A DNA stretch of 64,000 bases from positions 3,658,001 through 3,722,000 of the forward strand of contig NZ_JAUSXM010000001.1 of NCBI RefSeq assembly GCF_030815985.1, written 5' to 3'. This DNA comes from Paenibacillus sp. W2I17 (GTDB lineage Bacteria > Bacillota > Bacilli > Paenibacillales > Paenibacillaceae). The notes under the pieces were generated by a model. It did no database searches. It saw only the letters and a list, made by a program, of their open reading frames with translations, and was not told where the DNA came from. Shown here in pieces: positions 1 to 64,000 of the stretch; the first letter of the stretch is position 1; every line of letters starts with the position of its first letter. Made by a program: the position numbers and the translations under genes.

Positions 1-247
1 GTGATGTTCCCCATTTGCTAATCACAATTTCTTGTGGCAGGTTGTAAAAGGAAATTCCTGGACAGGTACTTAGCAGAAACTGATGAGAATCAAACGAAAA
101 AATTCCCCATCCATGTGCATACCTGATTTGTATAAAGTTATTGAAAATCCATGGCCATAAATCTTCGTGCATAACGGATGTTAATGTCCCATATGATGTG
201 TACGTGCTTATGACAGGGTCACCTAGTTTAAGTACATTCTTGACCAT
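1..247 (-). CDS. Unknown protein, N-terminal 82 residues only
   Basis: The gene runs off the left edge. It starts with ATG at 245-247 behind a GGAGGAA ribosome site (about 254-260), and the frame stays open to base 1. The visible protein begins MVKNVLKLGDPVISTY and is rich in aromatic residues (several Trp, Phe and Tyr). It has no signal peptide or obvious membrane segment. I do not recognise the family. The gene and strand are supported by the ribosome site and open frame; the function is unknown. Confidence 0.6.
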   Translation of the reverse strand, partial: MVKNVLKLGDPVISTYTSYGTLTSVMHEDLWPWIFNNFIQIRYAHGWGIFSFDSHQFLLSTCPGISFYNLPQEIVISKWGTS

Positions 248-431
248 TACAGAATTCCTCCTTCGATTCCTAGGCATAGTGTATTGATCTGAACAGATTC
301 ATTGTATAAGCAACGCACTCTCAGAGCTGGGAGCGAAGATCATGTTCTTGAATATATTACCATGTACCTTTCCTGTTTTATATAAGAACGCTTTCATATA
401 TAAAAATATATTATTTCTCTCATCTTAATGA

Positions 432-474
432 CAAAAAAGAGGATACCGCCCCCAATATGGAGACCGTATCCTCT
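432..474 (-). terminator. Rho-independent terminator of the SDR gene
   Basis: Nine-base arms AGAGGATAC and GTATCCTCT enclose a short loop. On the minus strand the hairpin is followed by a run of six T. It lies about 30 bases after the SDR stop codon. Confidence 0.8.
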
Positions 475-503
475 GATACCCTGATCGGATTACCTAAGAC
501 TTT

Positions 504-1406
504 CTACGGACTAACCGTACCGCCATTTGCATTCAGTGTCTCACCGCTCACATAGCTGGATTCCTGGCTTGCCAGGAACACAAATGCCGGAGCCATCTCG
601 GCAGGTTGTCCTGCTCGACCAAGCGGTGTATTGGAGCCAAACTCGGCCAGCTTCTCGACTGGTTGTCCACCCACGACCTGGAGCGGTGTCCATACCGGTC
701 CTGGTGCAACAACATTGACACGTATCCCTTTGCTACCCACCTGTTGTGCCAGCGCTTTGCTGAACGTGTTAATGGATGCCTTCGTTGTCGCATAATCCAG
801 CAGGATTGGCGAAGGTTTGTACGCCTGAATCGATGATGTGTTGATAATGGAGCTGCCCGGCTTCATATGTTTCACAGCTGCTTTGCAGAGCCAAAACATG
901 GAATAGACATTTGTTTTGAACGTTGCATCGAATTGCTCGGTGGTCAGATCCGCAATCTGCTCCACAAACTGCTGTTTACCTGCCACGTTAGCAAGGATAT
1001 CTATCCCGCCAAGCTCTTTTACCGCAGATTCAATGAGTTCTTCACAGTATTTCTCATCTTTCAGGTCACCTGGCATCGTAATTGCTTTGCGACCGGCTTC
1101 CTCAATCAGCTTCACAACTTCCTGCGCATCTGCTTCCTCTTCCGGCAGATATGCCAGAACGACATCTGCACCTTCACGGGCAAAAGCAATCGCTGCCGCC
1201 CGGCCAATTCCGCTGTCGGCTCCGGTCACAACCGCTTTACGTCCTGTTAAACGTCCGCTGCCTTTATAACTTTTCTCACCCGCATCGGGAACAGGGGTCA
1301 TCTCACGCTGGAGCCCCGGCTCATCCTGTTGCTGTTTCCACTCCGGTGTAGCCTTCGGATATTGTGTCGTTGGATCTTGCATGGTGTGCTGATCTTGATT
1401 AGCCAT
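504..1406 (-). CDS. SDR family oxidoreductase, general-stress (YdaD/YhdF) type
   Basis: A short-chain dehydrogenase/reductase that should use NAD(P)H on an unknown carbonyl or alcohol substrate. The cofactor motif TGADSGIG is at about residues 61-68, the NVAG segment follows near 140, and the catalytic Ser and Y205-x3-K209 (YATTK) are present. A polar N-terminal extension of about 50 residues is typical of the YdaD/YhdF subgroup of Bacillus stress proteins. ATG at 1406 is preferred over an upstream TTG at 1412 because AGGAGG sits eight bases before the ATG but only two before the TTG. The gene is monocistronic with its own terminator. A SigB-like promoter is seen upstream. Substrate unknown. 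Confidence 0.92.
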
Positions 1407-1485
1407 GTTCAATTCCTCCTCGGTTATTTATATTGATCAATACGATCACAGAAGTTGTTTTCTTAAATGTTGCACTCTTTCCTTT

Positions 1486-1511
1486 GTAACCGAGTTGGGC
1501 GTTATTTAAAC
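1486..1511 (-). promoter_or_regulatory. Possible SigB-like stress promoter
   Basis: On the minus strand GTTTAA is followed after 14 bases by GGTTAC, about 80 bases before the SDR start. This resembles the Bacillus SigB consensus GTTTAA-N14-GGGTAT with two mismatches in the -10. The match fits the stress-type gene, but not all Paenibacillus carry SigB, so this is tentative. Confidence 0.35.
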
Positions 1512-1576
1512 TAAGCTAACCAGATTCCCTGACAACCGTCTAACTTTGAATCTCCCCTAACCCCATACCATTTTAA

Positions 1577-1643
1577 GAAAAAAATGCACTCCCTGAATGA
1601 CGCTGAATCACCCTCAGGTTCTCCAATCGTTTCAAGGAATGCA
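1577..1643 (-). terminator. Terminator of the amino-acid permease gene
   Basis: Thirteen-base arms at 1631-1643 and 1585-1597 pair throughout if two G-U pairs are allowed. On the minus strand the hairpin is followed by a T-rich tail. It lies about 40 bases after the permease stop. Confidence 0.8.
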
Positions 1644-1683
1644 TGTATGATATTACGATATAAGTTGATTTTTGAATATTAGA

Positions 1684-3063
1684 CTAGCGATTTTCGCCGC
1701 CATCTATCCGTTGTCTTTTGCCGATGCCAAATGCGAAGTATCCAGCCACCACGATGGCCATAAACGTAGCTCCAACAACCAGAGGCAAGCGCGTATCCGG
1801 GTTAAACGCCATACCGATAATGACGAGGATCAGATACACAATAATGATGTAATTGCTGATCGGGAACCATTTGGACTTGAAGTTATGATCCGCCATCTCA
1901 TTGCCCCAACGCTTTCTGAATCGGAACTGGCTGAACGCCAACGCGAACCATGGAACCATACCCGGAAGAACACTTGCACTGTAGATGTACAGGAACAGCT
2001 TGGAGTCCGGCATCAGGTAGTTCAGCACAACCCCAATCAACAGCAAAGTGATTGTAATGACGATACTATTGCGGGGAACCCCGCCTTTGGAAAGCTTTTT
2101 AAAAAAGGCAGGTGCCTGCCCATTTTCAGCCAGCGTGTATAACATCCGTCCTGCACTGTAGATCCCGCTGTTGCATCCAGACATGGCCGCCGTGAGTACC
2201 ACAAAGTTAATGATCCCCGCTGCAGCAACAATACCAACTTTGGCAAAGGTGAGCACAAACGGGCTGCCCGTCTCGCCCACCTCGTTCCAAGGGTACAGGG
2301 TTACGATAACGAATATTGCACCAACGTAGAAAATAAGAATACGCCACACGATATTTTTGATCGCTTTACGCAAGGTGTATTTCGGATTCTCCGCTTCGCC
2401 TGCTGTAATGCCGACCATCTCCACCCCTTGATACGCAGCCGTTACGATACACAGCGCAAAGAGGAAACCTTTGATCCCTCCAGGGAAGAATCCGCCATGG
2501 CTAAACAGATTCGACAGCCCGATTGGCTGTCCTCCGTTCCCCCAACCGAAGAAGATGAGACCTGTTCCGATCACAATCATGGCTACAATAGCCGTCACCT
2601 TGATCATCGCAAACCAGAATTCAAATTCCCCATAGAACTTCACCGCTGCCAGATTCGCCGCCGCAATGATCAGCACCCCAGCAAGTGCCGGCAACCACTG
2701 CGGAATATCCGGGAACCAATACCCGACATAGATGCCAATCGCCGTAACTTCCGCCATACCCACCGTAACCCACAGGAACCAATAACTCCAGGCGGTCAGG
2801 AATCCGGCAAGCGGACTAATATATTTGTGAGCAAATGTTGCAAACGAACCCGTGACCGGCTCCTGAATCAACATTTCCCCCATAATGCGCATGACAAAAA
2901 AGATAACGATACCAGCTAATAAATAAGCCAGCAGCACGGATGGTCCTGCCCATTTGATCGTACTTGCCGATCCCATGAACAAACCAACGCCGATTGTACC
3001 TCCGAGTGCAATCAGCTCTACATGGCGGGGCTTTAGCCCTCTAGATAGTTGCTTTGATTCCAA
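1684..3063 (-). CDS. APC-superfamily amino-acid permease
   Basis: A 459-residue cytoplasmic membrane permease of the amino acid-polyamine-organocation family, AnsP/RocE/YbxG subgroup. About twelve hydrophobic helices are visible. The helix-1 motif [12 protein letters not shown] (about residues 21-32) is the unwound substrate-binding segment, and the conserved ITAGEAENP segment follows helix 6. It should import a neutral or cationic amino acid by proton symport, but the substrate cannot be told from sequence. The start is TTG, five bases after GGGGAG. The gene is monocistronic with its own terminator. No T-box is seen in the leader. Confidence 0.93.
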
Positions 3064-3442
3064 ACGATTCTCCCCTTTTCTTGTGTGCAGCTTCCTGATG
3101 TAATTTTTTAATTTTCACATTCACATTAACGCAATGCAGAATTACTTCACCAAATTGTACGAGATGTGCCGCAGAAATACAACAAGGAATGTGAGGAAAC
3201 GGATTCACTACACATATAGGTATAGGATAACCGCTTAATAAATATGGCAGAAAGTTCAATAAACAATTCACTGCAGCGTTGTGTAAACAAAGTGACAGAG
3301 ACTTTCTAATACATGACTCGACAGGGAGGTTGCTGGAACCCCCAAAGGACAACTCACGTATTGTATATTTGGGTCGCAATACCGTAAGTAACTTGTTCGC
3401 TATTGACCTGCTTGTATAAAATTGAAAAATAGGAGGCTTTAC
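3064..3442. other. Divergent intergenic region, no gene recognised
   Basis: This 379-base gap separates the permease from the DUF6713-like gene and should hold both promoters. An open frame on the minus strand here has no ribosome site and no coding character. I see no T-box, riboswitch or convincing operator. Confidence 0.4.
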
Positions 3443-3809
3443 ATGCCTGACTTTTTACTCGTTTTTATTTTTGTTTAACCTGTCTCTCTTTCTGCTTCAC
3501 GAAATGGATGCCATCAGGCGGTCCGAGTGGAAATTGTTTATGGTGTTAAAAGATATGGAAGATGATAAAGCCTATAGGTATTTCACTTGGATTCACCTGC
3601 CAATGTATACCATCATCCTCTCTCTTCTTTTTAGCTCGTATCAGACCATTACATTTTGGGTGCTGGATATCTTTTTCATCATACATACCGTATTACACTT
3701 CTTTTTCGAAAAGCATCCTCGAAATGAATTTAAAAACGGGTTCTCCAGATCATTGATCTACCCTATGGGAATAATCGCTTTAATTCATTTGATATTCCTA
3801 ATCATCTAA
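3443..3809 (+). CDS. DUF6713-like small membrane protein, apparently frameshifted near its start
   Basis: A small membrane protein with a conserved LLHEMDAIRRSEWKLF segment and three hydrophobic helices, resembling DUF6713 proteins of unknown function. The well-placed start is ATG 3443 (AGGAGG six bases upstream), but that frame stops after 11 codons. The conserved body lies in the frame entered one base later. Removing one T from the run at 3468-3472 joins them into MPDFLLVFILFNLSLF, a continuous hydrophobic N-terminus. Without the correction the only in-frame start near this point is TTG 3471, which has no ribosome site. So this is a one-base insertion, either a real mutation or a sequencing error. 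Confidence 0.6.
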
Positions 3810-3881
3810 TCTGTTTACACCGACGGAATGAAGGAAGCTGGAAGGGTATTGTAGAATAACAGTGAATATGGAGGTGTGCCT

Positions 3882-4874
3882 ATGCAGCAACATCATGCAG
3901 AACGAGTTGAATTATTTGTTTCCAACACCCAGATCATCAAGAAGTCGTTCAAATGGCAACATGCGATGATGCAACGTCTGGTTGCCCTGCTCTATGCAGC
4001 GGAGAATAAAACAGCGGATGGGGAAGCTATTCGTCAAAGCCATGAGTTGATTAAGCAAAACACAAAACTTTTCTCTGCATTCAGAGGTAATTCGGCCATT
4101 AGCATTGCTGCCATGCTCTCCCTTACAACGGATGAAGAGACGAGACTGGCAGACACCTTGCATGTCTATGACTTGATGAAAGAGATCAAATTTCGCAACT
4201 CTGATTATCTGGTTATTGCCGCCTATCAGATCGCTACTCAGACATCACCTGACCAGTTTCAACCTACGGTGGAGCGGGCCAAATTATTTTATGACGGCAT
4301 GAAAGCAGAGCATCGTTTCCTCACTGGACAGGATGACTACATTTTCGCTGCCATGTTAGCCCTTTCCGATCTCAACGTAGATACTGGTGTGGCACGTATG
4401 GAACAACTCTACGGGGAATTAAAACCGGAGTTCTCTTCCAGAAACAGTGTGCAGGCGTTAACACAGGTACTGGTTCTTGGAGATGATTCCCCGGATGCAG
4501 GTGCTCGTGTGATTGCCTTAAATGAAGCTTTTCGCAAAAGGAATCTTCGAATGGACAAAACGTATACGTTAGCCTCTCTCGGAATACTTTCTCTACTGCC
4601 TTCGGACAGAGACTCATTAGTGGATGAAGTCGCGGAAACAAATGACTGGTTACGGACTCAAAAAGGCTTCGGTGCCTGGTCAATCGACAAACAGGAATTG
4701 CTCCTGTTCTCGTCTGCTCTGGTAGCCATTCAACATGTGGAGAATCTGCGGAACGGTGTGCTTACGACAGCAATCTCAACCAGTATCACAAATATTATCA
4801 TCGCTCAACAAGCAGCCATGGCCGCAACTGCCGCAGCATCGGCTGCTGCCGCTTCTTCATCATCATCCAACTAA
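3882..4874 (+). CDS. DUF4003 family protein
   Basis: A 330-residue soluble, mostly helical protein resembling DUF4003 proteins of Bacilli, whose function is unknown. It has an Arg/Lys-rich N-terminus, a central segment beginning FRNSDYLVIAAYQ, and an Ala/Ser-rich low-complexity tail ending in a run of Ser and Asn. ATG 3882 is chosen because GGAGG at 3870-3874 is seven bases upstream; a GTG at 3876 would touch the ribosome site. The gene stands alone and converges on the APH-like gene. No catalytic motif is recognised. Confidence 0.8.
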   Translation: MQQHHAERVELFVSNTQIIKKSFKWQHAMMQRLVALLYAAENKTADGEAIRQSHELIKQNTKLFSAFRGNSAISIAAMLSLTTDEETRLADTLHVYDLMKEIKFRNSDYLVIAAYQIATQTSPDQFQPTVERAKLFYDGMKAEHRFLTGQDDYIFAAMLALSDLNVDTGVARMEQLYGELKPEFSSRNSVQALTQVLVLGDDSPDAGARVIALNEAFRKRNLRMDKTYTLASLGILSLLPSDRDSLVDEVAETNDWLRTQKGFGAWSIDKQELLLFSSALVAIQHVENLRNGVLTTAISTSITNIIIAQQAAMAATAAASAAAASSSSSN

Positions 4875-4905
4875 CAAGTGACCCTGTTACCTTCAATATA
4901 AGATG

Positions 4906-4948
4906 AAAAAGACCCTCCCGAGTTCAAGTTGACTCGGAAGGGTCTTAA
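4906..4948. terminator. Bidirectional terminator between convergent genes
   Basis: Fifteen-base arms (AAGACCC...CCGAGT and its partner) with one mismatch. The T run is stronger in the minus direction (after the APH-like gene), but the hairpin sits just after the DUF4003 stop and can serve both genes. Confidence 0.75.
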
Positions 4949-4986
4949 AACATTCAAACCTACACCTAAATAATATTCATCATTTG

Positions 4987-5976
4987 CTAGGATATAATCC
5001 CCGTATCCCGGAATTCTTCCACGAAACTATCCAGCCAATCCGAACCATAGTCCAGCGCACCCGTATCACTCTCAATAAAAGCAACATCTAGTCCCATCAC
5101 CCAGAATCGGCGAGCAACAATAAAGAGATCAACCGCCTGCTCATCTTCGGCAGAGAAGCTTCTGACTGAACGATATCCTGTCATGAGCGCATCCCATAAT
5201 GCTGCTTTTCGCTCATCAGACTGTCTTTTTCGAACTTTCACTTGAGCTAAATCATAGGCACGCCAGCCTTTGGCTGCCCACTCGAAGTCATAATGGATGA
5301 ACTGATGTTCCTGTTGAAACACATTGTTATTCCCATGCATATCGCCGTGGCACAGACCAAAGTCCAAGTCTTGTCTGGAAGTGGCAACGATACGTTCTTT
5401 TAACGTTGTGGCAAACGTATGGAGAAATGCTGCTGCTTCATTGTTCTCACCGATATAGTGGATAATTCGCTCAAGGGGTTCGTCAATAAGTAACTTCAGA
5501 TCCAGCTCATATCGTGGAAGCTCCATGTTCACCTGATCCATAGCCTCATGCAATTCAGCGGCAGATTGACCAAAGGCGTAACAAGACTCCTCATCCTCCA
5601 GGTTGTTCTCCGTACCCTCAATATACCGAAACATTACAGCAACCCGCTTGCCTTCCGCAGCCTCCAACACCGTATATCCCGTATGATCTTTCTTCTCGAT
5701 GTATTCTCCAATGTCGGTATGTTCCGCAGAACCTAGAACGTTCTTCAGTTGAGACAATAACGAAAGTTCATACTGAACATCTGCCTCCGTGATTTCAGTG
5801 CGGTAGATACGGAGAATGCACATGCCACTGGACGTGCGAACCCGGTAAGTATCATTCAATCCTCTAAGCCAAAACAAACATTCTTCCCATGTTCCAATGT
5901 CATATTGATTACTCAATGCAGACTCCAGGTACCTGGGGTTAAGCACTGAACGTAAAGCAGTCGGTTGAATGGACAT
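4987..5976 (-). CDS. Aminoglycoside phosphotransferase-fold (APH) kinase
   Basis: A 329-residue cytoplasmic small-molecule kinase of the APH/choline kinase fold. The catalytic loop HGDMHGNN is at residues 210-217 and the metal-binding Asp is D230 in HYDFEW. The N-terminal lobe carries the usual ATP-binding strand region near LRIYRTEI. ATG 5976 follows AAGGAGC. The family includes aminoglycoside, homoserine and spectinomycin kinases and many uncharacterised paralogs in Paenibacillus. Nothing nearby identifies the substrate, and resistance should not be assumed. The gene is monocistronic. Confidence 0.85.
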   Translation of the reverse strand: MSIQPTALRSVLNPRYLESALSNQYDIGTWEECLFWLRGLNDTYRVRTSSGMCILRIYRTEITEADVQYELSLLSQLKNVLGSAEHTDIGEYIEKKDHTGYTVLEAAEGKRVAVMFRYIEGTENNLEDEESCYAFGQSAAELHEAMDQVNMELPRYELDLKLLIDEPLERIIHYIGENNEAAAFLHTFATTLKERIVATSRQDLDFGLCHGDMHGNNNVFQQEHQFIHYDFEWAAKGWRAYDLAQVKVRKRQSDERKAALWDALMTGYRSVRSFSAEDEQAVDLFIVARRFWVMGLDVAFIESDTGALDYGSDWLDSFVEEFRDTGIIS

Positions 5977-6144
5977 ATGGTTGCTCCTTCGGTTTAATAT
6001 GATTATTTCTCATCTGATGAACGATGTAATCCTTTCACCTATCAACCTATAACATAGTATATTTTTCATTTATTTTCCAGAATATATATTTTCATAAACA
6101 AATACTCTTTAGACTCCTATAGCTCCCTCTCTCTCATCAGCAGG

Positions 6145-7920
6145 TTAGATAGGGCTATTTGCATTGACTCGCTTTCCATGTTTCAGCAGGTTATTACACT
6201 CTGGGTCGGTGCCAGCACTCGACAATTCAGCACATTCACGAAAGGCAAAATGTTTGCACCCCCTGCATTTCTGAACATCCAGATGCAATAATGCATAATT
6301 GATGGCTTCACCCGTGTGCTCAAACATATGATCGGGACCAATCCGTTCAATCAAAGCTGTTCTCTTCAGCATCTCCAACGGTTGCGCCTGAATGCCTGAA
6401 AGTAAAACCCTGCCCCCGGATCTTTCCATATGTTTGACAACACGGGCCAGATTGGATTCACCTGTTGTATCCATAAAAGGCACCTTGCCCATGCGCAACA
6501 GCAGAGTGCCTGGTCGACGATGAATCGAATCCATAACCGACTTCTCGAACATATCCGCTGCACCGAAAAAAAGTGGCCCTTCAATGGTATAAAGGCTTAT
6601 TTGCGGACAGTCATGTCCTTCCCGAACCATGTGGGCCATGACTTTCTCATGTTTATGATCGGGATCGGGCAGTACTTTGGCAACCTTCAACATCTCACTC
6701 ATGCGTTTAACAAATAAAAGAACCGCCAGAATCAACCCAACCTCTACAGCCGTTGTTAAACTTGTAAATACGGTCAGTAAAAAGGTAATCAGCAGAACGA
6801 GTGAATCGTTCGTTTTGGTTTTCATGACATGTACGAAGGATCTTCGTTCACTCATATTCCAGGCAACCAGCATGAGAACAGGAGCCATACTGGCAAGAGG
6901 AATGTGGGATGCATATGGCGCAAAGAGAACAAACACCAGCAAAACCACCACACCGTGAATCACGCCAGACCATGGCGATACTGCGCCGGATTTGATATTT
7001 GTTGCTGTACGTGCAATCGCTCCTGTTGCAGGAATACCACCAAATAACGGCGTCACCATATTAGCAATCCCCTGCCCAATCAACTCTCGATTGCTGTTAT
7101 GCCGACTTCCGGTCATGCCATCGGCAACAACTGCGGATAGCAGCGATTCAATTCCACCCAGCATGGCGATGACAAAAGCGGGTTGCAGCAAGTTCACGAT
7201 ACGCTCCCAAGTGATCTCAGGCACATGAAACTGAGGCAAAGAGTTAGGTATTGCGCCAAAGGACGAACCGATTGTAGCCACCTGCCCTTCAAAAAAGAAC
7301 GCTGCGACTACCGTCGAAAGAACCAGCCCGACCAGCGATGCAGGTACCTTTGGTGCAAACTTGGGCACAAGCAGAAGAACAGCCAGACAGATTCCAGCTG
7401 TAAGCACACTGTATATATTAATCGTCGAGATATGCATTCCGATTTCTTTCATATTGGACCAGAAATCCTCGTGCTTCTCGATGCCTCGAAGTCCCAGAAA
7501 GTTCGTAATTTGTCCGCTAAAAATAATGACGGCGATCCCTGCCGTAAAACCGATAGTCACTGGCCTTGGAATAAACTTAATTAATGCCCCAAGCTTGAAT
7601 ATGCCCATAAGTACAAGCATCAAACCGGCCATCATTCCGGCGATCAGCAGATTCTCATATCCATACTGCATCACAATGGCAAAGAGGATCGGAATGAATG
7701 CCCCCGTTGGCCCGCCAATCTGGAACTTGGACCCACCCAGCAAGGAAATGAGAATCCCTGCGATTACTGTGGTATACAATCCATACTCCGGTTTGACTCC
7801 GGAAGCGATGGCAAAGGCCATACCGAGTGGAATCGCAATGATACCTACAATCAGTCCTGATAACAGATCCTTGCGAAAAGCGGCAGCATTGTACCCTGCA
7901 TATCTCCCCATCCATTTCAT
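6145..7920 (-). CDS. SulP family anion transporter with STAS domain and C-terminal Cys motif
   Basis: A 591-residue SLC26/SulP membrane transporter for an anion such as sulfate, bicarbonate or another oxyanion. The membrane domain begins with the family pattern GLIVGIIAIPLGMAFAIASG and spans about the first 400 residues. A STAS domain follows, with FMDTTGESNL at the usual phosphorylation-loop position. The last 45 residues add a Cys cluster, CRGCKHFAFREC plus one further Cys, suggesting metal or redox sensing; this is inference. ATG 7920 follows AGAAGG. TTG 8016 would also be in frame but lies inside the promoter. The gene has its own promoter with an ArsR-like operator, so the adjacent ArsR gene is the likely regulator. 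Confidence 0.9.
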   Translation of the reverse strand: MKWMGRYAGYNAAAFRKDLLSGLIVGIIAIPLGMAFAIASGVKPEYGLYTTVIAGILISLLGGSKFQIGGPTGAFIPILFAIVMQYGYENLLIAGMMAGLMLVLMGIFKLGALIKFIPRPVTIGFTAGIAVIIFSGQITNFLGLRGIEKHEDFWSNMKEIGMHISTINIYSVLTAGICLAVLLLVPKFAPKVPASLVGLVLSTVVAAFFFEGQVATIGSSFGAIPNSLPQFHVPEITWERIVNLLQPAFVIAMLGGIESLLSAVVADGMTGSRHNSNRELIGQGIANMVTPLFGGIPATGAIARTATNIKSGAVSPWSGVIHGVVVLLVFVLFAPYASHIPLASMAPVLMLVAWNMSERRSFVHVMKTKTNDSLVLLITFLLTVFTSLTTAVEVGLILAVLLFVKRMSEMLKVAKVLPDPDHKHEKVMAHMVREGHDCPQISLYTIEGPLFFGAADMFEKSVMDSIHRRPGTLLLRMGKVPFMDTTGESNLARVVKHMERSGGRVLLSGIQAQPLEMLKRTALIERIGPDHMFEHTGEAINYALLHLDVQKCRGCKHFAFRECAELSSAGTDPECNNLLKHGKRVNANSPI

Positions 7921-7943
7921 ATACAAAAACCTTCTTTTCTTCA

Positions 7944-7963
7944 TATATTTGAATATTTGAATA
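7944..7963. promoter_or_regulatory. Candidate ArsR-family operator before the SulP gene
   Basis: The 20 bases ATATTTGAATATTTGAATAT form an AT-rich near-palindrome and direct repeat of the kind bound by ArsR/SmtB repressors. It lies just downstream of the SulP -10, so a bound repressor would block transcription. The binding protein is inferred from the neighbouring ArsR gene. Confidence 0.55.
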
Positions 7964-7972
7964 TAATTTAAA

Positions 7973-8001
7973 AGACTACTCCCCTGCATACGTCCTGTCA
8001 A
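7973..8001 (-). promoter_or_regulatory. SigA-type promoter of the SulP gene
   Basis: A perfect -35 TTGACA (7996-8001) is separated by 17 bases from a weak -10 TAGTCT (7973-7978) on the minus strand. It sits between the ArsR terminator and the SulP start. Confidence 0.6.
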
Positions 8002-8034
8002 TCGGATTACGCACAATCCCAGCAGGAATCTAAC

Positions 8035-8081
8035 ACAAAAAACAAGAACCTCCGGTGATTACACCCAGTTGCTCTTGTTTA
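8035..8081 (-). terminator. Terminator after the ArsR gene
   Basis: Imperfect hairpin with ACAAGA and TCTTGT outer arms, followed on the minus strand by six T. It separates the ArsR gene from the SulP gene, which needs its own promoter. Confidence 0.65.
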
Positions 8082-8086
8082 TTGTG

Positions 8087-8416
8087 TCAGGACTCTTTAC
8101 GAATATCTTCCAGCATGGAAATGGCATCAACCAGATGATTGTCAAAAATCTGTTTGGTGACTGCCAGCAGGTCCTTAATCAGCGGATCACGCAGCGAATA
8201 GGTGACGGTTGTCCCTTCTTTAATTCCGTGGACAACGTTTTTGCTGCGCAATACAGCCAGTTGCTGTGAAACGGCAGAGCCTTCCGATCCCAGAATGCTT
8301 TGCAGTTCATTCACGTTCTTGGCTCCTTCACTCAGCAGCTCCAGAATCTGAATCCGCATCGGGTGTGCCAACGCTTTGAAAAAATCCGCTTTAAACTGTT
8401 GTATGCTCTGATTCAT
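8087..8416 (-). CDS. ArsR/SmtB family transcriptional regulator
   Basis: A 109-residue winged-helix repressor. It opens with the family segment FFKALAHPMRIQILELL (about residues 12-28); the recognition-helix region near GSEGSAVSQQLAVLRS and the wing follow. No Cys pair of the ArsR or CadC metal sites is present, so the inducer is not a classical thiol-bound metal, or the protein belongs to a non-metal subgroup. The start ATG 8416 has a moderate GAAGGGG upstream. It is codirectional with and upstream of the SulP transporter, whose promoter carries a suitable operator. Regulation of that transporter is therefore likely but inferred. Confidence 0.88.
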   Translation of the reverse strand: MNQSIQQFKADFFKALAHPMRIQILELLSEGAKNVNELQSILGSEGSAVSQQLAVLRSKNVVHGIKEGTTVTYSLRDPLIKDLLAVTKQIFDNHLVDAISMLEDIRKES

Positions 8417-8519
8417 ACGCTATGCCCCTTCAATCGAACTTTTGAAGATGCAAATATCATAACATAGAACGGGTATAATGCTTTACTCTAACCATAACGG
8501 TTTGATGGAAAAATTAAGA

Positions 8520-8551
8520 TTGACCTTGAAGTACACTTCAACCTTTATACT
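8520..8551 (+). promoter_or_regulatory. MerR-type promoter with long spacer and internal palindrome
   Basis: -35 TTGACC and -10 TATACT are 20 bases apart (19 if TTATAC is taken). The spacer is filled by the palindrome TTGAAGT-AC-ACTTCAA. A 19-20 base spacer with an internal dyad is the hallmark of MerR-activated promoters. It drives the alpha/beta hydrolase gene. No MerR gene is in the window. Confidence 0.7.
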
Positions 8552-8609
8552 TTACTTATAGTCTCCACAGACCGTATATCTGAACTCCATCAGGAAGGGT
8601 GATTCCTCA

Positions 8610-9554
8610 ATGAACATGTATATCCATAATCACAAACGCTCGCTGATGAGCTTTCTATTCGAGAAATATATCGGAACGTTAGATACCAAGAAATTTTTTT
8701 CAACACGCGAGCTTACCCGCAAACACCTGGATCATATGGGCTTGGAAAACATTAAACCTTATACCTTGGGTAAAACAAAACTGTCATCTTCCATCAAAGA
8801 GCGCTCCCATGAAGACATGCAGGTGTTCACATTAAACGATCAGCATTCCCGTGAACAGAGGGTCATTCTCTACATTCATGGCGGGGCGCATACACACCAG
8901 CCGCTGTCTTTACACTGGAAATTCATGGACCGCATGGCTCAGGCCCTGAATGCCAAAGTTGTTGCTCCCATCTATCCAAAGGTTCCGCATTTTAATTATC
9001 AGCACACGTATCCGAAACTGCTCAATCTATACCGGGATCTGCTTGCCTCCGTGGACGACCCGGCCCAACTCACCATTATGGGGGATTCCGCAGGCGGGAA
9101 CATATCCCTAGCCTTGGCCCATTATCTGAAGATGCATGATCTCCCGCAGCCCAAAGATATCATCTTGTTATCACCTTGTGTGGATATGGTGCTGGATAAT
9201 CCGGTCATATTCGATTACGAGACCCGCGACCCTATGCTCGCTGTCGAAGGGTATGATGTCATCCGGCGGATCTGGGCAGCTGACAAACCGTTGAACGATC
9301 CGTTAATCAGTCCAATCTACGGAGATTTCGCCGGTCTGGGCAAAATCAGCATCTTTATCGGGACTCACGAGGGCTTGTTTCCTGATAATATGAAGCTCGA
9401 CAAACTGCTGACGGATCAAAAAATCGATCACCAAACATACGTTTACCCCAAAATGAACCATGTCTTTGTCCTCTATCCGATTCCGGAAGCCAGGGATGCT
9501 CAGCGTAAAATAGTTAACATCATAAAAAGCTCAGCACATGAAGCTGGACAATAG
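8610..9554 (+). CDS. Alpha/beta hydrolase, hormone-sensitive-lipase (acetyl-esterase) type
   Basis: A 314-residue esterase of the HSL group. The oxyanion-hole motif HGGAH starts at residue 90, and the nucleophile elbow GDSAGGN gives Ser160. An Asp in the GTHEGLFPDN region and the His of MNHVF near residue 285 complete the likely triad. There is no signal peptide, so it acts in the cytoplasm on small acyl esters. ATG 8610 follows AGGAAGGGTG. The gene is single and has a MerR-type promoter, so expression is probably inducible, perhaps by a reactive or toxic compound; this is inference. Confidence 0.88.
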   Translation: MNMYIHNHKRSLMSFLFEKYIGTLDTKKFFSTRELTRKHLDHMGLENIKPYTLGKTKLSSSIKERSHEDMQVFTLNDQHSREQRVILYIHGGAHTHQPLSLHWKFMDRMAQALNAKVVAPIYPKVPHFNYQHTYPKLLNLYRDLLASVDDPAQLTIMGDSAGGNISLALAHYLKMHDLPQPKDIILLSPCVDMVLDNPVIFDYETRDPMLAVEGYDVIRRIWAADKPLNDPLISPIYGDFAGLGKISIFIGTHEGLFPDNMKLDKLLTDQKIDHQTYVYPKMNHVFVLYPIPEARDAQRKIVNIIKSSAHEAGQ

Positions 9555-9591
9555 ACTGTAAAGCCTCCCCAGAGCCCTTTGGCAAAAAAAC

Positions 9592-9637
9592 GAAAAAAAG
9601 CTCAATCCCTGGACTACCGCCACCGGATTGAGCTTTC
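9592..9637. terminator. Bidirectional terminator between the hydrolase and GH43 genes
   Basis: Eleven-base perfect arms AAGCTCAATCC and GGATTGAGCTT. A run of T follows on both strands, longer in the minus direction. Confidence 0.85.
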
Positions 9638-9662
9638 TTGCTGTTATTCTGTCATCTAAATA

Positions 9663-11240
9663 TTATTTATATGAACCATATTCAAACCAGTCAAAGTCCG
9701 CTACCTGATCGGAAGAAGTACCGTTGCTGCTGCTGAACATTCCGATACAGCAGCCAACAAAGCCGCCGGCTACTTCGGTGCTCAGGCTGCTTGTATCCAC
9801 CTGTTCCGCCACCAGATGATACTGACTTCCATCTGTGCTGTAATAGAAGTTGAGTTGCTGACCTGTCGCAGCCAGTTTGATATACACTCGCGATACTTCA
9901 TCATCCAGCGCGATTTGCGCAATGTGGCTATCCTGACCATCTATAACGGTCACTACACGCAGCACCTGCTGTTTCTCGGCCAGAGCACGCTCAATCCGTA
10001 CGTGATACTGATCGTTCTGAATGACGACAAGACCAGCCGTTTCGTTTGCATTTCCAGGCACAAATTCCATCGCTGTAGCTGCGACATAATCCATATGCCT
10101 TTGACGCAGACAAACAAAGCTGGAATTTTCTTTTTCCTTCAATGTTTGCGGTTTCAGCTTCAGCCGCAAGTATCCTTTTCGTTCGGTTAATGAATAGAGA
10201 TCCTCCTGAGGATTGCGCAGGAACATCCATTGCAAGCCCAGTTTATCACTGTCAAAATGGTCAAAACGCAGTTGCGGCTCTACCGGAACAGGCTTCAAAT
10301 CCAATGTGCCCTGCTCCTCCAGGATTCCGCGGCCCTCATTAACAACAGGCCATCCGTCCTCCCAAACGACAGAAGCAAGGAAAGTCTCCCGCCCCAGGTT
10401 GCTATAGCTCCCTCCATATGGACGCGAAGCAAGCATGACCATGAACCATTGACCGTTCGCAGCCTGCACCAAGTCGGCATGTCCTACATTAACAACAGGG
10501 TAACGTTTACCCAAATGGCGATGTGTAATGATTGGATTATTCGGATTCCCGACGTATCCTTCGGTCAAACTTTTGCTACGAGCAATGGTCACGGCATGGT
10601 TTGGCCCTGTGCCTCCCTCTGCAATCAATAAATAGTAATATTCATCGATCTTATACAGATGCGGTCCTTCCGGCCAGATAACATCCACCATCGCCCCGCG
10701 CCACAGAACGTAGCTGTCTCCCACCAGCTTCATACTGCCCAGATCCAACTCCCGCAGCCACACTTCCCAATTGCCATTATAACGAACTCCCTCAGAGCAA
10801 GGACGTGTACCAAGGTAATACGCTTTGCCGTCATCGAAGAAAATCGTAGGGTCTATGCCTTCTGCGCCTTCTATAAAATAAGGATCAGACCATGGCCCAG
10901 CCGGGTCGGTAGCGGTTACAACAAAATTGCCGCCATGTGATACATTGGTTGTAATCATATAGAAGGTGCCTTCATGATACCGAAGCGTTGGAGCGAATAT
11001 CCCCTGTGAATGGCCTGCTCCCTGAAGATTTAACTGTGAAGGGCGGTCCAGCACATTGCCAATCTGTTTCCAATTCACTAGATCACGGCTCTGAAAGATC
11101 GGAACGCCAGGAAAATAGGCAAATGTTGATGTCACCAGATAAAAATCTTCACCCACCCGGCATACGGACGGATCTGGATAAAACCCGGGCATAATCGGAT
11201 TATTAAACGTGCATTGTTCGCTTTGATTTGAATTTTTCAT
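9663..11240 (-). CDS. Glycoside hydrolase family 43 (beta-xylosidase/alpha-L-arabinofuranosidase type)
   Basis: A 525-residue intracellular GH43 enzyme that should trim xylose or arabinose units from imported oligosaccharides. The five-blade propeller opens with MPGFYPDPSV (catalytic base D23), the pKa-modulating Asp is D130 in EGIDPT, and the acid is E191 in WPEGPHL. The last 200 residues form the beta-sandwich seen in xylosidase/arabinosidase GH43 enzymes. There is no signal peptide. The start overlaps the stop of the upstream permease by four bases (ATGA), so it closes the transporter operon. Xylosidase against arabinofuranosidase cannot be decided from sequence. Confidence 0.92.
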   Translation of the reverse strand: MKNSNQSEQCTFNNPIMPGFYPDPSVCRVGEDFYLVTSTFAYFPGVPIFQSRDLVNWKQIGNVLDRPSQLNLQGAGHSQGIFAPTLRYHEGTFYMITTNVSHGGNFVVTATDPAGPWSDPYFIEGAEGIDPTIFFDDGKAYYLGTRPCSEGVRYNGNWEVWLRELDLGSMKLVGDSYVLWRGAMVDVIWPEGPHLYKIDEYYYLLIAEGGTGPNHAVTIARSKSLTEGYVGNPNNPIITHRHLGKRYPVVNVGHADLVQAANGQWFMVMLASRPYGGSYSNLGRETFLASVVWEDGWPVVNEGRGILEEQGTLDLKPVPVEPQLRFDHFDSDKLGLQWMFLRNPQEDLYSLTERKGYLRLKLKPQTLKEKENSSFVCLRQRHMDYVAATAMEFVPGNANETAGLVVIQNDQYHVRIERALAEKQQVLRVVTVIDGQDSHIAQIALDDEVSRVYIKLAATGQQLNFYYSTDGSQYHLVAEQVDTSSLSTEVAGGFVGCCIGMFSSSNGTSSDQVADFDWFEYGSYK

Positions 11241-12136
11241 TCTTTTACCCCTCCAATGGTTAGTCCAGTCACAAAGTATTTTTGCAAGAACGGATACAGT
11301 AAAACGATCGGCATTGCCGTCACAACCGTGATCGCTGCACGAATGGATACAGGCGTCACCATGTTGGTTACATTTTTGAATGAATCCACGTTGACGGTCC
11401 CCCCCTGTGAGGTCGCAGAGGATAACAATTTCATCAGCTCATACTGCAAGGTGGTCAAATTCCGATTTCCCGCCGTGTACAACATGGAGTCAAACCAGGA
11501 GTTCCACTGACCTACAGCAATAAACAGTGCAACCGTAGCCAGAACTGGCTTGGAGAGGGGAAGCACGATACGCATGAAAATCCGAAAATCTCCGGCTCCA
11601 TCCATCTTCGCGGATTCAATCAATCCCTCCGACAGTCCCTGAATGTAGGTACGAATGACGATCATGTTAAACACCCCGATCAACCCGGGAATAATGTATA
11701 CCCAGAAGCTGTTCAGCAGCCCCACTTGTTTGATCAGCATGTATCCCGGAATTAAGCCGCCGCTGAAATACATCGTCATGACAAACAGCGTCGTGACCAA
11801 TTTGTTAAACATATACTCCTTGCGGCTCAGTACATAGGCCAGCATGGCTGTACAGAACAGCTGTACAACCGTTCCCACCACGGTTCTGGCGACCGAAACA
11901 AATGCGGCTTGCGTCAGATTCGGGTTTTGGAATACGGAGACGTAATTTTGCAGCGTCCATTCCCTCGGCCAGAGATAGATCCCCCCGCGGATCGTATCCA
12001 GCCCGTTATTGAAAGATACGGCAATGGTGTTTAAAAAAGGATATAACGTAACAACCATGACAAGCAACATAAATATGCCATTGGTGATAGAAAAAATAGA
12101 GTCTCCCAAGCTTCGTTTTCTACTAAATCGCTTCAC
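11237..12136 (-). CDS. Sugar ABC transporter permease, LplC/YtcP type
   Basis: A 299-residue inner-membrane subunit of a CUT1-type carbohydrate ABC importer. Six hydrophobic helices are visible, with the EAA-loop segment ESAKMDGAGDFRIFMRIVLP at about residues 190-210 that contacts the ATPase. It ends in the usual FVTGLTIGGVKE tail. It lies 15 bases after the other permease gene and overlaps the GH43 start. No ATPase gene is in the cluster, so a shared MsmX-like ATPase elsewhere is expected, as is known for such systems in Bacilli. Confidence 0.93.
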   Translation of the reverse strand: MKRFSRKRSLGDSIFSITNGIFMLLVMVVTLYPFLNTIAVSFNNGLDTIRGGIYLWPREWTLQNYVSVFQNPNLTQAAFVSVARTVVGTVVQLFCTAMLAYVLSRKEYMFNKLVTTLFVMTMYFSGGLIPGYMLIKQVGLLNSFWVYIIPGLIGVFNMIVIRTYIQGLSEGLIESAKMDGAGDFRIFMRIVLPLSKPVLATVALFIAVGQWNSWFDSMLYTAGNRNLTTLQYELMKLLSSATSQGGTVNVDSFKNVTNMVTPVSIRAAITVVTAMPIVLLYPFLQKYFVTGLTIGGVKE

Positions 12137-12151
12137 AGCTCTGCCCCCTTA

Positions 12152-13126
12152 TCATATCAATCGCTCTTCACCAAGAGACTTGGCAATCCCGTTGGCGATA
12201 AATATGAGCACCAGACTGACCACACTTTTGAAAATGCCTGCTGCGGTGGCAAGTGAGTAGTTGCCGAGATTAATCCCGTATTTCAGAACAAAAATGTCGA
12301 TCGTCTCGGATACATCCTGCACAAGTCCGTTCCCCAGCAAGTATTGAATCTCAAAACCTGCGTTCAGTACGTTACCAACGTTGATGATAAGCAGGATAAT
12401 AATCGTTGGTTTGATGCTTGGAAGCGTGACATTGAACATTTTACGAAACCGTCCGGCTCCGTCGATGGAAGCTGCCTCGTACAAGCTCGGATTAATCGAC
12501 GCCATGGCCGCCAGATAAATAATCGTGCCCCAGCCGATTTCCTTCCACATGCTGGACAGACCTACAATCCCCCAGAAGTATTTGGGTTCGGCAAAAAAAT
12601 TGATCGGTGCATCAATCAGACCCAATTTCGTCAACAGCACATTCACTATTCCTGTTTCCGTTGACAATACATTCGCAACGATACCTGTTACGATGATCCA
12701 CGACAGGAAATGTGGAAGGTAGGAAACCGTCTGTACCACGCGTTTGAACAATACCATTCGCAGTTCATTCAATAAGAGCGCCAGACCAATCGAGCCGACA
12801 AATCCCAGAAACAGACTGATCAGGCTCATCGCCAGCGTATTGCGAATGACACGTAAAAATGTAGGGTCCGTGAATAACGTTCGAAAATGATCCACTCCCA
12901 CCCAATCCTGCTCCATAAAACCAATGCCCGGTCTATAATTCTGAAACGCCATCAACCAGCCCCATAATGGTCCATACGCAAAAATAGCGATAAACGCAAT
13001 AAACGGAAATGACATCCACATTAATTGTCGCTGACTTTTCATTCTGGACAGGTTGTACCCAATCCAGCTTGTTCCCGCTGGGATATGGCTGGTTTTTAAC
13101 GAAGGCTGCAACTCCTTTTTGGCCAT
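12152..13126 (-). CDS. Sugar ABC transporter permease, LplB/YteP type
   Basis: The partner permease of the same importer, 324 residues with six membrane helices. It has the EAA-loop segment YEAASIDGAGRFRKMFNVTL and the family ending SLVLIFIANGIAKSLGEERL. ATG 13126 follows AAGGAGAG by seven bases; a longer frame upstream has no better start. It pairs with the downstream LplC-type gene and takes substrate from the lipoprotein encoded just upstream. The stem-loop in the preceding gap may lower its expression relative to the binding protein. Confidence 0.92.
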   Translation of the reverse strand: MAKKELQPSLKTSHIPAGTSWIGYNLSRMKSQRQLMWMSFPFIAFIAIFAYGPLWGWLMAFQNYRPGIGFMEQDWVGVDHFRTLFTDPTFLRVIRNTLAMSLISLFLGFVGSIGLALLLNELRMVLFKRVVQTVSYLPHFLSWIIVTGIVANVLSTETGIVNVLLTKLGLIDAPINFFAEPKYFWGIVGLSSMWKEIGWGTIIYLAAMASINPSLYEAASIDGAGRFRKMFNVTLPSIKPTIIILLIINVGNVLNAGFEIQYLLGNGLVQDVSETIDIFVLKYGINLGNYSLATAAGIFKSVVSLVLIFIANGIAKSLGEERLI

Positions 13127-13217
13127 GTTTTTTCTCTCCTTGCTTACGAGTTTATCTATATCACCCAGTCTGGGTGAATCGATTCCATTCCTATCCAATC
13201 TCCCAATCTAGCGTGTA

Positions 13218-13249
13218 AGAAAGGCTACAGGGTTCCCCATAGCCTTTCT
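13218..13249 (-). other. Intra-operon stem-loop between binding-protein and permease genes
   Basis: Perfect ten-base arms AGAAAGGCTA and TAGCCTTTCT with no T run after them. Such hairpins behind binding-protein genes often stabilise the upstream mRNA or attenuate the permease genes. That role is inferred here. Confidence 0.6.
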
Positions 13250-13262
13250 GTGTGACAGGCCT

Positions 13263-14933
13263 TTATCCCCACAGTTCCATACGTCTACGGACTTCTTCCG
13301 TCAGCGCATCTTCATACGCTTTAATATCTGCACTTTCCTTGAGCGTAGCTTGATATTCTTCCCAAGCCTTATCAAATTCGGTTGGTGAAGTCATAATCAC
13401 TTTTGGCAACCATTTGCGTTTTACATCGTCCATTTTCTGTCTGGCGATGGTCTCCGGTTTATTTGGTTCAAAATTATAGGTATAGATCGGGAACCACGGT
13501 TCATTTTCCTCCGCAGGCTCCAGGAAGTCGGTAAACTTCGTATATCCATAAGCCTTCAGCACTTTTTTGTCGATGTCATTCAATGTGGCAAGATACTCCT
13601 CCGGCTGCTCCTTAGGGTCAAGGGCATTCTTCCCGTCAGCGGTCATGCCTTCATGATGCGGGAAATAGACCAACGGGCTTCCCGTGTTTGCCAGAACCCA
13701 GTCCGGATCTTTGGAATTCGCACGTTGCTCTTCATTCCTGGAGAACACACCTTTGTCATCGACTTGGTAATCCACGCCTTCCTGTCCCCAGGTTCTCAAT
13801 ACCTCCATCTCAGGGTCCAGCAAATCATTAATATATTGAAGTGCTCCCTCGATATCCTCGCAGCTCTTTGTAATGGCCAAGCCACCATTCACGTTAAGGA
13901 TTGGATTGTTTTGATAACGCCCTTTAACATCCTCGGAGAGTGTAATGGACAACGGTACATAGGTTTTGTCATACAATTTTTGCTTCACGAGTGATGCCTC
14001 GGCGTCAAGGAACTGCCATCCTTGATCCACCATGCCCAGCACACGTCCGGTTGAAATTTTGGAGATATATTGATCATAGTTTGCTGTAAAGGTTTCGTTA
14101 TCGACGAGGCCCTGATGATATACCTCATTAATTTTCTTGAAATATGCCTTCGCTTCCGGAATGGTATTATAGTTTTTGGCCGTCAGCGTTTCTTTATCAA
14201 CGATGGCTGCGCCTTCGTTAGGATAACCAGCCATGAAGAGCGGAGGGTTCTCCAGTGCGAAATAACGCCAGTCATAGGAGATAATTTCAAATCCAATTGT
14301 TGGCTGACCATCAACGGTCGGGTGAGCTGCTTTATACCGTTCAATCAAGTCGAAGTATTGGTCAAGCGTTTTGATTGTCGGATAATTATCCCACTCCAGT
14401 ACGGCCTTCTGAATCCAGAATGCTTCTCCGTCATGGGATACTTTCATCGATTTCTCTTGTATATTGCCGAATTGAGGAATGAAGTAGATATGTCCATCCG
14501 TCGTATTTTTCATCTTCTTCCAGTCTTCGCCAAGGTAATTTTTGATGTTTGGATATTTATCGATGTAATCCTCAAGCGGTACTAACGCCCCTGCTGCTAC
14601 CAGTTGCTGAGTACCATCACTCCCATCGATAAAATCGGGATATTCGCCGCCTGCAATGAGTACACCAATCCGCTCTTTGGCTGTTTGGCCCGTAAGCCAG
14701 TCCATCGTTACTCTGACGCCTGTTTTCTCCTCAATAGCCTTTAACACCCGATTATCGTCAGGCGCAATTTTTCCCGGTACGGCAAAAAATGCAGAAAATT
14801 GTTTCAATTCCCTTCCATCTGCTGTCTTTTCACCTTTCGAGGACGATCCTGTTGTACATCCAGTGAGTGCGATGACCAGTATTAAAGCTAGCAGAGCACT
14901 GTACTTGATTCTTTTTCTAACATCCTTTTTCAT
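13263..14933 (-). CDS. Extracellular sugar-binding lipoprotein, LplA/YtcQ type
   Basis: A 556-residue binding protein anchored by lipid outside the membrane. It has a basic N-terminus, a hydrophobic stretch and the lipobox LTGC with Cys26. The large size and the conserved DGSDGTQQLVAAGALVPLED segment are typical of the LplA/YtcQ group. ATG 14933 is seven bases after GGAGG; the ATG one codon earlier is possible. It precedes two permeases and a GH43 enzyme, so the ligand is probably an arabino- or xylo-oligosaccharide. A cre palindrome lies 37 bases upstream of the start, suggesting CcpA repression. Confidence 0.92.
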   Translation of the reverse strand: MKKDVRKRIKYSALLALILVIALTGCTTGSSSKGEKTADGRELKQFSAFFAVPGKIAPDDNRVLKAIEEKTGVRVTMDWLTGQTAKERIGVLIAGGEYPDFIDGSDGTQQLVAAGALVPLEDYIDKYPNIKNYLGEDWKKMKNTTDGHIYFIPQFGNIQEKSMKVSHDGEAFWIQKAVLEWDNYPTIKTLDQYFDLIERYKAAHPTVDGQPTIGFEIISYDWRYFALENPPLFMAGYPNEGAAIVDKETLTAKNYNTIPEAKAYFKKINEVYHQGLVDNETFTANYDQYISKISTGRVLGMVDQGWQFLDAEASLVKQKLYDKTYVPLSITLSEDVKGRYQNNPILNVNGGLAITKSCEDIEGALQYINDLLDPEMEVLRTWGQEGVDYQVDDKGVFSRNEEQRANSKDPDWVLANTGSPLVYFPHHEGMTADGKNALDPKEQPEEYLATLNDIDKKVLKAYGYTKFTDFLEPAEENEPWFPIYTYNFEPNKPETIARQKMDDVKRKWLPKVIMTSPTEFDKAWEEYQATLKESADIKAYEDALTEEVRRRMELWG

Positions 14934-14969
14934 CATGACCCCTCCATCGATTATATTGACAGAAGCTTT

Positions 14970-14987
14970 TTGGAAAGCGCTTTCCAA
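14970..14987. promoter_or_regulatory. Catabolite-responsive element (cre)
   Basis: The perfect palindrome TTGGAAAGCGCTTTCCAA closely matches the CcpA consensus (central GCGC and TGNAANCG pattern). It is placed just before the binding-lipoprotein gene, where CcpA would block transcription when preferred sugars are present. Confidence 0.8.
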
Positions 14988-15071
14988 AGGCTGACTTAAA
15001 ATTATCATGCTTCCATGCCCCTCTCAACGGGATAAACTATAGATGGAATCCCACTAATTCCAGCATCTGCG

Positions 15072-15110
15072 AAAAAAAATATCCCGCCGCTCCGTCAAGG
15101 AGTGCAGGAT
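15072..15110 (-). terminator. Terminator after the response-regulator gene
   Basis: A hairpin with ATCC...CTCC and GGAG...GGAT arms, followed on the minus strand by eight T. It splits the regulator genes from the transporter operon. Confidence 0.8.
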
Positions 15111-15111
15111 G

Positions 15112-16686
15112 TTAATCAAGAGAGTACGCAGCATGGGCACTTTTACGATATTGTGCAGGAGTCTCCCCCATGAGTTTCTCGAACCGGCTAATAAAGTAAT
15201 CGGAATCCCGATATCCCACCATTGTTGCGATTTCGTATACTCTTTGATCTGTTCTGCGCAACAGCCGGGCGGCTTCCTCAATACGCAATTGATTCAAATA
15301 ATCACTGAAGCTGATCGAGAAATGCTTTTTGAAAATCTGACCCAGATATGCACTATTCATGTAAAATTGCTCCCCGAGCAACTTCAGGCTGATATTTTCT
15401 CTGAAATGCTCGTGAATGAAGGCCTCAATTTTGGCTAATACGCCCATCGCATTCGACTTTTGCTGCTCCTTCAGTTTCTCTGCGCACATGAGTGAGAATT
15501 CGCATAAATGTTCAATGTTTTCCTCCATGGATAACATCGCGTAGTTCACCTTCAGAAAAGTCGATTCCATCAGCCCGGAATCTGGAGTAACCGTATCGTT
15601 ATTCACGAGATCCAGCAATGTGTATGCCAAATAATGCAAGTGGATGCGGACAATACCAGGCTCGATTCGCTCATCCAGAAAAAATCGAAAAATGGCCTTT
15701 GCATGACTGTATAACTCATCCGTCTGCTGTTCCTCAATAGACTTGACTAGCCCATCAAACAGTTGTTTTTCGAACTGTCCCGGCCGATTAACAAATAGGG
15801 TCGTATCCATAAGTTCGAAGTAATAAATGGGCCTGCAAGTAGTGAAGAAACGTAAGCTTTTCATTATGCCGCAGGATTGATAAGACTCGTGCAGCGCCTC
15901 CAACTCATGTACTTCCTTCCCGACATAACAAGCAATAGCCGCCTCTTGACCATGGCTCAGATCGGCATGTAATCGGGTCAAATATTGCTCCAAGGTCACT
16001 GCCTCACGGTTCACCATCAGGTCCGTAACAATGAGCAGAACCGCATTTTTATCACCTGTGAACGGCTTCAAAATTTGTCCAGGCAAGGGCCTGCCCACCC
16101 ATGCCTCAACCCGAGCGCACCAATCCGTTCCCTGTTCTGGACCAGCTTCCGCCTCAATCAGGATGCAACGCAGTATGCCGGCATCTTGATAGTGGGGCTG
16201 CAGACTCGTAACAGCATCCTCCTCAGCCACCCCAAGCAAGATTGACTGCATATGCTGAGCCATAATAATCCGATCTTTTTTTTGCTGATATCGCTTCTCT
16301 TCCGTCCGCGCATTAAATGCGACCCTGAACTCCTCAAGCACCTGAACCAGTTCGGTCTTCACAATAGGCTTGAGAATATAGTCATCCACCTGGTATTTAA
16401 TAGCCTGCTTGGCATATCCGAACTCATAGAATCCACTTAGAAGAATCAGCTTGATGTCACCGTTATATTGCTCGTACAAGGTTTTGGCAAGCTGCATTCC
16501 GTCCATTTCCGGCATCTTAATGTCGGAAATCACCAGATCGGGCTGCATAGCGCGTATGCACTCCAATGCCTGCATACCATTGGAAGCCTGACCGCAAATC
16601 TGAAACCCGTAAGACTCCCAATCAATTAACAATAGAAGTCCTTGGCGAATAAATGGCTCATCGTCCACAATCAGCACGTTGATCAT
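15112..16686 (-). CDS. YesN-type response regulator with AraC DNA-binding domain
   Basis: A 524-residue regulator. The receiver domain fills residues 1-120 (phospho-acceptor D55 in VISDIKMPEMDG), followed by a long middle linker and a C-terminal AraC/XylS double helix-turn-helix (about residues 420-520, ending in GETPAQYRK). It starts 11 bases after the kinase stop, so the two are one operon. This group normally activates the neighbouring ABC sugar importer genes, here the binding lipoprotein, two permeases and GH43. Confidence 0.94.
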   Translation of the reverse strand: MINVLIVDDEPFIRQGLLLLIDWESYGFQICGQASNGMQALECIRAMQPDLVISDIKMPEMDGMQLAKTLYEQYNGDIKLILLSGFYEFGYAKQAIKYQVDDYILKPIVKTELVQVLEEFRVAFNARTEEKRYQQKKDRIIMAQHMQSILLGVAEEDAVTSLQPHYQDAGILRCILIEAEAGPEQGTDWCARVEAWVGRPLPGQILKPFTGDKNAVLLIVTDLMVNREAVTLEQYLTRLHADLSHGQEAAIACYVGKEVHELEALHESYQSCGIMKSLRFFTTCRPIYYFELMDTTLFVNRPGQFEKQLFDGLVKSIEEQQTDELYSHAKAIFRFFLDERIEPGIVRIHLHYLAYTLLDLVNNDTVTPDSGLMESTFLKVNYAMLSMEENIEHLCEFSLMCAEKLKEQQKSNAMGVLAKIEAFIHEHFRENISLKLLGEQFYMNSAYLGQIFKKHFSISFSDYLNQLRIEEAARLLRRTDQRVYEIATMVGYRDSDYFISRFEKLMGETPAQYRKSAHAAYSLD

Positions 16687-16697
16687 ATCCTCGCTCC

Positions 16698-18500
16698 TTA
16701 TTCTTGAGATGCCTGCATAAGAGGAATTTGAATGCCAATCGTTGTTCCCTTCCCCTTTTCACTGAATATGTGCACCTGAACGAAATCATTAAAATACATC
16801 CGCAGCCGAATATATGCATTCATCATACCAATGCTGCTAAGCTCGCTCATCCGATCCATACTCGGGTCTTGCATCATTTTGCGGAGCGAGGCCAGCTTGT
16901 CCTGATCCATACCAACTCCGGTATCTCGAATGGAGATATACAGCTCCTTACTTCGAATTTCGAATAATACCTCCACGACCCCATCATTCGACGTCCCCTC
17001 AATGCCATGGATACAAGCATTCTCCACAAAGGTGAGCACGGTTAACTTGGGTATCATCATGGCAGCAATGGATTCGTCTGTGATCCGGATTGCGAATTGC
17101 AGCTTTTCGCCAAAGCGATACTGCTGGATACTCAGATAACTCTCCACAAAATTGATTTCCTCTGCAATTGTAATCAGATCGTCGCCCCAATTGATCGTCT
17201 GACGTAACAGCAGTGCCAGTCTATGAATGACATCGGAGGTTTCAAGCTCGTCCTTGATCAAACTCCGCATACGGATCGTTTCAAGCGTGTTGAACATGAA
17301 ATGGGGATTCACCTGACTCTGAAGGGCTTTCAGCTCCGCCTGCTTTTTGGAGAGCTCAAGGGCTTGCCGCTCCACCTGACCCTTAAACACAATCTCAATC
17401 AAGTTCTTGATCTTGATGACCATCATGTTATAACTATGGGTCAGGCTGCCGATCTCGTCCTTGCCCACAGGTCCCGATATCACCTCAAATTTCTCATGCT
17501 TCACTTGATCCAGGTGCTTCGCTATCCGATCAACTCTGATGACCAGTGATCTGGATATCAACCAGATCAGCAGTGTGGGCACCAACAGATTAAGAATGAT
17601 CAGCAAAGTCAAATTAAGCTTGGAATTAACAATCTCCGACAGAACGTCCAATTTCTCTGTGCTGACGACAATCTGCCAATCCTCGGATACGACGGGGATC
17701 GATTGCATGGATTGAACAGGGTCAATTGGACTGTTTGCAATCAGATTAAATGGCTGGCGCGTCTGGTTCATTTTTGAATCGTTCGAGAAAATGACCCTGC
17801 CATCCGAAACGACATACACCTTCCCATTGGCTCCCTCATTTTTAAGCGATTTGTTGATGAAAGCGTAGTCCAGATCAACCTTTAATACCTTTTCAACCTG
17901 CTGCTCCCCAAAGTAATCCAGCTTACGAATAATGCTTACTTTGCGTCCTCCCTGACTTTGCGACATCTCCGCCTGCTGTTTGTCAAAATACGAATAGATC
18001 ATGATATGGTCACTCGTGTTCATCAGCGCCTGATACCAATCACTTTTCTCCACCTCATCATCCAGCTTAATGAAGTTTCCTCCATTGACGAAGGTTTCAT
18101 TGCCAACATAAAACGTAATTTGATTCACCTGCTGGTAGCTGTAGTAGTACCTGACCAGATTGTTGTTGCTAAGCATATCATAGTAGGCAGAGTAATAGTC
18201 TTCCTGATCGCGATACTTGAACTCCATGAACCGGTTCAGCGTTCCATCGGTGTAGAGAAAATTGGACACATACAAGCTATTGTCTATACTGTTCCGCAGG
18301 TTGAACTTGATCCTTTGCTGCATTTCATTGAATCGGCTATGCTCCTTCTCTTCAATGTTACCTTTGATGCTTTGGTAAAACACGGTATTTGTGACCAGGA
18401 CCGGGACCAGCACACAAAAAATGAACAATATGTACAACTTGGTTTTGAGACTCCAATCATCCAAAAACTGAATACGCTTACAGTATTTCTTTCGGCTCAT
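16698..18500 (-). CDS. YesM-type sensor histidine kinase
   Basis: A 600-residue membrane sensor. One helix at about 20-42, a large extracellular Cache-like sensor (45-295), a second helix (about 297-318), a HAMP domain, then a His_kinase domain with phospho-acceptor H400 in SQVNPHFMFNTLE and an HATPase domain with NACIHG and DTGVGM boxes. It should sense an extracellular sugar, perhaps through the binding lipoprotein, and phosphorylate the YesN-type partner encoded immediately downstream. Confidence 0.94.
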   Translation of the reverse strand: MSRKKYCKRIQFLDDWSLKTKLYILFIFCVLVPVLVTNTVFYQSIKGNIEEKEHSRFNEMQQRIKFNLRNSIDNSLYVSNFLYTDGTLNRFMEFKYRDQEDYYSAYYDMLSNNNLVRYYYSYQQVNQITFYVGNETFVNGGNFIKLDDEVEKSDWYQALMNTSDHIMIYSYFDKQQAEMSQSQGGRKVSIIRKLDYFGEQQVEKVLKVDLDYAFINKSLKNEGANGKVYVVSDGRVIFSNDSKMNQTRQPFNLIANSPIDPVQSMQSIPVVSEDWQIVVSTEKLDVLSEIVNSKLNLTLLIILNLLVPTLLIWLISRSLVIRVDRIAKHLDQVKHEKFEVISGPVGKDEIGSLTHSYNMMVIKIKNLIEIVFKGQVERQALELSKKQAELKALQSQVNPHFMFNTLETIRMRSLIKDELETSDVIHRLALLLRQTINWGDDLITIAEEINFVESYLSIQQYRFGEKLQFAIRITDESIAAMMIPKLTVLTFVENACIHGIEGTSNDGVVEVLFEIRSKELYISIRDTGVGMDQDKLASLRKMMQDPSMDRMSELSSIGMMNAYIRLRMYFNDFVQVHIFSEKGKGTTIGIQIPLMQASQE

Positions 18501-18698
18501 GTTATGTCTTTGTCTCCTCTAACCATGTCATATATCAACATTATTATAACGAGTACAGGATGGGTTGGATACTGCAATCCAGGATTTCCGGGAAGCCTTT
18601 AATCAACCTCCCGTTCAACTGGCCCAACAAGACGGACACTAACACCCACATATTTTCGTATGAACCCGATCTGATCTTAAGTCGAAACGGGTATCTCG

Positions 18699-19547
18699 TT
18701 ATAATTTCAAGAGCATTTCGTACTGGCCCACATGATATGCAAAACCTGATTTGACCAGAAGGAAATCTTCCATCGGTTTCAGATGAGACTCCACATTGAG
18801 GACACTGATTCTAGGCGATTCTGTGCGTTGGACCATCTCTGTCAGGATGCTGCTTGCAATACCTTTGCCCCGGTAATTTTGGTTCACTGCGAGCTGTGGA
18901 ACATCACCTGTTTTTTGATCTATAATGCCATAGCCAACAATGCTGTGATCCTGACGTGCAACCACATAGATAAAAGCCTCCGGTACAGCGTAGATGGAAT
19001 CAATTGAATTTTGCCAGGATGGCTCCACATCCCAAAATTCCTTAAACGGCTCCAAGTCGATTCTCTCCACACATTCCACCGTGCAGGTCGTTTGCGGTAT
19101 GAATTTATCTTTTTGCAACTGGAAACATGAAAATTCCCTTTGAATTTTGAAGTTTTGTTTACTGTACAGCTGAACTGCAGATTCGTTGGATTGGATGACT
19201 TCCAGCAAATAGTGCTCTACATTTTTTTCTTTTAACAGCTTTTGAATATTCAAGAGCAGCTCGCTTGTTATGCCTTGCCGTCTGCAATCTTTTACAACGC
19301 CTGTCCCAAGGTCATATGCAGTTGCCTTTCCATTCCAGCTTCGAAGTCCATTGATAACAAATCCGACCATTCTCTCATCTTTAAAGGCTCCCATAGATAT
19401 TTCGGGGTGATACCCCCTTCGTTGGAGCATTTGTTGAAATTTCCAAAAAGGCAAATCCATTTTAACCTGGTAGTCGGAGAATGCATCCACAAACGCCTCG
19501 TGAAGTGTCTCCATGCTTATCTTGTCCAACATCTTATAACTGTACAT
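18699..19547 (-). CDS. GNAT family N-acetyltransferase, two-domain
   Basis: A 282-residue protein with an N-terminal GNAT domain (acetyl-CoA loop near DCRRQGITSELL, about residues 87-98) and a second domain with NQNYRGKGIASSIL near residue 225. Both have the R/Q-x-x-G-x-G/A type loop, so two acetyl-CoA sites are possible. The substrate is unknown. ATG 19547 follows AAAGGAGAG. It is a single gene; a 14-base palindrome at 19631-19644 lies in its upstream region. Confidence 0.85.
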   Translation of the reverse strand: MYSYKMLDKISMETLHEAFVDAFSDYQVKMDLPFWKFQQMLQRRGYHPEISMGAFKDERMVGFVINGLRSWNGKATAYDLGTGVVKDCRRQGITSELLLNIQKLLKEKNVEHYLLEVIQSNESAVQLYSKQNFKIQREFSCFQLQKDKFIPQTTCTVECVERIDLEPFKEFWDVEPSWQNSIDSIYAVPEAFIYVVARQDHSIVGYGIIDQKTGDVPQLAVNQNYRGKGIASSILTEMVQRTESPRISVLNVESHLKPMEDFLLVKSGFAYHVGQYEMLLKL

Positions 19548-19630
19548 TAGTGCCTCTCTCCTTTAAAAAGATGAAAACAATAAAATATTAGGGCTCATGA
19601 TCCCTATCCTTATTTAAATATTCTACTAAA

Positions 19631-19644
19631 TAGTGTTAACACTA
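19631..19644. promoter_or_regulatory. Perfect 14-base palindrome upstream of the GNAT gene
   Basis: TAGTGTTAACACTA is fully self-complementary and lies 84 bases before the GNAT start. It could be an operator for an unidentified dimeric regulator. Confidence 0.4.
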
Positions 19645-19667
19645 TACAGTAAGTTTCTTTTAACTAA

Positions 19668-19710
19668 TAACTAAAATAGACCGCTCCCTGGTTAAGGAAT
19701 ACGGTCTATT
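19668..19710 (-). terminator. Terminator after the GH112 gene
   Basis: Nine-base arms AATAGACCG and CGGTCTATT, with a T-rich tract after the hairpin on the minus strand. It is 12 bases beyond the GH112 stop. Confidence 0.75.
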
Positions 19711-19721
19711 GAATTATTATT

Positions 19722-21902
19722 CTATGGGGATACCGATTTTATTAAACCAATTTTGGTGATCAACGTATCATACGGCTCCAATTCCATGGTCTGTTTTCCA
19801 TGCTCCGTATCAATCGTCGTGGACTGAACCTGATCGCTATTATTGATCACAACCAATATGTTGCTCTCAGGGTAGTAGGCGCACTCGGTATACAAGTTAT
19901 CCGTGATGTACTTTGTTTCATGGAATTCATTGCCCGCAAATCGAATCAAATTCAGAAGTAGTCTTGTATTTTCCCAGCTGAATTCGAAGGAAGGCAGATA
20001 GATCCCTTTTCCTTTTCCAAAAGCATGTGTGGACAGTGTGATCTGACCATCCGTTTCACTCACTACAGCTGCTGATCCATCAGTAAGATAAATGTTATTT
20101 TTCGGAAGTATGCTTGCCCCCTCAGGCACCAAGCCATACTCATCATTAACCTCATACGACCATTTTCCATGAACAACTCTGGAGCCTGTATCCTCATCCA
20201 CCCCAAGCACATGAGCCATTCTAAAATAGCTGTCGTACCCGTCCATTGCCGAAGGCTGGTTAATGCCAACAAAGGTACCACCTTCATATACCCATTGGGT
20301 CAATAAGTCCACAGACTTGTGGTCACTCCAATGCTCTCCACCGCTCCATGCTGAACCTGCAGAGCCGGCATTGATGACAACATCTACATCCTTCAATGCG
20401 CCCTGACGAATATCATCAAAATCAATAAACTGCACATCAACAGGCAACCCGGCTAATGCCTCATTCACATGAATCAGATCATGCATATGCGTTTCATGAA
20501 AATGACCGGACAAGGTCCACGATCTTAACTTGCCCCAGGTATGCAGAACGGCTACTTTTGTCTTGATCTGATAAGGCTTTCCAGCCTGATGCAGCTCTTT
20601 CATTTCCCTGAATTCATGGGCGATCTTCTCGATATATTCCACAAAGTCCGGATAAGGCTCAACCAGATGCAAATATCCGCCCAGTCCAATCCGGTCAATC
20701 GACTCACGCAGCAGCGCACGCCGAATATTGATCCAATATTTCTTCGCATCCAGGGTAGGGTCTCCTCCCTCCTTGAAGGTAGGAAGCCCGCCTAAACCAA
20801 CTGGGAACAAGTATGGATGCAATCGAATCTCATGGGTATCAGCCTTAACGCCAGAGCACATTCTTGCCTCATAACCGGAGAACACACATTTGATCATGCC
20901 GTCGAATCCAAATTCCTGAAAGCGGTCATTGTAAGGCTCCATGCCCACCCAGCTGTCATCATAGAAGACATACGCCAGCTTGTTATGTTTGTGGACAATA
21001 TCAATCAACTTTTTACCGAATTCAATGACAAAATCATTGATAAATGCCATCCAGTCCAGTTTGCGCTGATCCGCAGGCATATGAGTGACCTGATATTTAC
21101 CGCCATTTACAAAGTCCTCGGCGGAGAGTGAATAACCATATTTTTGAGCAAACAGATCCAGCGCTCTCGAACTCACCGTGAAATCGTATGAACCCCAATC
21201 TGAGAACAGATGGCGATTCCGCTCATCACTGCCCCAGATCCAGGCGAAGTTATAAAATAGGGACGTAAAACGTACAACCGTTGTTTCCGGGTGGTCTTGG
21301 CACCACTTTTCCATCCAATCCAGCAAATAGGTTTGGGTGTCTGTATAGATCGGGTCAATCTGCATCAGATGCTCTTTGTCCCAATTATTCGTCGTATGAT
21401 TGTACATGGAAATCTCTTCCCATATCCGATAAACCATGAAACTCACCGTGTATTTATGCCAAGGAGCAACACCAGTAATGACAACATTGCCAGATTCCCT
21501 TTCATAATTCCACTGTCCTCTAGGTACCTCTTCCCCAGTCGTTCGGTCATACACCTGCCAATATTTAAACGCCTCTTTGGAATCATTCACCCTGAATTGT
21601 TCAGCAAAGAAGTCCTCCATCAGATAGATGGATACATAATCTTGCACAGCGACCTTAGGATTCGTAATGAGAAAACATTGCTGCAACTTATCCAAATTAC
21701 GGGACGCCCACTCATTATGATCCCGAATAATGCAAATGGTTGAATAGATGCCGTATCCGGCATTGATAATCTCATCGGACAACTTTGTACCGTCACTGTC
21801 ACGGATCACATCGGCACCCCAGCGATCGGCAAGTTCCAGCGTCAGTGCTTCATAACCGGATTCTCCCGGTAGTGTAAAGGAGCCTTTGGTTGTTTTGGAC
21901 AA
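19722..21902 (-). CDS. GH112 galactoside phosphorylase (galactosyl-rhamnose or galacto-N-biose type)
   Basis: A 726-residue cytoplasmic inverting phosphorylase. It splits a beta-galactoside with phosphate to give galactose 1-phosphate. The TIM-barrel region holds YDDSWVG, where one of D315/D316 should be the catalytic acid by comparison with the B. longum enzyme. A glutamine-amidotransferase-like middle domain and a C-terminal beta domain follow. Known GH112 enzymes act on galacto-/lacto-N-biose or on beta-1,4-galactosyl-L-rhamnose. The adjacent GH105 gene, 13 bases upstream, favours the galactosyl-rhamnose activity in rhamnogalacturonan breakdown; this is inference. TTG start 21902 lies seven bases after GGGAGGG. 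Confidence 0.88.
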   Translation of the reverse strand: MSKTTKGSFTLPGESGYEALTLELADRWGADVIRDSDGTKLSDEIINAGYGIYSTICIIRDHNEWASRNLDKLQQCFLITNPKVAVQDYVSIYLMEDFFAEQFRVNDSKEAFKYWQVYDRTTGEEVPRGQWNYERESGNVVITGVAPWHKYTVSFMVYRIWEEISMYNHTTNNWDKEHLMQIDPIYTDTQTYLLDWMEKWCQDHPETTVVRFTSLFYNFAWIWGSDERNRHLFSDWGSYDFTVSSRALDLFAQKYGYSLSAEDFVNGGKYQVTHMPADQRKLDWMAFINDFVIEFGKKLIDIVHKHNKLAYVFYDDSWVGMEPYNDRFQEFGFDGMIKCVFSGYEARMCSGVKADTHEIRLHPYLFPVGLGGLPTFKEGGDPTLDAKKYWINIRRALLRESIDRIGLGGYLHLVEPYPDFVEYIEKIAHEFREMKELHQAGKPYQIKTKVAVLHTWGKLRSWTLSGHFHETHMHDLIHVNEALAGLPVDVQFIDFDDIRQGALKDVDVVINAGSAGSAWSGGEHWSDHKSVDLLTQWVYEGGTFVGINQPSAMDGYDSYFRMAHVLGVDEDTGSRVVHGKWSYEVNDEYGLVPEGASILPKNNIYLTDGSAAVVSETDGQITLSTHAFGKGKGIYLPSFEFSWENTRLLLNLIRFAGNEFHETKYITDNLYTECAYYPESNILVVINNSDQVQSTTIDTEHGKQTMELEPYDTLITKIGLIKSVSP

Positions 21903-21915
21903 TGTGGTTCCCTCC

Positions 21916-22935
21916 CTATCTCAACATATCGGACAGAAAAGCGAGTGCCAGGCCCTGACCCCAGCCCTGAATCCAGTCTTTTGGAATATTGCGATAGCCA
22001 TCCCGATCCTTCATCACTGCCGTACCGCCAGATACACCAAGCACGCGTCCATCTTCGCTAATGTTGCTCAGGATGCCTTCCAGTGCCTTTTGCACATATT
22101 TGGTATGCAGTGGATTGCCATTATTGATCATGGCCGCTGCAATACCCGCAGAAGCCGATACTTCTTCATACGAATCTTCGTCATCCAAAACCGTACGCCA
22201 CAAGCCATTCTCGGTCTGCACCAGCTTGAGAGCCGCCAACTGATCGCGAAGTGCACACTCTACATCCATACATTGCGGATACAAGTACCAGTCGTTGAGC
22301 TGAGGTTTCACTTGAGACATCGTATAGGCTCCCCAAGCGTTTGCTCTTCCCCAGTAAAATCCGGACATGTGGTCCTTGTTGATATTGTTATAACCGTGAT
22401 ACCACAGACTGCTACTCGGATCTTGCAGGTATTTGATATGCCAGTAATACTGGTTCAGCGCATCCTGAATCATGGCTTCGTCTTTTAATTTGCTACCTAC
22501 GCGGAGCAGGAAAAATGCCGCCATAAACAAGGTATCCGCCCAAGCCTGTTCCGGAAAATCATTGGAAACCGATACCGTATGCTGAAGCACGTTGTCTCCA
22601 AAGCGAAGCGCATGGTTCTGGAGATAATCGACCTTGCTGAGGACAATATCCCAATATTTCTGATCTCCGGTTTCTTCATATAAAGTGATGAGCACATGGC
22701 CCATGGCACATGTATTTACCGTCCAACTTGGCAGACCCAGCTCGATATATTCATCTGCCCATTTCACCAGCCTGTCCAGAATCTCTTGGTTGCCTGTCGT
22801 CTGATAGGCTCTGGATACGCCATAATAAGCGACACCGCCGGGCCAATCCCATGTCAGATCCATATCCAGTGTTTTCTTGGTAACGTTCTCGATTACGTGT
22901 AGAATCTGTTCCCTGTCATATTTTACTTGAAGCAT
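21916..22935 (-). CDS. GH105 unsaturated rhamnogalacturonyl hydrolase, YteR type
   Basis: A 339-residue cytoplasmic alpha/alpha-barrel enzyme that removes the unsaturated uronic acid left on rhamnogalacturonan fragments by lyases. D134 in AWADTLFMAA matches the position of the catalytic Asp of YteR. The repeated Trp/Tyr-rich helices, SGFYWGRANAWGAY and the ending QGWGQGLALAFL are typical. ATG 22935 follows AGGGAGAGGGG; a longer open frame upstream lacks a ribosome site. It is first in a two-gene operon with the GH112 phosphorylase and divergent from an AraC regulator. Confidence 0.93.
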   Translation of the reverse strand: MLQVKYDREQILHVIENVTKKTLDMDLTWDWPGGVAYYGVSRAYQTTGNQEILDRLVKWADEYIELGLPSWTVNTCAMGHVLITLYEETGDQKYWDIVLSKVDYLQNHALRFGDNVLQHTVSVSNDFPEQAWADTLFMAAFFLLRVGSKLKDEAMIQDALNQYYWHIKYLQDPSSSLWYHGYNNINKDHMSGFYWGRANAWGAYTMSQVKPQLNDWYLYPQCMDVECALRDQLAALKLVQTENGLWRTVLDDEDSYEEVSASAGIAAAMINNGNPLHTKYVQKALEGILSNISEDGRVLGVSGGTAVMKDRDGYRNIPKDWIQGWGQGLALAFLSDMLR

Positions 22936-22997
22936 TGTTATTCCCCTCTCCCTGCGCACACGCCCCCAAGCGCGCCCTGAGAGGTGTCCGTCCATTT

Positions 22998-23013
22998 TTG
23001 TAAACGCTTTACT
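22998..23013. promoter_or_regulatory. cre-like operator in the GH105/AraC divergent region
   Basis: TTGTAAACGCTTTACT contains the palindrome GTAAA-CGC-TTTAC. It resembles a CcpA cre but departs from the consensus at the right end, so another LacI-type or the local AraC protein may bind instead. A related site lies at 29119-29129. Confidence 0.45.
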
Positions 23014-23106
23014 TATTCCATTGTACGCAGTAAAATAGTCTCAATCTAAGCATATTCACAACAAAACTGTGCAATTTCAATCATTTATACATAGGAGTCC
23101 TCGAAA

Positions 23107-24054
23107 ATGCCCAAACCGAAGAAACCTGTCATTGAATATCGTCACTACAGTCTGCCCATTGATTTCCCTGTCCTGTTACTCAGTGGAGACCGCTGGAGAA
23201 TATCCGATATCAAGAGTGAGCATCTTCATTTCCATAACCACATGGAGATTGGCATCTGTTATTCCGATGGAGGAATCATGGAGATTAAAGGAGAATCTGT
23301 GCCTTTTCGGGCAGGCGATGTCACGTTCATTCCCCGCTATCTTCCGCATACCACATACAGTTCACCTAATAACGCCAGCCTGTGGGCTTATATCTTTTTT
23401 TCACCGGAAGAACTCTTCCGCCATTCGCTCAAAACCGCCCAAAGTCACATTGAACCGAATTTATGGGCTATTCAAGGGAGCAATTGTATTTTGAATAAGG
23501 AACAGTATCCCAAAATTCACATGCTCGCAACATCAGTGGTAGAAGAGATAAAGCAGCAGTCCCCCTATTATCGGGAGAGCGCGTACGGCTTGTTGATGTC
23601 TCTATATATCGAACTGCTTCGAATTCATGCGAGCAGCGAGCGCTTGTCATCTCAGGATCAGGAACGGGAACGAGACCTCCAAGGTGACTTGGTCATCTCA
23701 CCGGTGCTGGAGTTTATCACCAAAAACTATATGATGCCTGTGACCATCGATTACCTCGCTGAACTGTGTCATCTGAGTACAACGCATTTTCGCCGCAAGT
23801 TCCATGAAATTATGGGAACCACACCGCTTGATTTTCTGAACAGTACCCGGATTGAAGAGGCATGCAAACGATTAAAAAGCACCGAGGCCTCCATTCTGTC
23901 CATCTCTGAGCAGGTCGGCTTCCGATCCATCTCCAGCTTTAACCGTTGCTTCGCCAAACTGATGGGAGAATCACCCAAAGCCTGGCGCAAAGGGGCTCAT
24001 ACAGAAGCACAGTCTGCAAAAGCGTCGATATTGGAATTCACGGGGTGGGTATGA
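23107..24054 (+). CDS. AraC family regulator with cupin sensor domain
   Basis: A 315-residue one-component regulator. The N-terminal half is a cupin-like ligand pocket (HNHMEIGICYSDGG at about 40-53, then FRAGDVTFIPRYLPHTT). The C-terminal double helix-turn-helix (about 195-295) contains STTHFRRKFHEIMGTTPLDF and ends with GESPKAWRK. It is transcribed away from the GH105/GH112 operon from a 171-base shared region and probably activates that operon in response to a sugar. ATG 23107 follows AGGAG by nine bases. Confidence 0.9.
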   Translation: MPKPKKPVIEYRHYSLPIDFPVLLLSGDRWRISDIKSEHLHFHNHMEIGICYSDGGIMEIKGESVPFRAGDVTFIPRYLPHTTYSSPNNASLWAYIFFSPEELFRHSLKTAQSHIEPNLWAIQGSNCILNKEQYPKIHMLATSVVEEIKQQSPYYRESAYGLLMSLYIELLRIHASSERLSSQDQERERDLQGDLVISPVLEFITKNYMMPVTIDYLAELCHLSTTHFRRKFHEIMGTTPLDFLNSTRIEEACKRLKSTEASILSISEQVGFRSISSFNRCFAKLMGESPKAWRKGAHTEAQSAKASILEFTGWV

Positions 24055-24100
24055 ATTCACGTACAACTTATTGAAATAACCTTTCTCATAAAAAAGATAC

Positions 24101-24216
24101 AAAAAAGCCCGTAAGTCGTGATGGATTGCATCCCCTAGAATTTCATCGGTTAAACCCAAGGGGTTTTCCAATGTCTATTCTAAGGGGGCAATCCACCTTA
24201 GGCTTGGGCTTTTTTT
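24101..24216. repeat. Long imperfect inverted repeat; terminator or mobile-element remnant
   Basis: A 116-base element whose outer arms (AAAAAAGCCC and GGGCTTTTTT) pair, followed inward by TAAG/CTTA, TGGATTGC/GCAATCCA and CCCCTA/TAAGGGG. An inner hairpin (AAACCC/GGGTTT) sits at the tip. The T runs at both ends mean it can terminate the converging AraC and DUF4317 genes. The length and layered pairing are more than an ordinary terminator needs, so an insertion-element end or a MITE is possible. Confidence 0.55.
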
Positions 24217-24278
24217 AAAAATAGATGGCCGTTCCACGCGACCCTTATACTGATACTTATTTATTAATCACAAATCGT

Positions 24279-25451
24279 CTAAAGCGTCTCCGTATTAAGC
24301 GTAAACCCTTCAATCACGACATCCTCGTCCACTTCAATCATGATACAACGTCTGCCTTGATAGTTCACCTGTTTCACATATCTCAGGTCTTGAGGGCTAA
24401 CCGAAATCGTAGCAACCTTGGTCTCGATCTTGATGGACTTGGACGTAAACTTCGGCATAACACTGGTCGCCTTCATCTCATAGTTCTTGTTGTCAACGAT
24501 CGTTTCGAAGGCACGTTCTACTTTCTCCGTTGTCAGATCCTCTATACCGCTTGCGGTCAGTACACGTTCCAGATCTTTATAATCCAGCTTTGGAGGTTCT
24601 TCCTCATGGGACTCTTCGTTAATCTCGATGACTCGGTTAATCTCCTCATATACATGTGCAATGGTGGCTGAATCGAGCTGTTCACCAGCCACTTCCTTGA
24701 CGATATCTTCGAAGATCGCCCGTTCTTCCAGTGCGGTTACGGATCTTTCTCCATTCAATACATTTTCAACAAAATGCGGATCCGGGAAATTGGATTTCCC
24801 CGTACAATACAGTACACGATTCACATCGGAGTAGTTGTCCGTTACGCTAGGGTACAGGAACCCTTGCTCTGGCGTGCTTAATTTGATAATCGGATCGACA
24901 ATAATGTTGTATTTGAATTCTCTCTCCACGTAATCAAACAAGAGTGTCTTCCGCTGTTTCTCCGTGGAATTCACGCTGCACAGAATGAACGGATGGGCGA
25001 ACACCTCATTCTTCTCGCTCTCTTCCGTAGCTTCGTTTCTAGCCTTGGTCGGCAAGTAATACTGTCCACGCACGAACGTAGCTACCATATCCCGCTCAAA
25101 TTTCGTATCCACCAACATTCGATCCACGAGCAGCAGCATCAGATCCTGCCATTCATCCGGATCACCTGTTACCAGCGCCTGGTGAAGCAATACCTGTGCT
25201 GGATCCTCCGCCGCTTCCTGGAACTTCAATTCAAATAACTTCTGATCCAAATCACCTGTCAGCAATTTTTTGAAATTGCCCATGTACAGCTCCTGCTTCT
25301 CTCTGTCCACCAGTTCGAACGGGTGACGCTCCCAGTGATATACCTCATTCGTTTCCTTCGTAATATACACGTTGAGAATATCGTAAATATTCAGTAGATC
25401 GTGATCGAGTTTAAACTGCTTGCGTATATGCGCGACTTCTTTTTTATTCAT
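24279..25451 (-). CDS. DUF4317 family protein
   Basis: A 390-residue soluble acidic protein beginning MNKKEVAHIRKQFKLD, the conserved opening of DUF4317 proteins in Firmicutes. It has mixed alpha/beta character, a central segment LFDYVEREFKYNIIVDP and a C-terminal beta-rich part near IMIEVDEDVVIEG. No membrane segments or catalytic motifs are seen and the family function is unknown. The gene stands alone and converges with the AraC gene at the long inverted repeat. Confidence 0.85.
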   Translation of the reverse strand: MNKKEVAHIRKQFKLDHDLLNIYDILNVYITKETNEVYHWERHPFELVDREKQELYMGNFKKLLTGDLDQKLFELKFQEAAEDPAQVLLHQALVTGDPDEWQDLMLLLVDRMLVDTKFERDMVATFVRGQYYLPTKARNEATEESEKNEVFAHPFILCSVNSTEKQRKTLLFDYVEREFKYNIIVDPIIKLSTPEQGFLYPSVTDNYSDVNRVLYCTGKSNFPDPHFVENVLNGERSVTALEERAIFEDIVKEVAGEQLDSATIAHVYEEINRVIEINEESHEEEPPKLDYKDLERVLTASGIEDLTTEKVERAFETIVDNKNYEMKATSVMPKFTSKSIKIETKVATISVSPQDLRYVKQVNYQGRRCIMIEVDEDVVIEGFTLNTETL

Positions 25452-25673
25452 ATTGGATTCGGCAACTCCTTAGATATGTTTCTGGCTTTATTAGTATAAA
25501 GGATCGACAGAAAATTTGTTGACTAACTTGTAGCTTGACGGTTACTAGATTTCAGTTACCCAAGTACGTGATATTCATAACAACACAAAAAGGGAGACAC
25601 TCTCTACGTTCATACGAGCACCTCCTGCATGCGTTACATCTCCTGATGTTCTAATCTATTACAGTGATTCCCA

Positions 25674-26381
25674 TTAACACCTTACATATTTGCGCTTGAA
25701 GCCCGTCCGCCCTTTTTCCACTGCCTTTTGGATATTCTCAGAGGCATTCAGCAGCTTGCTCTTGGGCATGTCCTTGTTCACTTCGACAGGTCCCACAGCC
25801 TGGGCTGTCTCCACTGCCTGATCGTGCAACGGTTGATAGGATGTCGCGACTGTATACAGGAAGTTGTTCATTGAATATTTCGTTCGTTCCGGAGATTCGT
25901 GAATCGTCTTTTTCACCTGTTCCAGCATCTCCATCATTTTATTCTCCGAAAACTCAGCATCCTTTCGACTGCCGAGCAACCAACAGTAACAGCTCCATCC
26001 TGCTGACATTTTCAGCTCATCTCCACTCGCGATCCACTTATCCGAAACTTCTTGAGCAATATCCGTCTCCGCCAGCGTGACGGCAACGATGAAGTCAGAG
26101 ATCATGTAAAAATAAGCAGCGTCAATCCAACGGTCAAAATCAGCTTCCGTCATTGCTTGAGGATCGGCAATCACGCCCGCAAAGTACATCGCATCATAAT
26201 TCCCCGTTGCATATAGTTGCTCTGCCAAAGGTTGATCCTTTTTGATCCGCTTCGCCATTGGTTTCATCGCACCGGTTGCCACGCCAAATAACGGTTCATG
26301 CGCACCATTGGAGATATAGATTTTTTTCGTTCGTTCTTTGCCCAGCGCTTCAAGCTCCTGCATCACTTCATCTAAATTCAT
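25674..26381 (-). CDS. AlkD-like DNA alkylation repair protein
   Basis: A 235-residue all-helical HEAT-like repeat protein of the AlkD group, which removes alkylated bases such as 3-methyladenine or 7-methylguanine. Recognised segments are GVATGAMKPMAKRIKKDQPL (about residues 33-52), YDAMYFAGVIADP and ISDFIVAVTLAE, with the usual basic C-terminal tail. Catalytic activity cannot be confirmed because some AlkD paralogs lack the key Asp/Arg. It is a single gene. A second, unrelated-looking AlkC-type repair protein is encoded at 60653-61741. Confidence 0.8.
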   Translation of the reverse strand: MNLDEVMQELEALGKERTKKIYISNGAHEPLFGVATGAMKPMAKRIKKDQPLAEQLYATGNYDAMYFAGVIADPQAMTEADFDRWIDAAYFYMISDFIVAVTLAETDIAQEVSDKWIASGDELKMSAGWSCYCWLLGSRKDAEFSENKMMEMLEQVKKTIHESPERTKYSMNNFLYTVATSYQPLHDQAVETAQAVGPVEVNKDMPKSKLLNASENIQKAVEKGRTGFKRKYVRC

Positions 26382-26896
26382 TTCGTGACACTCCCAATCC
26401 TATAAATTATATATCTGATCATATCAAACGGACACTTATGTTTAACAAAAAACCGATGAAAAATCGCACATTATCCAATTCGAACCATTCTGCCATATGC
26501 ATAATCATTCCGGCCAGATTATTACCTTTCGTATGAGGAATTCGCCACTGGGGTATTTTTCCTAAAAAAACTGAATACTATTCAAATTTCCCTGTTGCTC
26601 TGACAACCTGTTCGAGCATTATCACCGATCATAACATCTATATCATTGTTTCGCACAGATCCCTGAAAAGATAGATATAACTTCTTCGCAGACAGACATT
26701 TTTCCTTTCTTATGTTTCTACCGGCAACTTCTGATACCTGCCGAGAACCTGATTAAAAGAGCTAATTCCACCAGCACAAGCAGAGCAACATATGTCCATG
26801 TCCAAGCAACGTTAAGCTATGGCAGGATACGTCGCTCATCGTTTATGTTCAGTTTAGTGTTGTTAACAAAACCGAGATGAGAAAGGATGCGAGAGC
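26382..26896. other. 515-base gap before the GH27 gene
   Basis: The right end should hold the alpha-galactosidase promoter; the palindrome TTGTTAACAA at 26859-26868, 29 bases before its start, is a candidate operator. On the minus strand around 26725-26815 a short frame encodes a hydrophobic stretch (about 30 residues) without a ribosome site, perhaps a remnant of a membrane-protein gene. Nothing else is recognised. Confidence 0.4.
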
Positions 26897-28060
26897 ATGA
26901 GCAACAATCAAGTGTTAGGCTTTGCCCCTGCCCTGGGCTGGAATTCGTGGAATACCTTTACGTGGGATATTAACGAACAATTAATTCGGGATGTCGCTGA
27001 TGTGTTTGTATCGGAAGGTTATCTGGCCGCTGGTTACGAGTATATTGTCATTGATGATTGCTGGAGCCTGAAGGAACGTGATGCGAGCGGCAATCTGGTG
27101 GCTGACCCGGAGAAATTTCCTAGCGGAATGAGAGCGCTTTCCGATTATATCCATAGCAAAGGACTAAAGTTCGGCATGTATTCATGCGTGGGTACGCATA
27201 CATGTGCCGGGTATCCGGGCAGCTTTGAGCATGAATTCCAGGATGCTGCCCTTTTTGCCGAATGGGGCGTTGATTATTTGAAGTATGATTACTGCTTCAA
27301 GCCGCGCCATATCTCAGGAGAGCTGCTGTACAAACGGATGAGCCTTGCGCTCAAAAACTGTGGACGCGATATCCTGTTCTCCGCCTGCAACTGGGGAGCC
27401 GACGACGTATACGATTGGATTCGGGAATCGGGCGCTCATATGTACCGCTCCACCGGCGATATCCGCGACAATTGGGATTCAGTGAAGGAACTTGCCCTGT
27501 CCCAATTGGGAAAACAAAGCTACACCGGCTCCTTCTGCCATAACGACATGGATATGCTGATTGTTGGTATGTACGGTGGAAGCAACAATGATTATATTGG
27601 CAGCATCGGTGGATGCAACGACATCGAATATAAAACCCACTTCTCACTCTGGTCCATGATGGGTTCACCGCTAATGATTGGATGTGACGTGCGTAAGGCT
27701 AACCAGGTTACAAAGGATATTCTCCTGAATCCTGACCTGATCGCTATCAATCAGGACGTAGAAGCGCGCGGAGCTTACCGCATTAAACCAGAGCCGCAAT
27801 GGTTTCACACAGACGATGTATTTATGCTGGTGAAGGTACTCACAGATGGTGATCTGGCTATTGGCTTTTTCAACCTGAGCGACAGCCAGCGGGAATTATC
27901 ATTGCAATTTTGGGATATGGGTCTGCCTTATGCTGCCGGTTATGCTCTGTCCCTGTATGACTGCTGGGAACATCAAGAGCTTGGCGTATTCCGCGAACGC
28001 TTCGCTCCCGTTGTCGCAGCACATGATTGTTTAATTGTGCGTGCCAAACTGGTGAAATAA
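26897..28060 (+). CDS. GH27 alpha-galactosidase
   Basis: A 387-residue intracellular alpha-galactosidase that releases galactose from melibiose/raffinose-type sugars or galactomannan fragments. The TIM barrel begins ALGWNSWNTF; the nucleophile is D131 in YLKYDYC and the acid/base is D188 in RSTGDIRDNW. SPLMIGCDVR and a C-terminal beta domain follow, as usual for GH27. No signal peptide is present. ATG 26897 has AAAGGA nine bases upstream. The next gene starts directly after its stop codon. A GTTAAC-centred palindrome upstream suggests inducible control. Confidence 0.95.
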   Translation: MSNNQVLGFAPALGWNSWNTFTWDINEQLIRDVADVFVSEGYLAAGYEYIVIDDCWSLKERDASGNLVADPEKFPSGMRALSDYIHSKGLKFGMYSCVGTHTCAGYPGSFEHEFQDAALFAEWGVDYLKYDYCFKPRHISGELLYKRMSLALKNCGRDILFSACNWGADDVYDWIRESGAHMYRSTGDIRDNWDSVKELALSQLGKQSYTGSFCHNDMDMLIVGMYGGSNNDYIGSIGGCNDIEYKTHFSLWSMMGSPLMIGCDVRKANQVTKDILLNPDLIAINQDVEARGAYRIKPEPQWFHTDDVFMLVKVLTDGDLAIGFFNLSDSQRELSLQFWDMGLPYAAGYALSLYDCWEHQELGVFRERFAPVVAAHDCLIVRAKLVK

Positions 28061-28264
28061 ATGGCTCAACATCGCCTGTGCACCTCCTGTCAGGTTCCGC
28101 TCTCTTCAGACGATGTGGGCATCTACCTCAAATTGATCTCGCGCTCTGCCCAGCAATTTCTGTGCATTGATTGTATAGGAGTGAAGCTGAACTGTGGACG
28201 TGAGCCTATTGAGAAGCTGATCCGTTATTTCCGAGAGTCCGGGAACTGCGCCCTGTTCCGTTAA
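28061..28264 (+). CDS. Small Cys-rich (zinc-ribbon-like) protein
   Basis: A 67-residue protein with two CxxC pairs, CTSC near the start and CIDC around residue 35, plus two further Cys; a single zinc ribbon is the simplest reading. Its ATG directly follows the TAA of the alpha-galactosidase with no spacer and only a weak GGTG, so translation is probably coupled. The stop is two bases from the end of the convergent AraC gene. Function unknown; the Cys pattern and tight coupling argue that it is real. Confidence 0.7.
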   Translation: MAQHRLCTSCQVPLSSDDVGIYLKLISRSAQQFLCIDCIGVKLNCGREPIEKLIRYFRESGNCALFR

Positions 28265-28266
28265 CG

Positions 28267-29076
28267 TTATGCCTTGGTCCGGTGCAGCGTCATGTACGCG
28301 GTTGGCGTGTGTGAAGTTGCTTTCTTGAATACTTTGGAAAAATATAACGGATCATTGTAGCCGACAGAATAAGCCACCGATTGAATCGGCAGGCCCGACG
28401 TCTTCAGCAGTTCACAGGCGCGCTCGATTCGGCAGGATGTAATATACTCCAAAACAGACTTGCCGGTTGCTGCCTTAAACAGACGAAACAAATAACTGCG
28501 CTCCAGATTAACTGCCTTTACGATCTCCGTGACGGTCAATGTCGGCTTCCAGTAGTTCTGCTCGATGTACTTTCTCGCCAGCCAGACATAATCCTTGGCG
28601 TCCACCTGCGGCTCTTTAGGATAATGTTCCATATAGTAGGAGAGCAGCAGACGCAAACGGGCATCCGCCCGCAGTAATTCATAGGATGATGCACCCGCGT
28701 TCCAGGCAAGGTGAAAAAAAGGCTGCAGCGTCTCCGGCGAGACCGTCACCACGGGTTGTACCTCTGAGAGCTGTGTCAGCCCCAGTAACCGCCCGGCATC
28801 CTCACCGCTAAACTCCACCCAGACGTACTCCCATGGATCTTGCGGGTCCGGATAATAGTAAATCTCTTTTTGCGGAAATATGATAAAGCTTTCCCCCGTA
28901 ACGAGCCGAAAAACGCGGCCGCCCGTCTCCAGCGTCCCTTGGCCGCGGATAATATAGTGCAGCGCATAAACGTCACGTACACCTGGCCCCCATTGGTGAG
29001 CGTTGGCCGGCTTGTGACCACCACTGATAAAATACAAATTACTGGCTCTACTGCTCTCATGCCAAATCGGATTCAA
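28267..29076 (-). CDS. AraC family regulator
   Basis: A 269-residue regulator with an N-terminal cupin-like pocket (VYALHYIIRGQGTLETGG, then GESFIIFPQKEIYYYPD) and a C-terminal AraC double helix-turn-helix (RSYLFRLFKAATGKSVLEYI; second helix pair near SVGYNDPLYFSKVFKK). TTG 29076 is the best start, eight bases after GGGGG; a longer in-frame extension upstream runs into the divergent esterase gene and has no ribosome site. It is divergent from the carboxylesterase with 81 bases between and probably controls it, the GH27 gene, or both. Confidence 0.88.
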   Translation of the reverse strand: MNPIWHESSRASNLYFISGGHKPANAHQWGPGVRDVYALHYIIRGQGTLETGGRVFRLVTGESFIIFPQKEIYYYPDPQDPWEYVWVEFSGEDAGRLLGLTQLSEVQPVVTVSPETLQPFFHLAWNAGASSYELLRADARLRLLLSYYMEHYPKEPQVDAKDYVWLARKYIEQNYWKPTLTVTEIVKAVNLERSYLFRLFKAATGKSVLEYITSCRIERACELLKTSGLPIQSVAYSVGYNDPLYFSKVFKKATSHTPTAYMTLHRTKA

Positions 29077-29118
29077 CCTTGATTCCCCCTTTCTAATGCC
29101 ACGTTGATCAAATTTTCG

Positions 29119-29129
29119 GTAACGCTTAC
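29119..29129. promoter_or_regulatory. Palindromic operator-like site between AraC and esterase genes
   Basis: GTAACGCTTAC has arms GTAA/TTAC around CGC, like the GTAAA-CGC-TTTAC site at 23000-23012. Both lie in AraC divergent promoter regions. A cre-type or LacI-type site is possible. Confidence 0.4.
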
Positions 29130-29157
29130 ACGCTAAATCCAGAGAGGAGAATGTTGT

Positions 29158-30693
29158 ATGCTTAGAATGGTTACGGTAGAACATGGACAAGTGCAAGGAC
29201 TGCCCGCGGCGGACCCGCGGATTACCAGCTTCAAGGGAATTCCTTTTGCCGCACCTCCTGTAGGTGAGAACCGCTGGCGCGCTCCGCAGCCGCAGTCGAG
29301 CTGGGAAGGTGTACTGCAAGCTTTTGATTTTGCCCCCATCTCGATGCAAGCCCCAACAGTCATCGATGATAACAATATCTATACCCGCGAATGGGCCGTT
29401 GATCCCGACCTGCCCATGGACGAGGATTGTCTGTATCTGAATGTCTGGACACCAGCCAAACGCACGGATGAGAAGCTACCTGTTTTTGTCTGGTATTTTG
29501 GCGGGGGTCTGCAAGTTGGCCATACGGCCGAAATGGAATTTGATGGCGAGCGAATCGCTCGTAGAGGTATTGTCGTCGTGACGATTAATTATCGGCTGAA
29601 TGCCTTCGGCTTCCTGTGCCATCCTGAGATTAGTGCCGAATCCCCCCATGCACCCGCCAACTTTGGTCATCTCGATCAGCAAGCAGGTACCCAGTGGGTC
29701 AAACGCAACATTGCCGCCTTTGGCGGTGATCCAGACCAGATCACCATCGGCGGACAGTCGGCAGGCGGAGGAAGTGTACTCAGCCAGATGACCTCTCCGC
29801 AAAATAAAGGCTTGTTCCAGCGAGTCGTCATCATGAGCGGTATAGCTACCGAGTTATACCCGAAGGTCCGCGTGCCTTCTGTCCGTTCCACACTAAGGGA
29901 TGCAGAGCAAGCAGGGGTTGAATTTTTTGGCTTCCTGGGCGTATCTTCCCTGGCTGAGGCGAGACAACTGGATGCTGAATATCTCCGTGACAAAGCACTC
30001 GAATACAAAAGCTTCTGGGGAACCGTCATCGACGAACAATTCTGCGCAGGCGATCCGTTTACTCGTTTTCTTCAGCAGGAGCGCGAGGCGATCCCCGTAA
30101 TGCTGGGGCATACATCTTCCGAATTTTGGACCCGTCCCGCCGCAGCCAATCTGGAAGAACTGAAGCAGATGGCTGTGGAGCTGTTTGGCGAGGATGCTCC
30201 TGCCTTTTTGCAGCTATGTGAGGCTGATACCGGCCAAATCGAACATGCTCTGCAACAAGCATCGGTCCGCATGATCCAGCATGCCATTCTGCTCGCCATC
30301 CGCGCGAACAGCGGTCATCCGTCTGAAACGCCTCTCTACTATTATAACTTCGATGCCGAGATTCCGGGCTGGGACCAGCCAGGCACTTTTCACTCCGTCG
30401 ATCTGTGGTTTTTCTTCGAAACACTCGCCAAATGCTGGCGGCCTTTCACAGGCAAGCATTATGATCTGGCTCGCCAAATGTGTAATTATTTATCCAACTT
30501 TATTGCTACAGGTGATCCAAACGGTTCGGACTCCACCGGAAAGCTGATGCCTCATTGGACTCCTTGTACTACGGAACAGCCGTATCTCATGGAATTTGGC
30601 GATCAGGCTCAATTACAGAAGGCTGAGCCCGGACCGATGCTCGCGTTTCTAATTGAACAATATTTCAAGAAACAGAATGCACCTGTTGTTTAA
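29158..30693 (+). CDS. Type B carboxylesterase
   Basis: A 511-residue serine esterase of the carboxylesterase/cholinesterase fold. It has EDCLYLNVWTP near residue 90, the oxyanion segment WYFGGGLQVG near 113-121, and the nucleophile Ser201 in GGQSAGGGSV (Gln replaces the usual Glu before Ser). GTFHSVDLWFFFE near 400 provides the likely catalytic His. There is no signal peptide. It could remove acetyl or feruloyl groups from imported plant oligosaccharides, in keeping with the neighbouring GH genes; this is inference. ATG 29158 follows GGAG by eight bases. Confidence 0.92.
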   Translation: MLRMVTVEHGQVQGLPAADPRITSFKGIPFAAPPVGENRWRAPQPQSSWEGVLQAFDFAPISMQAPTVIDDNNIYTREWAVDPDLPMDEDCLYLNVWTPAKRTDEKLPVFVWYFGGGLQVGHTAEMEFDGERIARRGIVVVTINYRLNAFGFLCHPEISAESPHAPANFGHLDQQAGTQWVKRNIAAFGGDPDQITIGGQSAGGGSVLSQMTSPQNKGLFQRVVIMSGIATELYPKVRVPSVRSTLRDAEQAGVEFFGFLGVSSLAEARQLDAEYLRDKALEYKSFWGTVIDEQFCAGDPFTRFLQQEREAIPVMLGHTSSEFWTRPAAANLEELKQMAVELFGEDAPAFLQLCEADTGQIEHALQQASVRMIQHAILLAIRANSGHPSETPLYYYNFDAEIPGWDQPGTFHSVDLWFFFETLAKCWRPFTGKHYDLARQMCNYLSNFIATGDPNGSDSTGKLMPHWTPCTTEQPYLMEFGDQAQLQKAEPGPMLAFLIEQYFKKQNAPVV

Positions 30694-30725
30694 AACATGA
30701 GGCTTGCCCTCTCACGATATATGTA

Positions 30726-30754
30726 AGAGCCATGCTGTCGCATGGCTCTTTTTG
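30726..30754 (+). terminator. Terminator after the carboxylesterase gene
   Basis: Perfect nine-base arms AGAGCCATG and CATGGCTCT, a six-base loop and a T run. Confidence 0.9.
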
Positions 30755-30887
30755 TATAGTGTGAATGGTAGAGCGATGTTCTTTCGCCTATGCCTATTTA
30801 GCAAGTTACTCCACTACAGCAGTCTAAGGTAACAATCAGGCAGCCAAAGGAATCCCACGAACATTCAGCATCATTCCAAGAGATTCG

Positions 30888-32231
30888 TTATATATGAGTC
30901 TGTGTTGGTTTATTGAAGATGACAGGTAGCGTAATCTGTAATGAAAAGATATCCCTTTCCTGCGACACCGTCAACGTCCCGTTATGCTGCTGGATCATTT
31001 TCTGACAACTAACGAGCCCAATTTCGTTGCTATCTTTCTTTTTGCCAACACGTTTAATCTTATTCTCCACCTCAAGAATGACCCATTGTTGCCTCAAAGA
31101 AATCTGGATATGAACGGGATGCACTGGATCGGCGTATTTTCGAATATTTGAAAATACGTTATCCATTACGCGACGCATGGCGACCAGATTGATTTCCAGC
31201 AAAAACTCCTCATGATGAGCATCTGTCTGAACCTGCACATCTATATCGTCCAAAACCACTAATTGCTCATCTATGAGTTGATCGATAAGAGCTCTGCCCT
31301 CATACATTTCAAATTCTACTTCCTCTTCTTCAGCCGCCGAGGATACCGTAAAATATTCGAATAGTTTGTCCGACAGCACTTTGATCTGATAGGCCTTCTC
31401 CCGGCTATTATGAATATACTGCAATAGATCCTCATGTGTCTTATATTTGTTGAGCTCTATGATATCCATATATCCTAATAGAATCGTGAGTGGCGTTCGC
31501 AAATCATGGGAAATCGCCGTGATCAATTCACGGTTGGCCATCCTGACCCTCTCCTCGCTGTCCAGCCGCTCCACAAATGATTTCCTCATCTCATCAATAC
31601 TCTGGGCCAGAGATGACAGTTCATCCTTTCCAGATATCGTAATCGAATAATCCAAATTTCCACCTTCGAGTATTTTGATCTCTTGTTCAAGCACGCCAAT
31701 ATAAGATGTTTTCTTATTAATCATCAGTAGAAAGGAAACAATAAACACAATGGCCGCTATGAAAACACCAATAATCAGAATGAGGTTGTAGTATTGATAC
31801 TCATAAAAGCTAACCAAGTATATCTGGGCATCCTGATCCGCAAAATGGATGGTGGTGATGGGTATTTTTGATGGCACGAATTGAGTTAACAACTCTTCAT
31901 TAATGGCAGGATCAATCTCCGTGTTGGAGGAAAATATCAATTTGTCTTTTGCAAAAATATATAGATTTAAGTAGCGCTCATGTCTTATCCAGGCAGACAA
32001 TTGCTCATGATCACGGGTTGACACGTTCTGTTTATCCACAAATGCTTCGAATCGATCAAGCGCATCTTGCTGCCTATTCTCTACAAAAGTGGATTTGCTT
32101 AAATAACTATCCAATACAGTCTCGCCAACAACTTGTAAAATAACGAGTGCACTTATGGAAATGACCAAAGAAATGACAACCGCCAGAACCAGTTTAATCT
32201 TCAGCTTTTTTCCGATTAATAATCTATTCAA
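30888..32231 (-). CDS. Sensor histidine kinase with degenerate ATP lid
   Basis: A 447-residue membrane kinase: helix at about 12-34, extracellular sensor (35-148), helix at about 150-171, HAMP, then a HisKA domain with H242 in SHDLRTPLT. The ATPase domain has an N box (NVFSNIRKYA), but the usual DxGxG box is replaced by an ENKIKRVGKK stretch followed by EIGLVSCQKM; this short form is seen in some VanS-like kinases. TTG 32231 lies seven bases after AAGGGG and overlaps the regulator gene by eight bases. The signal is unknown. Confidence 0.9.
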   Translation of the reverse strand: MNRLLIGKKLKIKLVLAVVISLVISISALVILQVVGETVLDSYLSKSTFVENRQQDALDRFEAFVDKQNVSTRDHEQLSAWIRHERYLNLYIFAKDKLIFSSNTEIDPAINEELLTQFVPSKIPITTIHFADQDAQIYLVSFYEYQYYNLILIIGVFIAAIVFIVSFLLMINKKTSYIGVLEQEIKILEGGNLDYSITISGKDELSSLAQSIDEMRKSFVERLDSEERVRMANRELITAISHDLRTPLTILLGYMDIIELNKYKTHEDLLQYIHNSREKAYQIKVLSDKLFEYFTVSSAAEEEEVEFEMYEGRALIDQLIDEQLVVLDDIDVQVQTDAHHEEFLLEINLVAMRRVMDNVFSNIRKYADPVHPVHIQISLRQQWVILEVENKIKRVGKKKDSNEIGLVSCQKMIQQHNGTLTVSQERDIFSLQITLPVIFNKPTQTHI

Positions 32232-32916
32232 TTTTGTACCCCTTCCCCCAAACGGTCTTCACATATTTAGGGTTCTGCGGGTCATCCTCCAGTTTGCCTC
32301 TCAAGTTACGAATATGAACCATGACCGTGTTATTACACGTATAAAAGTAGGGTTGCCCCCAAACACTCTCATATATATTTTCTGCCGAGAATACCTTTCG
32401 TCGTTTCTTAGCCAACAGCAGCAAAATTTGGTATTCAATTTCAGTTAGAGCAATTTCCTTCTCTCCAACAAACACGGCTTTTGAATCCTGATGGACCGTA
32501 AGATCCTTAACGATAATTTGGTCCGCTTCTTCCGTCTTCTCCTTGCCCCGATATACATAATACCTCCGCAGTAAAGCCTTCACCCTCGAAACGAGTTCTG
32601 TATAAGAAAAAGGCTTGGACAAAAAGTCATCACTGCCTGAGGAAAAGGCCAATTGTTTGTCAGAGTCCTGAGTTTTCGCTGTGAGAAACAGGATCGGTGC
32701 ACTTGTTTTTTCACGAATCTCCAGACACGCCTTCAGCCCCGATTTATTGGGCATCATCATATCCAAAATAATGAGATCCGTCTCTTCGCTCACTTTATCA
32801 ATCGCATCTTGACCATCTATCGCTTCAATCACTTCATAATTCTCACTCTCTAACAAGATCCTTACAATTTCACGAATTTCACTGTTATCATCAGCAATTA
32901 GAATTTTCTTGCTCAT
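32224..32916 (-). CDS. OmpR/PhoB family response regulator
   Basis: A 230-residue regulator with an N-terminal receiver (DD at 9-10, phospho-acceptor D52 in ILDMMMPNKSG, conserved Lys in FLSKPFSY) and a C-terminal winged helix (EIEYQILLLLAKKRRKVFS; VMVHIRNLRGKLEDD). ATG 32916 follows GGAGGG by five bases. It is first in a two-gene operon with the kinase and is divergent from the VTT-domain membrane protein gene, which may be its target. Confidence 0.94.
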   Translation of the reverse strand: MSKKILIADDNSEIREIVRILLESENYEVIEAIDGQDAIDKVSEETDLIILDMMMPNKSGLKACLEIREKTSAPILFLTAKTQDSDKQLAFSSGSDDFLSKPFSYTELVSRVKALLRRYYVYRGKEKTEEADQIIVKDLTVHQDSKAVFVGEKEIALTEIEYQILLLLAKKRRKVFSAENIYESVWGQPYFYTCNNTVMVHIRNLRGKLEDDPQNPKYVKTVWGKGYKIE

Positions 32917-33075
32917 CTGATCCCTCCGTCTAATTTCAGTATAATATGCGCTATTAGCGACTACCAGCAAATACAATCGACTTAAGAATTCTTCAGAAGT
33001 TATGTAGGTATCTCTTAATAATTTCGTCTTATACTGTAAATATGTAGAAGTTATTACACAAAGGGGTCGTCAGGA

Positions 33076-33837
33076 ATGCCACAAACTTCGAAAAAAGTAA
33101 TGATTAACATATTGTTGGGTCTGTTCATCATGTTGTCCATTGGTCTACTGGTGTATTATTTTCCTGCCATTATTAGAATCATGTCTTCCATGGACAACTT
33201 CAGAGCGTATATTCACTCAACAGGCCATTGGGGTCCGGTCATGTTTATTTTATTCCAGATTCTTCAGATCGTGGTTGCACCCATTCCAGGAGAAGTGGTA
33301 CAGGTCGCAGGCGGTTATATCTACGGGGTTACAATTGGGTCCTTGTATACTACAATAGGCTTGATTATAGGCTCAGCGATCGCCTTCTATTTCACCCGTT
33401 ATATCGGTCGCGCCTATATTTCACGACTAATGCAAAAGAAAAATAATAAGTGGATGTCGTTAATTCATGATGAGAAGAAGTTCTCCGCATTTTTATTCAT
33501 CTTTTTCGTAATTCCCGGCTTACCCAAAGACATGCTTGTATTTGTCGCCGCACTTACATCGATTAGTTCGTTTAGGTTCTTCACGATCCTTATCGTCGGT
33601 CGTCTGCCGTGGATCATCGCATCTACCGTTATAGGGTCCACGATTCATATGCAACAATACACAATCGCCATTATTATTTCTGTTATCGCTGTGATCGGGT
33701 TCGTACTCGGTTATATCTATAGGGAGAAATTGGTGGGATTGTTCTCCCGGTCAGACAGTACCAAAGCCAAACCCAAGGCTATACGCAGTTATAGTACGAA
33801 TAGGGAGTCTCGTAAAATAAAAAGAGATACAACATGA
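33076..33837 (+). CDS. TVP38/TMEM64 (VTT-domain) membrane protein
   Basis: A 253-residue membrane protein with four to six helices and the VTT/DedA-like core (PIPGEVVQVAGGYIYG near 73-88; GSAIAFYFTRYIGR; FVIPGLPKDMLVFVAALTS). Such proteins are now linked to lipid scrambling or flipping at the membrane. The C-terminal 30 residues are basic and cytoplasmic. It is divergent from a two-component system with about 160 bases between, a context that suggests a membrane-stress response. ATG 33076 has a moderate GGGG upstream. Confidence 0.9.
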   Translation: MPQTSKKVMINILLGLFIMLSIGLLVYYFPAIIRIMSSMDNFRAYIHSTGHWGPVMFILFQILQIVVAPIPGEVVQVAGGYIYGVTIGSLYTTIGLIIGSAIAFYFTRYIGRAYISRLMQKKNNKWMSLIHDEKKFSAFLFIFFVIPGLPKDMLVFVAALTSISSFRFFTILIVGRLPWIIASTVIGSTIHMQQYTIAIIISVIAVIGFVLGYIYREKLVGLFSRSDSTKAKPKAIRSYSTNRESRKIKRDTT

Positions 33838-33881
33838 ACATAGCCAATCTATTGATATGAAAACCGGAGGTATATCATCTT

Positions 33882-34460
33882 ATGCAAACACTTGAAACCA
33901 ATCGATTAATCCTGCGAAATTTCACCGTAACGGACGCAGCCGGACTGTTGGAATACACGGCAAATCCCAGAGTGAATTGTTTTATGGGTCAACGAATTTC
34001 CACATTGGAAGAGGCGGCGGCAGAGGTCGCAAAAAGAAGCAGTGACGATTCCCACATCGCGGTCTGCCTGAAGGACAGTAACGAGTTGATCGGTGAGCTG
34101 TTTGGTATGAGGGAAGATCGAGATTCTGATACGGATAAAGATTCGAATTCAGATACGTATAGTATTGGCTGGAATTTTAATGGCAGATATGAAGGGAAAG
34201 GATACGCTAGTGAGAGCGCCAATGCTTTCATCGAAAATCTCTTTATGGAACAGGGAATAAGAAGATTGTACGCCTATGTCGAGGATGATAACTTCCGTTC
34301 TCAGAAACTGTGTGAGAAGCTGGGCATGCGCCGGGAAGGTCTTTTTTTGGAGTTCATTTCATTTGTCAAAAATGAGGACGGCACACCGAAATACGAGAAT
34401 ACGTATCAATATGCTTTGTTGAAAAAGGAATGGCTGGCGCAGCGTGAATCGCAGAAATAA
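33882..34460 (+). CDS. GNAT acetyltransferase, RimJ/RimL type
   Basis: A 192-residue acetyltransferase beginning MQTLETNRLILRNFT, the usual opening of RimJ/RimL-like enzymes that acetylate protein N-termini or small amines. The acetyl-CoA region is NGRYEGKGYASESANAFI (about 102-119), followed by RLYAYVEDDNFRSQKLCEKL and GMRREG. An acidic low-complexity insert with SDTDKDSNSDT lies near residue 85. ATG 33882 follows GGAGG by 11 bases. It lies 44 bases after the VTT gene and may be cotranscribed with it. Confidence 0.88.
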   Translation: MQTLETNRLILRNFTVTDAAGLLEYTANPRVNCFMGQRISTLEEAAAEVAKRSSDDSHIAVCLKDSNELIGELFGMREDRDSDTDKDSNSDTYSIGWNFNGRYEGKGYASESANAFIENLFMEQGIRRLYAYVEDDNFRSQKLCEKLGMRREGLFLEFISFVKNEDGTPKYENTYQYALLKKEWLAQRESQK

Positions 34461-34537
34461 AGAATGACAGCCCCCTCATTAGTTTAAAAAAGTTATAGAA
34501 ATGAGAACGTACCTATACGTACGTTCCACAACAAATA

Positions 34538-34580
34538 CGGCGGCTTCTCCCTGGATAGATTCCAGAGGAAAAGTCGCCGC
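34538..34580. terminator. Hairpin between convergent GNAT and MetE-like genes
   Basis: A long imperfect hairpin with outer CGGCG/CGCCG and inner CTGGA/TCCAG pairing. The tail is T-rich (TATTTGTT) on the minus strand. A smaller hairpin (GAACGTA/TACGTTC) precedes it at 34505-34526. Confidence 0.5.
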
Positions 34581-34650
34581 TTCATTATCGCACAGAACAC
34601 TATTGATCGAGCAATGTGTTTATAAGGTCACAATACATTCAGCTTGAATC

Positions 34651-35817
34651 CTAGACGGTGCTGCCCCAATATTGCTTTGCAATCTTCTGCCCTTGATCGA
34701 TCTTCGCCCATTGCTGAGCTTCGCTTAATTCGTTACCACCATCGCAGGATGCAAATCCGCATTGGTGAGACAACAGTAGCCGATCCTTATCGATGATTTT
34801 GGAAGCTTCGTCCAGCAAACGGACAACACGTGCTTCATCATCGAGTGTACTCGTTTTGGATGACAACAGACCCAGTACAATTTCCGTTTCAGGTCTGTCC
34901 TTGAACACTTCCAGAGCTTCAATTGAACCCGCACGATCATCATCCCACTCCAGGAAGAAACGATCATACTTCAATTGCTTCAGGAACAGATTCGCAATTT
35001 TGGCATACGATCCACCACCCATATTGCGGGAATCATAATTGCCGCGGCAGTTATGTGTCCACATTTTCAAGCCAAGGCTATGACCAAAGTCAATCACGGT
35101 ATTATTAATATCAATGAATTCGGTAGCGAGACCCTTTACTTCATCTTGATTAATATTTTCCCCTGTAAAAGGAGAGTTCGGGTTGTCGTCTGCAAACAGT
35201 TCCCATAAGCAATCATCGAATTGCAGAATTTTGCCGCCCACTGCAGCGAATTCTTCCACGAATTCCTTATACGCGATCACAAGACCTTCTTTGAGCTCCT
35301 GTTTGTTCAAATATACAGAATCCGTACCGCCAATGTTATCCGACCAGGAAAGCTCACCGAAAATATGGGAAGGAGACGGTACACAAAGTTTCGTTTGTTG
35401 CTCGCCAGCCGTGTCTTGCAGCTGTTGGAACAACTGAATGAAATGATGGTTCTTTCCACTCAATTTATCAGTGATGCGCAGTCCAATATCTTTGCGTGTT
35501 TCATATTTTGAAGTTCCGTCCACATCTCTGAAAAAATAGCCGTGATCCGCGATGTAACGCTTCACTCCGCCAAATCCCCATACAAAGTCCAGATGCCACA
35601 TCGATTTGGAAAATTCTCCATCGGTAACCACGGACAAGTTATGTTCGATTTCCTTTGCGACAACTTGTTTGATTGCCTCTGTCTCACACTTCTCATATCC
35701 TTCGTAGTTTTCATAGAACGGATATTGGATATCATCGTTATGTTCAATTTGCGTTTTATATTTCAGCAGCTCATCCGGCCGCAATAAACTTCCTACGATC
35801 TGGAACTTATCAGTCAT
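34651..35817 (-). CDS. MetE-like cobalamin-independent methyltransferase, YxjG/YxjH type
   Basis: A 388-residue zinc enzyme equal to the C-terminal half of MetE. Metal-binding residues are visible in THNCRGN and HQCGFASCDGG. It should move a methyl group to homocysteine or a related thiol from a folate or another donor; the exact donor in this subgroup is unclear. ATG 35817 follows GAGGGGG by eight bases, removing an upstream in-frame extension. No SAM riboswitch is seen, but a LysR-type box lies about 70 bases upstream of the start. Confidence 0.9.
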   Translation of the reverse strand: MTDKFQIVGSLLRPDELLKYKTQIEHNDDIQYPFYENYEGYEKCETEAIKQVVAKEIEHNLSVVTDGEFSKSMWHLDFVWGFGGVKRYIADHGYFFRDVDGTSKYETRKDIGLRITDKLSGKNHHFIQLFQQLQDTAGEQQTKLCVPSPSHIFGELSWSDNIGGTDSVYLNKQELKEGLVIAYKEFVEEFAAVGGKILQFDDCLWELFADDNPNSPFTGENINQDEVKGLATEFIDINNTVIDFGHSLGLKMWTHNCRGNYDSRNMGGGSYAKIANLFLKQLKYDRFFLEWDDDRAGSIEALEVFKDRPETEIVLGLLSSKTSTLDDEARVVRLLDEASKIIDKDRLLLSHQCGFASCDGGNELSEAQQWAKIDQGQKIAKQYWGSTV

Positions 35818-35886
35818 GTAAAAAACCCCCTCGTTGTATACAATGATCATATCACGCTGAGAGCAGTTAGAAGGGATACTAAAAAA

Positions 35887-35902
35887 CCATAACTGGTTAT
35901 AG
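35887..35902. promoter_or_regulatory. Candidate LysR-type operator before the MetE-like gene
   Basis: CCATAACTGGTTATAG has the ATAAC/GTTAT dyad common to LysR-type regulators of sulfur genes in Firmicutes. No LysR gene lies in the window. Confidence 0.5.
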
Positions 35903-35987
35903 TTAAAAGCTATATCCACTTGTTAGACAGATTTCAGTAAAACCGTCACCGACACAGTGTACCTCTATCCGTGAATGTTATTAAATT

Positions 35988-36557
35988 TCACACCGTACGA
36001 CGACGCAGTTCATAAAAATATTGTACCGCTGGATGCTTTAATTTGACCTGCTCCGACATGTTCAAAATTCGCTTTTTGCCAACTCGTCTGTCCATTAAAG
36101 CCAGAATATTAAATATAATATCCTTGCTCTCCAGATTATCCTCTATAGAAGTCGATAAATACGTCGTAGCTGCAACGGTAAAATTCGATTTACTGAGTGC
36201 GGTCTGAGCCAGCAACAGTTCTTTGGCATGTACGGAGATTTTTCTGCTTCTTGCCATGACTTGAAGACGATCCTCGGGAATGGGTCCTTTAGAATCTTTT
36301 CTGATAGCTTCAATCTCTTCATCGCTCACAGGAATCATGATCTCCGGGTCGCTCTTGATCTCCTGCTCTGTCTGATACCATCGGATTGGGGTTGTTGTAT
36401 CGCTCATGTTGAGTACATTCTTTTTATCTACAGTAATATAACAATTGCCTGATTTATCAAGTGAATAGCGATAGCTGGTAGCACGGTACTCCACCCTTCC
36501 AACTAACGCGGGACTAAGAAAACTCTCCAGTTGTTGCTTCAATTTGCTCCAGGACAT
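35988..36557 (-). CDS. SF0329-like protein of unknown function
   Basis: A 189-residue soluble protein starting MSWSKLKQQLESFL and containing RVEYRATSYRY and CYITVDKKNVLNM, a pattern I associate with the SF0329 family of uncharacterised bacterial proteins. A mostly helical C-terminus includes VQYFYELRRR. ATG 36557 follows AGGAGG. It is divergent from the ankyrin gene with about 250 bases between. No catalytic motif is seen. Confidence 0.7.
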   Translation of the reverse strand: MSWSKLKQQLESFLSPALVGRVEYRATSYRYSLDKSGNCYITVDKKNVLNMSDTTTPIRWYQTEQEIKSDPEIMIPVSDEEIEAIRKDSKGPIPEDRLQVMARSRKISVHAKELLLAQTALSKSNFTVAATTYLSTSIEDNLESKDIIFNILALMDRRVGKKRILNMSEQVKLKHPAVQYFYELRRRTV

Positions 36558-36809
36558 AAATCCTCCTATTATCAAAAGCCTACCGCACGATTTGCGGCGA
36601 TCATTTCAAATATTTTTCAATCCGTCTCCAGTATCAACATTCATCTAAATTATAACATAGCAAAACAAATTGATGATGGAAGAAACCCAGTTATTGGTTT
36701 TAAATTCCCCTATGTGATAAAATTGCAGAAAATTATCTACTTACTATTAAATCGTCATAGCCTACCATTGGAACATACGTTGTTATTCACAAAGGAGAGG
36801 AAGAGTGTA

Positions 36810-37865
36810 ATGGCTACGAAGAAAGCAACCTTACCTGCTCATATGGAAAAACTCGTTAAAGATAATGATATCGCAACCATAAAAGAGGTTTTCGAGCAAT
36901 GCGAATGGGATGCCCGTGGGGGCTACAGCAAAGGTACGGCCCTCAGCTTTCGTCAAATATCGGATGAAGTGGTCCGCTGGCTGGTAGAGCAAGGGGCAGA
37001 CATTAATGCACGCGACAAATATCAACGCACGCCTTTACATGCCCATGCCTCACACTGGTCAGGAAATGTACCCTTGTTCCTTGAATTAGGTGCGGATCTG
37101 GACGCTGTGGATTACCAAAATGAAACACCGTTACATGCAGCGGTCAATGGGTATAGAACCAAAGTGGTTCAAGAGTTGGTAAACCAAGGCGCTACTATTA
37201 ACGTAGAAAATAAACAGGGAAATACCCCATTAGCTAAGGGGTTAGTCAATTGCAGGAATAGCGATATAGTCAATCTGGCAGAGATTGCCGCAATTCTGCT
37301 GGATGCCGGAGCATCGGTCACCCCGGATATGAAAGAATCGGTGAAGCGGATCGGTAAGGATTTTGAATTCGTCCGTGAGAAGTTCAATAAGGACAAGGTC
37401 GATGAAGTTTCAGAGGCGCTGATCAAACTGTACCAGTTATTTGATGTCGAGCCGGTAGCGAATCGGATCATGCATGATGGGACTACCCCCATTCAGGTAA
37501 AGGCAACCACTTGGACCAAACAGCACCAAGAGCTGTGGGAATATCTCATTCCGGCCCAAGGCCACGCTCAAACGGTGCAGGGAGAGGTCATCCGCATCAC
37601 AGGACGTGTATCCCATGAAGTATTGGATAATGGCGGTGGAAACTGGGATGCGGAGTATCGCAAGATGCTGGATGCACTGATTCGTCACCTGAGCACTGGT
37701 GCGCCACTCGCCCCGGCACTGCTCCAAGAGGCAACAGACTTGGTCAGCAGGCTTCGCAATGGATACGATTTTGATGCGCCTGCCAGATTATCCGAGTTGG
37801 CGGTATTATGGGTGCTTGCCAATCCTCAACCGGTCGCTATGGAGAAGCCTGCGTATACGCGTTAA
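36810..37865 (+). CDS. Ankyrin-repeat protein
   Basis: A 351-residue soluble protein. Residues from about 50 to 190 contain three or four ankyrin repeats (ADINARDKYQRTPLHAHA; ADLDAVDYQNETPLHAAV; ATINVENKQGNTPLAKGL), a protein-binding scaffold. The C-terminal 150 residues, including ATTWTKQHQELWEYLIPAQG, form a separate domain of unknown role. ATG 36810 follows GGAGAGG; an in-frame extension upstream has no ribosome site. The gene is single, ends in a strong terminator, and its partner is unknown. Confidence 0.85.
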   Translation: MATKKATLPAHMEKLVKDNDIATIKEVFEQCEWDARGGYSKGTALSFRQISDEVVRWLVEQGADINARDKYQRTPLHAHASHWSGNVPLFLELGADLDAVDYQNETPLHAAVNGYRTKVVQELVNQGATINVENKQGNTPLAKGLVNCRNSDIVNLAEIAAILLDAGASVTPDMKESVKRIGKDFEFVREKFNKDKVDEVSEALIKLYQLFDVEPVANRIMHDGTTPIQVKATTWTKQHQELWEYLIPAQGHAQTVQGEVIRITGRVSHEVLDNGGGNWDAEYRKMLDALIRHLSTGAPLAPALLQEATDLVSRLRNGYDFDAPARLSELAVLWVLANPQPVAMEKPAYTR

Positions 37866-37872
37866 ACAGCAA

Positions 37873-37914
37873 AGCAAAAAAAGAAGCGGAAGAGTTACCA
37901 CTTCTTTTTTTGCT
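37873..37914. terminator. Bidirectional terminator between ankyrin and Dus genes
   Basis: Fourteen-base arms AGCAAAAAAAGAAG and CTTCTTTTTTTGCT give T runs on both strands. Confidence 0.85.
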
Positions 37915-37961
37915 ATTAAATCTACCTGAATCATACTCCGTATCCATGATTACGTCTTACT

Positions 37962-38936
37962 CTACTCCACCTGTTCATTACTTTTAAACTCATCGAGCAA
38001 TTCGCGTACTTTAGAAGTGGTTTTGGCGTTCATCAAGCTGTTTCTCAGCTCACTAGCACCGCGGAAGCCACGAACATAGATTTTGAAAAAACGAGCCAGC
38101 GGGCTGAACGAACGTGGTTCAAGCTCGGAATATTGATCATGGAGATCCAAATGCAGCCGTAGCAGATCAAGCAATTCCGTGCTGCTGTGTTCCTTTGGCT
38201 CCTTTTCAAAAGCAAATGGATTTTGGAAAATACCGCGCCCAATCATAATACCATCCACACCATATTGCTCCACGAGTCTCAGGCCTGTTTCACGGTCAGG
38301 AATATCCCCATTAATCGTCAGCAGTGTATTAGGCGCTATCTCATCCCGCAGTTTTTTAATCTCTGGAATCAGTTCCCAGTGAGCGTCTACTTTGCTCATT
38401 TCTTCTCTCGTACGCAGGTGAATGGACAGATTCACGATGTCTTGCTGCAAAATATGAGTTAACCAGTCGCGCCATTCATCGACCTCAGTAAATCCAAGAC
38501 GCGTTTTTACACTGACCGGCAGTCCCCCGGCTTTCGCCGCCTGAATAATCTCCGCCGCAAGGGCTGGCCGACAGATCAATCCACTTCCTTTTCCATTCTC
38601 CGCTACATTCGCTACCGGACAACCCATATTGATATCGATGCCTTTAAAGCCTTCTTTCGCCATACCGATACTCATCTCACGAAAGAATTCCGGTTTATCT
38701 CCCCAGATATGAGCCACAATCGGCTGTTCGTCCGCTGTAAATGTCAGACGCCCACGCACACTATGGTGCCCCTCCGGGTGACAATAACTTTCTGTATTCG
38801 CAAACTCCGTAAAAAACACATCCGGTCTGCCCGCTTCACCTACGACATGCCGAAACACAACATCCGTCACATCTTCCATCGGTGCCAGTATAAAAAATGG
38901 TCGTGGCAATTCACGCCAAAAGTTTTCCTTTGTCAT
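37962..38936 (-). CDS. tRNA-dihydrouridine synthase
   Basis: A 324-residue FMN enzyme that reduces uridine to dihydrouridine in tRNA using NAD(P)H. The TIM barrel opens with [24 protein letters not shown] near residue 100 carries the catalytic Cys region. VKTRLGF, LTINGDI and [16 protein letters not shown] are the flavin-binding strands, and a helical C-terminal tRNA-binding domain follows. It resembles the second Dus type of Firmicutes rather than the DusB-like copy linked to lysS. ATG 38936 follows GAGGAGC. Confidence 0.93.
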
Positions 38937-39319
38937 CTCAAAAGCTCCTCTATACCTTCCAGGACGGTCTCTGTCCTCATTAATAATAATAAAACGTAAC
39001 TCTTTGCATCTGCTTGCCTATCATCTCATTAGAATTAACATTAACAGTTTTCGTTGCAATTCACATTATGCTGTCCTTGCTTCTTCACTTATACCATGCA
39101 AATGAACTTCCTTCAAACAGCAGTATCTGTTATTACTTCCATTGGATCTTCAAATTATTAAAAGTTCGATGATCTCAAAATTGCTCTTTCCCGATTTTAT
39201 CACGTCTTTATTAGATTTTCAGCCCGATTGCTCTTGCCGAACTGGAAAAGCTCCTCTAAAATGAAGCTCGACAGGCTTTTAACCTGCAAATCAAGATTTT
39301 AAGGAGGCCTGAATTATAT
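38937..39319. other. AT-rich gap with divergent promoters, no gene recognised
   Basis: These 383 bases lie between the divergent dus and DUF2536 genes and should hold both promoters. The right end has the AAGGAGG site of the DUF2536 gene. I see no hairpin, riboswitch or open frame with a ribosome site. Confidence 0.4.
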
Positions 39320-39526
39320 ATGGAAATTTCACTGGATATGATCAAAGACAAAGTTGAATGCTTGCAGGCTTATGACTTCCGTGAACTCGAACGAGCAATC
39401 GAAGAACGAATCGGAATGAACAAAGCATTAATGCTGCGCGTGAAGCAAGTTCAACATCAAGTAACGTTTGACCCTTTTCGCAACAAGATGTTATATAGTG
39501 CCGTCGTGCATTTTGCCGTAGATTAA
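39320..39526 (+). CDS. DUF2536 (YrzA-like) small protein
   Basis: A 68-residue soluble protein. The opening LDMIKDKVECLQAYDFRELE and the NKALMLRVKQVQHQVTFD segment match the YrzA/DUF2536 pattern of Bacilli. Function unknown. A strong AAGGAGG lies before ATG 39320 and a GC-rich terminator follows about 80 bases downstream. Confidence 0.8.
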   Translation: MEISLDMIKDKVECLQAYDFRELERAIEERIGMNKALMLRVKQVQHQVTFDPFRNKMLYSAVVHFAVD

Positions 39527-39605
39527 TGGACCAAGATTTTGAATAAAAAAACAGTTCACTGACGCAATTGCATTTAAGCATATCCTATAAAGCATGCAAA
39601 AAAGA

Positions 39606-39632
39606 AGACGCGAATTCGCTCGCGTCTCTTTC
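39606..39632 (+). terminator. Terminator after the DUF2536 gene
   Basis: Seven-base GC-rich arms AGACGCG and CGCGTCT, followed by CTTTCC. Confidence 0.65.
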
Positions 39633-39806
39633 CATACGAAACTCCACTTTCTCTTGTTAAAACTCTGCTTAACCAATATCGCCAGGTTTGTTTAAAAGCG
39701 TTGTTAAAAGAGGATTTTTGTCACCTGTAATCATATTTTACATAGTTAAATACGGGATTGTACCACTATACAAACAGTCATTTTTGAGGATTAAGGGGAG
39801 AATACC

Positions 39807-40685
39807 ATGCAAGAATTAATATTTATGAAGAATTATAAAAACAATGAAGTACTGCGCAAGAGTTTTTTCGAGCTTGCTGTCAACACGTTTGAAATCAATT
39901 TTGAAGATTGGTATCAACAAGGTTACTGGGGCGAGCTTTACATCCCTTATTCATATGTCGATGGAGACCAGGTTATTGCCAACGTTTCTGTTAACATCCT
40001 TGAGCTCATCATTCAAGGTGAGAAGAAAAAAGCGATTCAAATCGGTACGGTGATGACACATCCTGATTATCGGGGGAAAGGACTCTCTACACGTTTAATG
40101 AATACAGTTTTAGAGGAATATGAGAACATGTACGATTACATGTACCTTTTTGCCAATGAATCGGTGCTTGATTTTTACCCCAAGTTTGGGTTTAAACCTG
40201 TGGAAGAACATCTTTTTTCAATAAATTATACGGCAAAAAAATCATCCAAGCCTGCGAACATTCAGAAACTCGATGTTACTAACGCGGATGATTTACGTCT
40301 TATTCAAAAATTGGCATCGGAAAGATTGCCTGTTTCTCGCCATTTCGCAACCCATCATGCTCAAGGAATACTCATGTTTTATTGCCTGAATGTCTTTAGT
40401 GATGATATTTATTACTTGGAAAACGAAAACGTCATTGTTATTTATCAGAAAGAAGACAATCATATTGAGCTCTTCGACGTTGTTAGCTTAAACGAAATGA
40501 ATATGAAAGATATTTTGGATAAGATTGCAGATGAGGATACGGAGAAAGTAACCTTTCATTTCACTCCAGATGATCAGGGTCTTGATCTAAAAAGTTCGAT
40601 CACCAATGAAGGTTTATTTGTAAGAACTCATGGTGAACAACTCTACCCTGTGCACGTTAAACATCCGATTACATCTATTGCTTGA
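39807..40685 (+). CDS. GNAT family N-acetyltransferase (Eis-like layout)
   Basis: A 292-residue protein with an N-terminal GNAT domain; the acetyl-CoA loop is MTHPDYRGKGLSTRL (about residues 81-95) and FYPKFGFKPVEEH follows. The remaining 150 residues form a second domain with an SCP2/Eis-like arrangement (PVSRHFATHHAQG; ENVIVIYQ). Substrate unknown. ATG 39807 follows AAGGGGAG by six bases. It is a single gene with its own terminator and noticeably AT-richer than genes to its left. Confidence 0.82.
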   Translation: MQELIFMKNYKNNEVLRKSFFELAVNTFEINFEDWYQQGYWGELYIPYSYVDGDQVIANVSVNILELIIQGEKKKAIQIGTVMTHPDYRGKGLSTRLMNTVLEEYENMYDYMYLFANESVLDFYPKFGFKPVEEHLFSINYTAKKSSKPANIQKLDVTNADDLRLIQKLASERLPVSRHFATHHAQGILMFYCLNVFSDDIYYLENENVIVIYQKEDNHIELFDVVSLNEMNMKDILDKIADEDTEKVTFHFTPDDQGLDLKSSITNEGLFVRTHGEQLYPVHVKHPITSIA

Positions 40686-40737
40686 GGATTTATTTAATAA
40701 GATCTGCCACCAGACCATATTAAAAAAAGATCAAAAA

Positions 40738-40762
40738 GGAGCAGGATTTCCCTGCTCCTTCG
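40738..40762 (+). terminator. Terminator after the GNAT gene
   Basis: Perfect eight-base arms GGAGCAGG and CCTGCTCC with a short loop, then TTCGTT. An A run before it also gives termination on the minus strand. Confidence 0.75.
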
Positions 40763-40870
40763 TTATGTGAAACTTCTTTCTCTCATCAAACGTAAATTCA
40801 CAAGGTATAATGAAATCAGATGACCGTTCAGCATGATCTTATGACCATCATAATGAAGGAGGGGACATTC

Positions 40871-42737
40871 GTGGCGTTTATCCCGCTAAACTGCCCCAAT
40901 TGCAACGGAAAAATTGAATACAAGAAGGATGAGGTTTTAAAGTGTCCCTATTGTGAAACAGAGCTTTTTATTGAAGCAAAATCATGTCTATTACGTAGAC
41001 CAGACCATTAATCATTACCACGGAACGCCCCCTAAAGCACCGCTGAAGCAGACTGCCTCCGTAAAGGTAATGCTGATACTGATGTTCGTCCTAGCTGGCG
41101 CCATCGGTACATATTTTTATTATAGCAACAGCTCCACCTATCCAAAAACAGAAGCCAATCTGCCTGTACGAAAGATGCCTGAAAGCGAGGTTCTGCTCTC
41201 ATTTTTGCGAGATATCTTCGATAAAGGGTCCGCCTTGCCAACAGAGGAGGAATTGGCTCGTATTCGCTATTTAACCGTAGAGCATTCGGAGAATGATCAG
41301 TGGAAGTTTACATATAGCCTCTCCGATCCCTTCAGCGATGAACAGGCCGAGAAGATCACTTATGTTACTCAAGATAAAAAACTGAATAGCCAGCGGATTG
41401 ATCAGCGAGATTTTGAAGCTTTTAAGGGACTGACGACATTGGACCTGACAAATACCTATGAAATATCCCAGACGGACCAAACCACTTTGGCCCATATGCC
41501 AGGATTAAAAAGTTATGGAGGCGCTTTTAACGAATCCTTCAGTACATTTTCGGGCTACTTTGGCGACAAGTCTAAAATTACGGAGCTTTCCACTCAGCTT
41601 CGCAGCAATCAGGAGTTGGCCCTACTACTGGAATTCCCCAATCTGAACTCTTTATCCATTACCTATGTGGATGAGTCCGTAACAGATTTTCACTTGTTAA
41701 ACCAATTGCCAATCAAGTCCCTGTCGCTCACCTTTGTCGATGAACTCGGATGGTTGTCGTCCATGACCGGGCTATCATCCTTGTCTATACAGTACAGTGA
41801 AACCACAGACCTGCAGCCGCTGTATGCCTTGACCCAGCTTCAGGAGCTTCAGTTGTCCTATTTAACGAACGTAAAGTCCATCGACTTTGTGCAAAATATG
41901 CCTGCTCTACAAACGCTAGATATTGAAAATGTAAACATCTCGAGCCTGGAGCGCTTGACCGGCAAAAACTCCATTACTACACTACGCCTGGCTTCTCTAA
42001 GTCAACTTGGTTCGGTAAAAGCTATCAATAGCCTGTCCTCTTTGCGGGAATTAACGTTGTCCGGCTACTACGAGAATGCAGAAGCGCTGACTCTGCCTAA
42101 AGTAGAGCGAGTGGAAATTCCAAGCTCCTTTCTCCCCGGGCTAAAGGCCCCGGCTACAACCAGTCTGACGCTCCGTGGCGGAAGTGGGGAATTGAACTTG
42201 GCTGCGCTGAGGAAATTCCCGAAACTGGAGCAACTCTCGCTCTGGGAGATCGATGAAATAACCCGTCTTGCCGCCCTGGACGGCTTGTCCCGCCTAGAGA
42301 CCTTAAACATTTACGACTCGTCACTGTTCAAGGAAAGCGATGCCTTATTTCGTTTGAAGCAGGTGAAATCTTTGGTGTGCTCCGAGTGTAGGCTGAACTT
42401 TGAACAAAAGGCGGCCGCGGAGAACAGCGTGCTTGAACATTTGACCTTAGAGCAGCCATATTTCAGCATAAACAACACCTCAGTTACTGAAGTTGACCAA
42501 ATGATGCCTTACTTTGTCAACATGTCCGCTCTACATTCCTTCACTCTGCAAGACAGCAATTTGGCGTCTCTCGAATTTATGAGTAACTGGCAGGCCATAG
42601 AAGAGCTTCATCTCGAGAACAATGCCATTTCCAATATCGAGACCCTAAGCCAGCTGCCTAATCTGCAAAAGGTATATCTATCCGGTAATTCCGTACAAAA
42701 CAAATCCGTGCTTGGTACGGGTGTGCACGTATATTAA
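40871..42737 (+). pseudogene. Zinc-ribbon / membrane / leucine-rich-repeat protein, broken by one base
   Basis: The start is GTG 40871 behind GGAGG, giving an N-terminal zinc ribbon (LNCPNCNGKIEY and LKCPYCETELFIEA). That frame ends at 41011. The next frame, open from 40953 to 42737, continues the same protein: QNHVYYVDQTINHYHGTPP, one transmembrane helix (near LMFVLAGAIGTYF), then about 500 residues of leucine-rich repeats such as LPIKSLSLTFVDEL and LEELHLENN-type turns. Removing one A from the AAAA at 40978-40981 joins them as ELFIEANHVYYVDQT. Intact, it would be a membrane-anchored sensor-like protein of about 620 residues; function unknown. A sequencing error is as likely as a true mutation. 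Confidence 0.7.
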
Positions 42738-42802
42738 TTACCGCCTGGGATGATGGGTATTTTTAGACTACTATAGTTAATGATGGTATTGAAACAAAGA
42801 CA

Positions 42803-42849
42803 AGAAGGGGTTCGAGAATTGATACATGATTCTCGAACCCCTTCTGTTT
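42803..42849. terminator. Strong 17-base hairpin terminator
   Basis: Perfect arms AGAAGGGGTTCGAGAAT and ATTCTCGAACCCCTTCT. It follows the LRR gene on the plus strand. On the minus strand it lies five bases after the RlmD-like fragment stop, as expected of an ancestral rlmD terminator. Confidence 0.8.
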
Positions 42850-42853
42850 ATGT

Positions 42854-42898
42854 TTAGCTTCTAACCAACATCGCTACCGACTCCACACGGGATGAGTG
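42854..42898 (-). pseudogene. 3'-end fragment of an RlmD-type methyltransferase gene (copy 1)
   Basis: The minus strand reads HSSRVESVAMLVRS then stop. This matches the HxxHVESVxLL ending of RlmD/RumA proteins, including [11 protein letters not shown] of the complete rlmD in this window. Upstream the frame breaks (TAG directly before His). The fragment is in the same orientation as rlmD and sits beside a strong terminator. Function as an integration-site relic is inference. Confidence 0.5.
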
Positions 42899-43109
42899 CT
42901 AGACCGTACAATAACCTAATACGATGTGGCTACATCCACCTATTCAAGCAATCTTATATCAGCCGTCACTCAGTCTTTCGATTGTTGAATACTTTACCCT
43001 ATCCTTAGATGTCGCACCAGAAAAGGCTCTTGCAAAATGATTAGGGAAGCGATCCTAGAATCAGGAATTCTGTTACAGTAAGTCCCTCATTTTCTTTCTC
43101 CTCGTCCCT

Positions 43110-43697
43110 TTACTTTTTATTCGAATCAGAACGCTGATTGACCGCGCCAAAAATATGATACGGTGTTATCCCCTTTGAAAATAGACTATCGATCAGCTTG
43201 ATCAATTCTTCCGACGATAGATCTTTGTCTCTGTGTATCCAAAGGCGAAACATAGATATTAATGTTGATATGTAAAACTCGATGATGTATGGTGCCAAGA
43301 CATCATCTGTTGGAAAATCCACAATCAATCGCTCAAAGGGAATTTCTCTTTTCAAGCGTTCCACAAAATGAACAGAACCATAGTCGCCCAATATAGCTTT
43401 AAGAACTGAAATTTCCTCTGCATTTTCCAAGCATTGAAGTGCATCTTGGATAGTATGTGTAGAAAACTCTCTGCCTGCCATTTCCTCCTTAATGGATTTC
43501 AAAATACGCTCTTCAACGCAGTCCAACAACTCATAGATATCACTAAAGTATTGATAAAATGTACTCCGATTATATCCTGATTGGTTAGCAATCTCTTGAA
43601 TGGATATCTTTTCGATTGGTTTTCGGCAATATAAATCACAGAATACATTTATAAATGTCTGCCTTGTTTTTTCCGTAATTTCAGGTTGCTTATTCAT
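43110..43697 (-). CDS. TetR family transcriptional regulator
   Basis: A 195-residue regulator with an N-terminal helix-turn-helix (EKISIQEIANQSGYNRSTFY at about residues 28-47, then YFSDIYELLDCVE) and a helical ligand domain. ATG 43697 follows GGAGG by six bases. It is divergent from a ketopantoate-reductase-like gene, with ACAAC/GTTGT dyad DNA between, and probably represses it. The same arrangement of unrelated-looking paralogs recurs at 56543-58207. Confidence 0.9.
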   Translation of the reverse strand: MNKQPEITEKTRQTFINVFCDLYCRKPIEKISIQEIANQSGYNRSTFYQYFSDIYELLDCVEERILKSIKEEMAGREFSTHTIQDALQCLENAEEISVLKAILGDYGSVHFVERLKREIPFERLIVDFPTDDVLAPYIIEFYISTLISMFRLWIHRDKDLSSEELIKLIDSLFSKGITPYHIFGAVNQRSDSNKK

Positions 43698-43791
43698 TAT
43701 TGACCTCCATTTTCTGTTCAATTGATTATACGACAGATATTAAAAATCTGATGGTTGATGACCGTATAGTGAATCTATACAATAACATTAT

Positions 43792-43803
43792 ACAACACGT
43801 TGT
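43792..43803. promoter_or_regulatory. Candidate TetR operator
   Basis: ACAACACGTTGT has five-base arms ACAAC/GTTGT around a two-base centre. It lies 43 bases before the reductase start in the divergent region. Confidence 0.4.
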
Positions 43804-43846
43804 TTGATTATTGACAAAGATGAATATGGATATTTAGGAGGCTAAG

Positions 43847-44785
43847 ATGAGAATTTTATTTTTCGGTAGAGGTGTAATATCGACCCAATACGCTTGGGCT
43901 TTAGAGAAGGCAGGGCATACCGTTGAGTTTTACGTTAGAAAAGGGAGAAAAGAAACGTTCGGAAGTCATATAGCGCTTGAAATGTGGGACGCACGAAGAG
44001 GAAAACAGTTCATCCAAGAAAGCTGGAAAGTCAAGCTGCATGAGGAGATAAGCCCAGATTACGATCTCATTATTGCGAGTGTCAACACGGAGCAACTTCC
44101 CGAAGCAGCAAAATTACTTTCGACTACTGCTGGTAACAACCCGATCCTAATATTCAATAATATTTGGCAGGATTTAAGATCATCAATCTTGCCCCTGTCT
44201 ATGAACAATGTTGTCTTTGGGTTCCCAGGAGCAGGAGGCGGCATTGAGGACAATAAGCTTAGGGGCGGCTTTTTAAAAATGATATTTCTGGAAAAACCAC
44301 GGGTAGGCACGGAACAGATAAACAACAAGGTCAAAGAACTATTTGAAAGCGCCCATTTTAAAATCAATTGGATCAAGGATATGCAAAGCTGGTTATGGAA
44401 TCACTATGCCATGAATGCGGCGATGGAGACCGAGGTGTTAAAACGGGGAAGCTTCCCAGCACTCTTGAATCATAGTGACTCATTCGCAATTGTCGGCAAG
44501 AGTATGCGGGAAATGAAGCCTGTTCTTAAAGCAAGAGGCGCAAAGATGGACGCGATTACTCTACTGTTGACCAAGATCCCACCGGCACTTATCGGCACGC
44601 TGTTTAACAAGGTTATTTTTGCAAAGGGCAGCTTACCACGACTTTTCATTGAATACAATAATAGTAAGTCCAGTTTTGCAGTACTTGAAGTTGTAAGAGA
44701 AGCCAAAAAGTTAGGTATACCTTTGCCACATCTTACCTTGGCATTAGAAAACACTGAACAACACACAGCTATTAAAAACGGATAA
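43847..44785 (+). CDS. Ketopantoate reductase-like (ApbA/PanE family) oxidoreductase
   Basis: A 312-residue NAD(P)-dependent reductase. The Rossmann motif is FFGRGVISTQYAW (residues 5-17), degenerate in that GRGVIS replaces GxGxxG. The C-terminal helical domain contains WNHYAMNAAMETE. A true PanE is unlikely: the catalytic Lys region is poorly matched and the gene pairs with a TetR repressor, so it probably reduces another 2-keto acid or an electrophile. The gene starts behind AGGAGG. It lies between the two RlmD-like fragments. Confidence 0.83.
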   Translation: MRILFFGRGVISTQYAWALEKAGHTVEFYVRKGRKETFGSHIALEMWDARRGKQFIQESWKVKLHEEISPDYDLIIASVNTEQLPEAAKLLSTTAGNNPILIFNNIWQDLRSSILPLSMNNVVFGFPGAGGGIEDNKLRGGFLKMIFLEKPRVGTEQINNKVKELFESAHFKINWIKDMQSWLWNHYAMNAAMETEVLKRGSFPALLNHSDSFAIVGKSMREMKPVLKARGAKMDAITLLLTKIPPALIGTLFNKVIFAKGSLPRLFIEYNNSKSSFAVLEVVREAKKLGIPLPHLTLALENTEQHTAIKNG

Positions 44786-44911
44786 ACTGGAAAACTTGAT
44801 ATTGTTCAGACCAACATCAACTCTACTAATCATTATATAAACCATCATCCGACGAACGGAAGCCTCATTAAATGCCCTTCGCTGAATGGATTAATTTGGT
44901 TATAACAAATA

Positions 44912-44939
44912 TAGCCCGAACTCTAGAAGCTTCGGGCTA
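44912..44939. terminator. Hairpin terminator
   Basis: Perfect nine-base arms TAGCCCGAA and TTCGGGCTA. It follows the reductase gene on the plus strand and the RlmD-like fragment on the minus strand. Confidence 0.6.
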
Positions 44940-44981
44940 ATTAGCTATTTATTAAAAACAGGTAAATCTAGCTTCAAAACA

Positions 44982-45041
44982 CTACACCCTAACCAACATC
45001 GCCACTGACTCTACATGTGACGAGTGTTCAGTGAGAACAAA
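44982..45041 (-). pseudogene. 3'-end fragment of an RlmD-type methyltransferase gene (copy 2)
   Basis: The minus strand reads FVLTEHSSHVESVAMLVRV then stop, open for about 24 codons. It shares HSS-VESVAMLVR with copy 1 and SHVESVA with the RlmD ending. At the DNA level 44989-45055 and 42861-42928 are clearly related (both begin CTAACCAACATCGC and end in ACGATGTG). It separates the TetR/reductase module from the restriction operon. Confidence 0.5.
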
Positions 45042-45138
45042 TCTTATACGATGTGCCCCCATCAAATAAACGTCTGACTACCCATCTTTTACGGCTGTAC
45101 AGAGAAAATTAACTAAACGTCTTTATCTTAATGTTGTA

Positions 45139-45174
45139 AAGCCCAAGACCTGAATAGAACAGGGTCTTCGGCTT
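45139..45174 (-). terminator. Terminator after the ImmA/IrrE-type gene
   Basis: Arms AAGCC-C-AAGACC and GGTCTT-C-GGCTT pair with one mismatch. It follows the end of the restriction operon by about 100 bases; the T run is weak. Confidence 0.5.
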
Positions 45175-45272
45175 ATAATTACAACTTATTGGTTACTTAA
45201 AAGTGAGTTCTTACCATCACTACCTTGTCCATTGATAGGGTGACACCTTGCCCATCATCCACGAATATCGAA

Positions 45273-46043
45273 TTACAAGAAATCCACTTTGAGAAGAGTC
45301 AAGACACTTCCGGACAGTTTATCTGCTCTTGAATATTCTTTCAATGAAATTGCTGAGCCTAACTTATTTCTTGTAATCCAGATTTTAGGATCAACAGATG
45401 AGTACCCAGTCATTCGAAAATTTGAAATCAGACACTCATAGGCAGATGATTTGTTATGGATAGAAGCACCTAATTTCAAGATATTAATCTTACCTACGAG
45501 ACTCTTTGACATTCGAAGATGAGTAATTACACCATGTTTAGAACCAATAAAGGCATAATTTCCCAAATGAAAATCGAGTATTCGAAACACGGCTACAAGC
45601 TTGGAAACTACGAATTCATTACTGATTGCTTTGATTGTATCAAAGTCGAATGGTGCTGACATAGATATGGGCTTGACCATTTGTTCAGGAAGAAGAAATT
45701 CTTTTGCAAATTGGTTCGCCTCTAGCTCAAGTGGCTTTCTAGTAGAATCTAACATATCGGTTCGGGAACATTCAAACTGCTGTCCTTTGTGATTTAAGCT
45801 AAAATGTCCCAGTTCATGGGCTTTTGTAAAATTAATTCTTCCTGCATTCTTTATATCTGTATTGATAAGAATGATTGTCTTGCCTTTGGCACGAATTAAG
45901 CTTCCCATATAGTTTGAATTCCCATAATCCATTTCATCGTAGATGATATTATAATGTTCGAAGATTTGGTTAATGCTTAAAGCAGGTGAAGATGAAATAC
46001 TAAAATCACGCAGCACCTGTTGTGCTTTTTGAGTCGGTATCAT
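45273..46043 (-). CDS. ImmA/IrrE-type zinc metallopeptidase at the end of the hsd operon
   Basis: A 256-residue protein with the M78-type zinc motif HELGH (H76, H80) and the later ligand Glu in LELEANQFAKEFLLP (about residue 108). It has no N-terminal helix-turn-helix, so it is of ImmA rather than XRE-fused type. ImmA-type peptidases cleave repressors or regulators, for example ImmR of ICEBs1. Here the ATG overlaps the hsdS stop by four bases, so it is translated with the restriction system. A role in controlling or tuning that system is possible but inferred. The C-terminal 100 residues are not recognised. Confidence 0.87.
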   Translation of the reverse strand: MIPTQKAQQVLRDFSISSSPALSINQIFEHYNIIYDEMDYGNSNYMGSLIRAKGKTIILINTDIKNAGRINFTKAHELGHFSLNHKGQQFECSRTDMLDSTRKPLELEANQFAKEFLLPEQMVKPISMSAPFDFDTIKAISNEFVVSKLVAVFRILDFHLGNYAFIGSKHGVITHLRMSKSLVGKINILKLGASIHNKSSAYECLISNFRMTGYSSVDPKIWITRNKLGSAISLKEYSRADKLSGSVLTLLKVDFL

Positions 46044-47695
46044 TGTTGCGAATTTCCGAGTAACTCAATCACTCTATTTTTAATTTTTGCCTTTGTATCT
46101 GAATTAATATCCCCATCGGAACGCGCAGCGATCTCCCAATCTTCGATATCATAAGAGTTTACTAAAGGAAACTCTACAACATTATAATCCACATTAGTTG
46201 AGTTAAATGCCTCTTGTAACACAGAATTCATTAGCAATTCGCTTTCCTGCTTCGATTGCTTTATAGTTTGTTCCAATTCATCACAAAGAGCCATCAGTTG
46301 ATCGACCTTTTCAACGATACTTATTTGTTCGTTGAGAGGGGGAAGAGGAAATAAAATTTTAGAAGAAATATCACCCGACCCAATATTTCCTTGATTAGCT
46401 GTTCCAGTTTCAGTTTCAAAGATAAAATCCAATATTACGCTTGATTTCAAGAATACATTAATTAATTTTACATAAAGATTTTCAGAACTTCTTAAACATC
46501 CAACTCTCTGATTTAAAAACAATTTTTTGTTTAAATGGGACGTCTCAATTAAGCATGTATAAAAATAATCGCGTTTTCCTCTAGTACCCGTCATCGTAAC
46601 TAATATATCTCTTTCTTTTAACCGATATAATTCCTTTTCTCTAGCAATATCCTCAGGTATATAGACAGGATTTGAGTCCAATAACAATTTATCATTTTTA
46701 ACATTGCCTAATCTCACTATCTGGTTGTTTGAATATTCGATGTAAGAATTACTCTTGAAAGCAAATCCTCCCACAAACTGAGTAATTTCCCCTAATCTCA
46801 CCCATTCCCAACCCTGCGGCAGTTCATACGGAATCTCATCTTCAGTAATTGGAGGTAGCGACTTTTCTTTCTTGATTTTCTTCTCTTTAATCAATTGCTC
46901 TTTCTCAGCCTTTATCTTCTCCAACAACACACTCGCTGCTTCATCGTTCGGGTCCTGTGGCACAAGTTTACCTTGAACAGCTTCTTGAAGAATTGATTGA
47001 CGTAGGCTAAGAATCAGACTCTCAGTCAATTTCATCGAATTCTCTAATTCCTCACAACAGGTTCGAACACTAAAAAATCTCTCAATTTGTTTCAAGAGTT
47101 CATTATTTAAAAACTCCTTACCGATAACCCCTTCAAATTCACATTGATTTAAAAATGTTACGACTTCTTTTTGCATTTCTAGACTTGGAACAGGAATATC
47201 AGTTTCTTTGACCACTCTCTGACTTATATTCGGCTGAGCGCCACCAAAACTGCTTTCAATAAACTCTTGTCTTTTTTGTTTAAAAAACCAAAACATATAA
47301 TCCTTATCAATTTCATCATTTGGATATATAGCACATACAGCTTGATTTGAGGCAGCTTCAAAATCTAAGACCCCTACTTTCCCAACTGTAGCACCATATA
47401 ACGCTAAAACCAAAGTGCCTTTAGGATATAATTTGGCTGATGAATTTTTAAGACCTGCTTCTGTTAAATACTCCTCACAGCTTGTAATATAGGAATCATT
47501 CAATTCACCAGATTTTATCCAAGGGATATTTCCACCATAATATTCATTAATTCCACGTTTAGGAGTTCCACCGCTTGTCGATTCAGCTATCTCTTCTATT
47601 TTTTTTATAGGGACATTGGAATATAGATAATTAAACACGATCTTTGCAACTGCAACTGAAGGATTTGATTTTTTATAGAATTTATATAGACTCAT
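46040..47695 (-). CDS. hsdS: Type I restriction-modification specificity subunit HsdS
   Basis: A 551-residue DNA-recognition subunit with two target-recognition domains. The first lies in about residues 30-200 (SGGTPKRGINEYYGGNIPWIKSGEL region at its head). A conserved helical spacer follows (LRQSILQEAVQGKLVPQDPN), then the second domain from LPQGWEWVRLGEI to LPPLNEQISIV and a second coiled spacer. About 50 extra residues follow LLMNSVLQEAFN; this tail is not usual. The four bases before hsdM end and the ATGA overlap with the peptidase gene show one operon. Target sequence cannot be read. Confidence 0.93.
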   Translation of the reverse strand: MSLYKFYKKSNPSVAVAKIVFNYLYSNVPIKKIEEIAESTSGGTPKRGINEYYGGNIPWIKSGELNDSYITSCEEYLTEAGLKNSSAKLYPKGTLVLALYGATVGKVGVLDFEAASNQAVCAIYPNDEIDKDYMFWFFKQKRQEFIESSFGGAQPNISQRVVKETDIPVPSLEMQKEVVTFLNQCEFEGVIGKEFLNNELLKQIERFFSVRTCCEELENSMKLTESLILSLRQSILQEAVQGKLVPQDPNDEAASVLLEKIKAEKEQLIKEKKIKKEKSLPPITEDEIPYELPQGWEWVRLGEITQFVGGFAFKSNSYIEYSNNQIVRLGNVKNDKLLLDSNPVYIPEDIAREKELYRLKERDILVTMTGTRGKRDYFYTCLIETSHLNKKLFLNQRVGCLRSSENLYVKLINVFLKSSVILDFIFETETGTANQGNIGSGDISSKILFPLPPLNEQISIVEKVDQLMALCDELEQTIKQSKQESELLMNSVLQEAFNSTNVDYNVVEFPLVNSYDIEDWEIAARSDGDINSDTKAKIKNRVIELLGNSQQ

Positions 47696-47698
47696 GAT

Positions 47699-49126
47699 TT
47701 ACACAAAACTCCTTAATTGAAGTAATAAATCATTTGTCTTTTTATTAGCTTCAAGAAGTCGATCTACTAATTCGTCAGTTGAAAACGTATCATCAACGGT
47801 CTTAATTAATGGATTTTTCAAATCTAAGTTATAATTACGTTTTTTTATATCCTCTATACTAACTTTCCAAGCATTATCATTCTCAACTCTGTTCTCCCAC
47901 CACTTCTTTTCCAATTCAAACTCTTCATGTCGAATTGGTTTAGTCTTAGAATAACTTTTATACCCTACAGGATATGGATGCTCGAAGTACCAAATATCTT
48001 CTGTAGGTTTTCCTTTTTCAAAAAACAACAAATTCGTATTAATACCCGTATAAGGAGCAAACACACCTTTTGGCAATCGGATAATAGTATGCAAGTTAAA
48101 TTCTTCAAGTAACTTTTCCTTAATTGCCGTTTTGACACCTTCACCAAATAGAAAGCCATCTGGCAAGACTATACCTGCACGACCGCCATCTTTGAGCATA
48201 TACATCAGTAGCACCATAAATAAGTCTGCAGTTTCTTTCGTCCGAAACTTCTCGGGAAAGTTCGTTTCTATCCCCTCTTCTTCAATACCACCAAAGGGAG
48301 GATTTGTCACAATCACATCTACTTGTTCTATCGGTTTATAATCTCTCACATTTCTAGTTAATGAATTATCATGTCTGATCTTTGGGGCATCAATGTCATG
48401 CAATATCAGATTTGTGATCGCAAGCACATGAGGCATCGGTTTTTTCTCAATTCCCATGATCGTTTCCTGCAGCACCTGATTGTCTTCCACATTCTTGATC
48501 TGCCCTGTGTTTTTAAAGTGTTCAATCGTGCTAGTTAAATACCCACCTGTTCCACAAGCAAAATCTAACACTTTCTCACCTAGAATTGGGTTGACCATAT
48601 CAACGACAAATTGTGTTACTGGTCGTGGCGTATAGTATTCTCCTGCGTTTCCTGCGTTTTGAAGATCTTTGAGAATACTTTCATATATATCATTGAATGT
48701 ATGACGATCTTCCTGTGCGGAAAAGTCGATCTCATTCAACTTATTGATCACTTGACGCATCAATGTACCAGACTTCATATAGTTATAAGAATCTTCAAAT
48801 ACAGCTTTCACGATAAAAGCCTTCGGATCACTATATTCATCAAGAACCATTTCTTTCAGCTCTTTAAATAGCTTATTATTAACGAAATCCAGTAATTCAT
48901 CGCCTGTCATTCCTTCATCATTTGCTGCCCAATCTCGCCAGCGCAAGCCTTCGGGAACAACTTGAGTATATTCGTCCCGCATTAACTCCCATTCTTCTTC
49001 CTTCGCATCGAACACCTTAAGGAATACCATCCACACTAATTGAGAAATACGTTGTGCATCGCCATCGACACCTGCATCTTTGCGCATTGTATCTTGAACT
49101 GATTTTATAACTGATGAAACTGACAT
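47699..49126 (-). CDS. hsdM: Type I restriction-modification methyltransferase subunit HsdM
   Basis: A 475-residue N6-adenine DNA methyltransferase. It has an HsdM N-terminal helical domain, GEYYTPRPVTQF, the S-adenosylmethionine motif VLDFACGTGGYL and the catalytic motif NPPFGG (N6-adenine class). It works with HsdS to modify host sites and should remain active even if hsdR is broken. ATG 49126 follows AAGGAG. It lies 24 bases after hsdR. Confidence 0.95.
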   Translation of the reverse strand: MSVSSVIKSVQDTMRKDAGVDGDAQRISQLVWMVFLKVFDAKEEEWELMRDEYTQVVPEGLRWRDWAANDEGMTGDELLDFVNNKLFKELKEMVLDEYSDPKAFIVKAVFEDSYNYMKSGTLMRQVINKLNEIDFSAQEDRHTFNDIYESILKDLQNAGNAGEYYTPRPVTQFVVDMVNPILGEKVLDFACGTGGYLTSTIEHFKNTGQIKNVEDNQVLQETIMGIEKKPMPHVLAITNLILHDIDAPKIRHDNSLTRNVRDYKPIEQVDVIVTNPPFGGIEEEGIETNFPEKFRTKETADLFMVLLMYMLKDGGRAGIVLPDGFLFGEGVKTAIKEKLLEEFNLHTIIRLPKGVFAPYTGINTNLLFFEKGKPTEDIWYFEHPYPVGYKSYSKTKPIRHEEFELEKKWWENRVENDNAWKVSIEDIKKRNYNLDLKNPLIKTVDDTFSTDELVDRLLEANKKTNDLLLQLRSFV

Positions 49127-49150
49127 TATTCATTCTCCTTCTGAGGTAAC

Positions 49151-51525
49151 CTATGCTGTATAAATCTCTTTTTGCAATTCTTTAATCACTGTTAAATAGC
49201 TAGTTTTCCCACCAAATCTTTTAACGATTTCAATGGGTGAACCGTAAACTTGGAATTCAGGAATCTTCAACACTTCCAAGTTTTCTAAATTAGCCAAACC
49301 TTCATCAGCGTATTTATCCAATAGTGCTTCTAATACCACTCTTGCGCTTTCACTATACTTTGCGAAATAGTTCCGTTTCTTCACATTGTTCGCCCGTTCT
49401 TGACGAGTCAATGGAGGCATATCAAAAGCCACATGACAGATTAGATCAAATGGATCTAAGTCTTTTCCTACTTCATCCTGCAACTCATCAAGTAAAATAC
49501 CTTGAGACTCTAACTCTTTCAATATCGCATCTTTCTTGTCCGCATCGTTCCATTTTTGTAGAAAATCATTGAGCGAGTGATATTCATTTTTCATATTTTT
49601 CTTCGTGTAATCAATCAACGATTCGTTTATCAGTTTACCATCTTTGTCGTAGTAGTAAACCCGATGATTCAATACTTTCACTTCGACATTGTGGACATAA
49701 TATTTCGCTGGTGGTTCATATTGTATACCACTTCCCCCAGCAGTTGAGTCATCACCAATTCCGTCTCCGTAGCCATCAGGTATTCCCTCTTCACCGTCAT
49801 CCATGTCAGGATCATTTGGTTCATCATCTTCAGGAGGTATATCTCCTGTCGGTGTCATCACGACAACGGGATCACCATCGAATTCTTTATCGGCAAATAA
49901 CTTCGTTACATTTCTAAAGTCAATAATCGTAAAATACAATTTCCCATGATCTTCTCGAATTCTCGTACCGCGCCCTATAATCTGTTTGAATTCGATCATG
50001 CTGCCAATATTTGAATCAATAATAATCAATTGGCACGTTTGTGCATCCACGCCTGTACTCATTAATTTACTTGTAGTTACTAATACAGGATAAGGTGTGT
50101 TGGGATCGATAAAATTGTCTAGTTCTGCTTTCCCTTCTTCACTGTCCCCCGTGATACGCATGACATATTTTGCGTTTTTAGCAACCATATCAGAGTTCTC
50201 ATTAACTAACGCTTGTCTCATCCGTTCGGCATGATCAATATCAACACAGAAAAAGATCGCTTTTGCCATGCGCGAATTATTATTCTTCATATAATCAGAT
50301 ACCATTTTTGCAACTGTCTTCGCTCTTTGTTCAAGAATAAGCTTTCTGTCAAAATCCTTAATGTTATATTCTCGGTCTTCAATCTCATGACCGTATTTAT
50401 CCTTCTGTCCTTTCGTAGGACGATATCCTTCAACATCCTTATCTAGCGTAACCCTTACAACTTTATATGGAGCAAGGAACCCATCATCTATTCCTTGCTT
50501 CAATGAATATGTATACACAGGATCTCCGAAATACGTTAGATTTGAAACTTCCTTAGATTCTTTTGGAGTAGCCGTTAAACCAATTTGAGTCGCACCATTA
50601 AAATAGTTTAGTATCTCTCTCCAAGAAGAGTCTTCCTTAGCACTACCTCGATGGCATTCATCAATAACAATAAGATCAAAAAAGTCAGGTGAGAACTCTT
50701 TGTACACATCTTGAAATTCTTCAGTACCAGTAATGCCTTGATATAAAGCTAAATAAACCTCATGAGCTTTATCAACTTTCCGGTTTTTAATTTTAATCAT
50801 TTTATCTCCAAAAGGAGCAAAGTCATTCGCCATTGTCTGATCAACAAGAATGTTGCGATCTGCTAAGAATAGAATTCGCTTCTTCATTTTAGACTTCCAA
50901 AGACGATAAATGATTTGAAAGGCGGTATATGTTTTACCAGTCCCCGTTGCCATGACAAGTAGAATACGATCTTGTCCTTTTGTGAAGCTTCAATAGTTCT
51001 GTTGATTGCAATTCGTTGGTAATACCTTGGGCTTTTAGAGCCTTGATCAAAATAATAATCCTGGGTGATTGTTTCTTCAGCTTTTTGATCAATACCCTTA
51101 AATTGCTTATAGCGATTCCATAAATCTTCAGGCGAAGGAAATTGGCTAAGAGAGATCTCCTGTTCTACCATTCCTGATTGAGCGGTTCGATCATGTTCTA
51201 AGAAGCCGTCACCGTTGGAAGAATAGACAAAAGGAATGTCCAGTATCTCTCCATAGTTCAATCCTTGCTGCATACCTGAACCGAGTGAATGCTTATTGTC
51301 TTTTGCTTCAATAATAGCTATGGGAATGTTGGTTTTGTAATAAAGAATATAATCGGCTCGTTTTTTATCTCCACGCGAAACCATCTTTTTACGAACGATT
51401 ACTCTGCCATCTGTAAAAGTAACTTCCTCACGTATTTGCTTTTGTAAATCCCATCCTGATTGGATGAGTGCAGGTGTTATGTATTTAGAGCATATATCGC
51501 GTTCTGACATGTCCTTCTTATTCAT
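49151..51525 (-). pseudogene. hsdR: Type I restriction endonuclease subunit HsdR, frameshifted
   Basis: The N-terminal frame (from ATG 51525, behind GAGGGGG) encodes the nuclease domain (RADYILYY...IIEAKD). The second frame (to 49151) holds the motor: Walker [16 protein letters not shown] box, TATPKES, the RecA2 segment IGRGTRIR and the C-terminal HsdM-contact domain. They would join as [20 protein letters not shown] if one G were added to the GG at about 50976-50977 (plus-strand CC). Intact length would be about 790 residues, normal for EcoEI-type HsdR. As given, the nuclease is cut off from the motor, so restriction should be off. This may be a true mutation, phase variation or a sequencing error. 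Confidence 0.85.
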
Positions 51526-51991
51526 TGATAAACCCCCTCATCGAAAAATACCTTAAAATCATTCCATTAACTTACTTCACAATCTATCCGGTAATCCTTT
51601 ATTCGACAGATTATTACCTCCATTATATAACATTTCAATTAAACTTGGCTGTAAGCAGTTATATGTTTCCATAAAAAAACTCCCAAATTAGGGAGGTTAA
51701 GGGGCTGATGAAACTTCTGAATATTATTGCTGAAATCTTATTTCCACTAACCATGAGCAATTGCGTTCCTTAATTCTAGTAAAGGAAGGTTTACAGCCCA
51801 AAATGAATAAGAGTTCATCTTCATGCCTTTAAGCATAAAATTGATAAGCTTGCAAAGATAGACATCGAAGATGAACGCATCATGAAACAACTTTTTCAAA
51901 TATATATAACTTGAAGTTAGTAAAGATTGTTGAACTAAAATTCCCTACAATAATCACTCGTTTTATTTAATAGGGTATGAAAATGAGGGGC
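51526..51991. other. AT-rich gap between rlmD and hsdR
   Basis: These 466 bases contain a likely hsdR -10 (TATAAT on the minus strand, about 51622-51627), a short terminator for rlmD (51673-51695), and a 30-codon plus-strand fragment (about 51820-51922) with coding-like residues but no start signal. If islands inserted at the rlmD 3' end, one junction should lie here. Confidence 0.45.
51673..51695 (-). terminator. Weak terminator downstream of rlmD
   Basis: Five-base arms CTCCC/GGGAG with seven T after the hairpin on the minus strand. It lies about 300 bases beyond the rlmD stop. Confidence 0.5.
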
Positions 51992-53809
51992 TTAATTGCT
52001 AGTCCCTGCCCATTTTAGAACCGCTACACTTTCCACATGCACCGTGTGTGGGAACATGTCCACCGGCGTTACCTCAACCGTGCGATACCCGCCATCCTCC
52101 AGCACACGCAAGTCACGTGCCAATGTGCTCGGATTACAGCTCACATACACCACTCGCTCCGGCTTCATCTCCAGGATCGTTTCCAGCAAACGTGGATCGC
52201 AGCCTTTACGTGGCGGATCGACAACGATCACGTCGGCCTCGATGCCTTGTTCTTTCCAGCGTGGAATAACATCCTCGGATGCACCCACTTCGAACTTCAC
52301 GTTACGCATCTCGTTCAACATGGCATTGCTACGCGCATCCTCGATCGCTTCAGGTACGATCTCTACCCCGTACACCTGATCCGCATGTTGCGCGAGGAAA
52401 AGAGAAATCGTTCCGATGCCGCAATAGGCATCAATTACCGTCTCTTTGCCAGTCAGTCCTGCGTACTCTACCGTCTTCCCATACAGTACTTCCGTCTGCA
52501 CCGGATTCACCTGATAGAACGAACGCGCTGAGATCGCAAACTGCACATCACCAATATAATCATAGATTACATCGCGGCCCCACAGGACGCGGGTCTCATC
52601 GCCAAAGATGACGTTGGTTTGTTTCTTGTTCACGTTCTGGCAGATGCTCGCCACATGCGGAATCGCTTCACGGATACTGCCAATCCATTCGTCTTTGTAC
52701 GGGATGTCTCGACCATTGGTGACCAGTACGAGCATCATCTCGCCCGTGCGGAATGCCTTCTTCACGACCACATGGCGCATCAGACCACGACCTGTCTCCT
52801 CGTTATATGCACTGATTCCAAAATGACTGCCGATCTCCTTCACCTTCGCAACCACTTCGTCATTGTGCTCATGCTGAATGAGGCAACACTCCATATCGAT
52901 GATGCGATGGCTTCCTTTAGCGTAAAAACCACCTACCAGACCACCCTCGGTAACGCCAATCGGCACCTGTGCCTTATTCCGATAGCGCCATGGCTCGTCC
53001 ATTCCCATCGTAGGCAGTACACGAATGCCCTGCTCCGTATCTTCTTCGTTCATGACACCTTCGAGACGAAAACGAATACGATTGCTTCCAATCATTTGTG
53101 CTTTAGAAGATGCTTGTCCAGGTTGAGTTGGCTCATTCTCTTCCTGTACCAACCGCTCCTCCAGCTTCGCCTCACCAACTGAAACGTCATCTTGCAAGTG
53201 CTGTTCGGCGCCCTCATTATCATCCTGCACGTTGGATGCCAACGTCTCTGCATCCTCCACCATCACGTTCAACTTGCCAATCCGCTGCAAATTATCTACT
53301 ACCAACTGGCGTTTCCACGCAAGCTGTCCGGCATAGCTCATATGCTGGATCTGGCAGCCGCCGCACTGATCGTAGATCGGGCAAGGCGCGGACACACGAT
53401 CCGGACTTGCCTTCACGATCTCCAGCAGTTTGGCGTAACCATACTGCTTCTTGGTTTTCATCACGCGCACACGCACGGTTTCACCTGGAAGCGCACCCTG
53501 CACGAAGAGCGTGTATCCATTCGCACGACCTACACCCTCGCCGTCATGGTTCATACCAATGATGTCGATGACGGTCTCTTCATTTTTGCTAACGGGCAGT
53601 CCTTCGATTGGTGCAGATTCACGCGCTCTCCCTTTTGGACGAACGGCAGAAAGAGATGCGCCTTGTGGCCGCACCTCTTTTCCTTGCTGACGTGGTGATG
53701 GACGAGATGATTGACTTGGCTGACGGGACGCTGAAGCGTTCCCTTGCCCCTGAGAGGCAGCCGAATTCCGGCGGTTTTTTCCACGACCGCTGCGGTTCGT
53801 ATTAGACAA
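51992..53809 (-). CDS. rlmD: 23S rRNA (uracil-5)-methyltransferase RlmD/RlmCD type
   Basis: A 605-residue enzyme that methylates uracil in 23S rRNA. It starts with a low-complexity Ser/Gln/Arg tail (about 70 residues), then a TRAM domain, an iron-sulfur Cys cluster ([15 protein letters not shown]), and the methyltransferase domain with [14 protein letters not shown] and the catalytic Cys in [13 protein letters not shown]. An acidic insert of about 50 residues near position 200 is unusual. TTG 53809 is the most plausible start (GAAGTGA upstream); the only nearby ATG is in a frame that stops at once. The C-terminal [12 protein letters not shown] is the sequence echoed by the two fragments at 42854 and 44982. 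Confidence 0.92.
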
Positions 53810-53837
53810 CGTACATTCACTTCTTTCTTTTTAGTAT

Positions 53838-54719
53838 TTAACGATACAACATCAGATGATGACGCAAATTCGTAAACGTAGCTGGCAATGTGCCGCCCAA
53901 CTCTCCATCGAGGTTCAGCTGCACATAACCCGGCGACGTAACTTCCATATGACTCGTCTGGAAATGAACCACTTTCTTGTCGTTCAGATGCTCCCCACGC
54001 AGCGCGAGCGTTACGAGGCGGATCATATCGGCCAGATTACATTTGCGGACACCGATCACATCGAACAGACCATCATCAATGGTTGCACCCGGAGCCAGCT
54101 TCTCAAACCCCCCGACCGAATTGGTATTGGCGATGAGGAATAACATGAATTCATCATGGATTTCTTCCTGACCGTCGGCGCGAATAATCAGCTCCTGAGG
54201 AGACAGGCTCGCCATTTTCTCAATACCCTTCATATAATAGGCCAGTTGCCCAATCATCGTTTTCAGACGACTCGGTACTTCATAGGTCAGTTCAGTCAAT
54301 GAGCCGCCACCGGCGATGTTGATAAAATATTTATCATTCGCTTTGCCCAGATCGAGCGGACGAAGTTGCTGTTTAATGACCAGATCCACGTAATCTTCCC
54401 ACTGTCTCGGAATGCCGAGTGCACGTGCAAAATCATTCGTCGTTCCCAAAGGAAACACACCCAGCGGAGGACGATTCTCCCGCTCAGCCATACCGTTAAT
54501 CACTTCGTACAACGTGCCATCGCCACCAGCAGCAATAATCATGTCATATCCGCGTTCAATTGCCAGTTCAGCTTCCCGGGTTGCGTCACCTTCACCCGTT
54601 GTTGCGTGACATGAAGCTTCAATACCACCTTGATCCAAACGCTGCAAAATATCAGCCAGACGTTTCTTCATTTCTTCCCGGCCTGAGGTCGGATTATATA
54701 TTAAGCGAGCTTTTTTCAT
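53838..54719 (-). CDS. Diacylglycerol/lipid kinase, DgkB type
   Basis: A 293-residue cytoplasmic lipid kinase that phosphorylates diacylglycerol to return it to phospholipid synthesis. IYNPTSGR is at residues 7-14, the ATP motif GGDGT at 65-69 with YEVINGM following, then PLGTTNDFARALGIPR and a C-terminal beta domain with VTSPGYVQLNLDGE. ATG 54719 is eight bases after AGGTGG; GTG 54731 is less well placed. It precedes rlmD by 28 bases, a pairing known in other Bacilli (dgkB next to an rlmCD gene). Confidence 0.93.
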   Translation of the reverse strand: MKKARLIYNPTSGREEMKKRLADILQRLDQGGIEASCHATTGEGDATREAELAIERGYDMIIAAGGDGTLYEVINGMAERENRPPLGVFPLGTTNDFARALGIPRQWEDYVDLVIKQQLRPLDLGKANDKYFINIAGGGSLTELTYEVPSRLKTMIGQLAYYMKGIEKMASLSPQELIIRADGQEEIHDEFMLFLIANTNSVGGFEKLAPGATIDDGLFDVIGVRKCNLADMIRLVTLALRGEHLNDKKVVHFQTSHMEVTSPGYVQLNLDGELGGTLPATFTNLRHHLMLYR

Positions 54720-55244
54720 CTCATACGCCACCTATTCCACATTATCCATGAGTCTAAACGACCTCATATTCTTACGTTGCATCAGTCCACAAAAGGGCAT
54801 ATTTTTAACACAATAATGAACTTCCGTTAATGTTGCTCTAATCTTTCGTCTTACCTATATCTATGCATCAGGAATTCCGTCTCATTCCAAAGCCTTTAAC
54901 TCCTATCATATCATCAAATGTAAAGATGTCCTAGCCTGTAATCCATAAGTATATTTTTTCATATAGGTACTCATTAATCCATCCATTACCCAATAAACCT
55001 CACGCACCGCTCCTGAATCTTCCCCACTACCTTTTATGTAAAATAGTCTCATTAATCAACCATTCTGCCCGCTTGGACAGGAATTAGTCTTCGATTTCGA
55101 TGATCTTTATATGATTATGACATAGATATGCTACAAATTTACAAATCTTAAGATGAAAAGATAAATAACATAAACCTTTTTCCAATATAGTTTTAGTGCA
55201 CCCTCAACTTAGCACCACATCATACCCTTGAAGGAGAAGTGTAA
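54720..55244. other. AT-rich gap upstream of the NLP gene
   Basis: These 525 bases separate the divergent dgkB-type and NLP genes. The right end has a strong GAAGGAGAAG site for the NLP gene. I see no convincing operator, hairpin or coding frame. Confidence 0.4.
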
Positions 55245-55961
55245 ATGAAAAAAATCGTGTTAATGCTCCTGGTCTTTCTTATGGCATGTATTCCTTGGGT
55301 CACCGTTGTTGAAGCAGCAGAAATTAATCATGATCAGGTTGTCGGATTTCAGGAAGTCTCACCAGTCACCGTGACACAACAAGCGGCCAAGCGTTTTCAG
55401 CCGTTTTTGAAGGTCTATCATGGATGCGTGCCTTTCCCCGCAGTGGATCAACAGGGCAATACCAGCGCTGGCCTGAATACGTCCGGGTCATCGAATGGAA
55501 ACTGTAGCTCAAGTACAGGGCAGATCTACTCCCGCTCCACATGGCACAATGGGGTGTGGGCTATCATGTATTCATGGTATTTCCCCAAAGACTCCCCTTC
55601 CTCTGGACTCGGCCATCGTCATGATTGGGAAGGAATCGTCGTGTGGGTCGATAATCCGGCAGCTGCCAATTCCAAAATCCTCTCTATCGCATATTCCGGT
55701 CACGGCCAGTTTACCAAAGTTACACCGAGCAATAACAATACACAAGGTAACCATCCGTTGATTTCCTATAATAGTACCTGGCCACTGAACCATGAGCTTG
55801 GCGTTACTAATGCTGTGGGTGGAACTCAGCCTTTAATCGGATGGGACGATCTGACTTCTGCCGCACGAAATGCACTCAACACGACAAACTTTGGTAGCGC
55901 CAACGTGCCTTTCAACGATAACAATTTTACCAACAATTTAAACAAAGCCTGGTTTAGATAA
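55245..55961 (+). CDS. Secreted necrosis-inducing-like protein (NPP1/NLP family)
   Basis: A 238-residue exported protein. A signal peptide (KK then a hydrophobic stretch, probable cleavage after VEA at residue 24) is followed by the NLP fold. The hallmark heptapeptide GHRHDWE is at residues 123-129, binding a divalent metal. Cys61 and Cys87 fit the single disulfide of type 1 NLPs. In plant pathogens, NLPs bind sphingolipids and damage plant membranes; bacterial versions occur in Bacillus and Pectobacterium. Whether this one is cytolytic is unknown. ATG 55245 follows AAGGAGAAG. It is a single gene with its own terminator. Confidence 0.93.
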   Translation: MKKIVLMLLVFLMACIPWVTVVEAAEINHDQVVGFQEVSPVTVTQQAAKRFQPFLKVYHGCVPFPAVDQQGNTSAGLNTSGSSNGNCSSSTGQIYSRSTWHNGVWAIMYSWYFPKDSPSSGLGHRHDWEGIVVWVDNPAAANSKILSIAYSGHGQFTKVTPSNNNTQGNHPLISYNSTWPLNHELGVTNAVGGTQPLIGWDDLTSAARNALNTTNFGSANVPFNDNNFTNNLNKAWFR

Positions 55962-55963
55962 AA

Positions 55964-56003
55964 AAATCCCCTTCAAGTGGACAGCTTACTTGAGGGGGAT
56001 TTC
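55964..56003. terminator. Terminator after the NLP gene
   Basis: Fifteen-base arms AAATCCCCTTCAAGT and ACTTGAGGGGGATTT with one mismatch. It can serve both the NLP gene and the convergent DUF4395 gene. Confidence 0.8.
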
Positions 56004-56056
56004 GTTATGAAGTTATCGTAGTATCCCGGATACCTGTATCACTTCTTCAGCCAACC

Positions 56057-56473
56057 TCAAAATCCGATTTTTTTTCCTGCACGCAACTGTTTATACCAGA
56101 AATAGACGGTACAGCCTACACAATAACCCAGCAGTGCCGCGCTTGCAGCCGCGAGAAGCATGACGGAGAATACATAACCTGCGGCTACCCAGCCAAGCGA
56201 GAACGAGATGAGTGCCAGAGACAGGAAGAGCACGGCCAGAATATTGTTAAATCGCTGTAGCTCCACCGCCTGCGTCTCTGTACCTTTCCCAGTCAACACA
56301 GCTTTCCCAATCTGCACAAACAGATTAAGCTTGCCACTGGAAGCCAGACCAACCACCTGAATGCTCCACAGCGCTCCCAGAACTACAATTGGATTGAACA
56401 CAAACGAGAGTAAAACAAACAATACAATACCGACCTGATTTGCTTTCACATAACGCATGGGCACTTCCCGCAT
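56057..56473 (-). CDS. DUF4395 family membrane protein
   Basis: A 138-residue membrane protein with about four helices, beginning MREVPMRYVKANQVGIVLFV and ending in a GYCVGCTVYFWYKQL segment. The YVKANQVG start and Cys-x2-Cys near the end match the DUF4395 family of unknown function. ATG 56473 follows GGAG by six bases. It is a single gene lying downstream of the second ApbA gene. Confidence 0.85.
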   Translation of the reverse strand: MREVPMRYVKANQVGIVLFVLLSFVFNPIVVLGALWSIQVVGLASSGKLNLFVQIGKAVLTGKGTETQAVELQRFNNILAVLFLSLALISFSLGWVAAGYVFSVMLLAAASAALLGYCVGCTVYFWYKQLRAGKKIGF

Positions 56474-56542
56474 CCGTATCTCCTTATCCCCATTTTATTA
56501 GTTGGTTTTATTTTAGTCGGTATGCAAGGAATGAGCAATACT

Positions 56543-57469
56543 TCATTTAAGGATAGTAAAATCTCTTTTCAGCACGTCCCAATGGGGAGTCGGGATGCCT
56601 GTTGTCTTTTTCCAATCGGTAAATGCATTATTTAATGCCTCAATCTCTCCAAAAGAACCTGCGACTAGCTTATGAATTGGTAGCACACTATAGATCTTCA
56701 ACAGAAGGTACAACATCCGTTGATGCTTGCGAACCATTTTAGCCTGAATCTCCGGTATAATCGTTATGCCCATAGCTTCAAGAACACTAAAGCCTTCATC
56801 CATCGCCCCAATCATATGTTGGATTTGCTTTCTGTTCCCGTCCAACTTGATCAACTCACGCTCCTCATTAAAGCTCACCGCATTAAGCATCAGAATGGGG
56901 ATGATATGGCTTTTCAGCCAGGCATCAATATCGCTCAGAACATTTAACTTGTATTTCACATGTTGAAAAGCTTGATCCAGCAAAGGTTTAAAGCCTATCT
57001 CTCCGTCCAGACTGCCGATTACCATCTGTCCGCTGCCTCCACCGATCGATAACATGCGGTCCTTTTCCCGCTTCCCTCCACTCACATGGAATCCAAACGC
57101 GACCTGTTTTGCTACCCTGCTGTTTTCCTCCAAAAAGTTTTGCATGCTTCGCGCATCTGCGTTGTTTCCCACAATCACAATATTACTGCTCTGATTCTCT
57201 GCCAGAATAGGTAACACTGAAGGAAAATCGTTATATTTCATGACAACAAAAATCAGATCATATTGGTCATCCACTTCCAACGTTCTGGCTACCCGAACCT
57301 GATCAACTGTCGTTTTGAATTGAAAAATATGCCGGATGACGATTCCATCCTTCTCCAGCTCCTCTGCCCGCTTCCCTCTAGCCAGAATAGTAACATCATT
57401 GCCGCCGCGCACCAGAACCTGTGCCAGTTGACTGCCCAAGACCCCAGCACCATACACTAATATCTTCAT
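56543..57469 (-). CDS. Ketopantoate reductase-like (ApbA/PanE family) oxidoreductase, second copy
   Basis: A 308-residue NAD(P)-dependent reductase with an intact Rossmann motif VYGAGVLGSQLA (about residues 5-16). The C-terminal helical domain (KSHIIPILMLNAVSF) binds the keto acid in true PanE. The pairing with a divergent TetR gene suggests an inducible reductase of another substrate rather than the housekeeping enzyme. It is clearly divergent in sequence from the copy at 43847-44785. ATG 57469 follows GAGGGAT. Confidence 0.85.
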   Translation of the reverse strand: MKILVYGAGVLGSQLAQVLVRGGNDVTILARGKRAEELEKDGIVIRHIFQFKTTVDQVRVARTLEVDDQYDLIFVVMKYNDFPSVLPILAENQSSNIVIVGNNADARSMQNFLEENSRVAKQVAFGFHVSGGKREKDRMLSIGGGSGQMVIGSLDGEIGFKPLLDQAFQHVKYKLNVLSDIDAWLKSHIIPILMLNAVSFNEERELIKLDGNRKQIQHMIGAMDEGFSVLEAMGITIIPEIQAKMVRKHQRMLYLLLKIYSVLPIHKLVAGSFGEIEALNNAFTDWKKTTGIPTPHWDVLKRDFTILK

Positions 57470-57489
57470 TGGTTATCCCTCAATTTCAT

Positions 57490-57533
57490 ATTTTATCAAT
57501 ATTCGTTGTTTTATGAACATTTGTTGATAAAAT
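57490..57533. promoter_or_regulatory. Ten-base inverted repeat in the TetR/reductase divergent region
   Basis: Perfect arms ATTTTATCAA and TTGATAAAAT with 24 bases between, close to the reductase start. It could be a cooperative TetR operator. Confidence 0.45.
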
Positions 57534-57583
57534 AAGAGTAACAAAGCACCTACTGTGCTTCAATCGTTAAAATATCCGTTTTT

Positions 57584-57597
57584 GTTGAATAATCAAC
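57584..57597. promoter_or_regulatory. Candidate TetR operator before the TetR gene
   Basis: GTTGAATAATCAAC has five-base arms around a four-base centre and lies 40 bases before the TetR ATG, consistent with autoregulation. Confidence 0.45.
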
Positions 57598-57637
57598 GAA
57601 TGATTCCTTATTGTTGAAAACCATCATAGGAGGGGCC

Positions 57638-58207
57638 ATGGACAGACGAGTACTCAAGACACGAAAGGCGATAATTGAAGCTTTTGTGGGGTTACTGGAG
57701 GAACAGGATTTCGAGCAAATTACGATAAACGATATTGCTGATCGGGCTAATGTAAACCGAGGAACCATCTATTTGCATTACGCTGACAAGTTCGACCTGT
57801 TGGATCAATGCATTGAGACCTATTTGCAGCAGTTGTTGGATGCCTGTATGATCGAAAGCTATACTACAACACCCGTTACGGCCAAGGATGCGCTGCTCAG
57901 AACTTTCCGTTATCTGGAACAGCATGCCTCTACCTATACCACACTTCTAACCAAAAAGGGTATTCCGGCATTCCGTAGTAAGTTGATGACATTGTTGGTC
58001 CAGGGAGTGGAGGAACAAATGGATGCCTGTGGCATCCAGGAAGGTATGAAAAAAGAGATCACCATACAGTTTCTTGCTTCCGCTGCAGTCGGTCTTCTGG
58101 AGTGGTGGATTATGAATTCCATGCCTTATCCGGCCGAGGAGATCGTTGACCAATTAATAAGTTTACTAGAGCTACATCTACATTTGCACGCACCCATTAA
58201 TGGATAA
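57638..58207 (+). CDS. TetR family transcriptional regulator
   Basis: A 189-residue regulator with an N-terminal helix-turn-helix (FEQITINDIADRANVNRGTI at about residues 29-48, then YLHYADKFDLLDQC). ATG 57638 follows AGGAGGGG; an upstream in-frame ATG has no ribosome site. It is divergent from the second reductase gene, with two inverted repeats between them, and probably represses it and itself. Confidence 0.9.
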   Translation: MDRRVLKTRKAIIEAFVGLLEEQDFEQITINDIADRANVNRGTIYLHYADKFDLLDQCIETYLQQLLDACMIESYTTTPVTAKDALLRTFRYLEQHASTYTTLLTKKGIPAFRSKLMTLLVQGVEEQMDACGIQEGMKKEITIQFLASAAVGLLEWWIMNSMPYPAEEIVDQLISLLELHLHLHAPING

Positions 58208-58240
58208 CCTAGCCCCGTTCGAGTGATCTACAACAAATAA

Positions 58241-58265
58241 AAACCACGTCCTCAGGACGTGGTTT
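58241..58265. terminator. Bidirectional terminator between TetR and sirohydrochlorin chelatase genes
   Basis: Perfect 11-base arms AAACCACGTCC and GGACGTGGTTT around TCA. The T run is better on the minus strand. Confidence 0.8.
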
Positions 58266-58353
58266 GATTGTTAATGAAGCTACGGAGTTCAAATCAATTG
58301 ATGCGACATTACTGCGAGCGATGTGATTACACACCTGTGCCAGAGCGATCACT

Positions 58354-59139
58354 TCAAGAAGAAGCTTTAACCTCATTACATCTCTCCAGCAAAATCTGGA
58401 TCTGGCGCTCCAGCCACTGCCCAAGCAATGGATGTGGCAATAGTGTCTCACCGCTGTACACATAGTTCAGTTCCTGCAGCCGATCCGGAATAACGTTCCT
58501 CGTGAAATAACCGGCACTCAAAAACAGCGGCGCCACAATGACTCGGTTCCCCCGCTCTTCGCTCCAGTACTTCACTTTGTCGTACACACTCTCTGGATTC
58601 AGTAATGCATAATCCGTATGGGCTACACTACTAACTTCCTGCACACGCTCTGCAAGGGAAGATATTCCGGCTTCCCAACGCTCGCGAAAACCATCATGAA
58701 TACTCCCATGGCCTACCAGCAGAATCGTTTCTTCCTCCGGTTGCTGCGACAGTAATCGGACTTTGTCCCACACCATCACGGCAATATCCGGATCGTTATC
58801 CACCGGATAACCGAAGTGAACCCGAGCCTTCACATCGAACGGTTCCAGATCCGTTTCGCGATCAGGTGTTTCCTTTGCACCAATGGCATATTCAATTTCA
58901 TCCACATGTGTACTCCCGGACGAAACAAATAGAGGTACGACCAGAATATCGGTTACGCCTTGTGCTTCCAGTCGGTCGATACCGTCCTGGATCAGGCGTC
59001 CTTCCACAAGTTCAAGAAAACCGGCTTCAACCGGTAATGGAACAGGCAGATTCAACCGGGAGATCGCGTCATCGACGGATTCCACCCAGGTCTGCTCCTG
59101 TGAACCGTGACTGATGATGAGTACACCCGGCTTCTTCAT
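58354..59139 (-). CDS. Sirohydrochlorin chelatase (CbiX/SirB type)
   Basis: A 261-residue cytoplasmic chelatase that inserts a metal (iron for siroheme, or cobalt) into sirohydrochlorin. It has two CbiX half-domains: IISHGSQ (H11) with VVPLFVSSGSTHVDEI, then LLVGHGSIHDGFRERW with VIVAPLFLSAGYFTRNVIP. The long two-domain form is seen in SirB of Bacilli. ATG 59139 lies one base after the YerC stop, so the two genes are cotranscribed. Confidence 0.9.
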   Translation of the reverse strand: MKKPGVLIISHGSQEQTWVESVDDAISRLNLPVPLPVEAGFLELVEGRLIQDGIDRLEAQGVTDILVVPLFVSSGSTHVDEIEYAIGAKETPDRETDLEPFDVKARVHFGYPVDNDPDIAVMVWDKVRLLSQQPEEETILLVGHGSIHDGFRERWEAGISSLAERVQEVSSVAHTDYALLNPESVYDKVKYWSEERGNRVIVAPLFLSAGYFTRNVIPDRLQELNYVYSGETLLPHPLLGQWLERQIQILLERCNEVKASS

Positions 59140-59140
59140 G

Positions 59141-59431
59141 TTAGCGTCCCAGGCGTTCCAGCGTCATTTTATAACCATCATTGCCGTAATTCAGGCAGCG
59201 TTTCACACGTGAAATTGTAGCTGTACTCGCACCTGTCTCTGCTTCAATCTGGTTATACGTATTGCCTTTACCCAACATACGAGCCACTTCCAGCCGCTGG
59301 GACATGGATTGGATCTCGTTAACTGTGCAGAGGTCATCAAAGAAAACATAACACTCTTCAATATCTTTTAGCGTCAAAATAGCCTCAAATAGTTGTTCAA
59401 TACTTTTATCATTTAGCTTTTTCAGCTGCAT
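59141..59431 (-). CDS. YerC/YecD family TrpR-related regulator
   Basis: A 96-residue DNA-binding protein. Residues about 45-85 hold a TrpR-type helix-turn-helix (RLEVARMLGKGNTYNQIEAE followed by TGASTATISRVKRCL). Its target and ligand are unknown. It is first in an operon with the sirohydrochlorin chelatase and has a good SigA-type promoter upstream. Confidence 0.92.
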   Translation of the reverse strand: MQLKKLNDKSIEQLFEAILTLKDIEECYVFFDDLCTVNEIQSMSQRLEVARMLGKGNTYNQIEAETGASTATISRVKRCLNYGNDGYKMTLERLGR

Positions 59432-59883
59432 TTCATCATCATCCCCTAGCGGTTACTGTGTACCTACATTGTACTCACCCTGAGTTGGTATTTCAAGCGT
59501 TACCGATTTCACGCACTACAGAATAAAAATACATGTTACCGCTTACAAAAGGTACTATTGTCCTCCCCTCGCGTACATCGGGCGAAATTACCGCGCTATT
59601 TCCCAGTTTTCACCTGTATATATCCGATTACTTATGTAGGATTTCAATCCTCCTAAATGTTACAATTTTGTGTCCAAACTGCATTTTACTCTTCGGGAAC
59701 CTGCCATCATACATGCGCCCAAATCCGCAAATATCCCGTTTTCCGGGATACCCGCCTACGCCGTCTCTCCGCGAATGACATACAGTATAACAAAAGGGAG
59801 TTCCACAAGGGTCTATGATGTACATCTGTCATGCAACTCATGGAACGCAATTCCGAAATCCAATAGAAGGAACGTGATCGTTC
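59432..59883. other. Divergent gap upstream of YerC and the YqfQ-like gene
   Basis: This 452-base gap contains the YerC promoter (59468-59496) and a small hairpin (TATCCCG/CGGGATA at 59732-59750). The right part should drive the plus-strand gene at 59884. Nothing else is recognised. Confidence 0.45.
59468..59496 (-). promoter_or_regulatory. SigA-type promoter of the yerC operon
   Basis: TTGAAA (59491-59496) and TACAAT (59468-59473) are exactly 17 bases apart on the minus strand, about 40 bases before the YerC start. Confidence 0.7.
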
Positions 59884-60519
59884 ATGCCACAGCATTATTA
59901 TCACCGCCAGCCAGCACCAGGGCAGCGTCCGTCTTCTCATGCTCATCGGCAGGCACATACTTCTGCCTATATGCCGCCCGGTGTGGTTCCGCGGTCTTTG
60001 AATGAAACTCAGATTCAACCGATGTATCCTGGAGTAGAGCCCCATTACCCGGGCTTCGGTGAAGTCGAAGCTTCTGCAGTCGTACCCTATGGGCAAGGTG
60101 TGGCTGGCGGGAACTTTTATGGAGGTGCAGCTCAGGTTGTTCCCCCAGCTCCGGTAACGGCGCCTGCTACTGGCAGTTCCGGCTTTTCATTAGCCAACAT
60201 CGGTGAGTTAAAAGGAATGATCGACCGCTTTGGCGGTATTGATGGAATCATGAGTGGAATAGGCAAAATGCAGAAGGTTGTTGGTGGGATCCAGCAGATG
60301 GCTCCGATGATGAAACTCGTTATGGGCATTCTGCCTTTTGGAAAAGGAAAAACGAATAAAAGTGCAGCTGATGCAGACTATGAAGAATATACGCCGCCCC
60401 GGAAACGCAAAAGTAAACGCCGGAACAAAGCAACGAATGTTCCACGTCGCCGCAATACAACTCCAATCCGCCGCAAATCCAATTCCACGAAGCGCCGTCC
60501 CAAAAGTCGCAAAGGTTAA
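59884..60519 (+). CDS. Low-complexity basic protein resembling YqfQ/VrrA
   Basis: A 211-residue protein in three parts: a Pro/Tyr/His/Gly-rich N-terminus (about 95 residues), a helical hydrophobic middle (FSLANIGELKGMIDRFGGID; VGGIQQMAPMMKLVMG), and an extremely basic C-terminus (RKRKSKRRNK and similar). The middle resembles the YqfQ/VrrA family of spore- or surface-associated proteins of Bacilli, though the match is loose. The basic tail could bind nucleic acid or acidic polymer. ATG 59884 has AAGGA 12 bases upstream. Confidence 0.65.
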   Translation: MPQHYYHRQPAPGQRPSSHAHRQAHTSAYMPPGVVPRSLNETQIQPMYPGVEPHYPGFGEVEASAVVPYGQGVAGGNFYGGAAQVVPPAPVTAPATGSSGFSLANIGELKGMIDRFGGIDGIMSGIGKMQKVVGGIQQMAPMMKLVMGILPFGKGKTNKSAADADYEEYTPPRKRKSKRRNKATNVPRRRNTTPIRRKSNSTKRRPKSRKG

Positions 60520-60527
60520 AAAAATTC

Positions 60528-60557
60528 AGGCACCCCCTTACAGAAGGCGGGTGCCTT
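60528..60557 (+). terminator. Terminator after the YqfQ-like gene
   Basis: Arms AGGCACCC and GGGTGCCT around a 13-base loop, just after the stop codon. Confidence 0.7.
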
Positions 60558-60652
60558 AACACCGTTCATCCTTATACAAATAAAGTTTAGGAACTTACGT
60601 TCTTATTTCTGTAATTTGAGGTATACTGGATAGTAACTAAAGGAGGCGGACC

Positions 60653-61741
60653 ATGGAACTTATCAAAGACAAATATACTCCCGCATTAATCGATCGGACC
60701 GGCGAACAGTTGCGCCAATTCTACCCTAAGCTGGATACACAGCAATTTCATGAATTGGTTTTCGCTGACGGATGGGAAAAGTTGGAATTCAAAGCACGCA
60801 TTCGCAGAATCACATTGGCCTTGACCCAGGTACTGCCAGACAATTATGAGGAAGCATTACATATTATCGAACAAGCCGCCCCGATGATGAGAGGCGTTGA
60901 ATATCTGTTTGTACCGGATTTTATCGAAGTGAACGGACTTGACCCAGAGGATTACGAGTTATCCATGAAGTATCTAACCGTCTTCACACCTTATTCCAGC
61001 TCGGAGTTCGCGGTACGCCCGTTTATTGAACATTATCCAATCCAAACAATGAAACATATGATGACCTGGGCAGAGAGCAACAACGAGCACATCCGCAGAC
61101 TTGCCAGTGAGGGCAGCCGGCCACGTTTGCCATGGGGTGCGAAACTCCAGAACTTTATCACTGATCCAACGCCTGTACTTCCGATTCTGCATGCATTAAA
61201 ACAGGACGAGTCCCTCTATGTTCGCAAAAGTGTCGCCAACCATCTGAATGACATCTCCAAGGACCACCCTGAACTGGTTATGGATCTGGCCACGACCTGG
61301 TACGGACAACATGTACACACAGACTGGATTGTCCGGCATGCAAGCAGGTCATTACTGAAGAAAGGACATAGCAAAGCACTAAGTCTTTTTGGTTATAACG
61401 AGCAGGATTCGATTCACATTGAACAGCTTCAGCTTGTCCAGGATACGATTAGCATTGGCGAAGATCTTCATTTTTCGTTTGATGTCGTTAATGAGAGCGG
61501 CGAGTCACAGATGCTGCGAATTGAATATGAGATGGGTTATATGAAGGCAAACGGCAAACAGGCCCCCAAACGGTTCAAATGCTCCGATAAAATGTACCCG
61601 ACAGGCAGAACCAAGGTAGCCACTAAACAATCTTTCAAAGTTATCACAACGAGAAAATATTATGCCGGTCTGCATACGCTTACCATTCTTGTGAATGGCA
61701 AAGAAGCAACTACAACTTCTTTTGTTCTTGAAATGGAGTAA
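60653..61741 (+). CDS. AlkC-like DNA alkylation repair protein
   Basis: A 362-residue protein with an N-terminal HEAT-like helical domain (about 1-245) and a C-terminal Ig-like beta domain (about 255-360). The AlkC signature RRLASEGSRPRLPWG is at about residues 142-156. AlkC enzymes remove 3-methyladenine and 3-methylcytosine from DNA. The Ig-like tail is a feature of one AlkC subgroup. The start ATG 60653 follows AAGGAGG. It is a single gene, followed by DnaA-box-like repeats and a hairpin. Confidence 0.9.
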   Translation: MELIKDKYTPALIDRTGEQLRQFYPKLDTQQFHELVFADGWEKLEFKARIRRITLALTQVLPDNYEEALHIIEQAAPMMRGVEYLFVPDFIEVNGLDPEDYELSMKYLTVFTPYSSSEFAVRPFIEHYPIQTMKHMMTWAESNNEHIRRLASEGSRPRLPWGAKLQNFITDPTPVLPILHALKQDESLYVRKSVANHLNDISKDHPELVMDLATTWYGQHVHTDWIVRHASRSLLKKGHSKALSLFGYNEQDSIHIEQLQLVQDTISIGEDLHFSFDVVNESGESQMLRIEYEMGYMKANGKQAPKRFKCSDKMYPTGRTKVATKQSFKVITTRKYYAGLHTLTILVNGKEATTTSFVLEME

Positions 61742-61758
61742 AAGGAAGTCATCATAAG

Positions 61759-61804
61759 TTATACACAGCTTGTTGAAGCGGAATAGTTATTCACATGTGG
61801 ATAC
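61759..61804. promoter_or_regulatory. Cluster of DnaA-box-like sites (left of corA)
   Basis: TTATACACA (61759-61767) and TTATTCACA (61787-61795) match the consensus TTATNCACA exactly. TGTGGATAC (61796-61804) is the reverse form with one mismatch. Three such sites in 46 bases, between convergent genes, are unlikely by chance. DnaA binding is inferred. Confidence 0.5.
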
Positions 61805-61835
61805 ATTTTTTCAAAACTTCTAATAGAAGAATCAG

Positions 61836-61905
61836 AAAGGCCACCTGGCAAACATCATCTTCCGACAGTTATTTCTGCCTGAGATCCTTGTCCAGTGGCC
61901 CTTTT
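61836..61905 (+). terminator. Hairpin terminator after the AlkC-like gene
   Basis: Arms GGCCACCTGG and CCAGTGGCC pair with one interruption across a loop of about 43 bases. CTTTT follows on the plus strand. Confidence 0.55.
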
Positions 61906-62021
61906 CATATGTAACAAATGTTGCTTCAGCTAGCTATCTTCTTCTGATGATCTGCTTGCAATAGCGTGCGCTTATCACCGAAAGATGGAACTGCATACGG
62001 AGCAGTAAGGTATAACATTTT

Positions 62022-62981
62022 CTACTTAAACCATCCCCGCTTCACAAACCAAGCCACCATACTCCCGCCAAGCACAAACATTAACAGCAGCACCGCACCA
62101 TACCCAAATTTCCATTGAAGCTCAGGCATATATGCAAAGTTCATGCCATAAATACCCGCGATCAGTGTGAGTGGCATAAATACGGTCGTAATCACCGTAA
62201 GTGTCTTCATGATCTGATTCATCCGGTTGGAGTTCAGGGAAATATAACTATCGCGCAGGTCAGCGGTCATCTCCCGATCGGCTTCAATCATGTCCGTCAG
62301 TTTCAATAAATGGTCATAGATATCGGTAAAATAAGCCGTATGTTCACCTGTTCGCTGCACATGCTGCGAGTTCACCACCCGATAGAGCAGATCCCGCATC
62401 GGTACTACGGTTCTTCTAAGCTTCAGCAATCGAGTCCGCAGATCAAACACCTGGTTCATCAAGTCTTCCACCGATTCTTGTCCACCCCGGTTCTCCAGTT
62501 CAGCCAGTTCATCCTCAATCGCAAATAGAGATGGAAAATAATGATCGACCAGCTTGTCCATCACCGTATAGGCTGCTGCCACCGGACCTCGCGCCCAGAT
62601 GGTTCGTTCATGTGCATGGTGCAACAAGCGTTCCCACGCTTCATCCACTTCCTCCAAAACGCCATGATGAAAAGACACTAGGAAGTTTGATCCGAGAAAC
62701 AAGTCAACCTCCTCGGCTTCCAGTGTGGACGGGTTCAGTGCATGCAGTACAAGAAACTGCAGATTATCATAATAATCGAGCTTAGGCCGCTGCAATACAT
62801 GCAGACAGTCCTCTATGGCTAATGGATGAAAATGAAAATATGTATCCAGCAAACGGCTTTCCTCTTCCGTTGGCTGGTTAAAATCGGCCCATACCCAGGC
62901 GTAATCGTTCAGATCCAGCTGTGTAAGTGGTACGTTAACGGAGACTTGATGTTCTCGTGTAATGGCGAGTGTACGAATCAT
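62022..62981 (-). CDS. corA: CorA family magnesium/divalent cation channel
   Basis: A 319-residue pentameric channel. It has a long cytoplasmic N-terminal funnel domain with a stalk helix, then two C-terminal transmembrane helices. The first ends in the family motif YGMNF, followed by the MPEL loop (FAYMPELQWKFGYG). The short basic C-terminus KRGWFK is typical. The gene is single. ATG 62981 has GGAAG 11 bases upstream. No M-box riboswitch is seen in the leader. Confidence 0.94.
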   Translation of the reverse strand: MIRTLAITREHQVSVNVPLTQLDLNDYAWVWADFNQPTEEESRLLDTYFHFHPLAIEDCLHVLQRPKLDYYDNLQFLVLHALNPSTLEAEEVDLFLGSNFLVSFHHGVLEEVDEAWERLLHHAHERTIWARGPVAAAYTVMDKLVDHYFPSLFAIEDELAELENRGGQESVEDLMNQVFDLRTRLLKLRRTVVPMRDLLYRVVNSQHVQRTGEHTAYFTDIYDHLLKLTDMIEADREMTADLRDSYISLNSNRMNQIMKTLTVITTVFMPLTLIAGIYGMNFAYMPELQWKFGYGAVLLLMFVLGGSMVAWFVKRGWFK

Positions 62982-63018
62982 AAATCAGATCACTTCCTTG
63001 TCCTGTATCTATACGTTA

Positions 63019-63233
63019 TTGTACACAGGTACCTTCAAACTCGACAACAAAAAAAGCCAACCCTGTTGGCTTCTCTCATTTCCCTATCCACAGTTCCCTG
63101 TATCCACAGGAATATCTTCTTTTGGTTTATCATTCCACGGATGGCTATCCACATATCCAGCCTGTCCACACGTTCATGCACAGGCGTCTCTTGATTTTGG
63201 TTGTATAATTGTCCACATATCCCGATATTCACA
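63019..63233. promoter_or_regulatory. Cluster of DnaA-box-like sites (right of corA)
   Basis: At least seven near-matches to TTATNCACA in the same orientation: TTGTACACA (63019), CTATCCACA (63084), GTATCCACA (63100), CTATCCACA (63145), CTGTCCACA (63162), TTGTCCACA (63209), ATATTCACA (63225). Most have one mismatch and one has two. None is perfect, so affinity may be low. Clusters of this kind outside oriC can titrate DnaA or regulate nearby genes. Confidence 0.45.
63048..63071 (-). terminator. Terminator after the PiT gene
   Basis: Perfect seven-base arms AGCCAAC and GTTGGCT around CCT, with seven T following on the minus strand. Confidence 0.8.
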
Positions 63234-63288
63234 CAGTTATGAACAGAGTGTCTTGTAACCCCGAATTGGTTCGGGATAACTTCTCTAT

Positions 63289-64000
63289 TTAGAAAATAAT
63301 CCAGTACAGCAATCCTGCCAGTCCCGCAGTAATTGGAATCGTAATAAACCACGTAATAATGATACGTCCAGCAAGTCCCCATTTCACAGCAGAGAAACGT
63401 TTCGCGGAACCCACACCCAGAATAGCTGATGTGATCGCGTGCGTTGTACTAACTGGAAGGTGAAGCAACGTTGCCGTGAAAATAACGGAAGCAGCTGACA
63501 GATCCGCGGCAAAACCGTTAATCGGTTCAATTTTAAAGATTTTGGTACCCATCGTTTTGATGATTTTCCAACCACCAATGGATGTACCCAGAGCCATCGC
63601 AGTTGCTGCTGAGATTTTAACCCACAGCGGCACTTCCAGATGATCTTGTACACCTGCTGCAACCAAAGCAAACGTAATAATACCCATCGCTTTCTGTGCA
63701 TCATTCGTACCATGTGTGAATGCTTGCAGTGCAGCCGTGAAAATCTGTACCGTACGGAAACCTTTATTCACGTTATGCGGACTGCGTTTGGCAAAAATGT
63801 ATTTGAGAATCGTCATGACCGCATAACCGATGGCAAATGCAATCAGAGGTGATAATAGCAAACCTCCAACGATATCAATGAATCCGCTCCACTTCACTTT
63901 TTCAGCTCCTGCGCCAACGAGTACGGCACCTGCAAGGGCTCCAATAAGTGCATGTGATGAGGAAGACGGAATACCAAACCACCATGTAACCAGGTTCCAG
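63289..64000 (-). CDS. PiT family inorganic phosphate transporter, C-terminal part
   Basis: A proton- or cation-coupled phosphate transporter. The frame is open to the right edge, so the N-terminus lies outside. The visible part (about 237 residues) contains FGIPSSSSHALIGALAGA, the repeated PiT signature, then the second-half signature QIFTAALQAFTHGTNDAQKA and LPVSTTHAITSAILGVG. A GTG at 63895-63897 is an internal codon, not the start. A strong terminator follows. Confidence 0.95.
   Translation of the reverse strand, partial: WNLVTWWFGIPSSSSHALIGALAGAVLVGAGAEKVKWSGFIDIVGGLLLSPLIAFAIGYAVMTILKYIFAKRSPHNVNKGFRTVQIFTAALQAFTHGTNDAQKAMGIITFALVAAGVQDHLEVPLWVKISAATAMALGTSIGGWKIIKTMGTKIFKIEPINGFAADLSAASVIFTATLLHLPVSTTHAITSAILGVGSAKRFSAVKWGLAGRIIITWFITIPITAGLAGLLYWIIF

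Follow-up and report, generated by a model that had tools for sequence, protein, structure and literature searches.

Features of the rlmD locus

The 3' region of rlmD and the genes downstream of it were analysed in the soil bacterium Paenibacillus sp. W2I17 by using a window (the whole stretch of DNA that was analysed; 64,000 nt) from assembly GCF_030815985.1, contig NZ_JAUSXM010000001.1, forward strand positions 3,658,001-3,722,000. Between rlmD and an LRR gene lie two gene modules, and the features are listed here by window position, with genomes of relatives denoted by G numbers.

51992..53809, minus strand: rlmD, the target gene (TIGR00479, 558 bits; tail comparison)
52032..52039, minus strand: att core CATGTGGA within rlmD (codons H-V-E), left end of the restriction-modification (RM) module (core profile)
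51810..51902, plus strand: relic of a large serine recombinase (LSR) C-terminus, convergent with rlmD (99-row HMM)
49151..51525, minus strand: hsdR, frameshifted, two overlapping frames at 50884-51525 and 49151-50953 (NF046051 positions 1-177 and 184-768)
47699..49126, minus strand: hsdM (PADLOC MTase_I, 704.5 bits)
46040..47695, minus strand: hsdS (PADLOC Specificity_I, 276.5 bits)
45273..46043, minus strand: ImmA/CapP-like metallopeptidase gene, 4-nt overlap with hsdS (PADLOC capP, 137.3 bits)
45018..45062, minus strand: element end (arm) upstream of fragment 2 (34/45 identity to the G024 element arm)
45010..45017, minus strand: att core CATGTAGA of displaced tail B; boundary between the RM module (right end) and the reductase/TetR module (left end)
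44982..45017, minus strand: fragment 2, displaced rlmD tail B (63 of 70 nt from the core identical to the intact rlmD tails of G036 and G042)
43847..44785, plus strand: 2-dehydropantoate 2-reductase-like reductase gene (profile match)
43110..43721, minus strand: TetR-family regulator gene (profile match)
42890..42934, minus strand: element end (arm) upstream of fragment 1 (resembles the G037 and G048 arms)
42882..42889, minus strand: att core CGTGTGGA of displaced tail A, one change from the consensus
42854..42889, minus strand: fragment 1, displaced ancestral rlmD tail A (58 of 70 nt from the core identical to the intact rlmD tails of G012 and G047)
42803..42845, minus strand: original rlmD terminator hairpin, adjoining the LRR gene (same hairpin after intact rlmD in six genomes)
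40953..42737, plus strand: LRR gene, ancestral downstream neighbour of rlmD (adjoins rlmD in the same six genomes)

An earlier note on this DNA had reported two RlmD-like 3' fragments on the minus strand, in the orientation of rlmD, and a direct check of the sequence found both. A weight matrix built from 73 rlmD 3' ends and run on both strands of the whole window agreed, giving only three matches with scores ≥ 8, all on the minus strand: 52039 (the real rlmD end, 23.6), 45017 (36.4) and 42889 (34.5). The likeness to RlmD held from the HVE codons of the core onward; the residues before them that the note had included (FVLTEHSS and HSS) are element-end DNA. The two fragments also formed the first of the direct repeats listed for 42001-54000 (42861-42898 and 44989-45026, 84% identity over 38 nt). 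The present rlmD tail matched its nearest other tails weakly (34/70; random 99.9% level of 30, derived for the two fragments), and we read the last 12 rlmD codons after HVE as supplied by the newest element.

Profiles recognised all three genes of a type I RM system, and the frameshift that splits hsdR makes restriction by this system doubtful; the homologous hsdR spans of G075 and G100 contain no internal stop. No transfer gene was recognised among the ORFs of the modules.

The att core and displaced tails across the genus

RlmD carries DMFPHTxHVE in 73/73 genomes, followed by 53 distinct tails. The 8-nt core CATGTNGA spells the His-Val-Glu near the end of the gene, the Glu being the catalytic general base. 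Scanning 1.50 Mb from 73 Paenibacillus genomes, we found 40 displaced tails on the same strand as rlmD in 28 genomes and none on the opposite strand, and in 45/73 genomes no displaced tail was seen within the stretch taken. One match counted among the 40 (G005, score 12.3), deep in a prophage-like stretch, is probably due to chance. The upstream-identity profile was computed for the 39 rows with a score ≥ 15, which comprised 31 tails without upstream identity, 2 long fragments and 6 rows with upstream identity. Identity to rlmD began at the core, with little upstream of it: among the 31 tails, identity to the rlmD consensus was 6% at position -3, 3% at -2 and 97% at both 0 and +1, and upstream position -5 was also often shared (81%). 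Among the 6 rows with upstream identity, the one in G033 (at 18579) is a third long fragment, and a tail in G037 (at 4445, 12/20 upstream) more likely has a serine-type arm.

Fragments of this kind might descend from extra rlmD copies or paralogues that degenerated where they stood. G033, G067 and G068 each have a longer stretch of the RlmD 3' end (about 400 bp, residues 466-598, one stop); these stretches favour such an origin and do not agree with a simple 8-nt crossover. For the window fragments we rejected this origin as scarcely credible. Only one gene in the W2I17 genome exceeded the rlmD family cut-off, and the fragment pattern (≤ 3 mismatches) had two matches there, fragments 1 and 2 themselves. 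The bases just upstream of the core are not rlmD, and control probes of 27 nt placed 30, 60 and 90 nt upstream in rlmD gave 3 displaced matches each, confined to those same three genomes, versus 28 genomes with displaced tails at the core. The two fragments, moreover, have differing tails that each match another living rlmD end. A source in some other gene family was likewise set aside; 58 and 63 of 70 tail nt agree with rlmD ends that are intact in relatives.

The DNA upstream of the displaced cores was compared with the arms of elements in relatives. The 45-nt arm at fragment 2 was identical at 34/45 positions to the arm of the G024 element, which holds serine recombinase pieces (maximum of 20,000 random 45-mers: 24), and the arm at fragment 1 reached 29/45 against G037 (shift of ≤ 3 nt allowed) and 24/45 against G048 (maximum of 20,000 random 45-mers: 25). 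The two window arms were alike at just 21/45, under the random 99.9% level of 22, and the arms thus do not support a single recombinase family for both events, although one kind of recombinase may lie behind both insertions.

Earlier states and recombinases in relatives

Both earlier states of the window locus exist in living species. In the empty state, found in six genomes (G012, G022, G047, G057, G058 and G070), an intact rlmD ends in tail A with its terminator, and 146-226 nt separate the core from the LRR gene. The strong hairpin that the earlier note had likened to that of an ancestral rlmD end also follows intact rlmD in these relatives. In the intermediate state, found in five genomes (G003, G015, G036, G042 and G051), an intact tail B is followed by the reductase, TetR and LRR genes. 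When the window rlmD was joined at the core to the fragment 1 tail, the construct aligned across the junction at 88-91% in the six empty-state genomes and G073; joined to the fragment 2 tail, it aligned across the junction at 87-93% in the five intermediate-state genomes, over the full 230-nt tail side in G015 and G042 and partially in G003, G036 and G051. A shortened tail A remains between TetR and the LRR gene in G015 and G036; in G003, G042 and G051 it is missing from that interval, which has a different hairpin. Relatives carry 0, 1, 2 or 3 displaced tails with differing cargo, not the same fragments and cargo everywhere, and the comparison favours repeated insertion at one target, as the earlier note had proposed.

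The same note had held that no integrase is present. This stands for whole genes, as no whole recombinase was found among the window ORFs (integration genes are likewise lost in cis-mobilizable elements, CIMEs), but not for remnants: a scrap of an LSR C-terminus lies at 51810-51902, 138 nt from the core, a spacing also seen in relatives with whole or partial recombinases. A 99-row HMM searched against the six-frame translated window gave this relic 20.8 bits (E-value 1e-5), compared with 8.4 bits for the best of 60 reversed control loci; previous searches had been weak (single-query tblastn, E-value 0.013; five-sequence profile, E-value 0.0047 versus 3.2 for the best control). Neither single-query tblastn nor the 99-row profile found a recombinase trace in the reductase/TetR module. 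Across 73 downstream regions there were 18 LSR C-terminus matches in 15 genomes (3/18 from genomes that contributed an LSR to the profile), 15 of them < 200 nt from a core and the others at 328, 639 and 1417 nt. At the att site itself a serine recombinase is open in G017, G045, G048 and G068, and in pieces in G031, compared with the scrap alone in the window; the ORF of G048 continues past the core, antisense to rlmD, and in G068 the core provides the stop codon of the ORF.

Tyrosine-type tails are also present at this position, and a tyrosine integrase rather than a serine recombinase could have made both window insertions. Next to its rlmD, G005 carries a tyrosine-recombinase-like ORF, and its tail keeps 18/20 rlmD nt upstream of the core, and the tails of G009, G021 and G041 keep 16-19 of 20. 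Such identity is absent from the two window tails (6/20 and 9/20 upstream), and the window relic is of the serine type, which makes the tyrosine reading highly improbable. Matches of tyrosine queries beside nearly every rlmD were set aside, most of them corresponding to the G005 ORF from residue 145 onward, which is antisense rlmD.

We also considered that the cargo came by homologous recombination between flanking genes, with the tails hitchhiking and the site-specific events lying long ago in other lineages. The window has no whole recombinase, which would agree with such an exchange, as would the reductase, found at E-value 1e-60 in 19/75 genomes of the genus and downstream of rlmD in every one, a pattern that vertical or homologous inheritance would equally give. 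So would the window HsdM, which is 82-84% identical to its counterparts in two genomes of other genera; the surroundings of these counterparts gave no rlmD, LSR or tail match. Next to the RM homologues in G075, G100 and G009 there was likewise no LSR or RlmD match as a mobile source, and the tail scan beside those of G075 and G100 found no tails. Against this origin, the RM module itself has the LSR relic on its rlmD-proximal side, at the usual distance, and the far arm of that module resembles the arm of an element with LSR pieces; we consider the exchange unlikely. The RM genes would have arrived together with the LSR; alternatively, homologous recombination could have exchanged the cargo of an older element for them.

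Proposed history, known systems and implications

A single site in the rlmD 3' region appears to have received mobile DNA on at least two occasions. We interpret the modules as two decayed, CIME-like site-specific elements in tandem at an rlmD hotspot (probability about 0.92), with the rlmD 3' end serving as attB of such integrative elements. A recombinase, most likely an LSR, would cross over inside the core; rlmD would keep everything through the catalytic glutamate, the element would supply a short new coding tail and stop codon, and the old tail with its terminator would be displaced to the far end of the element. A second element would then enter the regenerated core in rlmD and push the first outward. 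As each insertion gives the gene a new ending and pushes the old one downstream, the sequence of arrivals can be read from the endings left behind, and we infer it as follows. rlmD with tail A would initially have adjoined the LRR gene; the reductase/TetR element would have entered first, giving rlmD tail B and leaving tail A as fragment 1; and the type I RM/ImmA element would have entered second, giving rlmD its present tail and leaving tail B as fragment 2. Both elements would later have lost their recombinases, the RM module keeping the LSR scrap.

CIMEs and the tandem accretion model are set out in PMC5704250, which lists Pavlovic 2004 and Bellanger 2011 among its references. The likeness lies in lost integration genes, retention of both att sites and stacking as further elements enter one site; both window modules are flanked by cores (52032-52039, 45010-45017 and 42882-42889), so that attL and attR are retained. 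The window modules differ in being candidate CIMEs, read from sequence, with putative mobilisation. Streptococcal ICEs and IMEs inserted in rumA (PMC4701971, PMC5704250) carry a single serine integrase and target a gene of the same 23S rRNA uracil-5-methyltransferase family. There rumA and the integrase gene exchange their 3' parts, as is also seen in G048 and G068, and the window likewise has an insertion in the rlmD 3' region through which the gene obtained another end. Unlike them, it has a Paenibacillus host, no recognised transfer gene or whole integrase, and stacked tiers. In Dehalobacter, PMC11578063 describes a hotspot at the rumA 3' end with serine recombinases and nested insertions, in another genus, with other cargo and with bookend genes 100-400 kb apart. 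SCC and ECC cassettes insert at rlmH (PMC6222049), whereas the target here is rlmD (TIGR00479). Ccr profiles were among the best matches of the relatives' recombinases; against Ccr models with cut-offs of 700-900, the four open LSRs scored 72-138 bits and the G031 piece 41-47, and the SCC label was weighed but not used. A literature search, its coverage mostly outside subscription journals, found no paper on integration at Paenibacillus rlmD or on an rlmD attB or integrase. The mode of action is like that of the streptococcal rumA elements; new here are the host, the cargo and the readable order.

At the same address, an RM-like set was seen in G046 and an Ssp-type defence set in G021; by-eye labels gave a radical-SAM-type gene cluster in G004, G033, G037, G067 and G068 and a prophage-like element in G005.

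The locus is a readable stratigraphy, in which three rlmD tails on one chromosome give the relative order of gene arrivals and whose earlier layers survive in living species. The rlmD 3' end is one Paenibacillus address where cargo varies between species, and the locus supplies a rule for recognising such elements from sequence even after their recombinases have decayed, as in the window: the core lies on the general-base codon and the tails are on the same strand. More speculatively, and as a reading that we hold less likely than not, the RlmD residues after the catalytic glutamate may form a swappable tail cassette that mobile DNA rewrites throughout the genus, unrelated recombinases of the serine and tyrosine kinds may have come to target the same catalytic codons by convergence, and decayed modules may still be movable. 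If this joint reading is true, an incoming element with a matching recombinase could excise or move decayed modules with kept cores, one at a time or together as a composite, and the locus would serve as a lasting port through which defence, biosynthetic and prophage cargo is exchanged.

Displaced rlmD ends in the window and across the genus

Direct reading of the sequence confirmed the two RlmD-like 3' fragments on the minus strand at the places described in the earlier note, and together they form the first-listed direct repeat of a 12-kb region. The features of the locus are as follows.

42854..42889, minus strand: fragment 1 (tail A), a displaced rlmD 3' end, with a hairpin at 42803-42845
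44982..45017, minus strand: fragment 2 (tail B), a second displaced rlmD 3' end
51810-51902, antisense to rlmD: relic of a large serine recombinase (LSR) C-terminus, 138 nt from the att core
rlmD-proximal: RM module of hsdR, hsdM, hsdS and an ImmA/CapP-like peptidase gene overlapping hsdS
rlmD-distal: probably older module of a reductase and TetR, then an LRR gene

A weight matrix built from 73 rlmD 3' ends was run over both strands of the whole window and gave exactly three sites scoring at least 8, namely the rlmD end and fragments 1 and 2. Relatives by RlmD were nearly all Paenibacillus, the first listed being Paenibacillus sp. PCH8 (94%).

rlmD was detected in 74 of 75 genus genomes, and downstream sequence was collected for 73 of these (G029, whose contig ends at rlmD, was left out), with a length of ~20 kb for most, 0.2 kb for G071, 5 kb for G040, 11 kb for G059, longer for a few, and 1.50 Mb in total. 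These regions contained 110 same-strand matches at a score of at least 12. Of these, 70 were own ends and the other 40 were displaced tails, spread over 28 of the 73 genomes (the window's two counted in); the opposite strand gave no displaced tail at this score. Probes placed 30, 60 or 90 nt upstream within rlmD each returned three displaced copies, in G033, G067 and G068, with one opposite-strand match for the -90 probe. Among 80 named loci, a set overlapping with the genus survey, 22 displaced tails were found in 19 (score at least 15, up to 10 kb downstream each), including Saccharibacillus (L130), and none on the opposite strand at this score. Because displaced matches are abundant at the rlmD end, on the same strand, and few upstream, it is the last few codons that recur downstream, in one orientation.

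Selectively fetched stretches outside the survey count held further tails: three in G055 (L233), one in G005 (L232), and, on contigs other than that of rlmD, two in G040 (L151) and one in G073 (L153). In G046 (L192, rlmD orientation) two displaced tails, at positions 270 and 411, follow the rlmD core at distances of 141 and 282 nt; these are nested sites that are almost empty and have short spacers resembling each other. In G033, G067 and G068 (L138, L139 and L137), RlmD 3' fragments of ~400 bp (residues 466-598, one in-frame stop) end in tail B and occupy the place where other genomes have the short tail alone; these do not result from a simple 8-nt crossover.

Earlier locus states and the proposed crossover core

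The earlier note had proposed a comparison with related genomes, and both earlier states of the locus were found in living relatives. The tail and hairpin of fragment 1 belong to the intact rlmD of six genomes (G012, G022, G047, G057, G058 and G070; state 0), in which 146-226 nt separate the core from the LRR gene. The tail of fragment 2 is the intact rlmD end in G003, G015, G036, G042 and G051, followed by the reductase, TetR and the LRR gene. Over 70 nt, fragment 1 matched G047 and G012 at 58 positions and fragment 2 matched G036 and G042 at 63 (random 99.9% level, 30 for each). When the window rlmD was joined at the core to tail A, it aligned across the junction at 88-91% to the six state-0 genomes and G073; joined to tail B, it aligned at 87-93% across the junction in G003, G015, G036, G042 and G051, with only part of the tail side covered in G003, G036 and G051. 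Nineteen of 75 genomes carry the reductase (E 1e-60), with every copy downstream of rlmD, up to ~63 kb away. The match to this scheme is not perfect: beyond TetR, G015 and G036 have a shortened tail A, and G003, G042 and G051 lack it.

The core was delimited by comparing 31 displaced tails without upstream identity with the rlmD consensus. From -15 to -1 the agreement was 3-65%, apart from 81% at -5, with the lowest values near the core (6% at -3, 3% at -2); it was 97-100% over the CATGT and GA of the core CATGTNGA. Intact rlmD ends agreed at 90-100% across the eight core bases and at 85, 68, 55 and 40% directly past them, recovering further downstream.

Recombinases, element arms and cargo

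G017, G031 (where the gene is broken up), G045, G048 and G068 each have a PF07508 match located between rlmD and a displaced tail, as does G039 in decayed form. A profile of the LSR C-terminus (99 sequences, three loci among the sources) gave 18 matches in 15 genomes of the 73 downstream sets, those of G017, G045 and G048 being matches by construction since their LSRs are in the profile. Fifteen of the 18 lie <200 nt from a core. Of these, 12 are antisense to rlmD, on the downstream side of a core at 45-163 nt, and three are in sense, on the upstream side of a displaced tail at 41-154 nt; for the remaining three the distance to a core is 328 nt (G045), 639 nt (the second G037 piece) and 1417 nt (G024). 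The window relic, itself one of the 18, scored 20.8 bits (E 1e-5, six-frame window) against a best of 8.4 bits in 60 reversed control loci, and the other antisense matches near a core, extrapolated arithmetically to its profile position, would lie at an estimated ~110-200 nt. The earlier note's statement that no integrase is present holds for a whole gene, and is amended by this scrap. The relic and its usual spacing argue that the RM module either began as an LSR element or sits within one.

Several recombinase ORFs run into the site itself: that of G048 (LSR, L146:891-2525, minus strand) overlaps the core and continues into antisense rlmD, the stop codon of the G068 LSR (L136:12922-14631, plus strand) is supplied by the core, and the last ~65 residues of a tyrosine-recombinase-like ORF in G005 (L147:9845-10474, plus strand) are antisense rlmD. 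Serine recombinases, mostly in ~560-aa ORFs, are also present on the downstream side of rlmD at 24-36 kb in G007, G008, G013, G026, G046, G061 and G063, with two ~33 kb apart in both G007 and G063; short stretches around one in each of these two genomes (L216, L217) contained no rlmD tail.

The 45-nt arm of fragment 2 matched that of an 8.7-kb element with LSR pieces in G024 at 34/45 (maximum of 20,000 random 45-mers, 24), and the fragment 1 arm matched G037 at 29/45 with a small shift (random maximum 25). Its agreement with G048, which has an open LSR, was 24/45, within the random maximum of 25 and so not decisive alone; the window's two arms agreed with each other at 21/45, no higher than chance in the same test.

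hsdR is split over two frames, and no stop interrupts the corresponding homologous stretches of G075 and G100. Of 295 family genomes sampled from a larger group, 6 contain HsdM at E 1e-150, the window's own genome among them. The two nearest are in other genera (G075, 84%; G100, 82%), the one other genus match is G009 (55%), and all matches in the rlmD-downstream regions of the other 72 genomes are <28% identical. This rarity, with the nearest relatives in other genera, points to horizontal acquisition of the RM genes. In other genomes the slot is occupied by an Ssp-type set (G021), an RM-like set with an LSR piece (G046) and, both labelled by eye from ORF sequences, a radical-SAM-type gene cluster (G004, G033, G037, G067 and G068) and a prophage-like element with the tyrosine-recombinase-like ORF (G005). 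Across rlmD the window has a second reductase/TetR pair (56543-57469, minus strand; 57611-58207, plus strand), distantly related to the module pair (26% over 197 and 33% over 80 residues), and a secreted protein, NLP-like by eye (55245-55961, plus strand).

Relation to known systems

In streptococci, rumA elements that carry a serine integrase swap the 3' parts of rumA and the integrase gene (PMC4701971), CIMEs and accretion are described in PMC5704250, and PMC11578063 reports a rumA hotspot in Dehalobacter. The window locus is of the same kind as all three, and integration at the rumA/rlmD 3' end in other Firmicutes, which the earlier note names, is described for Streptococcus and Dehalobacter (PMC4701971, PMC11578063). 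The library searched yielded no paper on this Paenibacillus locus, or on rlmD with an integrase and attB. The three rlmD ends and the earlier states in relatives support repeated insertion at one target downstream of rlmD, and we put the probability that the window holds stacked site-specific elements behind rlmD at roughly 0.9; the RM genes themselves probably arrived with the LSR whose scrap remains. The locus is well resolved and the proposed mechanism is one already known.

RlmD ends were located by a pattern demanding part of DMFPHTxHVE, which yielded a match in all 73 genomes; this motif is common to all 73 RlmDs and is followed by 53 distinct tails of 7-24 residues. In S. pneumoniae RlmCD, the position aligned with the core Glu holds Glu in 5xj1 and Gln in 5xj2; E443 of that enzyme is the general base, and crystals were made with E443Q (PMC6235398). 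The core thus ends on the codon of a catalytic residue, near the RlmD C-terminus, and this would account for the ability of newcomers to replace the remainder of the protein.
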